Source: Desulfobacterales bacterium (GTDB lineage: Bacteria > Desulfobacterota > Desulfobacteria > Desulfobacterales > JALSRD01). From it: a DNA stretch of 41,765 nucleotides. The stretch lies in assembly GCA_026984935.1 (NCBI GenBank), contig JALSRD010000084.1, positions 1-41,765 of the forward strand. The letters run 5' to 3'. The position numbers and the translations under genes were made by a program. Under the pieces are notes generated by a model. That model did no database searches. It saw only the letters and a program-made list of their open reading frames with translations, and had not been told where the DNA came from. This document shows positions 1 to 41,765 of the stretch, in pieces (the stretch's first letter is position 1; the number at the start of each line of letters is the position of its first letter).

Positions 1-62
1 GCTTGCAGCTGCCGGGATGTCGGGAGCGGCGTCTGAAAACCTCCCATCAGGCGTGCGGAAAA

Positions 63-95
63 AAAAAGGGGGACGTATGGCGTATCCCCCTTTTT
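63..95 (-). terminator. Rho-independent terminator
   Basis: An A-run and GGGGGA pair with TCCCCC and a T-run around an 11-base loop. Read on the minus strand the stem ends in a long T tract, as expected after the small gene that ends at 133. The symmetry allows it to work in both directions. Confidence 0.75.
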
Positions 96-132
96 ATAGG
101 TGCAACACATGGCGGCGAAACGTCAGCGGTAG

Positions 133-543
133 CTAAAGTTCATAGTCGCCTTCCATATCCAGGATGAACTCACCGGGGGCATCGCCGGAGGTTACTTTAA
201 AGGTCCCCTTGCCCTTGATGGTGTCCAGCTTCCCGGTGCCCTTGTAGGTCTCCCAGGTGCCTGTCGTGGTCTTGCTCTCGCCGTCACGCCGGCCCGAGAA
301 CTTGCTGTAAACCGAGCCGTACTGAAAGTTGGTCACTGCGTAGCCTTCCATCTTTCCGCTGCCGGCCGTGCGGTCGTGGAAATTGACGCTGCGGCGCGAG
401 ACAAATTCCCCGGCGACACCGACTTCATAGTGCAGCGGCATGCCCTGCATTTCAACAAGCATGAGGGCATGGTCAAACTCGTCGTGAACGTAAAGCGATT
501 CCCGCCGGGTGACACGCAGTTTGTACGTGGCTTTTCTCAGCAT
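133..543 (-). CDS. Conserved-looking small protein of unknown function
   Basis: This 136-residue protein has no signal peptide, no membrane segment and no Cys. The C-terminal half is rich in Gly, Thr and Lys and alternates short beta-type stretches (GTWETYKGTGKL, GKGTFKV, EFILDMEGDYEL). That pattern suggests a small beta-barrel such as the allene-oxide-cyclase/lipocalin-like folds, but this is a shape guess and not a family assignment. The ATG at 543 is preceded by a purine-rich AGGGAGAATGCC segment, and the gene is followed by a strong terminator. It appears to be a single-gene unit. Its function cannot be inferred from its neighbours. Confidence 0.7.
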   Translation of the reverse strand: MLRKATYKLRVTRRESLYVHDEFDHALMLVEMQGMPLHYEVGVAGEFVSRRSVNFHDRTAGSGKMEGYAVTNFQYGSVYSKFSGRRDGESKTTTGTWETYKGTGKLDTIKGKGTFKVTSGDAPGEFILDMEGDYEL

Positions 544-640
544 GGCATTCTCCCTTCGCTGATTGTTAAAGTTGTCGTTTTAAGTATCTGCCCGTCCGGT
601 TTTTCTTTTCAAGGCCGCGGCTGAGCCGTGCATCAACGGG

Positions 641-835
641 TCAGTCTTTGGACTCGGTCTCGACGGTCTTGAGTGCTTCGTTGGCGGTTTTGATGAGTGC
701 CATGAAACGGTCAGAGCGGTAGGGGTCGACACCGCCGCAGCCGGCATCGCCCAGTTTGTCGTAAACTTCCTCTTCGTTAATGTATTGGACAAGCGCCCTG
801 GCCGCTTCAAAAAGTTTGCGACATTTTTCTTCCAT
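641..835 (-). CDS. Small acidic helical protein, unknown function
   Basis: This 64-residue protein begins MEEKCRKLFEAARALVQ and is mainly predicted helical. It has two Cys, at positions 5 and 34, the second in a GDAGCGGVDPYRSDRF segment. The start at 835 is chosen because AGGAGCAGGAT precedes the ATG; the reading frame stays open upstream but loses protein-like character there. The gene lies head to head with the thioesterase gene at 1057. I do not recognise the family. Confidence 0.6.
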   Translation of the reverse strand: MEEKCRKLFEAARALVQYINEEEVYDKLGDAGCGGVDPYRSDRFMALIKTANEALKTVETESKD

Positions 836-917
836 ATCCTGCTCCTCTTCCTGATGAAAGTACGAACGATGCCTCTTTTGGCCTGCGTTTTTCGGCCGAT
901 GGGCGTAGATAGCAACT

Positions 918-946
918 TTGACCGTTTGGTGCAATATTTTTCTAAA
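918..946 (+). promoter_or_regulatory. Putative sigma70 promoter for the 4HBT thioesterase
   Basis: TTGACC (918-923) and TCTAAA (941-946) are separated by 17 bases. The position is consistent with transcription of the gene starting at 1057. The -10 match is only moderate. Confidence 0.4.
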
Positions 947-1056
947 CAAACCTGCGCAAATGTTGTATGCCGAAAGGCGCCGATACGAACATGCAATCAG
1001 CGCTAACGGGAAATTCAAGCCGCAACATCTTTTTCACCACCGGGGAGGCATGCAAA

Positions 1057-1491
1057 ATGAGCGCAGCATACGTAAAAATTCCCATCTGGGTCCGTTTCGG
1101 CGACACGGATCCATACGGGGTGGTTTACTTTGTTTCCTACTTCCGATACTGCCACCACGGCATCGAGGAATTCATCCGCAGCCTGGGGCTGGCACCCGAT
1201 GCCATGTTCAGGAACCAGGAGCAGAAGTTCGGCCTGCCGGTGGTGGGCGCCCGGTGCGATTTTCACAAACCCGTGTGGTACGGGCAAAAGCTGGAACTGT
1301 CGGTCGCCGTCAAACAGTTGAAACCCCGGTCGCTGGCATTTGGCTTCCAATTCCATCGTCCGCCGGAAACGGCTCTGATTGCGCAGGGCGAAGCCACGTT
1401 GGTGGCCATCGGACCGGACTGGCGCGCCCGCGAGCTGCCCGCCGTGCTGGTTGAAAAATTGGCCGGCGCGGCAGCCGGCAATGCCCGCTGA
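1057..1491 (+). CDS. 4HBT/YbgC-type acyl-CoA thioesterase
   Basis: This 144-residue single hotdog-fold protein should hydrolyse an acyl- or aroyl-CoA to free acid and CoA in the cytoplasm. Residues 14-30 carry the family motif FGDTDPYGVVYFVSYF, in which the second Asp (about position 18) is the expected catalytic carboxylate. The rest follows the usual beta-rich hotdog layout. The start at 1057 has GGGGAGG eight bases upstream. The gene converges with the ADP-forming acyl-CoA synthetase at 1540, leaving 48 bases between the two stops. With that gene and the FlK-type enzyme at 3635 it suggests active management of acyl-CoA pools. The substrate is unknown; 4-hydroxybenzoyl-CoA-type and YbgC-type enzymes both fit. 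Confidence 0.85.
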   Translation: MSAAYVKIPIWVRFGDTDPYGVVYFVSYFRYCHHGIEEFIRSLGLAPDAMFRNQEQKFGLPVVGARCDFHKPVWYGQKLELSVAVKQLKPRSLAFGFQFHRPPETALIAQGEATLVAIGPDWRARELPAVLVEKLAGAAAGNAR

Positions 1492-1539
1492 AGCGGCCCG
1501 CGCGAGGTTACTTGGTTTTTTTGTGTTTACGCGCGCCGG

Positions 1540-3561
1540 TTACCGTTCGATGATCCGGGCATCCACGATTTTGGCGCCATCGGGGTAGACGATCACCGGG
1601 TTCAGATCGATTTCGGCGATCTGCGGATTTTCTTCGGCCATCCGCGCAACTCCCAGCAGTATACCCACGAGGGAATGCGCATCTGCCGCCGGACGGCCGC
1701 GATATCCGGCGATCAGGCGGTATCCCTTGATCTCGCGGATCATGCGCAGGGCGTCTTCTTCGGAAAGCGGCAAAAGCCCCAGGCTGACGTCCTGAAAGAG
1801 TTCCACCATCACCCCGCCCAGACCGAAGAGTATCACCGGACCGAACTGTGGATCGCGGTTCATTCCAACGATCACTTCCAGCCCAGGGGGCGCCATGGGA
1901 GAAACCAGCACGCCCTCAATGTGTGCGGCAGGCTGTTGCGCCTGCATGGACGCGAGCATTTCATCGTAGGCTTCGGCCACGGCCCTTTCGGAAGATAGGT
2001 TCAGCTTAACGCCGCCTACATCGCTTTTGTGCACGATGTCCGTTGAACTGATTTTCAAAACCACCGGGAAGCCCTGCCGGCGCGCAGCTGCAACCGCCTG
2101 ATCGCGGTCTTTGGCTGAGGCAGAATCGATACATGGCAGGCCTTGCCGGGCCACGCGCTCCATGGCCGCCAAGGGTGTCAGCTGCCGGCCGGGGGCGGCC
2201 TCCAGTATTGTGGGGGCCTGCGGTTTGGCGAGTCCCTCGCGCGAGATCACCCGCGCCAGTGCCCGGATACCCCGTTCGGGAGTGGGAAAGACCGGAACGC
2301 CCTTGCGATGCATCAGGCGGCTTTCGTGCCTTTGCACTTCGGCGCCGCCCAGGAAAATGACCAGTTCGTCGGCCCGGGGGGTGACGATGCGGGATGCATC
2401 TTCCACCGGATCGCCGAAGATGATGCCAAGGGTATCGTAATGCCCGGCCGCCGTGCGCATGACATCGGCAAACATCTCGGCGGTGGCGTCGCCGGTGAGA
2501 TCCAGGGGGTTGGCTTTGATGGCATGCGCCGGGATCAGGGGGGTGATGGCGTCCACCAGCGTTGCCGGCAGCGGGGATACGTCCAGCCCCTCCTGTTCGG
2601 CCTGGTCGGTGGCCAGGATGGCCGATCCGCCGGATGAAGTGATGAACAGGATGCGGTTTCCGGCCGGTGGTTTCAGGTAGGCCAGGGCCTTGGAAAAGTC
2701 GTAGAACTCTTCCAGATTGTACGCCCGGCAGATGCCGTATTTGGCGAACAGCGCTTCATAAACGGCGTCGGCGCCGGCCAGGGATTTGGTATGCGACTCG
2801 GCGGCCACTTTTCCCTTGGGCGTGCGGCCGGATTTGAGGACCACCAGTGGTTTGCGCAGCTGTTGGACCGTCTCGATAAACGCCTGGGGACGTTTGATAC
2901 CTTCGATGTAGGCCGCGATCACTGCACTGTGCGGATCCTGGCCGAAATAGGCGATCAGGTCGGTTTCATCCACGTCGGCACGGTTGCCCATGCTGACAAA
3001 GCCGGAGGTGCCCAGGTGGTCTTCGGACAGCCAATCCATCATGGCGGCACCCACGGTGCCGCTCTGCGCGATGACCGCCACCTTGCCCTGATGCGTCAGC
3101 AGGGGCCAGGATGCGCACATCAGATGGTGCGGGTTGTTGATTCCCTGACAGTTGGGACCGATGATGCGCAGTCCGTATTTTTGCGCGTTCTCCAGGAGCT
3201 GACGCTGCAGGCGTTCCCCATCCGCATCGGCTTCCGCGAAACCGCCGGTGATGATGACAGCGCCCTTGACGCCTTTGCGGCCGCAATCTTCTATGGTCTG
3301 GGGGACAAAGCGTGCCGGCACGATGACCACGGCGAGATCGGGTGGCTTTTCGATATCCGCAATACCGGCATGACAGGGCAAGCCCAAAATGGCATCCGCC
3401 TTGGGATTCACGGGAAAGACTTCGCCCCTAAAACCGCCGTCGATGATGTTTTTCAATACTTCATGTCCCAGCTTGCCGGGGCTCGTCGAAGCTCCGATGA
3501 CGGCCACGCTGGCAGGCCTCAACATGGCGTCCAGCTGCTGCATGAGATTAGACGAGGTCAT
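1540..3561 (-). CDS. ADP-forming acyl-CoA synthetase, fused alpha-beta type
   Basis: This 673-residue enzyme interconverts acyl-CoA + ADP + Pi and acid + CoA + ATP, so it can conserve the thioester bond as ATP. Domains in order: CoA-binding Rossmann domain (about 10-135), succinyl-CoA-ligase-like domains (about 140-450, with GPNCQG at 135-140), and ATP-grasp beta domain (about 455-673). His257, in SHTKSLAG, matches the phosphohistidine position known from archaeal acetyl-CoA synthetase alpha subunits. The second phosphorylatable His lies in the HKSDVGG motif of the ATP-grasp part. The length is slightly short of the usual 700. It lies 74 bases downstream of the FlK-type thioesterase on the same strand and is probably co-transcribed with it. 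The acyl specificity is not visible. Confidence 0.9.
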   Translation of the reverse strand: MTSSNLMQQLDAMLRPASVAVIGASTSPGKLGHEVLKNIIDGGFRGEVFPVNPKADAILGLPCHAGIADIEKPPDLAVVIVPARFVPQTIEDCGRKGVKGAVIITGGFAEADADGERLQRQLLENAQKYGLRIIGPNCQGINNPHHLMCASWPLLTHQGKVAVIAQSGTVGAAMMDWLSEDHLGTSGFVSMGNRADVDETDLIAYFGQDPHSAVIAAYIEGIKRPQAFIETVQQLRKPLVVLKSGRTPKGKVAAESHTKSLAGADAVYEALFAKYGICRAYNLEEFYDFSKALAYLKPPAGNRILFITSSGGSAILATDQAEQEGLDVSPLPATLVDAITPLIPAHAIKANPLDLTGDATAEMFADVMRTAAGHYDTLGIIFGDPVEDASRIVTPRADELVIFLGGAEVQRHESRLMHRKGVPVFPTPERGIRALARVISREGLAKPQAPTILEAAPGRQLTPLAAMERVARQGLPCIDSASAKDRDQAVAAARRQGFPVVLKISSTDIVHKSDVGGVKLNLSSERAVAEAYDEMLASMQAQQPAAHIEGVLVSPMAPPGLEVIVGMNRDPQFGPVILFGLGGVMVELFQDVSLGLLPLSEEDALRMIREIKGYRLIAGYRGRPAADAHSLVGILLGVARMAEENPQIAEIDLNPVIVYPDGAKIVDARIIER

Positions 3562-3634
3562 GGATCACCTCCCGGGGTTGGGGGTTATCGGGTTCGTTGG
3601 CACAGTTTTTAAAGTGTGCCGGGCAGTCCTTTTT

Positions 3635-4042
3635 CTATGAAGCCGCTTTTTGGGCTTTCTGCGCCACACGCTGGTTGAATTTGTCGGCATCGATGATAAA
3701 CCGCTGGTGAGTGGCCTCGCCGATCTTGTCGACGTCATCGAAGCCTTCCACTTCAAAAGTGAGTTTCTTCCCCTCGACGGCAGTCAATTTCGCCTTGAAA
3801 CGCACGCGCATGCCCAAAGGAGTGGCCGCCATGTGTTTGAACTGCATGCCGATGCCCACGGTCTGCTGGCCTTCTGCAAGCTGCGGCCGCACCATGTCAG
3901 CGCAGACTTCTTCGATGTGACCCACCATAGCCCGCGTGGCATAGACATCGGGTACATGGGGATAGACGCGTCGGGCTGACATTTCAGGGGTGGTTGTGTG
4001 CTGCAACTCGTGGGTCATGCCGACTTTCAATGCCTCCGTCAT
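3635..4042 (-). CDS. FlK-family acyl-CoA thioesterase
   Basis: This 135-residue hotdog-fold protein resembles fluoroacetyl-CoA thioesterase FlK. Thr36, Glu44 and His70 (in KHMAATPLG) reproduce exactly the spacing of the FlK catalytic residues Thr42, Glu50 and His76. In anaerobes, members of this family are expected to hydrolyse short, toxic or dead-end acyl-CoAs and release trapped CoA. True fluoroacetate activity is not implied. The C-terminal tail is Lys/Ala-rich. The start at 4042 has a good GGGAGGTG Shine-Dalgarno. The gene precedes the ADP-forming synthetase on the same strand and probably forms a two-gene operon with it. Confidence 0.85.
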   Translation of the reverse strand: MTEALKVGMTHELQHTTTPEMSARRVYPHVPDVYATRAMVGHIEEVCADMVRPQLAEGQQTVGIGMQFKHMAATPLGMRVRFKAKLTAVEGKKLTFEVEGFDDVDKIGEATHQRFIIDADKFNQRVAQKAQKAAS

Positions 4043-4078
4043 GTGTCACCTCCCGTGGTTCAGAATGTTTGACGTATC

Positions 4079-4108
4079 AAAAAGGGGGGAAGGGCATTTC
4101 CCCCTTTT
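4079..4108 (-). terminator. Rho-independent terminator of the liv operon
   Basis: AAAA(A)GGGGG pairs with CCCCCTTTT around an 11-12 base loop, just after livF on the minus strand, and is followed by a T-run in that direction. It separates the liv operon from the FlK-type thioesterase gene. Confidence 0.7.
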
Positions 4109-4144
4109 CCGGGCTTTCAAAGTAAGCCAATGTACCGGACCAAG

Positions 4145-4966
4145 TCAATCCCTTTCGGATTGTGGAAAAAGCGGCCGGGGGTCCAGGCCGCTCCCGGCGG
4201 GCTGCGGGAAACCCGCCTCCGCGAGCAGAGCGCCCGGCGACTGCGTTGCAATCCCATAGAGGCAGCGGCGCAGGTGGGGGTGACCCAAAAGCTGCTGGCC
4301 GCTTCCGGATAGTGTGATGCGGCCGTCTTCGATGAGAAACGCGCGCGTGGCAACCTGCAGGATGCGGCGTACGTGCTGGCCGGCCAGAAAAAGGGTGATA
4401 CCGTTGCGGCGGATCTGTTTCAGAGTGTCGCACAGGCGGCGCACGTCCCGGGGTGCAAGCCCCAGGAAAGGGTCATCCAGCAACAGCAGGCGGGCACCGC
4501 TCATCAATGCCCGGCCGATCACCAGCATGCGCTTCTGGCCGCCGCTCAGTGTTTTTGCCAAACGGCTGCGTTTGTCGGCCAGCACGGGAAAAATGCCGGA
4601 TACAAAATCCATGCGGGCATCTGTTTCAGCACGTGCACAGTAAGCGCCGATTTCCAGGTTTTCGCGTACACTCATATCTGGAAAAACGCCCATACCCTCC
4701 GGAACATACACCAGGCCGCAACGCACGATGGCGTGCACCGGAAGTGTGTGGATGGGGATGCCCCGGAAGGTGATGGCGCCGGATACCGGCCGCAGGACAC
4801 CGGCGACCGCTTTCATCAGCGTGGTTTTGCCCGCCCCATTGGGTCCCACGATGGAAGTGATCTGTCCGTTGCAGATGCTCAGATTAATATGCTTGAGCAC
4901 CGGTTTGGCGTTAAGCCGGACATCCAGGTTGCAGATTTTCAAAAGCGGTCGTTCGTCAGCCGGCAT
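4145..4966 (-). CDS. livF: Branched-chain amino acid-type ABC importer, ATPase LivF
   Basis: This 273-residue cytoplasmic nucleotide-binding subunit follows the LivF order. It has Walker A GPNGAGKTT, the LivF-typical YVPEGMGVFPDMSVRENL segment, signature LSGGQKR and Walker B LLLLDDPFLGLAP. The residue after the Walker B Asp, normally the catalytic Glu in LivF, is Asp here, and the H-loop region reads AGQHVRR. Both departures could slow hydrolysis. The start at 4966 is chosen for the GAGGG ribosome site and because the homologous sequence begins at LLKICNLDV. The gene overlaps the end of livG. The final 30 residues are an unusual Pro/Ala-rich tail. This family carries many organic and aromatic acids as well as amino acids. 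Confidence 0.9.
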   Translation of the reverse strand: MPADERPLLKICNLDVRLNAKPVLKHINLSICNGQITSIVGPNGAGKTTLMKAVAGVLRPVSGAITFRGIPIHTLPVHAIVRCGLVYVPEGMGVFPDMSVRENLEIGAYCARAETDARMDFVSGIFPVLADKRSRLAKTLSGGQKRMLVIGRALMSGARLLLLDDPFLGLAPRDVRRLCDTLKQIRRNGITLFLAGQHVRRILQVATRAFLIEDGRITLSGSGQQLLGHPHLRRCLYGIATQSPGALLAEAGFPQPAGSGLDPRPLFPQSERD

Positions 4967-5723
4967 GTTTCCCTCTGGAGGTGTGCCCCGGGCCTTCGTG
5001 CCGCAGGCCCAGGTAGGCACGCATGACGTCGGGGTTGCGGAGTACTTCCGCCGGCGGGCCGGCAGCGACTTTTTCACCGTGATCCAGCGCCAGAAGGCGA
5101 TCCGAGACACGAACACTCAAGTTTAAGAAGTGGTCGATGATCAGGATCGTAACACCGCGCGCCCGGACCTTTTTCACCAGCGACACAGCCTGTTTGACCA
5201 GAACGGGGCTGAAGCCGGCCGCGATTTCATCCAGCAGCAGCAGGCGTGGGCGCGTGGCCAAGGCCCGAGCCAGGTCCAGGCGCCGCTGTTCGCTGAGTGT
5301 CAGATCACCGGCAGGGGTATCGGCTTTATGGGTCATACCGACGAACGCCAGTGCCCGTCGGGCCGCATCGCGGTCTTGCCCGGTGATGCGCGGCCGGCAC
5401 CCCTTTCCGAAAAGACGCGCGGCCAGGATGTTGTCCGAAGCGCTCATGCCCGCAAACAGGCGCGATGACTGGAAGGTCCGGCTGATGCCCAGGCGGCAGA
5501 TACGTTGCGGTTTCAACCCGTTGATCAGAACATTATCGAAACGCACTTCCCCGTAACTGGGCTTCAGCCTTCCACTGATGACATTCAGCAATGTCGACTT
5601 GCCGGCGCCGTTGGGCCCCACCAGCCCGACGACTTCACCTTCGTCCAATACAAAATTGATGTCTTTTAGCGCCGTGAAATCGCCGAAAGTCTTGCTCACG
5701 GCATGCAGGGTCAACAGGCTCAC
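4956..5723 (-). CDS. livG: Branched-chain amino acid-type ABC importer, ATPase LivG
   Basis: This 255-residue cytoplasmic ATPase is the partner of LivF. It has Walker A GPNGAGKST, a degenerate signature LSEQRR in place of LSGGQ (common in LivG), Walker B LLLLDEIAAGF with the catalytic Glu present, and an H-loop His in LIIDHFLNL. The C-terminal NPDVMRAYLG segment is the LivG hallmark. The start codon overlaps the livM stop by an ATGA, and the end overlaps livF by 11 bases. That implies translational coupling across the operon. Confidence 0.92.
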   Translation of the reverse strand: MSLLTLHAVSKTFGDFTALKDINFVLDEGEVVGLVGPNGAGKSTLLNVISGRLKPSYGEVRFDNVLINGLKPQRICRLGISRTFQSSRLFAGMSASDNILAARLFGKGCRPRITGQDRDAARRALAFVGMTHKADTPAGDLTLSEQRRLDLARALATRPRLLLLDEIAAGFSPVLVKQAVSLVKKVRARGVTILIIDHFLNLSVRVSDRLLALDHGEKVAAGPPAEVLRNPDVMRAYLGLRHEGPGHTSRGKHAG

Positions 5724-6718
5724 GATGTTCTTCCGAAGTATCCCCAGAAACCTTTTGGGAAAAAAAGTACCGTTAAAACGAGCGCCAGGCCGTAGAGGAA
5801 TTCGTGCCCCGCCGGTAGAAGGGGGTGAAAAACGAACTGGTCCAGCGGATAGATCACAAGTGCCGCCAACGCCGGTCCCAGAATGGTGAAGCGACCGCCG
5901 CAGATGGCGAGAACCATGGGGATGGCCGAAAAGTACAGTCCGTAGACCAGGCCGGGTTCGATGTAGCGCACCAGGTGGGCATAGCAGGCACCGCAGATGC
6001 CGGCGAAAAAGGCACTGGCGGAGAGAGCCAGCAGGCGCAGGGCGCTAACCGGAATGCCGATGGACAACGCGGCGGTTTCTTCTTCACGCAGCGCCTGAAA
6101 GGCCAGCCCGAAACTGGAGCGCTGAATGATTCCCACGATGCACAGCACCATGACGGCATAGGCGAAGACAAAATAATAGGCGGCGGTGGAGCTGGCAGCC
6201 ATGTCCAGACGCCAGTCGCCCCAGTGCAACACAGGCAGCCCGGGCAGCCCCACCAGCCCCAGGGAGCCTTGTGTAACGTTATCCCAGTTCGTGGTGATCA
6301 CGCGGGGAATTTCCACGAAAGCCAGTGTCGCCAGGGCAAAGTAGGCTCCCCGCAGGCGCATGCAGATCAGCCCGGCCAGCATGCCGAGCGCGGCTGCGAA
6401 CACACCCGCCAATGGTATAGTGATCCAGACCGAGAGGTCTTGTATTGTGCTGAGCAGTGCTGAAACATAGGCGCCGGTGCCGAAAAAGGCGGCGTGGCCC
6501 AAAGATACGGCACCTGAAATTCCAAGTACGTTCCAGGCCAGGGCCAGGGAAGCCAGCAGCAGCGTCTGGGTATACACCTGCAGTACGTAGCCATTTTGGC
6601 CGGACACGACCGGCAGCGCAGCCAGTGCGACAAACGTCAGCAGCATGCCGCCTCTGGCCGCGGTGCGCCGCTCCCGGGGCGCGGTTGAATATGGAACGGG
6701 CCGTTCAGCGGCCGTCAT
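5720..6718 (-). CDS. livM: Branched-chain amino acid-type ABC importer, permease LivM
   Basis: This 332-residue inner-membrane permease has about eight to ten hydrophobic segments. It carries the family EAA-like cytoplasmic loop (SSFGLAFQALREEETAALSIG) and the GISGAVSLGHAAFFGTGAY segment diagnostic of LivM. It pairs with LivH to form the channel. Its first codons overlap livH by 14 bases. Confidence 0.92.
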   Translation of the reverse strand: MTAAERPVPYSTAPRERRTAARGGMLLTFVALAALPVVSGQNGYVLQVYTQTLLLASLALAWNVLGISGAVSLGHAAFFGTGAYVSALLSTIQDLSVWITIPLAGVFAAALGMLAGLICMRLRGAYFALATLAFVEIPRVITTNWDNVTQGSLGLVGLPGLPVLHWGDWRLDMAASSTAAYYFVFAYAVMVLCIVGIIQRSSFGLAFQALREEETAALSIGIPVSALRLLALSASAFFAGICGACYAHLVRYIEPGLVYGLYFSAIPMVLAICGGRFTILGPALAALVIYPLDQFVFHPLLPAGHEFLYGLALVLTVLFFPKGFWGYFGRTS

Positions 6719-7562
6719 CGGAAAAAATCCCCCGTGGTTTGAGCGCCAGCAGCCCGAGCAGCAGAGCAGCCGGGATCATTTCGCGCCAGCTGGAACCAAT
6801 GTAGAGCACGGTAATGGATTCGGCCAGCGCCAGGAGCCAGCCGGCCAGGATGATGCCGCCCAGCCGTCCCACACCGGCGAAAATCGTCAGGGTGACGGCC
6901 AACAGGGTGGCTTCGGGACCGGTTGCCGGGTAGAGGTAATGGATGCAGCCGAAAAGCGGCCCGGCCAGACCGATAAAAAAGCCCCCGATCGCGAAGGCCA
7001 GGATTCCCATGGCGGCAACGTTGATTCCGGCCAGGGCGGCGGCCTCGCGGTTCTGGATCGTGGCCCGCAGGGCTTTTCCCGGGTAGGTATGGTACATGAA
7101 CAGGTAGAGCAGGGCGATGGCGCCAAGCGACAGGCCCAGCAGCGTCAGCTGTCCATAGCTGACGGGCAGGGCGTTGAAACCAGCCCCGTGATTGAGAGTA
7201 GGAATACGGATGAGCCGGTAATTGCCGGAAAAACACAGGCGCATGGCGTTTTGAATCAGAATGGCGATCCCGAAACTGAAAACGATGGAGTTTAATTCCA
7301 GCGGTTCGCTCAGGCGCGCAAACAGGCGCTGCAGCGCCAGGCAGACCGCCATGCTGGCGACAATCGCAACCGGGAAGGTGAAAACAAAGGGCAGCGCCCA
7401 GGTTTTCCAGAGCCAGTAGGCCGTATAGCCGGCCAGCACCAGCAGTTCTCCGTGGGCCAGATTGAAGTTGCGGGTAACGCCGTAGATCAGGGCGAACCCC
7501 AAGGCGACAAGGGTGTAAAAAGACCCCGTCGCAAGTGCCGAAACCACGACGGCGCTTAACAT
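6705..7562 (-). CDS. livH: Branched-chain amino acid-type ABC importer, permease LivH
   Basis: This 285-residue inner-membrane permease has the LivH hallmark near its N terminus (ALGFALIYGVTRNFNLAHGELL), a central cytoplasmic loop with GKALRATIQNREAAALAGIN, and about eight hydrophobic helices. It begins three bases after the stop of the binding-protein gene and overlaps livM. The order binding protein, LivH, LivM, LivG, LivF is the classical one. Confidence 0.93.
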   Translation of the reverse strand: MLSAVVVSALATGSFYTLVALGFALIYGVTRNFNLAHGELLVLAGYTAYWLWKTWALPFVFTFPVAIVASMAVCLALQRLFARLSEPLELNSIVFSFGIAILIQNAMRLCFSGNYRLIRIPTLNHGAGFNALPVSYGQLTLLGLSLGAIALLYLFMYHTYPGKALRATIQNREAAALAGINVAAMGILAFAIGGFFIGLAGPLFGCIHYLYPATGPEATLLAVTLTIFAGVGRLGGIILAGWLLALAESITVLYIGSSWREMIPAALLLGLLALKPRGIFSDDGR

Positions 7563-7565
7563 GAA

Positions 7566-8804
7566 TTATCTTTTTCCCCATGCCGGTGCGGGAAAGATCG
7601 CCGCCGCCGCGGCCCTGCCGGGCGGAAAAACCGGCACGAGCCGGCCATGCTGGATCTGTACAACGACATGGTGGTAGTGCAGCGGGTTGCCGTGGGCGTC
7701 GAACGCCAGGTGTTCCATGGGGAGGACCATGTCCAGACGGGAAAGCGCATCGCGGATGTGGTTGCCGGTCAGGGGCAGACCGGCGGCCGCCACGCTGCGC
7801 ATGGCTGCAATCAGCGCCATGGCCGAAGTATAGCCGTGCATGTTGGTGGTGTTGGGCGCATGCTGGTAGCGCTCGGAAAACTGGCGTATGAAAGTTTTTG
7901 AGGCCGCTTCGGTGCCCGGCATGGTGATTCCGGGATTCCAGGCACAAGTGCCGTACAGGTACTCGGCGTTCGGCCCCATGGCGGCGACAAAGCGCCTTGA
8001 GGCGATGCCGAAGGGGCCGATGTAGGCTTTGGGGGAGAAATGATGCTCCTTGAACTGTCGCACCATGAGCATGTGATCGGGTGTAAAGCCGGCCGATACA
8101 ACCACGTCGATTTTTTGCGCGGCCAGTTTGAGAATCAGCGGCGTGAAATCCGGCGTGCCGGGGCGGAATTTTTCCAGCATGGCGACACGGATATTGCGGG
8201 TCGCAAGACAACTCCTGAGATCCTGGGCCAATTCCGTGGCACCGGGAGTCGCGGCATACAAAACAGCCAGGCGCCGGGGCTTGAACTGTTCGGTCAGGCT
8301 GCCGCACAAAGGCTCAATAAATCCCCGCAACCTGGAGACCCGAAAGAAATAGCGGTTCCGGTGTTGTGCCAGTTCCTTTTGCAGGCTGGCGGAGGCCACG
8401 TAAGGCACCCTGTATTTTTGGGCCACGGCGGCAATGGGCCCCACCAGTGCATCCACGTACCCGCCTGTCAACGCCACAACTTTTTTGAGACTGCAGAGTT
8501 CTTCGGCCCGGGAAATGGCAACGCCCGGGCGGCTCTGGTCGTCGCGTGATAGCAGCACGATCTTTCTGCCGGACACACCGCCGCGGCGGTTGGCCATATC
8601 GATGGCCACCTGAATGCCGCGGTCGATTTCAAGGCCCTGTTTGGCCAGCCGTCCGGAAAGGGGGCTGATTTCGCCGATCTTAAGGCTTCCCGCCCGAGTC
8701 GGACACACGGCGGCAGCCAGCAGCATGAAACCGGCGGCTGCACAGAAACAGCTGAATCGATATCCTGGCCGTAAATTTTGAACGCGCCTTGCGAACATTC
8801 CCAT
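7566..8804 (-). CDS. livK: Periplasmic substrate-binding protein of the Liv-type importer
   Basis: This 412-residue protein is a type I periplasmic binding protein (Peripla_BP_6 family) with a Sec signal peptide. A basic N terminus is followed by a hydrophobic stretch at about 20-33 and a probable cleavage after PTRA near residue 38. The mature start, LKIGEISPLSGRLAKQG, is typical of LivJ/LivK proteins. GGAG lies seven bases before the ATG. As the first gene of the operon it sets the specificity, and members of the family bind amino acids, amides, urea, aromatic acids or short fatty acids. Position beside CoA-activation genes suggests an organic acid, which is inference only. Confidence 0.9.
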   Translation of the reverse strand: MGMFARRVQNLRPGYRFSCFCAAAGFMLLAAAVCPTRAGSLKIGEISPLSGRLAKQGLEIDRGIQVAIDMANRRGGVSGRKIVLLSRDDQSRPGVAISRAEELCSLKKVVALTGGYVDALVGPIAAVAQKYRVPYVASASLQKELAQHRNRYFFRVSRLRGFIEPLCGSLTEQFKPRRLAVLYAATPGATELAQDLRSCLATRNIRVAMLEKFRPGTPDFTPLILKLAAQKIDVVVSAGFTPDHMLMVRQFKEHHFSPKAYIGPFGIASRRFVAAMGPNAEYLYGTCAWNPGITMPGTEAASKTFIRQFSERYQHAPNTTNMHGYTSAMALIAAMRSVAAAGLPLTGNHIRDALSRLDMVLPMEHLAFDAHGNPLHYHHVVVQIQHGRLVPVFPPGRAAAAAIFPAPAWGKR

Positions 8805-8883
8805 TGTCGTGCTCCATTAAAAAGAGTTGGCCGGTGGGCGGTCTGCCGGACGCTTTGCGGTGACGGACCGCACACGCGGCATT

Positions 8884-9861
8884 TCAGCAGTCCGCCGCGG
8901 ACGTCAACGTGACCTTGGAGCCGACGCTGTTTAACAGAAAACTTTCGGGAAATGCTTCTTGAAAGGCCGTCACCGCTTTCCAGCCGGTGCAGTGCATGGG
9001 TACCACCAGTGCAGGGTCGATCTGTTGCATCTCACGCACAGTGGGTTGAAGCGCTTTCTGATAAAAAGGGCCGCTCAGGTGAAATCCGCCCAGCACGGCA
9101 TACACCCGCTTTTCACCGCTGATCTTGCGCGCGTAATGCAGGGTGTTGATGATCCCGGCATGCGCACACCCCGAGATCACCACCAGGCCCTTGTTTTTCA
9201 GGTTCATGACAATGGCCTGGTCGTCGACAATGGGGTCCTGCACGAGCTGGCCGTCTTTTTCGATCAGCGCATTGGGGAATCCCTTTTCAAAGGGGGTATT
9301 GCGCTCCACTTCACCAGTGACCAGGATGCTGTCGTCGGCAATCGGGACGGGGTTTTGGCTCTCCACGATGGTGGCATTCTTTTCGGCCAGCACCTCTGGC
9401 ACCAGGGTGCGTGGGAAAAGCCGTTTGCTGCCGTCCGGTGTGCGTGTGTAGCGGGGATGCGCAAAGGCCCCCGGATGCACCACCAGCGGAATCGGCGCCG
9501 AGCGCTGGTCGAGGATCCATCCCAGCGCGCCGGTGTGGTCCATGTGACCGTGGCTGATGACGATGGCCTCGAGCGCCGCAATGTCGACGCCCAGCCGGGC
9601 CATGTTGTGCGGTACGCCGACATGTGTGTAACCGGTATCGAAGAGTATGCTGTGCTTTTGTCCGTTCATATGCGTGGTTACCAGCAGCGACAGTCCGTGT
9701 TCGGCCAGCAGGGTGTCATCCAGGATGCGGCCGTCGATGGCCAGCGGCGGTCGGCTGACGGTTTCCGACGGCGGCAGCAGAAGATCCACATAGTTGTCGA
9801 TCAGCGTTTGGATCTCAATACGTTCGGACATCTTGATGGCCAGAGGCAAGTGAGTGTGCAT
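8884..9861 (-). CDS. Metallo-beta-lactamase-fold hydrolase, COG1237 (DHPMR-synthase-like) type
   Basis: This 325-residue cytoplasmic MBL-fold protein has the metal motif HGHMDHTG, followed by SGCAHAGIINT, GGFHL and MHCTG. That combination marks the group related to 7,8-dihydropterin-6-yl-methyl-4-(beta-D-ribofuranosyl)aminobenzene 5'-phosphate synthase. Members outside methanogens have no proven substrate. The start at 9861 has GGAGG eight bases upstream. An alternative ATG at 9885 overlaps the stop of the acetyltransferase gene (ATGA) and would add eight residues. It is probably co-transcribed with that gene. Confidence 0.85.
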   Translation of the reverse strand: MHTHLPLAIKMSERIEIQTLIDNYVDLLLPPSETVSRPPLAIDGRILDDTLLAEHGLSLLVTTHMNGQKHSILFDTGYTHVGVPHNMARLGVDIAALEAIVISHGHMDHTGALGWILDQRSAPIPLVVHPGAFAHPRYTRTPDGSKRLFPRTLVPEVLAEKNATIVESQNPVPIADDSILVTGEVERNTPFEKGFPNALIEKDGQLVQDPIVDDQAIVMNLKNKGLVVISGCAHAGIINTLHYARKISGEKRVYAVLGGFHLSGPFYQKALQPTVREMQQIDPALVVPMHCTGWKAVTAFQEAFPESFLLNSVGSKVTLTSAADC

Positions 9862-9881
9862 GATGAATTCCTCCGCGCAGC

Positions 9882-10319
9882 TCATTTTTCAGGCGTTAAT
9901 GCCAGCTTCATAATATGATAGCCGTCCTCGTCTTCGACGTCGGGCAGGATGGTTTTGCTGATTTTAAAGCCGAATTTGTGGTACAGCGCAATGGCCGGCT
10001 TTCTGCCCATGTCCACATCCAGACAGATTTCGGTAATTCCAGCGGACCGAAAAATGTCGATAGCCCGGTCCAACAGGCGGGAAGCCACCGTCTTGCGGCG
10101 GTGGTCCGGGTGAACGGCGAGTTTCAGAATCGTGGCGCTGATGTTGCGATAACAGCCTACGGCGATTAGAAACCCCAGGATTTCCGCACGGCCGCAAACC
10201 AGAAATGTTTCTTTCAGAGCAGACTTGAAATTGTGGATTTCCCAGGTCTGGCCGAACGAGAGGCGCTCAATCTCCATCGTCTGGGGGATGTCACTTTCCT
10301 CCGCCGCGCGCACGTGCAT
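9882..10319 (-). CDS. GNAT N-acetyltransferase, RimI-like
   Basis: This 145-residue acetyltransferase begins with VRAAEESDIPQTMEIERLSFG, the usual GNAT beta1-alpha1 start. The acetyl-CoA pyrophosphate loop is represented by HPDHRRKTVASRLLD at about 83-97. In canonical RimI this loop reads RGxGxG or RRKGIG, so it is somewhat altered here. The end, YHIMKLAL, matches RimI-type proteins. The ATG at 10319 has CGGAG upstream; the open frame continues further upstream but crosses the terminator at 10459. The acceptor could be ribosomal protein S18 or another amine. Confidence 0.8.
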   Translation of the reverse strand: MHVRAAEESDIPQTMEIERLSFGQTWEIHNFKSALKETFLVCGRAEILGFLIAVGCYRNISATILKLAVHPDHRRKTVASRLLDRAIDIFRSAGITEICLDVDMGRKPAIALYHKFGFKISKTILPDVEDEDGYHIMKLALTPEK

Positions 10320-10458
10320 GGCAGTCTCCGTTCCGGCCCTTGAAAGTTTGTTGGGTGAAAAACGACTCACTGCATATGGCAACCGCCCGCCGTCTTCCCT
10401 ATGCCAGAAATAGCGCAAAAAAGCAAGGAATTCACGGATTCTTGCCGCCGGTAGGCGC

Positions 10459-10493
10459 AAAAAAACCCCCTGCACCGCACATGGCGCAGGGGG
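10459..10493 (-). terminator. Rho-independent terminator after the acyl-CoA ligase gene
   Basis: On the minus strand CCCCCTGC pairs with GCAGGGGG around a 12-base loop, directly followed by seven T. It lies 39 bases after the ligase stop codon, so the acetyltransferase and MBL genes need their own promoter or read-through. Confidence 0.85.
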
Positions 10494-10531
10494 ATCGGTA
10501 GCTGACATCCAACCGTGCAACAGCGCGGTTG

Positions 10532-12178
10532 CTATTTGGGCGGACGCAGATGTCGGCGCAGCAGCTTGCCGGTGGGCGTGCGCGGCAGTGAATCGCGGTA
10601 TTCGATGGCCCGCGGAAGCTTGTAGATGGCAATGTAGTCCTTCAGGAATTCCTTGAGTTCTTCGAAGAAGGCGTCATTACCTTCGTGACCTTCCTTCATG
10701 ACCACAAAAGCCTTGGTGATCTGTCCTTTTTCGGGATCCGGTACACCGATGACGGCGGCTTCGGCCACGGCCGGGTGCTTCTGGATGGCTTCTTCCACCT
10801 CGGCCGGTCCGATGCGGTAGCCGGAGCTCTTGATCATGTCGTCTTCGCGCGAGACGAAGAAGATGTTGCCGTCGGCACGCATGTAGACCGCATCCCCCAT
10901 CTGGTTCCATCCGTCGACGACGCCCTTGCGCTGGGACTTGATAAGGCGCTCGTTGTCCACATAAGGGTTCCAGTACAGGCTTCCCGACGGGCCCTTGAGG
11001 ATCATGCTGCCGATTTCATCTGGCTTGCAGTCCTGCCATTCCGGGTTCACCACGCGCACCTGCACGCCGGGCAGGGCCTTGCCGATGGAGTTGGGCACCG
11101 GTTCGGGGTTCATGGTGTTGGAGGTCACCAGGTGGAGCATCTCGGTGCCGCCGAGGCCTTCCCAGATGGGTTGACCGGTGAGCTTCTGCCAGGCCGCCAG
11201 CGTCTCGGCGCCCAAGGCATCACCGCCCGACGTGTAGAGACGCACTGAACTGGTGTCGTATTCCTTGAATTTGGGGAACTTCATCAAGGCCCGATAGGCC
11301 GTGGGCAGGCCGGTCAGGATCGTGATCCGGTGCTTCTGGATCAGCTCCATCATGTCCGGCGGCGAGAACTTGGGGATCAGCGATATGGTGGCGCCGCCCT
11401 CGAAAGGCATCAGGGTGAAGGTTCCGAAGCCGGCGGCAAAGGAGACCGGCGCGGCACCGCCCAGCACATCGCCCGGGACCATTTTGTAGACATACTTATT
11501 CACCAGTTTGGTTTCGATGACAATGGGGCGCACGAAATGGACGCAACCTTTGGGCATGCCGGTGGTGCCCGAGGTGTACAGCATAATGCCGATGTCGTCA
11601 CCTTTCAGCATGGTGGCGGAAAGGTCCTCGGATCCGCTGGCGAGCATCTCTTCGAAGATCATGTTGCCGGCGGCCTTGAACTCATCGGCATTGCCGCCGA
11701 TCACGATGACCTGCGTACCGAACTCGAATCTGGGCTTGGCCTGTTCCACCGGTGGCATGAGCGGTGCGTTGACGATGAAAAACTTCATCTCGGCGTTGTT
11801 GGCCACGAAAGCCACCTCGTCTGCCGACCACAGCGGGGATGTGGGTACCGGAATGGCGCCGATCTTTTCAATGGCGAAAACGGCGGCCACGGCCTGGATG
11901 GAATTCACAAGGCGGATGCCCACCCGGTCCTGGGGCTCCACACCCGCGGATTTCAGGCTGTTGCCGAACTTGTTGACCATCTGCTGGAGCTGGGCATAGG
12001 AGACCGACTGGTCCATGAACTTGATGGCGATATTTTCCCCGCGGCCCTCGCGGACATGTCGGTCGAGGAGAAAATCGGCCAGGTTCAATTCGTGCGGCGT
12101 GTCCGCGAATTCTTCGGGCACGACGTATTCAGGCCACATGTCCTTCGGTGGCAGGTACTTTTCCGGAATCTTTCCCAT
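10532..12178 (-). CDS. AMP-forming acyl/aryl-CoA ligase (benzoate-CoA ligase-like)
   Basis: This 548-residue adenylate-forming enzyme makes acyl-CoA from acid, ATP and CoA. The ATP-binding motif YTSGTTGMPKG is at about 201-211. Further motifs are YTSGGDALG, GLGGTEMLHL, GDAVYMRADGNIFF and the hinge SREDDMIKSSGYRIGPAEVEE. The C-terminal catalytic Lys is in PRTPTGKLLRR. The overall pattern is closest to benzoate/2-aminobenzoate-CoA ligases, but the carboxylate cannot be named. The start at 12178 has GGAGG eight bases upstream; the GTG at 12184 is too close to that site. It is transcribed away from the CoA-transferase operon across a shared control region, which suggests a common pathway. Confidence 0.88.
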   Translation of the reverse strand: MGKIPEKYLPPKDMWPEYVVPEEFADTPHELNLADFLLDRHVREGRGENIAIKFMDQSVSYAQLQQMVNKFGNSLKSAGVEPQDRVGIRLVNSIQAVAAVFAIEKIGAIPVPTSPLWSADEVAFVANNAEMKFFIVNAPLMPPVEQAKPRFEFGTQVIVIGGNADEFKAAGNMIFEEMLASGSEDLSATMLKGDDIGIMLYTSGTTGMPKGCVHFVRPIVIETKLVNKYVYKMVPGDVLGGAAPVSFAAGFGTFTLMPFEGGATISLIPKFSPPDMMELIQKHRITILTGLPTAYRALMKFPKFKEYDTSSVRLYTSGGDALGAETLAAWQKLTGQPIWEGLGGTEMLHLVTSNTMNPEPVPNSIGKALPGVQVRVVNPEWQDCKPDEIGSMILKGPSGSLYWNPYVDNERLIKSQRKGVVDGWNQMGDAVYMRADGNIFFVSREDDMIKSSGYRIGPAEVEEAIQKHPAVAEAAVIGVPDPEKGQITKAFVVMKEGHEGNDAFFEELKEFLKDYIAIYKLPRAIEYRDSLPRTPTGKLLRRHLRPPK

Positions 12179-12367
12179 AGTCACATCCTCCTTTTGCTGA
12201 CGGTTAAACGGTTAACAGGCATCGTTTCATCTTCTCGAATCGTTCCGTCAGATGCGGGCAAAATGGATCTGGCGGGTACTTCCATGGATGCTTTAAGCGC
12301 ATAACACCAAAAAGCAGTCAAGTCCAGTGCTTTTTCATTTCATTAAGCCGAAAAATTCATTTTATGC

Positions 12368-12396
12368 TTGACAAATTTTTGCCGGCGATATTAATA
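12368..12396 (+). promoter_or_regulatory. Upstream sigma70 promoter of the CoA-transferase operon (P1)
   Basis: A consensus TTGACA (12368-12373) is separated by exactly 17 bases from TTAATA (12391-12396). The palindromic element at 12398 starts two bases after the -10. Confidence 0.65.
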
Positions 12397-12397
12397 A

Positions 12398-12410
12398 TGA
12401 ATAAAATTCA
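12398..12410. promoter_or_regulatory. Palindromic operator-like element, copy 1
   Basis: TGAATAAAATTCA consists of inverted arms TGAAT and ATTCA around AAA. It would cover the transcription start of P1, a position typical for a repressor. An identical 13-mer recurs at 12454. TGAAT/ATTCA arms occur in operators of TetR-type fatty-acid regulators such as Bacillus FadR; that link is inference. Confidence 0.55.
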
Positions 12411-12420
12411 CTTTTTGCTC

Positions 12421-12449
12421 TTGACAAGATTTCAGGCCAAATATTATAA
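12421..12449 (+). promoter_or_regulatory. Downstream sigma70 promoter of the CoA-transferase operon (P2)
   Basis: A consensus TTGACA (12421-12426) is separated by 17 bases from TTATAA (12444-12449). This is the second copy of the module, and the palindrome at 12454 lies at its expected transcription start. Confidence 0.7.
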
Positions 12450-12453
12450 GCAC

Positions 12454-12466
12454 TGAATAAAATTCA
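12454..12466. promoter_or_regulatory. Palindromic operator-like element, copy 2
   Basis: This is an exact repeat of the 13-mer TGAATAAAATTCA, 56 bases downstream of copy 1, in the same position relative to P2. A partial third copy, AAAATTCA, lies at 12352-12359 just upstream of P1. Confidence 0.55.
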
Positions 12467-12763
12467 ATTCGAGATTTCAGGGAAGGGAGGTGATGATTCA
12501 AAAACGCTGATTTCGATTTGAAAAACAGTGAGATGGGCTTTAACTCAGGCCGGATAAGCTGCGACCTGCCCGGTTGCCGGGACGACTGCCATGCCAAACA
12601 CGAAAAAAGGTCGTTTTCGGGGTCATTACCGTCTCGAGCCGGATTTTCAGAAAGAGAGGAGGTGATAGAAATCAGCAAGGCGGAAGTTGTATGTGTTTCG
12701 CGAAGCTGAACGAGCTCTGGATCAATTCTTGAGTGGAATGCTAACTACTTTTTGGAGGTCAAT

Positions 12764-14254
12764 ATGGCAGAGAAAAGAGACATTGAAATAAACAGCCGGG
12801 CCGACACCATGGATCTGATGAATCCAGAGATCAGGCCATGGCCTGTGACACCTCCTCCGACAGCCGAATGGGTCATGGAAAACACCTATGCCAAGCGCAA
12901 AGCGGAGGATTTCGGCAAGTGGTCCGAAGACAATCTCCGGTTTGAGTATGCCTTTGCCAAACCCGAGGCCCTGCAGGGAAAACGCTTTCTCTGCGCCGGG
13001 ATCTGGCGGCTGGGCAACAAGTTCTGTACGGCTCTTTTGGCCGAGGCCGGTGCCGAGGTGATCAACATCGAGCCCCCGGGAGGGGATCCGCTGAGAAAAC
13101 TCACGCCTTTCGGGCGGGAAGAGTACATGCTCGAAGACAAGATGACCGGCGAAAAATGCGGCCTGGACTTTCTGCACGAGATGCGCGGCCAGAAATCCGT
13201 AACCCTGAACCTGGAAACCGAAGAGGGCCAGGCGATTTTCAAGGCCCTGGCGGCCCACTGCGATGCGGTTATCGACGAAATGCCCCCCGGCTACATGGAC
13301 AACCTGGGGATCGGCTACCGCGATCTTTCCGAACTTTACCCCTCACTGATATATTGCAACATTGCCGTACGCGGCACCTGGGGCCCGTACAAGGACAAAC
13401 TGTCCAAGTTCGGCCAGTGGACACTGGAACCCTTTGGCGGCTGCGCCAATGCTTTCGTGCACAACACCGGTTTCCCCCAGGATCAGCTGCCGCGCAAAAG
13501 CGGCGGTTCGCCCACGCGTTCCGGTGTCTGGTTTGCCGACTACGTGGCCGGCGAGCAGGCCGCCAACACCATTCTGGCGGCCATGTACTGGCGCGACGAA
13601 CTGGGCGGCACGGGACAGTTCTGCGAGGTCACCGGCGCGGAATCCCAGCTGGACATTCTGGATTTTGACATCGGCTGGTACGGCTTCAACGGATCCATCA
13701 AGGCGCGTACGGGCGGCTGGGACCCCAACCTGAACCAGTATGCCTGGAACCCCTGCCGCGACGGCTACATGATGATCGGCGGTCAGACCGACCGGCTGTG
13801 GTACCGCATCGGCATGTGCATCGAGCGCGACATGCCGCAGTTCGGCCGCCTGATCCACGAAGACCCGATTCTCAAGGAGATGGGCGCCCGCAATGCGCTG
13901 GAAATGCTGACCAAGACCTACACCATGACGGCCCGCTGGCTGCGGAACATCAACCGCATCGAGGCCGAAGAAAAGCTCATGGAGTACGAGATCGCGGCCG
14001 GCCCGCTGCTGTTCATCGACGAAGTGGCCGAGTTTCCGCACTTCAAGTACCGTCCCTGGGTGGCCACCATCGATACCGACCATTATGGTACCATCTTGTA
14101 TTCGGTGCCGCCCAACAACTACCAGATGCGCACGCCGCATCGCGTCAAATCGATGGGCCGACCGACGGGATTTGACACCTACGAGATCCTGCAGAAATAC
14201 GCCGGTGTCGGCCAAACCAAAGTCAACGAACTCAAGGGTAAGGGGGTGATCTAA
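12764..14254 (+). CDS. Family III CoA-transferase, large subunit A
   Basis: This 496-residue CaiB/BaiF-type protein should move CoA between acids as half of a heteromer. After an atypical 70-residue N-terminal extension come [22 protein letters not shown] (about 90-111), [23 protein letters not shown] and a C-terminal small domain. The segment that in formyl-CoA transferase carries catalytic Asp169 (TGFWDG) reads TGFPQDQ, with Asp240 one position late. The GxD segment of the racemase branch reads FGQ (Gln218). The ATG at 12764 has TTTGGAGG upstream. The stop overlaps the next start as TAATG. Length exceeds the usual 400 residues. BbsE-like succinyl-CoA:benzylsuccinate transferase subunits are the closest functional analogy. 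Confidence 0.85.
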
Positions 14255-15669
14255 TGGCAAAAGACCTAAGAGTAACGAGAATCGAAGACCTGCCAGGCCC
14301 CAAGAGCAAGGAAGAGCTCGAAGAGATGAAAATGCCTTACGAAGAATACTGCCGTCAGCAGTTCGATGTAGGCAACGAGTTCTCCAAGCCCCAGGCCCTT
14401 GACGGCATCCGCTGGCTGAGCACCACCATGTATATTTTTACACCCCACTCGGTGGCCAACATAGCCGAGATGGGCGCCGAGGTCATCAAGATCGAGATGC
14501 CGCGCATGGGCGACCCCATGCGGCATACCTCGCCGTTCAACGAATGTTATCTCTATCCGCTGCACGACTCGCGGCCCATGACCGGTGCCGGTATGGGGTT
14601 TCTGGGAGCCAACGACAGCGAGTACTACATCACCATGGACTACCACCTGGACGAGATGAAAGAGGCCTTTTACCGCATGGTCAAGATGTCCGACGGCCTC
14701 ACCGAGTGCTACCGTCCCGGGACCTTTGACCGCTGGAAACAGTCCTACCGCTACGTGCAGGAGCTCAACCCGCGCTTCATCTACGTGTGGGGCGGCGGCT
14801 TCGGCTACGGGCCCAAGTGCTTCGGCGGATCCTACGACATCCTGGGGCAGTCGCATGCCGGACTGGGGTCGGTGACCGGCTTCCATGAAACCTTCGGCGG
14901 CCACTGCGCCAAGCACTCCAACTGGTGCATCGACTGGTACTCGGGCACCCAGATCACCTTCGGCATGCTGGCGGCATTGCACTGGCGCCGCAAGACCGGC
15001 CTGGGCACCATGATCGAGTTCTCCCAGGTACAGGCGGCCACCCGCTGTCTGGGGTATGCGGCCCCGCTTTACGGGCGTTTCGGCATCGTGCGGCAGCGCT
15101 GGGGCAACTGGGATACGCAGCTGTGCGCGCACGGCATCATCCTGTGCGGCAAGTCCGATTTCCCGGACGCCAAAAACCCGCAGGACAAGTACGACGCGCG
15201 CTACGCCATGGTCAGCGCCTTCCAGGACGAAGACTTCAAGGAACTGTGCGCCGTTACCGGCAACCAGCAGCTCTACGACAAGTACAAGGCCACCAAAGAC
15301 CGCGTCGAGGGCGAAGCCCAGGTGGAGATCTACGCGGCACTGGAAAAGTGGGCCGAAGACAAGTCGCGCTCCGAAGTCGTCAAGATCCTGCAGGATGCCG
15401 GGCTGCTGGCAGAGCCGGTCATGAACGACCGCGAGGTCTACGAAAGCGAACATTTCCGCCAGCGCGGCAGCATTCGCTGGATCGACGACCCCACTTACGG
15501 CGATGTGCTCGTGCAGAGCGCCTACAGTTCGGGACTGATGGCCAAGACCCCGCGCCGGCAGACCTGGATCTGGCGCACCGTGGGTGCCGACAACGTCAAG
15601 ATCTACCACGAGATGCTCGGCTATCCCATGAGCAAGGTCGAAGAGTGGTACGAAAAGGCCTGGATCTAG
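14254..15669 (+). CDS. Family III CoA-transferase, large subunit B
   Basis: This 471-residue second CaiB/BaiF-type subunit is translationally coupled to subunit A. It has its own 50-residue N-terminal extension, then [24 protein letters not shown] (about 68-91), a [19 protein letters not shown] segment with Asp195, and [22 protein letters not shown] (about 241-262). At the position of the formyl-CoA transferase catalytic Asp it reads TGFHETF, with Glu212 instead of Asp. The two subunits differ clearly from each other, as in BbsE/BbsF-type heteromers. Substrates are not evident: an aromatic acid or arylsuccinate with succinyl-CoA as donor is plausible from context only. Confidence 0.85.
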
Positions 15670-15686
15670 AAAAGGAGGTAATAACC

Positions 15687-16172
15687 GTGTGTGATATCAT
15701 CTGGTGCAAGAAAGAAGTGGACGGCAAAGTCTGCAACACCGTCAATTACCTGGACCCTTACTGTTTCTGGAACTGGGAAGGTAAGGTCAACTGTGCCGAA
15801 TGTGGAGCGGTGTATTACATCCACATGATCCAGGGCCACATGTACAAGGGGCCCGAAGAACGGCCCGGCGAAAAGCCGGATACCAGTCCGCTGTATGCCG
15901 ACAAACCGCTGGACGGCTATACCAACTACAGTCCTGGTGTCGAAGGGCGTACGCGGCCCTTCCAGTGCCTGCCCCGCGACATCTACCTGGGGGTGCCCGA
16001 CATGGTGAAGTTCAGCGTGCGCGGCCGCCCGGTGCGCGGCTGGCGACCCCAGCCACCCAGCGCCGGAATTGCGGGCAGTATGCCTTACAGTTGGGACCTG
16101 AAAAACGGTTCGCCGGAGGTGTGGGAGGAGTACCAGAAGCGCCTCAATAGTGGTGAAGTTAAGGACTGGTAA
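15687..16172 (+). CDS. Cys-rich small protein, probable metal-binding ribbon
   Basis: This 161-residue protein has a GTG start at 15687 with AAAGGAGGT eight bases upstream. The N-terminal 45 residues hold Cys2, 7, 16, 26, 36 and 39, including WCKKEVDGKVC and NCAECGAVYY. That layout suggests a zinc ribbon or a small Fe-S site. The remainder is Pro/Gly/Tyr-rich with few hydrophobic runs and one further Cys near 94. No signal peptide or membrane segment is seen. I do not recognise the family. Its place directly after the CoA-transferase subunits, with strong ribosome sites throughout, suggests an accessory subunit or a partner of the pathway enzyme. Confidence 0.7.
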   Translation: MCDIIWCKKEVDGKVCNTVNYLDPYCFWNWEGKVNCAECGAVYYIHMIQGHMYKGPEERPGEKPDTSPLYADKPLDGYTNYSPGVEGRTRPFQCLPRDIYLGVPDMVKFSVRGRPVRGWRPQPPSAGIAGSMPYSWDLKNGSPEVWEEYQKRLNSGEVKDW

Positions 16173-16190
16173 CTACGAAAGGAGTGTCCG

Positions 16191-16418
16191 ATGGCAGAGT
16201 TGACACCTATTGAATTTCTGGACAAGGTCCTGGAGCCGGACAAGGAGTCCGACCATATCTGCTGGAACTGCCTGCACCTGAAGCCGGTGATCAAAGGCTC
16301 CAGCTTTCCTCCGGCGGATATTATCGGCTGGTGCAAGAAGATTCACTGGCCGCACTACTGGTGTGTGGCGGATTTCAACGTGGTCAAAAAATGCTACGCC
16401 TTTACAGCCAAGAAATAG
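16191..16418 (+). CDS. Small Cys protein resembling the gamma subunit of arylsuccinate-synthase-type enzymes
   Basis: This 75-residue protein has Cys24 and Cys27 (ICWNC), Cys48, Cys58 and Cys68 (KKCYAF). The CxxC, about 20 residues, C, aromatic patch, final C-x-x-F order resembles BssC, the small [4Fe-4S] HiPIP-like subunit of benzylsuccinate synthase, and the small subunit of hydroxyphenylacetate decarboxylase. No glycyl radical catalytic subunit is present in this window, so the protein may serve a distant enzyme or have a different role. The start has AAAGGAG upstream. The resemblance is by motif only, so the family call is tentative. Confidence 0.65.
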   Translation: MAELTPIEFLDKVLEPDKESDHICWNCLHLKPVIKGSSFPPADIIGWCKKIHWPHYWCVADFNVVKKCYAFTAKK

Positions 16419-16426
16419 GAAGCGTT

Positions 16427-16702
16427 ATGGAAGCGAACATCCGCAAGGAACTCGACACGTTGATGAAGATGGTGCACAACTGGAAGCAGGACTACCAGCG
16501 CTGGGTGACGCCTGCAGGCGGGGATGATTTTCTCGCCCGCGAATTTCTGGAGGAAATCGAGCGGCATGTGGTGCCCTATGTGCATCGAATGTATGCCTGT
16601 GAATACCTGACGTCTTCCGAAGCCGAAGAGTTCCTGGATTCCTGTTACGGCCAGGTGAACGAACTCCGCGACCTGATTATGGCCGCGGAGACCCAAAACT
16701 AG
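16427..16702 (+). CDS. Small helical protein of the CoA-transferase operon
   Basis: This 91-residue acidic protein (MEANIRKELDTLMKMVHNW) is predicted almost entirely alpha-helical, with one Cys in MYACEYL and one in DSCYGQ. It follows the 75-residue Cys protein after eight bases and precedes the next gene by 17, so it belongs to the same transcript. The ribosome site AGGA is weak, which suggests coupling to the preceding gene. No family was recognised. It could be a structural or assembly subunit. Confidence 0.65.
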   Translation: MEANIRKELDTLMKMVHNWKQDYQRWVTPAGGDDFLAREFLEEIERHVVPYVHRMYACEYLTSSEAEEFLDSCYGQVNELRDLIMAAETQN

Positions 16703-16719
16703 ATAAAAGGAGGTAGAGC

Positions 16720-17142
16720 ATGCCTGAACTATGCCGCGTGATTGTTTGCGGGTTCGATCCAATGCTCGTCAGAGGCTACGTGAAGACCGGATACCGGGCC
16801 TTGTGGTGGCACATATCAGACGAACTGTACGAAAAATACGACGTGAAGCCGGGGGACAAGGTTTCCGGCAAGCTCCTCAAGGTATTTTACGGCAAGGACG
16901 GCAAGGCCACGCATGAACCCAACGAGCCTTTCGAATGGCAGGTTTCCAAGGAATCGGGGCTGGCCGTGATCCTGCCGTCCGACGTGATCACCAAGTACGA
17001 GCTGACCGAAACGCATTTCCTGGAACTGCTCATCGAGAAGATCAACGATCAGGAGGTTTACCCCGGTGAGGAGAAACTCAGCGAAAAATACTGGCCTGAA
17101 GAGAAGATGAAGCTGGACTTCGTGCTGGCTTACATCAAGTAG
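16720..17142 (+). CDS. Unknown protein, last gene of the CoA-transferase operon
   Basis: This 140-residue protein has AAAGGAGGT upstream of its ATG. The N-terminal half (LWWHISDELYEKYDVKPGDKVSGKLLKVF) has the look of a small beta-barrel or AbrB-like 'looping' segment with a PGDKV turn. The C-terminal half is helical and acidic (ETHFLELLIEKI, PGEEKLSEKYWPEEKM). It has no clear metal ligands, signal peptide or membrane segment. A strong hairpin follows at 17200. Function is unknown; co-transcription implies a role with the CoA-transferase. Confidence 0.65.
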   Translation: MPELCRVIVCGFDPMLVRGYVKTGYRALWWHISDELYEKYDVKPGDKVSGKLLKVFYGKDGKATHEPNEPFEWQVSKESGLAVILPSDVITKYELTETHFLELLIEKINDQEVYPGEEKLSEKYWPEEKMKLDFVLAYIK

Positions 17143-17199
17143 CGGCAAATGTGCCGCACTTTCCGGGGGCGCAGTCCACGGAAAAACGGCCCGAAACAA

Positions 17200-17232
17200 A
17201 ATCCCCCTTTCGATACAATCGAAAGGGGGATT
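17200..17232. terminator. Perfect 15-bp hairpin closing the CoA-transferase operon
   Basis: AATCCCCCTTTCGAT and ATCGAAAGGGGGATT form a perfect 15-bp stem with an ACA loop, 57 bases after the last operon gene. On the plus strand only a short T-poor tail follows; on the minus strand ATTTTGTTTC follows. Termination of the plus-strand operon is the likely role. Confidence 0.7.
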
Positions 17233-17352
17233 GCTGTTGGCGTACTTGCCATTTGTGGCGATCTGTATTAAAAGACCCATGTAAATGACCGAGCCCATAT
17301 CCATGGCGCACATAAATCCGTCGATACCGCAAACCCGAAACAGGAAACGACG

Positions 17353-18609
17353 ATGACGCAAAAAAACCGCAACGACAATCCCAAGGCCGACGACAATCCC
17401 ATGGCCGCAGAAATCAACCAGTACCCACCGCTGGCCGGACAACCGGACCATCCGGGATGGGTGACGCTTGCCCGGGTACTGCAGCAAACGGACCCTTTTT
17501 TTGAAAATATTTTATTCATGATGGGCTACGATTTTTCGTCCGACATCTATGTCATCAAGGGCGGTGACGGTCTGACCATCGTGGACCCCGGGAACGACTA
17601 CACCGCCTATATGGCGCTTTTCGATTTGGAGTACGAACCGGCCGACATCAAAAAGATCGTTTTGACCCACGGGCATCGCGACCACGCCATGGGGACGTTC
17701 GAGTTGCTGCGCTATCCCAGCATCAACCAGCGCAAGGAGGTTGAAATCGTCATCCATGAAGATGGGCCCGAAGAGTTTAAGAAGATGATCAAAGGCACCG
17801 GTTTTCCGCTGACCGAGATCAAGGGCGGCGAAAAACTGGATCTGGGCGGCACGACCTGGGAAGTGATTTTCACGCCCGGTCATACCATGGACGGCATTAC
17901 GCTTTACAATGCCGAAAAGCGGACCGCTTTCACCGGTGACACGGTGCTGCCCTTCGGCATTGCCGATATCGACAAAAACGGCGGCGGACGTCTGGATCAC
18001 CTGCTATATTCGGTCAAGGAGCTCCGCAAAAAAGACATCGCCCACATCCTGCCGGGGCACGGCGTGCCGGTGGCTTCCGCCGGCAAACGGGTCATCGAGG
18101 TGGCCTACGAGAGTGTCATGGCCAAGATCCTGAATGCCGAAGGCGAAGTCGCCTGGATGGACGGCGCACCGGCGCTGGTCCAAAAGGGCCTACTGGAAGA
18201 GGCGGCCTACTGCTGCGATAAGCACCTGGAAGGCCATCCCGACGATATGACGGCGCTGCAGCTCAAAGCTTTCTGCCTGACCGACATGGGCCGCAACGCA
18301 GAATCCCTCGTGCTGATCGATAAAATTCTGGCTCAAGACACAGACAACCCCCATGCATTGCTGGGAAAGGGCCATGCCCTGCTGGGACTGGAGCGCTATG
18401 AGGAGAGTTTAACCTATTTCGACCGCGTTCTGGCTATCGATGCCGACATCAAGGAGGCACACATATTCAAAGGCATGGCATTGTATTTTCTGGGTCGCGT
18501 GGACGAGGCCATGGATATCGAAGTTTTCAACCGCGAATTTGCGGAAAAATTCAAGGCCCAGCTGACGCGTGCAAAGTCCGGGGGGACGTCGGTGCAGGGA
18601 AGGGAATGA
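17353..18609 (+). CDS. MBL-fold hydrolase fused to TPR repeats
   Basis: This 418-residue cytoplasmic protein has a metallo-beta-lactamase domain at about 55-260 with LTHGHRDHAMG, TPGHTMDGI, FTGDTVLP and PGHGVPV, the complete set of metal ligands. It is followed by about three tetratricopeptide-type helical pairs (about 285-390, e.g. NPHALLGKGHALLGLERYEESL). The TPR half should bind a protein partner. AGGAAACG precedes the ATG. It stands alone between the CoA-transferase operon and the convergent deacetylase gene. The substrate is unknown; glyoxalase II-like thioester hydrolysis is one possibility. Confidence 0.87.
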   Translation: MTQKNRNDNPKADDNPMAAEINQYPPLAGQPDHPGWVTLARVLQQTDPFFENILFMMGYDFSSDIYVIKGGDGLTIVDPGNDYTAYMALFDLEYEPADIKKIVLTHGHRDHAMGTFELLRYPSINQRKEVEIVIHEDGPEEFKKMIKGTGFPLTEIKGGEKLDLGGTTWEVIFTPGHTMDGITLYNAEKRTAFTGDTVLPFGIADIDKNGGGRLDHLLYSVKELRKKDIAHILPGHGVPVASAGKRVIEVAYESVMAKILNAEGEVAWMDGAPALVQKGLLEEAAYCCDKHLEGHPDDMTALQLKAFCLTDMGRNAESLVLIDKILAQDTDNPHALLGKGHALLGLERYEESLTYFDRVLAIDADIKEAHIFKGMALYFLGRVDEAMDIEVFNREFAEKFKAQLTRAKSGGTSVQGRE

Positions 18610-18662
18610 ACCGCAAACCTTTGACGGCCAAAGCCCGCATGGAAAAAAAGAACGGGTAGGGG

Positions 18663-19535
18663 TCAGGACTGCAGGATTTCGATGATCGGCGGGATGACGG
18701 CCGTGGCAATGTCCGTGCGTGAACCGCCGCCCAGGACCACTTCCAGACGCCCGCCGCTGACATCTTCTGACGTCTGTTTCATAAAAACCGCGATGTCCCG
18801 GTAACAGCTTGCGCTGAGCCCCAGGCTGCCGTAATCGCCCTGGTGGGTGTCGAAGCCGAAGTACCAGAATAAAAGGTCCGGACGGAAATCTTTGACCCGC
18901 GCATCGAATGCGGTTTTAATTTTTGCGCTATAGGCCCGGTCCACATTCCGGCCATGCTCCGGCCTGCTGAAGATGTCCATGCTGCCCGGCGCCTGGATAT
19001 CGACCTTGGTGCCGTCTTTTGAGACGAAATCCATGCCGCAGCAGCAGACGTGCAGCACATCCGGGTCCTCGGAGAGCAGATCACGCGTGCCGTCACCGTG
19101 ATGGGCGTCGGTGTCCAGAATGGCGAAACGCCGGGCCCCCCGGGTTTCGCGCAGGTAGGCGATGGTGATGGCCACGTCGTTGAAACAACAGTAGCCGCCG
19201 AAGTAGTTCCGTCCGGCGTGATGTCCACCGGCGCCGATGAGCGCGAAGGCATTGTCGATCTCGCCGTCCCAGATTTTCTCCGCCGCCAGCACCACGCCGC
19301 CCACCGAATGCCAGGCCGTCGAACACAGTGGATCGGCCCGAACACCCCGGATCAGTCCGGGTGTGTGCACCTTCAGTATCCATTTCTCGTCGATGGGTGG
19401 AGATTCGAAGAGGGTCACATTCGGGCGGCAGGTGAGGTTGTCAAGGGCCTGTGGAAAGTCCTCCAGGCGGGCCCCCTGCGTCAAATAGCTGCGGCGACTG
19501 AAGCTGGGGTGATAAAAAACACCGGTGCGCTTCAT
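18663..19535 (-). CDS. Histone-deacetylase-superfamily (AcuC/AphA-like) amidohydrolase
   Basis: This 290-residue zinc-dependent deacetylase has catalytic His-His at 105-106 ([10 protein letters not shown]) and metal ligands in [11 protein letters not shown] (Asp143, His145) and GFDTHQGD (Asp229). In bacteria such proteins deacetylate proteins, such as acetyl-CoA synthetase in AcuC, or polyamines. The start codon overlaps the stop of the upstream U32 gene (ATGA), so the two are coupled. The pathway role is not evident. An acyl-lysine eraser acting on the acyl-CoA enzymes nearby is only an idea. Confidence 0.88.
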
Positions 19536-20560
19536 GAGATGTGCTTGATCTGGCCGTGCAGCTCGCGGGTCTTTTCCATGCGTACGCGGTCGCGGTCCTG
19601 GGCCAGGCGCCGGATGGAATCATTGGCAGCCACCATCTCCGGGAGGCGGGAGTCTTTGCCCTGGGTGTAGCCGTCGATCAGCACCCGGTAGGCATGGATC
19701 ATCTCGGAGATGAGGGATACCGGGTATTCACGGCCCTGCACTTTCAGTGTCTGCAGGCCCAGCTCGACATAGGCCCGCAGCTCATCGCCCCGGATGGCAT
19801 ACGCCACGTTGGGCCGGCGGCGGATGCGGTCGTTGACACGCCGGATTTCGGTCTCAGTACGTCCCCTGCGCTGCATCAGCTTCTTGCGCTGGGCTTCGGT
19901 CAGCAGGCAGAAACGGAAACAGCTGCCGCTTTTGTCCGGCCAGCCTTCGTATTCCACAATTTCGTTGCCGTCTTCGTCGTGGTAGACTTTCCGGATGTAG
20001 GAGTCGCTGGTATACTCGTGAAAGAGGCAGTTGCCGACACCCCCGATACAGCGGTTGCCGTGGATCAAAATCTCGGTCAGTACCCCGACTTTGTCGGCGT
20101 CGGCCTTGAAGGCGGCGGCCTTTGCCACGCTGTCGATTTCGGTGCTGGCAACGATCTGGGAGGCACCGGCCTGGCGATAGATTTCCATCTCGGCGGCGGT
20201 CTGAATATTGCAGCCCACGCTGGCATGAATCACCAGCTGCGGGTAGTTGCGCTGAATCAGGCGCATCAGGCCGGCGGTCTTGGCGATGATGCCCTCGACG
20301 CCGTACTGGGCCCATTTGTCTGTTTTGTTAAGGACGCGCATGAAATCTTTTTCGTCGACCTCAGCGTTCACCGCCACGCGCACCTTGCCGCCATGGCTGT
20401 CGGCAATGCGTACGGCATCCCTGATTTCACTGTCTTCCAGTTCCCAGGCACACTTGCGGCGGCTGAAACCCTTCGCCCCCACATAGACGGCATCGGCACC
20501 TGCCTCAAACACGCCCTTTACCATGGCCAGGCTGCCGCCCGGAGCCAGCAGTTCGTTCAT
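19532..20560 (-). CDS. Peptidase U32 family protein
   Basis: This 342-residue protein begins [27 protein letters not shown], the hallmark U32 TIM-barrel start. It has a central Cys-rich segment ([29 protein letters not shown]) resembling the sites that bind iron-sulfur clusters in the U32 proteins RlhA, TrhP and UbiU/UbiV. These proteins mediate oxygen-independent hydroxylation of RNA or ubiquinone precursors, and protease activity is doubtful for most of them. A strong AAGGAGGGG ribosome site precedes the ATG. It is transcribed with the deacetylase gene from a near-consensus promoter at 20608-20636. The specific substrate is unknown. Confidence 0.85.
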
Positions 20561-20578
20561 CGGACCCCTCCTTATATA

Positions 20579-20602
20579 GCCGGTTGTAATGCCGGTTGTA
20601 AT
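20579..20602. repeat. Tandem 12-bp direct repeat in the U32 leader
   Basis: GCCGGTTGTAAT occurs twice head to tail (20579-20590 and 20591-20602). On the minus strand it lies exactly at the predicted start of transcription and just before the ribosome site of the U32 gene. It could be an operator or an RNA-binding site. Confidence 0.8.
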
Positions 20603-20607
20603 CTTAA

Positions 20608-20636
20608 ATTATGGCAAATCATTGGAAATGTGTCAA
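20608..20636 (-). promoter_or_regulatory. Near-consensus sigma70 promoter of the U32-deacetylase operon
   Basis: On the minus strand TTGACA (20636-20631) is separated by 17 bases from CATAAT (20613-20608), predicting a start near 20601. Confidence 0.7.
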
Positions 20637-20759
20637 GGATCAGGATTTCAAGGCAGGTTCCTCCCCGCCCTGCAAAATTCCTTGGGTATCCGGTGTGCAT
20701 TGTCCGGTCAAACGGCCGCAGCAAGTGCATGCCGGTTCTGCAACGGCCACACTTTTTGC

Positions 20760-20790
20760 TTGACGAATCGCCTTTCATTACCATTATTAT
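20760..20790 (+). promoter_or_regulatory. Putative sigma70 promoter of the SPL-like gene
   Basis: TTGACG (20760-20765) and TATTAT (20785-20790) are 19 bases apart. Its position between the candidate ATG at 20729 and the TTG at 20816 argues for the TTG as the true start. Confidence 0.4.
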
Positions 20791-20815
20791 AAAACTTTAT
20801 GCGAGGTTTTCAAGT

Positions 20816-21958
20816 TTGAGACTTTTTATCGATCGACAGGTCGCCGACAATCCTCTGACAGCCGAAATCCGAGCGCGCCTGAAAGTGCCCGCCGTGGTTG
20901 TCGACGGTGCGGCACAGGTCTACCGGCAGGTGAGATCGGCGTCGGATCCCATTGATGCCGGCAAGCACACACTTTTTTTGACCCGCAACCAGGGTGCCTT
21001 CGTCCGCAGCTGTCCGGGAACGCGGGAGTATATCTGTTGTGGCTACCAGATCCTGCACATCGGCACCTTCTGCACCATGGACTGCGCCTATTGTATCCTT
21101 CAGGCCTATTTTCATCCGCCCGTGTTGCAGCTTTTCGTCAACCGGCAGCAAATGCGAGCAGAGCTCGGCGGCCTGTTTGCCGCAACGGGCATTTCGCGTA
21201 TTGGCACTGGCGAATTCACAGACAGCCTGATCTGGCAGCGGTGGACCGACCTGGCCGGATGCCTGGTGACGGAATTTTCCGGCCAGCGACGAGCGGTTCT
21301 GGAGCTCAAAACCAAGACCGTTGCCATTGAAAAACTGCGGGGCCTGTCTCATAACCGCAAAACAATCATGGCCTGGTCGCTGAACACGCCACGCGTCATT
21401 GCCGCCGAAGAACGTGGTACCGCGCCCCTGGATGCGCGTCTGGCGGCAGCGCGCCAGTGCCAGGAGTGGGGCTATCCGCTTGCCTTTCATTTTGATCCCA
21501 TGCTAATATACAAAAACTGTGGCGAGGAGTACAAGCTGGTTGTCGATCAGCTTTTCAAAACGGTTTCCGCCGACCGGGTGGTGTGGATCAGCCTGGGAAC
21601 CTTTCGATTCATGCCGGCTTTGAAAGGCATCGTCGCGAAGCGCTTTTCCGGATCCAATATGATTTACGGTGAATTTATCAATGGTCTGGATGGAAAGCAG
21701 CGTTATTTCAAGCCATTGCGGATCCAACTGTACCGCGCCGTAATCGCCGCCATCCGTGCCGCAGCACCGCAGGTGACGGTTTATTTTTGCATGGAGGATG
21801 AAACTGTCTGGCGGCAGACACTGGGCTATGCCCCGGCGGAAAGGGGAGGGCTGGCGCGAATTCTGGATGAAAGCGCCATGCGGCACTGCGACCTCGACGG
21901 ACACGCCGGCGGGGACTGCCCGCCGTTGCCGCGCGCGGAAAATGTTGGGCCAAGCTAG
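20816..21958 (+). CDS. Spore-photoproduct-lyase-like radical SAM protein
   Basis: This 380-residue protein carries the radical SAM motif as Cys86-x3-Cys90-x2-Cys93 (CTMDCAYC), followed by ILQAYFHPPVLQLFVN, which is the arrangement of SplB. It also shares SplB-like GYPLAFHFDPMLIY, WISLGTFRF and YFCMEDETVW segments. B. subtilis SplB repairs the thymine dimer of spore DNA and uses Cys141 as H-atom donor. The corresponding stretch here is GTGEFTDSL, with Glu133 at the Cys position by my alignment. The TTG at 20816 is preferred because GAGG lies nine bases upstream and a promoter lies between it and the next in-frame ATG at 20729. Substrate in this organism is unknown. Confidence 0.82.
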   Translation: MRLFIDRQVADNPLTAEIRARLKVPAVVVDGAAQVYRQVRSASDPIDAGKHTLFLTRNQGAFVRSCPGTREYICCGYQILHIGTFCTMDCAYCILQAYFHPPVLQLFVNRQQMRAELGGLFAATGISRIGTGEFTDSLIWQRWTDLAGCLVTEFSGQRRAVLELKTKTVAIEKLRGLSHNRKTIMAWSLNTPRVIAAEERGTAPLDARLAAARQCQEWGYPLAFHFDPMLIYKNCGEEYKLVVDQLFKTVSADRVVWISLGTFRFMPALKGIVAKRFSGSNMIYGEFINGLDGKQRYFKPLRIQLYRAVIAAIRAAAPQVTVYFCMEDETVWRQTLGYAPAERGGLARILDESAMRHCDLDGHAGGDCPPLPRAENVGPS

Positions 21959-21975
21959 AGAAACACCTATCTAAA

Positions 21976-22659
21976 GTGGTGGAATTATTATTTTGTCGAA
22001 TCTGCCGATATACAAAGGTGCGGCAGGCTTTGATCTGCATCGTCGCGGCCGCCGGGCTGCTGGCTGCCGGCTGCAATGCGTCTTACTCCCGCCAGTGTTT
22101 TCCCGTGCTGCGTATCAATGACGGGGATACGATCACACTGGGTGACGGCCGTTTGGTGCGTTATCTGGGGATCAATGCACCGGAAATCGATCATCGTGCC
22201 CAAAAAGCGGAACCCTTTGGTTTTGCAGCCAGAAGGTATAACCGGGAGCTTTTGAAAGACAAAACCGCCTGTCTGGAATTTGATGAACAGCGCCGTGGCC
22301 GTTACGGCCGGCTGCTGGCCTATGTTTTCCTCAAAGACGGCAGATTTGTAAACCGACTCATGCTCGCAAAAGGCTATGCATATTTTCTCTTCAACGAAGC
22401 AGACCGCAGGTATCAGGAACTTCTACTGGACGCCCAGCAGACCGCCATGGCCAATGCACGCGGCCTATGGCACGACTGGCACGAAAAGCCCGGCCGCTAC
22501 GTTGGCAATCGACGGTCCAAAAGGCTGCACCTCAGGTCATGCCCTCTGGCCGCCCGCATCAGCCGCAACAACCGGGTTGATTTTAAAAGCCGCTGGCAGG
22601 CTTTCTGGCAGGGTTATGCGCCGGCCAGACAGTGCATGCAGGACCGGCTTCGAAATTAA
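21976..22659 (+). CDS. Thermonuclease-like (SNase) lipoprotein
   Basis: This 227-residue protein has a hydrophobic N-terminal segment ending in the lipobox LLAAGC (Cys33), so it is probably membrane-anchored and faces the periplasm. The SNase domain (about 40-165) has INDGDTI, RYLGINAPE with the catalytic Arg/Glu positions, and DEQRRGRYGRLLAYVF. A C-terminal segment (VGNRRSKRLHLRSCPLA to PARQC) resembles the small Cys/His tail seen in many SNase-like proteins. It should cleave DNA or RNA. The start is unsure: GTG at 21976, or GTG at 22018, which would give a more usual signal peptide length. Confidence 0.82.
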   Translation: MVELLFCRICRYTKVRQALICIVAAAGLLAAGCNASYSRQCFPVLRINDGDTITLGDGRLVRYLGINAPEIDHRAQKAEPFGFAARRYNRELLKDKTACLEFDEQRRGRYGRLLAYVFLKDGRFVNRLMLAKGYAYFLFNEADRRYQELLLDAQQTAMANARGLWHDWHEKPGRYVGNRRSKRLHLRSCPLAARISRNNRVDFKSRWQAFWQGYAPARQCMQDRLRN

Positions 22660-22740
22660 GCCGGCCTGGGCGGCATGTTTTCCCGACAGCCGTGAACCAT
22701 ACCGGCGCTGCAGCACTTAATCTTAAATACGAGCAAATAG

Positions 22741-22770
22741 TTGATAACTAGCTTAAACAACAGCTAATTA
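22741..22770 (+). promoter_or_regulatory. Putative promoter for the unknown gene at 22790
   Basis: TTGATA (22741-22746) and TAATTA (22765-22770) are 18 bases apart in an AT-rich stretch unlike the surrounding sequence. Confidence 0.35.
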
Positions 22771-22789
22771 CTTGTAGAAAACACACTTG

Positions 22790-23482
22790 ATGCCGAACAA
22801 GATGGATTCCAAAATTGATGTCATTCAGCGATTGCTGACATCCCGTGGCCATCAGCTCACATTTGTCGAAAACGGATGCCGCCTCAGCCTGAACGTCGGG
22901 GATCAAGTCAATTGCAGCATCGACTTTTACGTCTTGTTGAGCGCGCCTGATCAGGTTCGCGCAAAGCTTTCCGTTGACCAGGCGGAGCCCATTTCTGATC
23001 CGGTGTGGATGTCCGAGGTGCAGGAGGTGCTGGAAGAAGCGCTCAGAGGTGCGGCCACCGTGGAAGCTTTCAGTGAATTCGGGGTTCGGGGAAAATCACA
23101 GATCAGCTATGCGCACGTCATCATGGCTGCCACCCCGGAAACGATCATCAAACGTTTACAGGCGGCAGAGAAAGCGTTCGAAGAGATACAGAATGTGGAT
23201 TCCAGGCAGTTTCGTAAAGGTCTGGACCAGTTGAATCTGCCGCGTTCTTCCTCGGTGCGGGTGGCGCTCATGCGTATTTTCAGGGATTCCATCGATGCCC
23301 AGGATCTGCTGGTGAGTGCCGATCGTGAAGCGGATAATATTTTAAATGCCGACCAATGGCGGGTGATCAAAGAAATCCGCGCGCAAAACAAATTGCCTGC
23401 CACACACCGCATCATCGATATGCTGTGGGAAGCGGTCAGCCAGAAATTTATCGACCGTGCCCGGCACGAACTCGACAGCTGA
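22790..23482 (+). CDS. Unknown cytoplasmic protein
   Basis: This 230-residue protein has a beta-rich first third (GHQLTFVENGCRLSLNVGDQVNCSIDFYVLL) and a helical remainder (RLQAAEKAFEEIQ, RVALMRIFRDSIDAQDLL, ADNILNADQWRVIKEI). No signal peptide, membrane segment or catalytic motif is visible. The ATG at 22790 is chosen; ATG at 22802 is possible, and neither has a good ribosome site. I do not recognise the family. It stands alone between the nuclease and a repeat-containing gap. Confidence 0.65.
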   Translation: MPNKMDSKIDVIQRLLTSRGHQLTFVENGCRLSLNVGDQVNCSIDFYVLLSAPDQVRAKLSVDQAEPISDPVWMSEVQEVLEEALRGAATVEAFSEFGVRGKSQISYAHVIMAATPETIIKRLQAAEKAFEEIQNVDSRQFRKGLDQLNLPRSSSVRVALMRIFRDSIDAQDLLVSADREADNILNADQWRVIKEIRAQNKLPATHRIIDMLWEAVSQKFIDRARHELDS

Positions 23483-23790
23483 TCGCGAGATATGGATCAT
23501 CTCAAAAAGTTCCGGCAACTTTGCACCAATCCCGCCATCGGCGGGACTGCGCGCCGGTGTTCAGCCTTCGGCGTCATCCGGTCGCCCGCCTGAATTTCAA
23601 GAACCTTTTGTCGCTACGCTCCTCACCAGCTTGATCCCACCAACGGCGGGAATAACGCCGGTCGCCGACCGGATGGCTTTTATCCCCGGAGGTACCATGT
23701 CGCTGCATCGAAACACGCCCGGCACTCTTTGGCAACCCGATGCCAAAGGTTTTTGAAAAAATACCTAGATGTCCCGTATCGCGATGTTTT
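23483..23790. other. 308-base gap with related hairpins, no gene seen
   Basis: Two similar hairpins, TCCCGCC-ATC-GGCGGGA (23530-23546) and TCCCACC-AAC-GGCGGGA (23635-23651), lie 105 bases apart. A 9-bp inverted pair ATCCGGTCG/CGACCGGAT (23576-23584 and 23666-23674) brackets the second one. The frames across it are low-quality. It may be a copy of a non-coding dispersed repeat. Confidence 0.6.
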
Positions 23791-26136
23791 TCAGGGCCGT
23801 ACGGCGCGCACAACTGCGCAGTCCCGGGAATCGATTTCGCGGGCAGCGCCTTTTTGTACATTTCTAGAGCTCACCACATCCACGATCTTGCTCCAACCAT
23901 CGGCATAACGGGCGTAGCTGTCGGCGGACCAGTACCAGGACGGCGGGTCGCCGGAAGGGAAAAAGGGCCTTTTTTTATACAAAGCGGTCAGTTCCGCGGC
24001 CGTCGGCAGGCGCCAGTCGCTGAATCCACCGGTCTTGAGCGATTTGATATAACGCCGGGCGGCCGCGTAGTTCATACATCCGGACGCTTTTTGTAAAACC
24101 TGCTGCGAATCCAGCAGGCACCACATCAGGCCGGTGCTTTTATCCTGTACCACGCCTTTTTGCACAACGGCAAAACGCCGCTTCGCCACCGTGAGGCGGT
24201 TTTGCATTTCGCGGCGCAGGGCTTCAAGGCGGGCGGCCTCCCGGCGCAAATCCAGCGCGTGCAGCATGGCCTGGGCTTTTGCTCTGGCCGTTGAATCCGG
24301 ATAGGAGAGCAGATAGTCGCTATACACCTGACGGGCGGCCTTGAAATCCGGCAATAGTTGATCGGCGCGCTTCTTCAAGGCTTCAAACATGCGGTTATCG
24401 CGGATTTTGGTGTCAAAGGTGGAGAGCATTTCCGTGAGGTCCACACGCCGGGAGTCATCGGGATAGACTTTCAGGAAATCCTGAATAAGGGACTTGGCGC
24501 TTTCCCATTGTTCGCTGCGATCCAGGCGCTTGCAGTCACGGATCAAGTGCAGGTAGTACTCTTCGCGGGCCGCCTGGATCATCCCGAGTACCGTTTGGCG
24601 ATGGGAAGATGCGGGGTTTTGTTTCAGGTAATCGAGGTAGCGCCCGACCCGCTCATAAACCGGCGTGTCGATCATGGCTTGCAGGCTGGTAAAATCCCGC
24701 TCGTCCGCCATGCGCTTCAGTTTCCGTATCCTGGCGGTCAACCGGCCTGCATAGGGGCTGCGGCGGCTATGCGCCTGAAGGTATTTCCGGTACAGGGCAA
24801 GTGCAGAGTCGATTTGTCCGGCTTTTTCCAGATGCTCGGCGCGCGCCACAAGTTTTCTGAATCCCTGTTCGCGGATTGTGCTGGTGATGGATGCAACCTG
24901 GGCCCGGGCCTTCTGGGTATAGGCCCCGCTTGCATGGCTGGAAATGAAATCCTGGAAAAGGCGCTGCCTTTTCACAAGGTCCGGCTGCGCCGCGGCCTGT
25001 ACCGTCAGCTGCTGATATTCGTGTTCGAGGCGTCTGGCCTTGACATAACGCCGCCCCCAGTAACCGCCGGCAGCTGCCAGCAAGACAAAAACAGCCGCGG
25101 CGGCTATCAGGAACGAACGCCGTTTTGCCGGCTTTTCGATGCGCCAGTTTTTTTGGCGGCAGTAATTCTGGATATATTCCCGGGCTTCTTCCGCGTCCAT
25201 GCCGAAGTCAATGGCGCGTTTGACCAAAACCTCCAGATATTCCGCCCGGATCTTGCCGTCCAGCCCCGCGACGTCAATGTCGGAATTGAGCTCCTGCAGG
25301 TAGGACTGTGCCCGGCTGACATCGTAGCTGCGGCGGTTTTCCTCGTTTTTAAACAGGGTGGTGCACTGGCCGACCAGGATGGTGCTTGCCGTGGCAAGTG
25401 CATCCTTGGTGGTTGTTTTAAGGAGCTGTTCTTCTTTTTGACGCGTTTTTTCCTGCAGTTCCGCGATCGTGGCGCTTGGTGGAATCTCCAGAAAATCATA
25501 GAGTGAGGCCTTGCCCACGATTTTCAAATTGCCGGTGATTAATTTTTCAATGGATTTTTCCAGAGTCCGGGCACCCTGCTGGGCACTGTCGGTTTCCGTT
25601 CTGCGTATGGTGCCTTTGACGCGCTTGCGTATATCGGCGATGCCGACAGCGTACCGGCGGGCAATCTTTTCAAGTTCGCCTTCCGTAACATAACCCTTGC
25701 GCATGCGGACGGCCAGCGCTTTGTCGATTTCGGCAAACTTTCGCTGTTGCTTTTGCTGCAGGCGTTCGCGGACGTCGGCCAACGACACCTGGTGCAGTTT
25801 TGCCAGCTTGAACAGCTCTTCATCCGTGACGTAGCCCTTGCTCATGCGGATGTCGATGTGCCGATCGATTTCGGCAAACTTCTGCGCCAGCTGGCGGTGG
25901 CTTTCTTTTGCGGCCCGGGTGGCCTCCTGTCGTCGCAGATCCGGATCGAGCATGACCCTGCGGATCTCCGGAATCATGCCGATATACTGTTTCGCTTCGA
26001 GGGATTTGGTGGGATGGTTGCGGTAGCGGCTCCACTTGGCCTGCCAAGCGGTGATCGCACGTTGGATATTTTCTGCGTTTTCTTCGGGCGGATCAATCGG
26101 AAGATCGAGCAGAAGATAGAAGTTTTCCCGTTCCAT
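23791..26136 (-). CDS. Membrane protein with two J-like segments and a C-terminal DUF1566 domain
   Basis: This 781-residue protein has a J-domain-like segment at about 1-75 (FYLLLDLPIDPPEENAENIQ, then RYRNHPTKS where HPD of real J proteins reads HPT). Two tandem 40-residue repeats follow at about 86-126 and 134-173 (KFAEID...RM-KGYVT-EL). A second J-like segment without HPD is at about 212-275, one transmembrane helix at about 341-360, long helical repeats to about 650, and a DUF1566/Lcl-type domain at the end (DKSTGLMWC, GFSDWRLPTAAEL, WYWSAD). The ATG at 26136 is preferred for the GCGGA six bases upstream. It follows the Hsp70-like gene on the same strand, separated by 185 bases, and is likely its partner. 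Confidence 0.8.
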   Translation of the reverse strand: MERENFYLLLDLPIDPPEENAENIQRAITAWQAKWSRYRNHPTKSLEAKQYIGMIPEIRRVMLDPDLRRQEATRAAKESHRQLAQKFAEIDRHIDIRMSKGYVTDEELFKLAKLHQVSLADVRERLQQKQQRKFAEIDKALAVRMRKGYVTEGELEKIARRYAVGIADIRKRVKGTIRRTETDSAQQGARTLEKSIEKLITGNLKIVGKASLYDFLEIPPSATIAELQEKTRQKEEQLLKTTTKDALATASTILVGQCTTLFKNEENRRSYDVSRAQSYLQELNSDIDVAGLDGKIRAEYLEVLVKRAIDFGMDAEEAREYIQNYCRQKNWRIEKPAKRRSFLIAAAAVFVLLAAAGGYWGRRYVKARRLEHEYQQLTVQAAAQPDLVKRQRLFQDFISSHASGAYTQKARAQVASITSTIREQGFRKLVARAEHLEKAGQIDSALALYRKYLQAHSRRSPYAGRLTARIRKLKRMADERDFTSLQAMIDTPVYERVGRYLDYLKQNPASSHRQTVLGMIQAAREEYYLHLIRDCKRLDRSEQWESAKSLIQDFLKVYPDDSRRVDLTEMLSTFDTKIRDNRMFEALKKRADQLLPDFKAARQVYSDYLLSYPDSTARAKAQAMLHALDLRREAARLEALRREMQNRLTVAKRRFAVVQKGVVQDKSTGLMWCLLDSQQVLQKASGCMNYAAARRYIKSLKTGGFSDWRLPTAAELTALYKKRPFFPSGDPPSWYWSADSYARYADGWSKIVDVVSSRNVQKGAAREIDSRDCAVVRAVRP

Positions 26137-26321
26137 AAGCATTCCGCGACATTGAACCAACCGGTGGTGTTGCACGGCGGCTGTTTGCAGCTGAAAGGTT
26201 ACGTGTCGCCGGCAACGATGCTCCGATGAAGACAGATAATTCGCACAACGCGCAATCGAAATCCAACGCTGTGATGAAAAACTATGGCGATTGCGATGCC
26301 GGCGTCAACGTTCGGGTTTTC

Positions 26322-27992
26322 TTAATATACGACGATACTCTGGCTGCGTGCCATGGCTTCTTCGAGGGCTGTACCGTGAATGACCGAATTGGTTTCGATG
26401 GTGACGTCCACCTTGCGCGATTCGGCAGATTCCACGGCGGTGATCTTCAGCCGCCCCTCGTTGTCGAGCCTGAAGGTGATTTCAATGGGAAGATCGGCCG
26501 GCAACCCCGGCGGCAGCTTCAGGACGGCCGTTCCGATTTCCATGGTATATCCGAGGCCCACGGTTTTCTCGCTGACCTCGTTTTCCATGATGCGGATGAG
26601 CACCGTTTCCTGGTTGGCGACCGCCGTGTAAAAGGTCTTGGAGGCATCCACCGGGACCGATGTATTGCGCATAATGAGATTGTAAACCATCTCCTCGTCA
26701 CCCTGATCGCGTACCACGACACCGAAACTCTTGCTGGCCACGTCCTTGACTTTCACCATGCTGCGCTCGACGGCCGGCAAGGTGTAACCGGTTTCGCGGG
26801 CCAGTTCCTGGGCCGCATCCTTGATGACCATTTCGGGGCTCAGTTCGATGATCTCGTCGGCCGACTGGTCGGCGATATTGATCCCCTGTTTTTCAGAAAT
26901 CTTCTGGGCCAGGCCATCATTTAAAGCCAGTTTCCAGCCGTAAATGGCGGCGCCTTTGGCCACCACACCATCGGGGTCATACACTTTGGGCTCCACCCCG
27001 AATTCCTGCTGAATACGGCGGGCGATCTGGGGCATACGCGAGGATCCGCCGACCAGGATGAAATCATCGAAGGTGGTGTGTCCCTTCTTGGCGCCGGCGC
27101 TGAGCATTTCTTTGGTGAAGTTGACAGTCCGCTCGAGCAGGTCCTGGGTAAGCTCTTCGAATTTGTCGCGCTGCAGTTCAATTTTCACCCGTTGCCCGCC
27201 ATGGGTGATGGATATGGGCGTCTTTTTCCTCTGGGTGAGGATTTTTTTGGCTCTTTCTGCAGAGATCTGGAGGTCCTGGCAGGTATCCGGGTCCTCGAGG
27301 ATGTCATCGTCGATTCCTGTCTGTTTCTGGAATTCCTGGACCAGGTAATTGACCACACGGTCGTCCCAGTCCTTCCCGCCGAGGTTGTGGTCTCCCCCGG
27401 TGCACACAACTTCGATGGTATCGCTGTCGATGGCAATCATGGTGATGTCAAAGGTGCCGCCACCCAGGTCGTATACCAGAACCGTATGCTTATCCAGCGG
27501 ATCCTCGGCGCAGTATGCGATGGCTGCGGCAGTGGGTTCATTAATGATCTGGCGCACATTGAAGCCTGCGATTTCACCGGCTTTGCGAGTGGCTTCGCGT
27601 TCGTTGATGCCGAAGTAGGCCGGGCAGGTGATCACCACATCCTGGACTTTTTCCCCCAGGTTCTGTTCGGCATCCTGGGCCACTTTGCGCAGCACAAAAC
27701 TGGAAATTTCTTCGGCATGGTAAATCTGGGAGTCGTATTCAAACAGAAAATCCGGTTCGCCCACAGCGCGTTTGACAAAACTAACCACTTCGTTGGGATA
27801 GAGCTTGGCACTTTCCTTGGCCACATCGCCGACGACAATGGTGCCGCCGTCAAAAAATACCACCGACGGTGTGACACGCTGGTTCTCGGAATTGGGAATA
27901 ATGACCGCTTTGCCGTAATCGTCGACGTAAGCGATGGAAGAGTTGGTCGTTCCGAGGTCGATGCCGAAGATCCGCTTTATTTTTTTTCCCAT
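26322..27992 (-). CDS. Hsp70-family chaperone lacking the C-terminal lid
   Basis: This 556-residue protein has a complete actin-like ATPase domain: FGIDLGTTNSS at 10-20, INEPTAAAIAYC, VYDLGGGTFDI and LVGGSSRMPQI. A beta-sandwich substrate domain runs at about 430-540 (e.g. VLKLPPGLPADLPIEITFRLDNEGRL). It stops where DnaK would begin its alpha-helical lid, about 80 residues short, and no EEVD-like tail is present. The segment after the ATPase domain (ELSPEMVIKDAAQELARETG) is longer than in DnaK. The partner appears to be the J-like membrane protein downstream. This is not the housekeeping DnaK, because grpE and dnaJ are absent here. Confidence 0.87.
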   Translation of the reverse strand: MGKKIKRIFGIDLGTTNSSIAYVDDYGKAVIIPNSENQRVTPSVVFFDGGTIVVGDVAKESAKLYPNEVVSFVKRAVGEPDFLFEYDSQIYHAEEISSFVLRKVAQDAEQNLGEKVQDVVITCPAYFGINEREATRKAGEIAGFNVRQIINEPTAAAIAYCAEDPLDKHTVLVYDLGGGTFDITMIAIDSDTIEVVCTGGDHNLGGKDWDDRVVNYLVQEFQKQTGIDDDILEDPDTCQDLQISAERAKKILTQRKKTPISITHGGQRVKIELQRDKFEELTQDLLERTVNFTKEMLSAGAKKGHTTFDDFILVGGSSRMPQIARRIQQEFGVEPKVYDPDGVVAKGAAIYGWKLALNDGLAQKISEKQGINIADQSADEIIELSPEMVIKDAAQELARETGYTLPAVERSMVKVKDVASKSFGVVVRDQGDEEMVYNLIMRNTSVPVDASKTFYTAVANQETVLIRIMENEVSEKTVGLGYTMEIGTAVLKLPPGLPADLPIEITFRLDNEGRLKITAVESAESRKVDVTIETNSVIHGTALEEAMARSQSIVVY

Positions 27993-28069
27993 GATAACAC
28001 ACCAATTCTCTGTGGATTCAAACCTGCGCTGAAAGCCATGGATGTTGTCTGCAGGCGGACCCGACCCGC

Positions 28070-30145
28070 TTATGCAGTCTCGCTTTTGATCTCATCGATT
28101 ATCTTATCGGCAATTTGTGCCGGAACTTCATCATAATGTGAAAATTCCATGGTAAACATGCCACGTCCGCCGGTCATGGAGCGCAGATCCGGCGCATAGG
28201 TCAAAAACTCGGCCAGGGGCACCTGGGCCTTGATCACCTGGTTTTTGCCTTCATTGTCCATACCGAGCACACGTCCGCGGCGGCTGTTTAAGTCGCCCAT
28301 GATGTCACCCATATACTCGTCAGGCGTCACAATGGTGACGTTCATGATCGGCTCCAGGAGTACCGGATTGGCATCCATGACCGCCTTCTTGAAGGCCAGT
28401 GAGCCTGCCACCTTGAAGGCCATTTCGGAAGAATCCACGGCGTGATAGGATCCGTCATCCAGGGTGACCTTGAAATCGACGGTCGGGAAACCGGCCAGAA
28501 CGCCCTTCTGAGCGGCTTCACGAATTCCCTTTTCCACTGCCGGAATGTAGGTTTTAGGGATCACGCCGCCGACGATGGCGTCCACAAATTCGAACCCGGC
28601 GCCGCGGGGCAGGGGCTCCATCTGAATCCAGCAGTCGCCGTACTGGCCGTGGCCGCCGGTCTGCTTCTTGTGTTTGCCCTGGACCCGGACTTTTTTCTTG
28701 ATGGTTTCTTTGTAGGGCACCTTGGGAATTTTCAGCTGAACTTCCACGTTGAACTTGCGCTTGAGTTTTTCCACGGTGGCTTCGATGTGCACCTGGCCCC
28801 GGCCCGAGAGCAGGATCTCACTGGTTTCGGAGTTACGTTCCAGCTTCAGGCCGGGGTCCTCTTCAATCAGTTTCACCAGTGAAGAAAATATCTTGTCCTC
28901 ATCGCCCTTGGCTTTGGCGCTGACGGCGAAGGAGATCAGCGTCGGCAGAGGCTTGGCGCCGACGATGCGTACTTTGCGGCTCTCGTCGCAGAGTGTGTCA
29001 CCGGTCGTGGTTTCCTTCAGCTTGGCCACAGCCAGGATTGCACCCGGTCCGGCTCCGGAAAGCGGTTTCTGCTCCTTGCCGGCAATTGTCAGCAGCTGAT
29101 TGTAGCGCTCGCGGACATCTTTGGTCGTATTGTAAAAAGCGCCATCGGATCCCAGTTGCCCGGCAATGATTCTGAAGATCGACAACCGCCCGGCATAGGG
29201 GTCGGCAACGGTTTTGAAGACGAATCCGCAAAAGGGCGCCTGGGGATCCGGCAGAATCTCGACTTCGGCATCGTCTTCCAATGCACGGGCGGCCCAGGCA
29301 CCGCGATCAATAGGGGAGGGGAGGCAGTTGACAACGGCATCACACAACAGGTCGATACCCACATTCCGGGTGGCCGAACCGCACAGCACGGGAACCGTTT
29401 CACGGGCCAGGATCGCCTTGCGCAAGGCGCCCTGCAGTTCCTCTTCGGAAAGGGTTTCCCCCTCCAGGTAGCGTTCCAGCAAGGCATCGTCACTTTCTGC
29501 GATGTTTTCGATCAGCTTCTCATGCTCTGCGGCCACCATGTCGGCCATTTCAGCCGGAATTTCGATTTCAGATCGCTTGCCCTGATCATCGTAACGGTAG
29601 GCCGTCCGGGTGACGAGGTCGATGATTCCCGTAAAGTCGGCCTCGGACCCGATGGGAAGCTGTGTGATCATCATTTTCGCACCTCCCAGTGATTCGCTGG
29701 CATCCTGGAAAGCGCGCATGAAATCCGCACGCTCGCGGTCGAGTTTGTTGATGAAGATCAGGCGTGGCTGGCCGAATTCGTCGGTGAAATCCCAGGCCTG
29801 CTCGGTCTGCACTTTGACGCCGTCGACGGCGTCGATTACAACGACGGCAGCGTCAGCGGCCTGCAGCGACATGCGCGTATCCGTAAAAAAATTCTGGTCG
29901 CCGGGAGTGTCGATCAGTGAGATGGTGTGCTTGTGCCAGGAGAACTGATGAAAGCTGCTGCTGATGCTGGATTGCCGCTTGAGTTCTTCGGGTTCGAAAT
30001 CCATCACCGTATTGCCGTCTTCCACACGTCCCAGGCGGGTGGTTGCTCCGTTGTTAAACAGCATCACTTCGGCCAGCGAGGTCTTTCCGGCACCACCATG
30101 GGCAAGAAGGGCAATAGTGCGCAACTTTTCGACTTGCTCGGTCAT
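28070..30145 (-). CDS. Elongation factor G-like GTPase, EF-G-2 type
   Basis: This 691-residue translational GTPase has G1 AHGGAGKTSLAE, G3 DTPGDQ and G4 NKLD. Domains II to V follow, including the domain IV segment GHKKQTGGHGQYGD and the end TGGRGMFTMEFSHYDEVP. The effector region reads ELKRQSSISSS instead of the EF-G RGITI motif. This matches the second EF-G group (Thermus EF-G-2-like), which binds ribosomes but is not the main translocase. The start has GAGGAG upstream. It sits alone, 76 bases downstream of the end of a different unit, and tuf and rps genes are absent nearby. Confidence 0.87.
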   Translation of the reverse strand: MTEQVEKLRTIALLAHGGAGKTSLAEVMLFNNGATTRLGRVEDGNTVMDFEPEELKRQSSISSSFHQFSWHKHTISLIDTPGDQNFFTDTRMSLQAADAAVVVIDAVDGVKVQTEQAWDFTDEFGQPRLIFINKLDRERADFMRAFQDASESLGGAKMMITQLPIGSEADFTGIIDLVTRTAYRYDDQGKRSEIEIPAEMADMVAAEHEKLIENIAESDDALLERYLEGETLSEEELQGALRKAILARETVPVLCGSATRNVGIDLLCDAVVNCLPSPIDRGAWAARALEDDAEVEILPDPQAPFCGFVFKTVADPYAGRLSIFRIIAGQLGSDGAFYNTTKDVRERYNQLLTIAGKEQKPLSGAGPGAILAVAKLKETTTGDTLCDESRKVRIVGAKPLPTLISFAVSAKAKGDEDKIFSSLVKLIEEDPGLKLERNSETSEILLSGRGQVHIEATVEKLKRKFNVEVQLKIPKVPYKETIKKKVRVQGKHKKQTGGHGQYGDCWIQMEPLPRGAGFEFVDAIVGGVIPKTYIPAVEKGIREAAQKGVLAGFPTVDFKVTLDDGSYHAVDSSEMAFKVAGSLAFKKAVMDANPVLLEPIMNVTIVTPDEYMGDIMGDLNSRRGRVLGMDNEGKNQVIKAQVPLAEFLTYAPDLRSMTGGRGMFTMEFSHYDEVPAQIADKIIDEIKSETA

Positions 30146-30257
30146 CTAAAACTCCTCTCTTTGGGTATTTTCCTGATCGGACATCATCGATGGAAGCAGC
30201 TTAAAATCAAAATTTTCTATATGTTCGGCCGAAAAAAATCAAGGCCAAAAACGCTGC

Positions 30258-30274
30258 GGTGCACCGGTTGCACC
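30258..30274 (-). terminator. Possible terminator after tlyA
   Basis: GGTGCA and TGCACC form a 6-bp stem with a five-base loop just beyond the tlyA stop. On the minus strand it is followed after six bases by TTTTT and then TTGATTTTTTT. Confidence 0.4.
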
Positions 30275-30279
30275 CATCC

Positions 30280-31026
30280 TCAAGCCTTCAGGTGCGCTAA
30301 AAATTCCCGGTTTCCCTTGGCACCTAGAATCGGTGAGGGGATGATCCCTGAACAGTGCAACCCGCTGCGGACGGCAAACTTTTCAAATTCGGCCAGCACC
30401 TGCCGGTGTTTACCGGCATCGCGCACGATGCCGCCTTTGCCCACGGCCCCTTTTCCCACTTCAAACTGCGGCTTGATCAGGGCGACTATGGATGCGCCCG
30501 GCCGCAGGAATTTCAGAACACCGGGAATGACACGTGACAGAGAGATAAAAGAAACGTCGATGACCGCAAGGTCTACAGGATCCGGGATCCAGCCGACGGC
30601 GAGGTGGCGGATATTGGTGCGCTCCAACACCGCTACGCGCGGATCCTGCCGCAATTTCCAGGCCAGCTGCCCGTATCCCACATCGACGGCATAGACCTGT
30701 CGGGCACCGTACTGCAGCAGACAGTCCGTAAATCCACCCGTGGAAGCGCCGACGTCCAAGGCCGTGCATCCGGCAACATCAATTCCGAAAGTGTCAAGGG
30801 CCTCCTTCAGCTTCAGCCCCCCGCGGCTGACAAAAGGGTGATCCGGTGCTGCGAGACGGATATCGTCCTTCGGGCGGACCAGGGTTGAGACTTTGGTTGC
30901 CGGCAGGTGGTTGACCAGCACCTTCCCCTCCACCACCAGCGCCCGTGCCCGCTGGCGGCTTGTTGCCAAACCCATTTCCACAAGCCGCACATCAATTCGT
31001 TTCTTAAGCTGTCCAGCAGAAGTCAT
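30280..31026 (-). CDS. tlyA: TlyA-family rRNA 2'-O-methyltransferase
   Basis: This 248-residue protein has an N-terminal S4 RNA-binding domain (KRIDVRLVEMGLATSRQRARALVVEGKVLVN). It is followed by an FtsJ-type methyltransferase domain with the SAM loop DVGASTGGFTDCLLQ at about 91-105 and the K-D-K-E type positions (VIDVSFISL, LIKPQFE). It is expected to methylate 2'-O of cytidines in 16S/23S rRNA. Placement after dxs is common in bacteria. The 139 bases between tlyA and dxs hold only an imperfect hairpin. Confidence 0.9.
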   Translation of the reverse strand: MTSAGQLKKRIDVRLVEMGLATSRQRARALVVEGKVLVNHLPATKVSTLVRPKDDIRLAAPDHPFVSRGGLKLKEALDTFGIDVAGCTALDVGASTGGFTDCLLQYGARQVYAVDVGYGQLAWKLRQDPRVAVLERTNIRHLAVGWIPDPVDLAVIDVSFISLSRVIPGVLKFLRPGASIVALIKPQFEVGKGAVGKGGIVRDAGKHRQVLAEFEKFAVRSGLHCSGIIPSPILGAKGNREFLAHLKA

Positions 31027-31165
31027 GCCAGGGCGCCACCCTTGAAAAATGCCAAAGTTTCAGAGCCGGTACCTGGCAGGTAAAGCGGACTGTGTCCGAA
31101 GGAAGACCACAAGGTCCTTTCTGCATCGAAAGGCTGCGGGGCAGACGAGGATGCAATCTCAGCCT

Positions 31166-33055
31166 TCAACGGCCCTGGCGCTTGTCTTTTATCCACTGCA
31201 GGGCGCTGGCGGCGATGCCTGCGGCATCGAGGCCGTATTTCGATCTCAGCAGATCCTGGGCGCCGTGCTCGACGAAAACGTCGGGAATGCCGATGCGCTG
31301 CAATGCAAAGCCGCTGATCCCGGCATCGGCCAGACACTCGAGCACCGCACTGCCGAAACCACCCTGCAGTACATTTTCCTCGACGGTCATGATTTTGGCA
31401 AAGCGGCGCGCCAAACCGCAGATCAGTTCAGCATCCAGAGGTTTGATGAAGCGGCAGTTGACCACCGTTGCCGACAGTTGATCTTTTTCGAGCAGCCTGC
31501 GGGCTTTCAGGCATTCCTGCACCAGCGGGCCGATGGCCAGGATCAGCAGGTCTTCGCCTTCGGCCAGGATTTCCGCCCTGCCCATGGAAAGCGCCGTTGC
31601 CGGCTCTTCGATTCCGACACCGATGCCGCAGCCCCTGGGATAGCGCACCGCGCAGGGGCCGTCATGGTCCAGGGCGGTACGCAGCATGCGTCGCAGTTCG
31701 TTTTCATCCTTGGGCGACATCACCACCATGTTGGGCAGGCTTCTCAGATAGCTGAGGTCAAAAACGCCGTGGTGTGTCGGGCCGTCGTTGCCGACAATGC
31801 CGGCGCGGTCCACGGCGAAGGTGACCGGCAGGGCTTCCAGGCACACGTCGTGCAGAATCTGGTCGTAGGCGCGTTGCAGAAAAGTAGAATAAATGGCGAC
31901 CACCGGCCGGAGTCCCTGGGTGGCCATGCCGGCGGCGAAGGTCACCCCGTGCTGTTCGGCGATGCCGACGTCGAAAAACCGTTCGGGAAACTGGCGGCTG
32001 AATTCCACCAACCCGGTGCCTTCGGGCATGGCGGCCGTAATGGCGGTGATGCGGCGGTCATTGCGGGCAAAGTCCACCAGGGTGTTGCCGAACACCTCGG
32101 TATAACTCGGCAGTGGCTTTTTGGTATCCAGGCAACTGCCGGTTTCCACGTCGAAGCAGCCGCAGCCGTGAAAGTACACGGGGTTTTCCTCGGCTGGCTG
32201 GTACCCCTTGCCTTTCTTGGTGCTGACGTGCAGCAGCACGGGTTCACTCAGTTCCTTGACGTTGTTTAAAATATCGATGAGATGGCCCAGATTATGCCCA
32301 TTGATGGGCCCGAAATATTCAAACCCGAAAGCCTCGAATAACATTCCCGGTGTCACAAAGGTTTTGAAGGACTCTTCGGTGCGTTTCATCAACTGGTAGA
32401 TGTCATCGCCGATCTTGGGCAGGGATTTGACAAAGTCGCCGAATTCGCGCCGCAGCTCCTGCACTTTGACGGCGGAAAAGGTGCGGCTCAAAAACGATGA
32501 GATGGCCCCTACATTGGGCGCGATGGACATATCGTTGTCGTTGAGCACTACGATCAGGTCTTTGTGGATATCGCCGGCCTGGTTCAAAGCTTCATAGGCG
32601 ATACCGGCTGTCAGGGAACCGTCGCCGATGACCGCAATGACTTTCTGGTCTTCGCCTTTCAGGCGCTTTGCACAGGACATGCCGAGGCCTGCGGAAATCG
32701 ACGTGCTGCTGTGGCCGGTGGAAAAAGCGTCGTAGGGGCTTTCGGAGATGCGCGTAAAACCCGAAATTCCCCGATACTGACGCAGGGTGTGGAAGCGTTC
32801 ACGCCGTCCGGTGAGTAGTTTATGGGCATAGGCCTGGTGGCCGACGTCCCATATGATCTTGTCACGGGGCGCATCAAATACGTAGTGCAGTGCAATGGCC
32901 AGTTCAACGGCTCCCATGCTGGAGGCCAGATGACCCCCGGTTTTTGACACGGCGTTGACAATAGCGGTGCGGATTTCCTGCGCCAGCGGCGCAAGGTCTG
33001 ATTTCGGCAGTGCCTTCAGGTCTTCAGGCGACTCAATTTTTTCAAGAAGTGCCAA
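31166..33055 (-). CDS. dxs: 1-deoxy-D-xylulose-5-phosphate synthase
   Basis: This 629-residue thiamine-diphosphate enzyme condenses pyruvate and glyceraldehyde 3-phosphate, the first step of the MEP isoprenoid pathway. It contains the N-terminal [21 protein letters not shown], the ThDP/Mg motif [18 protein letters not shown]...NDNDMSI, the catalytic Glu region GMPEGTG-like segment ([12 protein letters not shown]), and the C-terminal transketolase domain. The start codon is TTG at 33055 with GAGGG upstream; the sequence ([15 protein letters not shown]) fits the family start. A terminator upstream separates it from xseB. Confidence 0.95.
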
Positions 33056-33177
33056 GATACCCTCGTAGTTCGTATGAATCAGTTGCTGTTTTCACGGCCG
33101 GCCGGATCACCAGATTAATTTCGCAGCTTGTATCTCAATATGCACTGGCGCGCGCGGCGTCCGTCTCCGATAGGTGC

Positions 33178-33216
33178 GAAAACAAAACAGGCACAGAAGC
33201 GCTTCGCTCCTGTGCC
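33178..33216 (-). terminator. Rho-independent terminator after xseB
   Basis: GGCACAGAAGCG and CGCTCCTGTGCC form a long stem around a short loop. On the minus strand it is followed by TGTTTTGTTTTC. It ends the xseA-xseB unit and isolates dxs. Confidence 0.8.
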
Positions 33217-33277
33217 CAATTACCAGATGCCTGCTCCGCTTGCAAGGTTAAGTTGATTCATGGTGGCATGGAAACGT

Positions 33278-33508
33278 CTATGGGTCATTGGTTTCGAAGG
33301 GCTGTTCAGAGATGCTGCCGTCGGGTGCCTTGAGTAGAAGCGAGATTCGTTTTTCGGTGTCTTCGAGCTTTTTCGAACAAAAGGCCGCCAACCGCATGCC
33401 TTCCTCGAACTTTTTCAAGGCCCTTTCCAGTGGCAGCTCGCCGTCTTCCAGTTCGGAAACAATTTTTTCCAACTGTTTTAGTGCCGCTTCAAAGCTCTGT
33501 TTCGCCAT
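33278..33508 (-). CDS. xseB: Exodeoxyribonuclease VII small subunit
   Basis: This 76-residue coiled protein has the family start SFEAALKQLEKIVSELEDGELPLERALKKFEEGMRL in order, followed by a short polar tail. It forms the multi-copy small subunit that regulates XseA. It lies two bases after the xseA stop. Confidence 0.93.
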   Translation of the reverse strand: MAKQSFEAALKQLEKIVSELEDGELPLERALKKFEEGMRLAAFCSKKLEDTEKRISLLLKAPDGSISEQPFETNDP

Positions 33509-33510
33509 TT

Positions 33511-34884
33511 TCAGTCCATATCCTCAAATTGAAAGGGGTTTTTATCCGTTTTTGCGTGTGTTGTGACCTCCAACAGGCCTTTGGCCAGAATAATTTCGAG
33601 TCGTTGCCCCAATTTTACGGCTTCTGCGCGCATGACAATTTTCCCGCCGGCCTGTTCGCGCGTGATGCTGTAGCCGCGTTTCAGGACGGCAGTGGGATTC
33701 AGGTCCTGCAGGCGTTTTGTCAGGTGCGTGAGGGACGTCTGGCGCATCTCCAGATATTGCCTGCCCGATCTTTCCAGAGCAAGCCGGTATTGTTCAACTT
33801 CTTGTTTTAGTATTTGTATGTAACGAATTGTTTTATTATTTTTTAAGATTGTCGTTAATACCTGCAGATAGCCCCTTTTGCGTTGCAGCATAGACACTGC
33901 CGAACGTTCCAGCCTTGGCCTGATTTGGGCGATCTGAGCCTTTTGCATCTGTATTTGGCGGCGCGGATCGACGATGTGCTTTTTAAGTCGCTCCAGTTGG
34001 CTGCACCGCTGGTTGCAATGCTGCCGCATGCGGTTTGCAAGCGCCTGCTGAAGTTCGTCGATGTGCTGCAGCAGATCGTGCTTCTGGGGAACAACGATTT
34101 CGGCCGCCGCCGACGGTGTGGGTGCCCGGACGTCGGCAACGCAGTCTGAAATGGTAAAATCCGTTTCGTGGCCGATGGCCGAGACCACGGGAATCGCGGA
34201 CTTGAAAATCGCACGCGCCACCTGCTCGGAATTAAAAGCCCATAAATCTTCCAACGAACCGCCACCGCGCGCGAGTATGATCACATCTGCTTTTCCGTGA
34301 ATATTCACCAACTCGAGCGCATCCGTGATTTCGTTGGGCGCGGCATCTCCCTGAACCGCCGCCGGTGCGATTTCAATGTTAAGGCCGGAAAAGCGCCTTT
34401 CAAGGACGTGCAGCATATCGTAGAGCACAGAGCCCGTGCGCGATGTAATCAGCGCGATGGTCTGCGGCAAGAAAGGCAGGGTCTTTTTGTGCTTTTCGTC
34501 GAACAGGCCTTCCTGTGCGAGTTTGTCACGCAGCTGTTCGAAAGCCATGCGCAGAGCGCCCAGGCCTTCAGGTTCGAGATGCTCCAGCACGATCTGGTAT
34601 TCGCCGCGCGGCGCATAAAGGCTGATCCTGCCGAAACCGATTACCCGCATGCCATCCTGAGGCTTGAATGTCAGGCGGCGGTTCTGGCCGCGAAACATTA
34701 CGGCACGTATCCGGGCGGTGCGGTCTTTCAGTGAAAAGTAAAAATGGCCGGAAGCCGGTACGCGAAAATTGGAGATTTCGGCGCGCAGCCAGACAAAGCT
34801 GAATTTTTTTTCGAGCAGGGATTTGATTTCGGTGGTCAGTTCCGTTACCGAAAAAACATGCCCGGTGCCGTGAGAAAGCGTCAT
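33511..34884 (-). CDS. xseA: Exodeoxyribonuclease VII large subunit
   Basis: This 457-residue nuclease degrades single-stranded DNA from both ends. An N-terminal OB fold (FSVTELTTEIKSLLEKKFSFVWLRAEISNF) precedes the catalytic domain with ITSRTGSVLYDML and the ILARGGGSLEDLWAFN motif, then a long coiled coil and the C-terminal KRGYSITREQAGGKIV. The length is normal for the family. A possible AT-rich promoter region (34900-34992, minus strand) lies upstream. Confidence 0.94.
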   Translation of the reverse strand: MTLSHGTGHVFSVTELTTEIKSLLEKKFSFVWLRAEISNFRVPASGHFYFSLKDRTARIRAVMFRGQNRRLTFKPQDGMRVIGFGRISLYAPRGEYQIVLEHLEPEGLGALRMAFEQLRDKLAQEGLFDEKHKKTLPFLPQTIALITSRTGSVLYDMLHVLERRFSGLNIEIAPAAVQGDAAPNEITDALELVNIHGKADVIILARGGGSLEDLWAFNSEQVARAIFKSAIPVVSAIGHETDFTISDCVADVRAPTPSAAAEIVVPQKHDLLQHIDELQQALANRMRQHCNQRCSQLERLKKHIVDPRRQIQMQKAQIAQIRPRLERSAVSMLQRKRGYLQVLTTILKNNKTIRYIQILKQEVEQYRLALERSGRQYLEMRQTSLTHLTKRLQDLNPTAVLKRGYSITREQAGGKIVMRAEAVKLGQRLEIILAKGLLEVTTHAKTDKNPFQFEDMD

Positions 34885-34992
34885 CGATCGATACGATAGA
34901 TAGCTGTTAACAGTTGCCGCAATCGGCCGAGGTTCATGGGGCCGTATAAAATCCGTTCTTATAACGTCTGATAATGTATATTATGTAAACTT

Positions 34993-35286
34993 TTATCCGG
35001 AGCCCCGGTCCGCCTGCGCTGGAGAACTGCAAGCGGCGATGTATTCCCTCACCGCCGGCACCATGTAGACCTGTTCGATAGGCATATCCGCCAGACAGGA
35101 CGCCAGGGCTTGCGCCTTCTTTTTGAGCGTCAAATGCTTATCGACGAAGAAGATGTCGCGCCCGCGAACCTTGCACAAACCGCTGCGGGCTTTGCCGCCG
35201 GTGCTGCGAAAATTCTGTTCGGAAACCTCGATGGACAGCTTATCGGCGAGCTCCTTGAGTTTTTGATAAAGGACGTCCGGTTTCAT
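34993..35286 (-). CDS. Small protein of unknown function
   Basis: This 97-residue protein begins MKPDVLYQKLKELADKLSIEV. A central GGKARSGLCKVRGRDIFFVDKHLTLKKKAQALAS segment (one Cys) is basic and could form a mixed alpha/beta fold. The tail is Ser/Ala-rich. No recognised family. It precedes xseA on the same strand, 108 bases away, and is divergent from the BI-1 gene. It could form part of the xse transcript. Confidence 0.65.
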   Translation of the reverse strand: MKPDVLYQKLKELADKLSIEVSEQNFRSTGGKARSGLCKVRGRDIFFVDKHLTLKKKAQALASCLADMPIEQVYMVPAVREYIAACSSPAQADRGSG

Positions 35287-35344
35287 GTGTTGGGTCCGTG
35301 CCGGATTGTCTGCACCGAATTATCGGTGTCGACCGAGATGCGCC

Positions 35345-35372
35345 TTGAAATTTATGCGCCTTGTGTTATATT
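35345..35372 (+). promoter_or_regulatory. Putative sigma70 promoter of the BI-1 family gene
   Basis: TTGAAA (35345-35350) and TATATT (35367-35372) are 16 bases apart, 30 bases before the start codon, with AGGAGG between. Confidence 0.6.
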
Positions 35373-35401
35373 AGTAGCACCAAATCAAACAGGAGGCAAA
35401 T

Positions 35402-36109
35402 ATGGATTCCGTTCCCTTCAAAGCAACCCAAACCGATGTTCAGGTGCGGGTAAACAGTTTCGTGCGCAGCGTTTATAACTGGATGGGCGCAGGGCTCGCG
35501 CTGACCGCCCTGGTGGCGTACTACGTTGCCAGCAGCGAAGCCGCCATGCGCTTTATTTTCGGCAACCGGATGATCTTTTTCGGAATGATCATCGGCGAAT
35601 TGGCCCTGGTGTTTTATCTCAGCGCGCGGGTGCAGAAAATTCAGGCTTCGACCGCCACCTTCCTCTTTATACTATACGCGGCGTTAAACGGCGCTACGCT
35701 GTCGTTCATCTTCATAGCCTACACGCAAAGCTCCATCGCATCAACTTTTTTCATCTGCAGCGCGACTTTCGTGGTCTGCAGCATTTTCGGGTGGGTCACC
35801 AAACGGGATCTGACTTCAATGGGTGGGTTCCTGTTCATGGGCCTTATTGGCATCATCATCGCATCGGTGGTCAACATGTTCATCCGCAGCAGCGGCATGA
35901 GCATGGTCATCAGCTACATCGGCGTGTTGGTCTTTGTCGGGCTGACCGCCTACGACACGCAGAAGCTCAAATCCATGGCACTCAGCCAGCCTGCCGGCCT
36001 GGATGCCGGGGTTATACGCAAAGGCGCCATTCTGGGTGCGCTTTCACTGTACCTCGACTTCATCAACCTGTTTTTGATGCTGTTGCAGATCTTAGGGAAC
36101 CGCAGGTAG
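35402..36109 (+). CDS. Bax inhibitor-1/YccA family membrane protein
   Basis: This 235-residue inner-membrane protein has seven hydrophobic segments. It shows the family features YNWMGAGLALTALVAYYVAS near the N terminus, ALNGATLSFIF in the middle, and the C-terminal GVLVFVGLTAYDTQKLK with GALSLYLDFINLFLMLLQIL. Bacterial members act as pH-sensitive calcium channels or interact with FtsH. AGGAGG lies six bases before the ATG. It is a single-gene unit with its own promoter and a terminator. Confidence 0.93.
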   Translation: MDSVPFKATQTDVQVRVNSFVRSVYNWMGAGLALTALVAYYVASSEAAMRFIFGNRMIFFGMIIGELALVFYLSARVQKIQASTATFLFILYAALNGATLSFIFIAYTQSSIASTFFICSATFVVCSIFGWVTKRDLTSMGGFLFMGLIGIIIASVVNMFIRSSGMSMVISYIGVLVFVGLTAYDTQKLKSMALSQPAGLDAGVIRKGAILGALSLYLDFINLFLMLLQILGNRR

Positions 36110-36145
36110 TTTCGATCAATAGACACACAACATCCATGAATAAAA

Positions 36146-36182
36146 CCAAAAAACCCTTGCGGCGGCCGCAAGGGTTTTTTGG
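36146..36182. terminator. Bidirectional terminator between the BI-1 gene and glmM
   Basis: A perfect palindrome with 18-bp arms (CCAAAAAACCCTTGCGGC and its complement) has a T-run in both directions. It serves the two convergent genes. Confidence 0.9.
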
Positions 36183-36202
36183 TTTGCTGCGACAGAAAGG
36201 GT

Positions 36203-37546
36203 TCAGTTCACGCCGACCGATTTTTCGACCGCCGCTGCAATACGACGGCAGCAGGCCTCGGCGAGTGTGTTCGTCGGCCCTTCCACCATCACGCGGCACT
36301 GCGGCTGGGTACCAGAATAGCGCACCAGAACGCGGCCTTGTGTGCCCAGCTCATGTTCGGCCTGTTTGATGGTACGTTGAACCTCATTCAAACCCTCCAG
36401 CGGCCGGCGGCTGGAAACCGGCACGTTGATCAGCACCTGGGGATAGCGGGTCATGCGTCTGGCCAGCAGCGAGAGCGGTTCGGCGCATGCCCGCACGGCG
36501 GAAAGCAGCTTCAGCGCCGTCAGCAGGCCGTCACCGGTGGTATGATCCTTTAAAAAGATGGTGTGGCCCGATTCCTCTCCGCCCAGCACGGCGCCGGAAG
36601 ACTTCATCTTCTGCATTACAAAACGGTCTCCGACATCCGATTTTACAAAAGAAATACCAAATTTACTCAGCGCCAAGGCAAGGCCCATGTTGCTCATGAC
36701 AGTTCCCACAACACGGTTGTTTGCGAGCATTTTGCGCTTTTTAAGGTCCAACGCGCAGATCAGCAGAATATGGTCGCCGGTAAGGACTGTGCCGTCCTCC
36801 GCTACAGCCACCAGGCGGTCGCCGTCACCGTCAAAAGCAAGGCCGGCGTCGGCGCCCATTGCCAGCACCACCCGGCGCAGAGCCTGAGGATGCTGGGAGC
36901 CACAGCGGTCGTTGATATTTCGGCCGTCCGGCCGGTGGTTCAAAGGCTTGACCGCAGCACCCAGGTCCGCCAGAAGCTGGGGGGCGATATGGCTGGTGGC
37001 CCCATTGGCACAGTCGACGGCCAATTTCATACCCTTCAGATTGAAGCCCTGATCCATGCATGCGGCCAGGAAACGGCTGTACAAATCCGTACTGTTTTCA
37101 ACCTGATGTATGCGGCCAGGTTCTTCGGCGGAAGGCGGCGCCGGGTCAGTCTCGAGAATACGGTTTTCGATACGCTGTTCCTGGGCCGGCGAGAGTTTGC
37201 AGCCGTCCGGTGCGAAAATCTTGATGCCGTTGTCGTAATAAGGGTTGTGCGAGGCCGAGATCATCACCCCGCAGCCGGCGCCCATACTGCGGCACAGATA
37301 AGCGACACCCGGCGTGGGCAGAACGCCGCAGGCATACACCGCCGCACCCGAAGAGCAGACTCCGGCAGCTACAGCCATTTCGAGCATGTCGCCGGAAAGG
37401 CGGGTATCCTTTGCCAGCACCACTCCCCTGCCCTTTCCGCCGAACATTTCCCCCAGCACCCGTCCCGCCGCCAGGGCGGTTTCCACATTCATGGGGAATC
37501 GGTTGGCGACACCGCGGATGCCGTCGGTTCCAAATAATTTCGTCAT
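36203..37546 (-). CDS. glmM: Phosphoglucosamine mutase
   Basis: This 447-residue enzyme converts glucosamine-6-phosphate to glucosamine-1-phosphate for UDP-GlcNAc synthesis. It begins KLFGTDGIRGVAN. The phosphoserine loop ISASHNPYYDNGIKI has Ser99, the metal loop is DGDGDR, the sugar loop GGEESGHTIF, and the phosphate loop VRYSGTQPQCRVMVEG. In canonical GlmM this last loop is RPSGTEP; here it is RYSGTQP. The ATG at 37546 is chosen because the protein homology begins there. It overlaps the stop of the preceding beta-helix gene as ATGA. Confidence 0.94.
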   Translation of the reverse strand: MTKLFGTDGIRGVANRFPMNVETALAAGRVLGEMFGGKGRGVVLAKDTRLSGDMLEMAVAAGVCSSGAAVYACGVLPTPGVAYLCRSMGAGCGVMISASHNPYYDNGIKIFAPDGCKLSPAQEQRIENRILETDPAPPSAEEPGRIHQVENSTDLYSRFLAACMDQGFNLKGMKLAVDCANGATSHIAPQLLADLGAAVKPLNHRPDGRNINDRCGSQHPQALRRVVLAMGADAGLAFDGDGDRLVAVAEDGTVLTGDHILLICALDLKKRKMLANNRVVGTVMSNMGLALALSKFGISFVKSDVGDRFVMQKMKSSGAVLGGEESGHTIFLKDHTTGDGLLTALKLLSAVRACAEPLSLLARRMTRYPQVLINVPVSSRRPLEGLNEVQRTIKQAEHELGTQGRVLVRYSGTQPQCRVMVEGPTNTLAEACCRRIAAAVEKSVGVN

Positions 37547-38817
37547 CGGTCGGTTTCCTCCAGATGCAGGCCAGGCAGCAGACGGCCCACCGCCCCTGTG
37601 ACCTGTGCGACAATGGTCTTCAGCCATTGGGTGCCAGCTGCCGCTTGAGGGGCTTCAAGCCCCTGGATGACGGCCAGGTAATCGCGCCCCTGACGGGAAA
37701 TGGTTTTTTCGAGCAACCCTAAAAACCGATCCCGCAGTTCCACCTGTCCGACCGCGTTACACTGGCTGTTGAGCACGTCGGCAAGTGCAGGGCCTTTTCT
37801 CGCCAGTGACCGCCGCAGGTTCAATGCCGCCGCCGAAAGAGGTCCCTCCCTCTCTGGCGGGGAGTCCAACACGCTTGCAGCCACCATGGTGCAGTAATCC
37901 TGCAGGCGACGGATACGTTCGTCAAGGGCCAGATCAATGTTTTGAATCAGGCCCTGCAGCAGGACGTCCGGGAAAGCCGTGCACACGAAGCACGTCCGCA
38001 CATGCACATACCAGTGCCGCAGGGCAATCAGGTTGGCGACATAAAAACTGTTGTTGGCCAGGATCTGTCGTACGTTTCGAAAGCTTCCCCGCTCGTATGG
38101 CAAGTTGCGAAAAGTGTCATTCCCGCCAATCAGCAGGCGTTGAGGCTGCAGCACGTCCCGCCGGCAGACGGTGCCGGCCCCGATGACGGTGCCGAAGGCC
38201 AGACGTCGCGGCCCCACCATCCCTCCCTGCCCGCCCAGGAATATGGGTGGCTGGCGGATCATCACGCCGCGCGGCACATCGCCCATAAGCGACGGCGTGG
38301 CCTTGTCCTGGTTGGGGGTGAAATTGAAATGGACGTAGGAGCTGCCCACCTCGCTGTGATCGCGGGCGCTGGTGCCGCCGGACATGAAACAGTCGCAGAA
38401 GTTGATCAGGCTGCCCAGCGTCACATAGGGAAACAGAATGGTGTGCTTCAGAGCGACACAGTGCGCAGCCCGGGCGTATTCTTCCAGGATGGTCCCCTCT
38501 CGTACGTGGGCGCCGGTTTGCATGGACGAATGGGCCAGAAAAACAGCCCCTTTGAAGAATCCGCCTTCAAGCCGCACATCGGGACCGAGCAGGCAGTTTT
38601 CCACCGTTACCGGGCCCTGGTAGCCCAGCCGGACGTTGTCTAAAATCAATGTGCGGCGGCCCATGAGCTTGGTGCCCGCGTGCAGTTTGACGCCGCGGTC
38701 CGAAATGCGCGCGATGTCGACTTCCGGTCCGATCTCGACGGTTTGCGGACAGGGAATGTCGACACCTTTGGCGATGAGTTCGGCGATGATCCGGTGTTGT
38801 CCGTTTGTGTGCTGCAT
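37543..38817 (-). CDS. Left-handed beta-helix protein, UDP-GlcNAc pyrophosphorylase-like
   Basis: This 424-residue protein has hexapeptide-type repeats from about 25 to 250 (e.g. VEIGPEVDIARI, VTVENCLLGPDVRLEGG, GTVIGAGTVCRRDVL), with GTSARDHSEVGSSYVHFNF in the middle. The fold resembles the GlmU C-terminal domain, but the N-terminal nucleotidyltransferase domain is absent. The C-terminal 170 residues are helical. GGAGGG lies just before the ATG at 38817; the longer frame upstream lacks such a site. It is coupled to glmM through ATGA, so a role in amino-sugar or lipid A-type precursor metabolism is likely but not shown. Confidence 0.83.
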   Translation of the reverse strand: MQHTNGQHRIIAELIAKGVDIPCPQTVEIGPEVDIARISDRGVKLHAGTKLMGRRTLILDNVRLGYQGPVTVENCLLGPDVRLEGGFFKGAVFLAHSSMQTGAHVREGTILEEYARAAHCVALKHTILFPYVTLGSLINFCDCFMSGGTSARDHSEVGSSYVHFNFTPNQDKATPSLMGDVPRGVMIRQPPIFLGGQGGMVGPRRLAFGTVIGAGTVCRRDVLQPQRLLIGGNDTFRNLPYERGSFRNVRQILANNSFYVANLIALRHWYVHVRTCFVCTAFPDVLLQGLIQNIDLALDERIRRLQDYCTMVAASVLDSPPEREGPLSAAALNLRRSLARKGPALADVLNSQCNAVGQVELRDRFLGLLEKTISRQGRDYLAVIQGLEAPQAAAGTQWLKTIVAQVTGAVGRLLPGLHLEETDR

Positions 38818-38906
38818 GTCCCTCCGGCTATCTATGATGGTGAAAAGGGAATTGTTTTTTTCTATACGGCCCGTGTGCCCCCTTTCCCCGGACGCCGGCC
38901 GCATCC

Positions 38907-40838
38907 TCACTGCTTCCAGCTTTCGCGCCACATCTGCCACATCAAAAGCGACCACAGCCGGTAATGATGGCTGGCCCTGCCGCTTAAATGCTCCCGAATT
39001 TTCTGCTGCACGTAGGCCGCGTCGAAGCGCCCTTCGGCTTTCAGGCGTTCCGGCGACAGGTAATCGCACATAAGTTCCCGGAGCTCTTTGCGCAGCCAGT
39101 CCGCCAGCGGAATACCAAAACCTGTTTTAGGCCTTTCAAACAGCCGTGGCGGAAGATAGCGGGCCAGCAGCTTTTTCAGCAGATACTTGCCGGCGCCGTC
39201 GCGGTACTTCATCTCTTCCGGCAGACCGGCACTGAACTCCACCAGGCGGTGGTCCAGCAGCGGCACGCGCACTTCCAGCCCCCGGGCCATACTGGCACGG
39301 TCGACCTTGGTCAGCATGGCATCGGGCAGATAAGTCAGCTGATCGACATGCATGAGGCGGCTGAGCAAGGGCAGCGCTGCGTTTTGTGCAAAGGAGCGCT
39401 CAAAGCGGCTCGCCGGCAGTTTTTGCCCCCCCAATCGAATAAGTTCCGTCTCCGGCCACAGGCAGATGGTCATGCGGTAGAGCTCCTGCAGCGAAGTTTC
39501 CGCCAGCAGATGAATCAGTTTTTGCCATTTATCCTGGAAATTGGCAACCTGAAACTGCTGCGGCAGGTGCCGGCGCCAAGGGGTGTAGCAGGCCTGCACC
39601 CAGCTGCCGGGAAGCGCTGCCAACAGTTGCGCGGCCGCTTTGCGAAGGCTCACCGGCAGGCGGCCGAAACCTTCGGCCATGGCGCGCACCGACCAGTACC
39701 GCACGTAGCCGCAAAACTGTTCATCACCGCCGTCTCCCGAAAGGGCCACAGTTACCTTTGAACGGGCCAGACGGGTCACCAGCAGTGTGGGAATGGCTGA
39801 CGAATCGGCGAAAGGTTCATCGTAAATGGCCCCAAGGCGGGGTATCACGTCCAACGCCATCTGGGCCGTGACGTAAAGCTCGGTGTGATCGGTGCCCAGC
39901 TGGCGCGCGATTTTAGCGGCAAAAGGCGCTTCGTTGTGCGCCTTGTCGAAAAACCCGATGCTGAAGGTCCTGACCGGCCGGGAACTGAGGCGCTGCATGG
40001 CAGCGACGACCAACGAAGAATCGATGCCGCCGCTGAGGAGCGCACCCAACGGCACGTCACTGATCAGGCGGTCGCCTACCGCTTGCGTCAGGTGCCGGTC
40101 CAGTTCGTCTAAGGCATCGCTTTCAGATAATGATTCGGCCCGCTGGTCGCCGGCCGGAAAGGGAAGTTTCCAGTAGGTCCGGCATGTCAATTGGGACCCG
40201 TCGAATACGGCGTAGCAGCCCGGAGTCAGTTTGGCGGTATTCTGGAAGATGGATCGAGGCGTCGGAACATATTGGTAGTGCAAAAAGAGCAAAAGAGCTT
40301 CGTCGTCGATGCAGGCTGGAAATCCGCTCAGGGCCATCAGCGCCTTGAGTTCCGAGGCAAACATCAGTGTGCTGCCGCGGTGGTAGTAGTAGAGCGGTTT
40401 GACTCCCAGGCGGTCGCGTGCCAGGTACAGCCGCTGCGCATCGGCATCCCACAACGCCAGCGCGAACATCCCCACAAAGCGTTTCAGGCAGTTGATGCCC
40501 CACTGTCGGTAGGCGCACAGAACGATCTCCGTGTCGCTGTCCGTATGGAATGCATGTCCCAGACGGCCGAGTTCTTCGCGCAGCAGCATATAGTTGTAGA
40601 TTTCACCGTTGTAGGTGACCCACAGGCGGCCATCGGCGCTGGTCATGGGTTGCCGGGCGGCGGCGGAAAGATCGATGACCGCAAGACGACGGTGCCCGAA
40701 CGCCACACCGGCGGCGGCATCGCTGCAAATGTCGCTGTCGTCCGGTCCGCGGTGCCGCAGATTTTCTACGGCCCGTGGCAACGAAGCCCGCAAATCCTCA
40801 AACCCGCTGGTGCACCGGAATCCGACAATACCGCACAT
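38907..40838 (-). CDS. asnB: Asparagine synthase-type glutamine amidotransferase
   Basis: This 643-residue enzyme uses glutamine nitrogen to amidate an acid. The N-terminal class II amidotransferase domain starts MCGIVGF with the essential Cys2, followed by RHRGPDD, GHRRLAVIDLS and TYNGEIYN. The synthetase domain has the PPi-loop GALLSGGIDSSLV and SGDGGDEQFCGY. In polysaccharide loci such proteins often modify sugar or peptide acids instead of making asparagine. Its ATG shares a base with the stop of the glycosyltransferase gene upstream (TGATG), so the two are coupled. Confidence 0.92.
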   Translation of the reverse strand: MCGIVGFRCTSGFEDLRASLPRAVENLRHRGPDDSDICSDAAAGVAFGHRRLAVIDLSAAARQPMTSADGRLWVTYNGEIYNYMLLREELGRLGHAFHTDSDTEIVLCAYRQWGINCLKRFVGMFALALWDADAQRLYLARDRLGVKPLYYYHRGSTLMFASELKALMALSGFPACIDDEALLLFLHYQYVPTPRSIFQNTAKLTPGCYAVFDGSQLTCRTYWKLPFPAGDQRAESLSESDALDELDRHLTQAVGDRLISDVPLGALLSGGIDSSLVVAAMQRLSSRPVRTFSIGFFDKAHNEAPFAAKIARQLGTDHTELYVTAQMALDVIPRLGAIYDEPFADSSAIPTLLVTRLARSKVTVALSGDGGDEQFCGYVRYWSVRAMAEGFGRLPVSLRKAAAQLLAALPGSWVQACYTPWRRHLPQQFQVANFQDKWQKLIHLLAETSLQELYRMTICLWPETELIRLGGQKLPASRFERSFAQNAALPLLSRLMHVDQLTYLPDAMLTKVDRASMARGLEVRVPLLDHRLVEFSAGLPEEMKYRDGAGKYLLKKLLARYLPPRLFERPKTGFGIPLADWLRKELRELMCDYLSPERLKAEGRFDAAYVQQKIREHLSGRASHHYRLWSLLMWQMWRESWKQ

Positions 40839-41764
40839 CAGGTTTTCCCCACGCGCTTTCCTTCTATATACAACCGCTGATGTGCGGCTATCATTTGTTC
40901 GACAGAAAAAAGCCGTCTGGCCCGTTGTCTGGCCAAACATCCCATGCGGGCCGCTTTTTCCGGATGCGCCAACAAGTCGATGATGCTGTCCGCCAACATC
41001 CCGGGCTGCCGCGGCGGTACGAGGCAGCCCGTGAGGCCGTGGGTCAGGGCTTCGGCATTCCCGCCCACACGCGTGGCCACTACCGGCAGCCCGGCGGCCA
41101 TGGATTCCAGAAGCACGTTGGAAAATCCCTCTTCGTGGGAGCTCAATACCGAAACATCGGCGGCTCCCAGAAGTGCCGGGATGTCCCGGCGCTGTCCCAG
41201 CCAGTGTGTTTTGTTGTGGATACCGAGCCTTGCAGCCAGGTCCTGCAGGTCCTGCAGAATGCCCCGATCCTCACCCACCAGCCACGCCACGGCGTGCTTT
41301 ATCCGTCGTGTTACCTGCGCAAAAGCACGCAGGAAATCCCCATGGCCCTTGTAGGCAATCAGGTTGGCGACCATGATGACCACCGCGGCATGTTGGCCAA
41401 CGCCCAACTGCCGGCGGGTTTTGTGCCGTGCGGCGGACGAGCTTGCATACCGCTGTGTTTCAATGCCGTTGTATATCCGTATGATCCTTGCGGGATCGAG
41501 GTGCTCACGCCGCAGGGTGTCGTCTGCAACAGCCTGTGAGTTGACCGTCACCCAGTGGCTCATGCGCCCGGCGGCCACATCCAGAGGTCTGAGAAAGAAA
41601 AACCGCTCCTGGTGGGTACCCAGCGCCCGTCGGCTGGTGATCACCAGAGGCACTTGCAAAGCGCGTCCGCACAGCGCGCCTACAAAGGTCACCAGCGGCA
41701 AAAAGGCATGCAGTACCCGGGGCCGGAAGCGATGGGTGAGTGCGGCTAGGCGTGCGGCGCTTAG
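40838..41764 (-). CDS. GT4-family glycosyltransferase, 5' end beyond the window
   Basis: At least 308 residues are present and the frame remains open to the right edge, so the N terminus is missing. The C-terminal domain has the GT4 set: VVIMVANLIAYKGHGDFL, WLGQRRDIPALLGAADVSVLSSHEEGFSNVLLESMAAGLPVVAT, and the E-x7-E motif (EEGFSNVLLE). It should transfer an activated sugar to a lipid or polysaccharide precursor on the cytoplasmic side. Its coupling to asnB supports a surface-polysaccharide locus extending to the right. Confidence 0.9.
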   Translation of the reverse strand, partial: LSAARLAALTHRFRPRVLHAFLPLVTFVGALCGRALQVPLVITSRRALGTHQERFFFLRPLDVAAGRMSHWVTVNSQAVADDTLRREHLDPARIIRIYNGIETQRYASSSAARHKTRRQLGVGQHAAVVIMVANLIAYKGHGDFLRAFAQVTRRIKHAVAWLVGEDRGILQDLQDLAARLGIHNKTHWLGQRRDIPALLGAADVSVLSSHEEGFSNVLLESMAAGLPVVATRVGGNAEALTHGLTGCLVPPRQPGMLADSIIDLLAHPEKAARMGCLARQRARRLFSVEQMIAAHQRLYIEGKRVGKT

Positions 41765-41765
41765 C

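Follow-up and report, generated by a model that had tools for sequence, protein, structure and literature searches.

A conserved operon of a two-subunit family III CoA-transferase and four orphan proteins, possibly the core of a ligase-primed CoA-ester pathway

Introduction

A pair of CoA-transferase genes followed by four small genes of no recognised family raises the question of what such a set is for, and whether it is a functional unit at all. The locus lies at positions 12764-17142 of a contig of a Desulfobacterales bacterium, whose whole stretch of 41,765 nucleotides (the window) was analysed here. The original prediction read it as a possible composite enzyme complex for activating a recalcitrant acid, perhaps in an unrecognised pathway. 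No description of this operon was found in the open literature searched.

Results

Operon layout and gene order

All six tightly spaced ORFs that had been predicted are present, with ctA and ctB overlapping in TAATG and spacers of 17, 18, 8 and 17 bp downstream of ctB. The operon was thought to end at 17142, which did not hold, as an MBL-fold gene further downstream also belongs to it. The operon comprises:

12764..14254, + strand, ctA, family III CoA-transferase subunit, 496 aa
14254..15669, + strand, ctB, family III CoA-transferase subunit, 471 aa
15687..16172, + strand, c161, orphan, 161 aa, GTG start, 7 Cys
16191..16418, + strand, c75, orphan, 75 aa
16427..16702, + strand, h91, orphan, 91 aa
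16720..17142, + strand, p140, orphan, 140 aa, predicted small closed beta-barrel
17353..18609, + strand, MBL-fold hydrolase with C-terminal TPR repeats (PF00753 + TPR), seventh operon gene

The proposed check on gene order gave a clear outcome: the order seen in the window recurs in 68 of the 72 named loci found elsewhere, where loci truncated by a contig end were scored as in order when the genes they hold are in order, and where one archaeal locus (L082) starts at ctA with nothing visible upstream. In the other four, all from Archaeoglobales, p140 and the MBL gene are relocated upstream of ctA, and there too the MBL-TPR gene adjoins p140. Because the order is kept in 68/72 loci and the remaining four represent an Archaeoglobales rearrangement, the arrangement is not a product of chance. 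The loci were picked via c161, which is therefore present in all of them by construction; the other genes were found in 63/64 (ctA), 72/72 (ctB), 72/72 (c75), 67/69 (h91), 69/70 (p140) and 58/66 (MBL-TPR) loci. Most hosts are Desulfobacterota, with others in Firmicutes, Aquificota, Nitrospinae, Chloroflexota, further phyla and archaea; cultured hosts are Desulfovirgula thermocuniculi and Desulfoferrobacter suflitae. The distribution is patchy, c161 occurring in 9/291 genomes of a class sample, and second copies exist in some genomes. PAS-domain regulator-like genes lie near 24 loci.

CoA-transferase subunits

The two subunits are as long and dissimilar as had been predicted: both carry PF02515 (CoA_transf_3; ctA E=3e-63, 214 bits, from residue 71; ctB E=1e-62, 213 bits; cut-off 23.3 bits), both match this domain almost end to end, and they are 26% identical to each other. 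The domain in ctA is preceded by an N-terminal extension of about 70 residues. At the catalytic position ctA has Asp259, opposite the Asp of formyl-CoA transferase 10uh, with Asp in 52/59 alignment rows and Ser in 7/59. Asp227 of ctB stands opposite the Asp of formyl-CoA transferases 10uh and 3ubm and is invariant (68/68 rows), so that ctB is likely, judging by its residues, to be the catalytic subunit.

By E-value, the best PDB match of ctB is chain B of BbsEF (9fn0_B), and ctA also matches chain A. As in BbsEF (PDB 9fn0), the two family III subunits differ from each other and have adjacent genes. In contrast to BbsEF, ctA and ctB are 62-86 residues longer, the operon continues with four orphan small proteins, and the phmmer alignments pair ctA Asp259 with a Glu of chain A, and ctB Asp227 with a His of chain B that directly follows an Asp. 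Equivalog cut-offs were far from reached (best 117 bits vs 700 for ctA, 124 vs 442 for ctB).

Four small orphan proteins

None of c161, c75, h91 and p140 reaches the cut-off of any Pfam or NCBIfam family, and scanning all members of the c75, c161 and p140 alignments returned weak family matches only, which bears out their description as uncharacterised. In c161, an N-terminal four-Cys knuckle (Cys16, 36 and 39 in 72/72 rows, Cys7 in 67/72) is followed by a long extended C-terminal part; some members give weak zinc-ribbon matches, and the AF2 model (pLDDT 79, pTM 0.53) has no fold match in the PDB. The pattern CX2CX20CX19C of c75 (Cys24, 27 and 48 in 71/71 rows, Cys68 in 70/71) would fit a putative Fe-S ([4Fe-4S]) or metal/Zn site. 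Its supposed likeness to BssC, and so to BssB/BssC-type HiPIP-like small subunits, finds no support in the sequence: a profile search of the PDB yielded no match at E<=10, and no Pfam family was matched. h91 is the least conserved of the operon set, while the AF2 model of p140 has a pLDDT of 92.5 and VIA-align gives Z 7.5 to 2glw and 7.0 to 2d9r, the next row being at 4.7.

Ligase, deacetylase and other neighbouring genes

The operon is flanked in the window by the following features:

967..1491, + strand, 4HBT-type acyl-CoA thioesterase (PF13279)
4145..8804, - strand, Liv-type ABC transporter (LivF, LivG, LivM, LivH, LivK)
8884..9885, - strand, second MBL-fold hydrolase (PF00753), adjoining the ligase in other genomes
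9882..10520, - strand, GNAT acetyltransferase (PF00583), beside the ligase, possible ligase acetylase
10532..12184, - strand, AMP-forming aryl-CoA-ligase-like enzyme, divergent from ctA, with a C-terminal PRTPTGK motif
12398..12466, no strand, candidate operator in the ligase-ctA intergenic region, a pair of TGAATAAAATTCA palindromes 56 bp apart
18663..19535, - strand, HDAC-family Zn hydrolase (PF00850, E=2e-43), proposed ligase lysine deacetylase (LdaA/AcuC-like)
19532..20560, - strand, U32-family protein (PF01136) with CX6CX35CX3C, putative O2-independent hydroxylase

The closest PDB relatives of the ligase are anthranilate- and benzoate-CoA ligases, with a further resemblance to acetyl-CoA synthetase 9g79; against benzoate-CoA ligase TIGR02262 it scores 324 bits, below the cut-off of 375. 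Orthologues occur in 46 of the 50 operon-bearing genomes, unlinked cases included, and are absent at the cut-off used in the other 4, some of which may be incomplete MAGs. Within the class sample, the ligase is found in 13/291 genomes, namely all 9 with the operon (c161-positive) and 4/282 others. Among these four, ctB adjoins the ligase at a contig edge in G223, the match in G137 is only 39% identical, and G134 (a single contig) and G254 have neither c161 nor ctB. The PX4GK motif is present in 24/24 ligase rows (L068 and L100 are one record), and its lysine in the window ligase is presumably the target of the deacetylase in the control proposed below.

An HDAC-like gene is present in 40/50 operon-bearing genomes vs 0/30 operon-negative ones, the controls being the first 30 genomes of one class with none from other phyla, and related genomes not being independent. 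In the other 10 of the 50 it is absent at the cut-off used, where MAGs may be incomplete; ligase and HDAC genes occur together in every one of the 4 archaeal genomes of the 50. The metal-binding motifs HH and DxDxHHGDG are kept in 8/8 loci and the third motif in 7/8. In two Archaeoglobales loci (L121, L122) the HDAC gene adjoins a different CoA-transferase pair and therefore may serve that pair. Few homologues of the GNAT gene lie next to other loci.

For Rhodopseudomonas palustris, passages of PMC6640162 name RpPat and KatA as the enzymes that acetylate BadA, and SrtN and LdaA as those that remove the acetyl group; HDAC-type deacetylation is coupled there to AMP-forming ligases, BadA included. 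The window ligase resembles that system in carrying PX4GK and adjoining a GNAT gene; it differs in that the HDAC-like gene here accompanies a single ligase and its operon in bacteria as well as archaea, acetylation being proposed.

The window U32 protein has the U32 domain and four conserved Cys (171, 178, 214, 218), spaced CX6CX35CX3C vs the CX6CX15CX3C usual in U32 hydroxylases, and its partial matches stay below cut-offs (TrhP 92 bits vs 534, UbiU 87 vs 440). Among 145 scanned loci, some of which overlap, 10 hold this gene type, termed U32a, together with the ligase, HDAC or operon. U32b of locus L152 aligns with UbiV almost from end to end (E=7e-21) and, in its N-terminal part, about as well with TrhP, both far below cut-offs. 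Ligase, U32a/b/c, 4HBT and HDAC genes form one cluster in L109 and L124, and in D. thermocuniculi a group of three U32 genes, the ligase and Liv genes is oriented divergently to ctA-ctB. In having four conserved Cys, the neighbours that resemble UbiU and UbiV recall UbiU-UbiV as portrayed in passages of PMC6747719 and PMC11574389. Unlike UbiU-UbiV, up to three U32 genes occur in tandem, are linked to a CoA ligase and fall far below the equivalog cut-offs, and the window copy has no UbiV-like partner within the window.

4HBT-type genes also turn up at other loci, in archaea too, in the vicinity of the operon, ligase or HDAC, and Liv genes adjoin the ligase or operon in three phyla, for instance in D. 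thermocuniculi, D. suflitae and a Chloroflexota MAG. The U32, 4HBT and Liv links are drawn from gene neighbourhoods, and around many loci these genes are not found. The TGAATAAAATTCA palindrome, with 0.05 occurrences expected in the window, has 6 sites genome-wide including the two here; two or three copies spaced 56-63 bp apart are found in L041, L052, L066, L068 and L070.

Discussion

The operon is conserved and travels with acid-activation genes, and therefore looks like an undescribed metabolic pathway. Tentatively, and at somewhat under an even chance, we take it to be the core of a ligase-primed CoA-ester pathway by which anaerobes and thermophiles process one particular carboxylic acid, probably an aromatic one. 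Neither outcome named beforehand as speaking against the prediction came about: the small proteins do not fall into known families, and the gene order recurs widely. The suspicion of something unrecognised stands as far as the conserved multi-gene unit is concerned, with its two-subunit CoA-transferase and its link to an acid:CoA ligase. Activation of the acid by the linked AMP-forming ligase is more likely than activation by the transferase alone.

We infer every reaction, complex, substrate and direction of the following scheme from the genes. Where a Liv-type transporter is present it would bring in the acid, and the ligase would turn the acid into its CoA ester as the priming step; the HDAC-type deacetylase would keep the ligase on by acting on the PX4GK lysine, as LdaA does with benzoate-CoA ligase in Rhodopseudomonas. 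ctA and ctB would form a heteromeric CoA-transferase, with ctB Asp227 carrying the acyl anhydride and CoA-thioester intermediates, and CoA would be handed from the pathway product to fresh acid; by this recycling, ATP would be needed only for priming. c161 and c75 may bind metal or Fe-S, and all four small proteins could be subunits or assembly factors of the CoA-transferase. Hydroxylation without O2 would fall to the UbiU/UbiV-like U32 proteins, and the 4HBT and MBL enzymes would cleave thioesters, either as the closing step or to clear dead-end esters. Against this scheme count the operon-bearing genomes in which the ligase or the HDAC was not found, G134 and G254 with their ligase but neither c161 nor ctB, the Asp lost from ctA in 7/59 rows, the ligase and U32 scores below cut-offs, and the other CoA-transferase pair next to the archaeal HDAC gene.

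The match of ctB to BbsEF chain B, the benzoate-like ligase and the benzene-linked clusters of ORM2a and BzS1 would suit another reading, a BbsEF-like step that feeds benzoyl-CoA during the anaerobic breakdown of hydrocarbons or aromatics; in those clusters, according to the descriptions in PMC13101534 and PMC13416013, paired type III CoA-transferases occur with an AMP-forming ligase. The ORM2a 'Magic' cluster and BzS1_26180/190 share with the window this pair and synthetase in anaerobic bacteria; compared by description only, they differ in that the partners there are MaoC/dehydratase proteins and, in Magic, an FAD/Fe-S trimer, and no group of four small proteins comparable to that of the window appears in the descriptions. 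The window's seven-gene operon has no MaoC-type or FAD-protein gene. BamA, the marker of the benzoyl-CoA pathway, is present in the window's own genome (G000), but exceeds its cut-off in only 3 of the 50 operon-bearing genomes and, in the class sample, in 1/9 genomes with c161, G054 having a further fragment at a contig end, vs 87/291 overall. With BamA absent from most hosts tested, this reading appears very unlikely. Several hosts have small genomes, and in two of these an initial, permissive search for crotonase-type BamA returned 0 or 1 candidates, a weak hint against ordinary beta-oxidation.

In a further reading, biosynthesis, the enzymes would build a cell component without O2, for instance a hydroxylated aromatic cofactor of quinone-like or other type, by way of CoA-ester intermediates and with an incidental transporter. 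It would suit the UbiU/UbiV-like genes adjoining the ligase and the presence of the operon in hosts that lack DsrA or CdhC and in hosts with 1.2-1.7 Mb of genome, which may be incomplete MAGs. Against this speak the Liv genes adjoining the ligase or operon in three phyla, the PAS-domain regulator-like genes, and a patchy spread with second copies, which suits a dispensable function; we consider biosynthesis somewhat unlikely. It is rather unlikely that ctA-ctB have ceased to be a CoA-transferase and use the fold and metal-binding small subunits for another acyl-CoA reaction (isomerisation, decarboxylation or C-C chemistry). The same superfamily does include non-transferase reactions, those of 2-methylfumaryl-CoA isomerase and alpha-methylacyl-CoA racemase, and the long N-terminal extensions, the four orphan partners, the scores far under equivalog cut-offs and the loss of the ctA Asp in some rows would agree with such a change, whereas the invariant ctB Asp and the nearly end-to-end domain matches of both subunits argue for a transferase.

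The ligase-primed CoA-ester pathway has a more specific form, which is quite unlikely: a new anaerobic pathway, common to bacteria and Archaeoglobales, that would hydroxylate an aromatic acid as its CoA ester without O2 by means of a UbiUV-like U32 complex, with turnover by a six-subunit metal CoA-transferase and a dedicated ligase under a co-inherited HDAC-type deacetylase. If true, such a pathway would offer a second way besides benzoyl-CoA reduction. The U32 link, if real, would give U32 hydroxylases a small-molecule role beyond ubiquinone, one that goes unmentioned in the pertinent review passages.

Overall, four unannotated protein families are now assigned to one conserved unit, which is tied to dispersed genes across phyla and domains, to the ligase and HDAC-like genes by genome-wide co-occurrence and to U32, thioesterase and transporter genes by neighbourhood. 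Sulfate reducers, Archaeoglobales and vent bacteria carry hypothetical genes that had stood unconnected and are thereby brought into one testable pathway.

Conservation and distribution of the operon

The original prediction had described a tight run of six genes, two CoA-transferase subunits (ctA, ctB) followed by four small proteins (c161, c75, h91, p140), and the window sequence bears this out: the six genes are real and closely packed, with ctA and ctB overlapping by 1 base and the other gaps within the run measuring 8–18 bp. Whether the arrangement is conserved elsewhere, a question also raised there, was addressed with a c161 pattern scan over 84,980 species genomes, which requires exact short peptides, so that more distant c161 relatives may be missed. 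The scan yielded 72 c161 loci, against which the window genes were searched by tblastn, the denominators being loci with a contig long enough to carry the gene. ctB and c75 were each recovered in 72/72 loci, ctA in 63/64, h91 in 67/69, p140 in 69/70 and the MBL-TPR gene that follows the run in 58/66, and without exception the genes found lay on the strand of c161. Gene order was identical to that of the window in 68 of the 72 loci; the exceptions (L081, L083, L084 and L085) place p140 and the MBL gene upstream of ctA, and the sequence of locus L082 begins at ctA and thus covers the order from ctA on, not the upstream part. Distance matrices of the module genes, compared within the module only and for bacteria, were positively correlated (r 0.34–0.86).

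The majority of the loci belong to Desulfobacterota, the others being Desulfovirgula thermocuniculi, two records named Aquificota, five Archaeoglobales, single loci from Nitrospinae, Methylomirabilota, Chloroflexota and Acidobacteria, and some unassigned bacteria. When the window's class was sampled evenly, c161 was present in 9/291 genomes, and in one further genome of the sample (G223) the pair ctA and ctB lies at the end of a contig; together with the loci across phyla, this describes a unit that is rare and patchy, yet deeply spread. Among plasmid records 962 matched ctB, all at <60% identity and the best at ~27% among the matches listed; hence no close plasmid copy was found.

The CoA-transferase pair

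Both ctA and ctB are family III CoA-transferases, 26% identical to each other, with N-terminal extensions of ~70 residues (ctA) and nearly 50 residues (ctB) ahead of the domain. The catalytic position was set by alignment to the formyl-CoA-transferase aspartate, using 10uh for both subunits and 3ubm for ctB. Aspartate occupies this position in all 68 ctB rows and in 52/59 ctA rows, the other 7 having serine, and ctB is on this alignment the likely catalytic subunit. In phmmer alignments with the BbsEF structure 9fn0, the residue opposite ctA Asp259 is a glutamate (chain A), while opposite ctB Asp227 stands a histidine, one residue past an aspartate (chain B); any correspondence of catalytic positions with BbsEF is therefore tentative.

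The small proteins

The four small proteins lie outside known families: a match to an ordinary family was looked for in Pfam and NCBIfam, and no membership was found for c161, c75, h91 or p140. Scanning of alignment members one by one (c75, n=36; c161, n=42; p140, n=49) gave weak zinc-ribbon matches in 6/42 c161 members (best E 0.0024), a sub-threshold rubredoxin-domain match in 19/36 c75 members (best E 0.028) and, for p140, weak matches each confined to a single member. Cysteines are retained, with Cys16, Cys36 and Cys39 of c161 in 72/72 rows and Cys7 in 67, and Cys24, Cys27 and Cys48 of c75 in 71/71 rows and Cys68 in 70; from this pattern c161 and c75 look like putative metal or Fe-S proteins.

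Profile searches of the PDB gave no match at E<=10 for p140 and c75, and a sole match at chance level for c161 (E=0.6). The structure model of p140 was predicted with confidence as a small barrel; Foldseek returned no match at E<=0.001, and the best VIA-align rows (2glw, Z 7.5; 2d9r, Z 7.0) represent moderate likeness, below the safe-match level of the tool, so that a small closed barrel is suggested. The c161 model was poor as a free chain (pTM 0.53) and found no fold match in the PDB; such a model would suit folding on a partner, offered only as a suggestion. In one Chloroflexota MAG c161 and c75 seem to be fused (L078:10001-10732); this looked like a sign of physical contact and was rejected as a frameshift or N-gap artefact.

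Co-occurring ligase and HDAC-like gene

In the window a gene for an AMP-forming, aryl-CoA-ligase-like enzyme is divergent from ctA. Among solved structures its product is nearest to anthranilate- and benzoate-CoA ligases, between which an acetyl-CoA synthetase ranks, and it scores below the cut-off of the benzoate-CoA ligase family. Co-occurrence, also where ligase and operon are not neighbours, was assessed in 50 operon-bearing genomes taken from those behind the 72 loci, and a ligase orthologue was present in 46 of them (E<=1e-100; best match per genome 45–85% identical). In the class sample the ligase was found in 13/291 genomes, namely all 9 that are c161-positive and 4 others; among these 4, G223 has ctB adjoining the ligase at the contig end and the match in G137 is only 39% identical. 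ctB is absent from the other two, G134 and G254.

The HDAC-like gene of the type at 18663-19535 occurred in 40/50 operon-bearing genomes (E<=1e-40) and in 0/30 c161-negative class genomes, the controls being the first 30 listed; the four archaeal genomes among the 50 all possess both ligase and HDAC-like gene. In plain counts, preferred to Fisher tests since the genomes are not independent of each other, the HDAC-like gene tracks the operon much as the ligase does. The HDAC gene of Archaeoglobales sits next to a CoA-transferase pair other than ctA-ctB, and its true context could be that pair.

Pathways considered as a common denominator

Three established routes were weighed as what the operon-bearing genomes might share. 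BamA-type benzoyl-CoA degradation was rejected as a requirement, as BamA (TIGR03200) exceeded its cut-off in 3/50 of these genomes; it was present in 87/291 class-sample genomes, and among the 9 c161-positive ones in the genome of the window alone, apart from a fragment at the end of a contig in G054. Sulfate reduction (DsrA in 38/50, 37 above cut-off) and the Wood-Ljungdahl pathway (CdhC in 37/50) are likewise not required. By these counts the system is independent of all three routes.

Candidate control elements and neighbourhoods

The region between ligase and ctA holds repeated palindromes:

12398-12410, palindrome TGAATNNNATTCA
12454-12466, palindrome TGAATNNNATTCA, a repeated copy

Such repeats also stand upstream of ctA in L041, L052, L066, L068 and L070, with a spacing of 56–63 bp, and are probably an operator. 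The whole window genome has 6 sites, and no clear regulon emerged from the four outside the window: two fall within long ORFs (L102, L104), one precedes an AMP-ligase-like ORF by ~0.9 kb (L103), and the last sits between short ORFs close to the end of a contig (L101). Upstream of ctA, a strict sigma54 -24/-12 pattern was found in 0/57 cases with 0.0 expected, a result that is hence little informative.

Forty stretches around the ligase or HDAC gene were examined among others, 145 loci being scanned in all. Ligase, MBL and LivKHMGF genes occur together in Desulfoferrobacter suflitae (L108) and in genome G329 (L111); in Desulfovirgula (L152) the ligase, together with Liv genes and three U32 genes, is divergent from ctA-ctB; two stretches (L109, L124) combine ligase, U32a/b/c, 4HBT, HDAC and a ferredoxin-like gene; and an Archaeoglobus MAG (L139) has the module with 4HBT and ligase. 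Many other stretches around ligase or HDAC showed none of these neighbours, and over the 145 loci, overlapping records included, matches numbered 10 for U32a, 16 for 4HBT and 14 for LivK. The window U32 has cysteines at 171, 178, 214 and 218, columns that are Cys in 10–11 of 11 U32a-type proteins, and U32b matches UbiV along nearly its whole length at a score far under cut-off. UbiU-UbiV are described as O2-independent Fe-S hydroxylases (PMC6747719), with prephenate as the oxygen source in ubiquinone synthesis (PMC11574389).

Elsewhere in the window, an NDP-forming acyl-CoA synthetase (ATP-grasp; 1540-3561, minus strand), under all named-family cut-offs, adjoins the Liv genes, and a small orphan protein without family (641-1018, minus strand) has relatives near the operon in 13 loci, the window counted. 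Other genes also stand near the operon and were named from sequence reading: 24 loci carry one resembling a PAS-domain regulator and 29 a receiver-like gene (L021, L028, L033 and L046 being among these loci), four carry an E1/ThiF-like gene, and six (L025, L031, L044, L068, L072 and L080) share a JAB-like gene, an AAA-like gene and two genes of unknown kind. The window's genome has another family III CoA-transferase set of two subunits, at the end of G000:C89 and start of G000:C90 (L094, L095), accompanied by a PAS-type regulator and a Liv transporter, again named from reading; in Archaeoglobales (L121, L122) similar pairs adjoin the HDAC gene.

Proposed mechanism and comparison with known systems

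In the proposed mechanism ctA-ctB would cycle CoA, primed by the ligase, on a probably aromatic acid, in a route that may be catabolic or biosynthetic, and the HDAC-like protein would keep the ligase in its active state. The motif PX4GK is present in 24/24 ligase rows with a readable C-terminus (L068 and L100 being one record). PX4GK marks Pat targets. The motif is widespread among enzymes of this class, so its presence is compatible with HDAC control of the ligase and not proof of it. A precedent is described in Rhodopseudomonas palustris, where the benzoate-CoA ligase BadA is acetylated by RpPat and KatA and deacetylated by SrtN and LdaA (PMC6640162).

Two benzene-degrading anaerobes are reported to have an AMP-ligase together with paired type III CoA-transferases, but with partner genes that differ from those of the window operon (PMC13101534, PMC13416013). 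A search of openly licensed PMC papers found no description of the operon. Overall, we call it a known kind of enzyme, a CoA-transferase pair, placed within a system undescribed in the openly licensed PMC literature.
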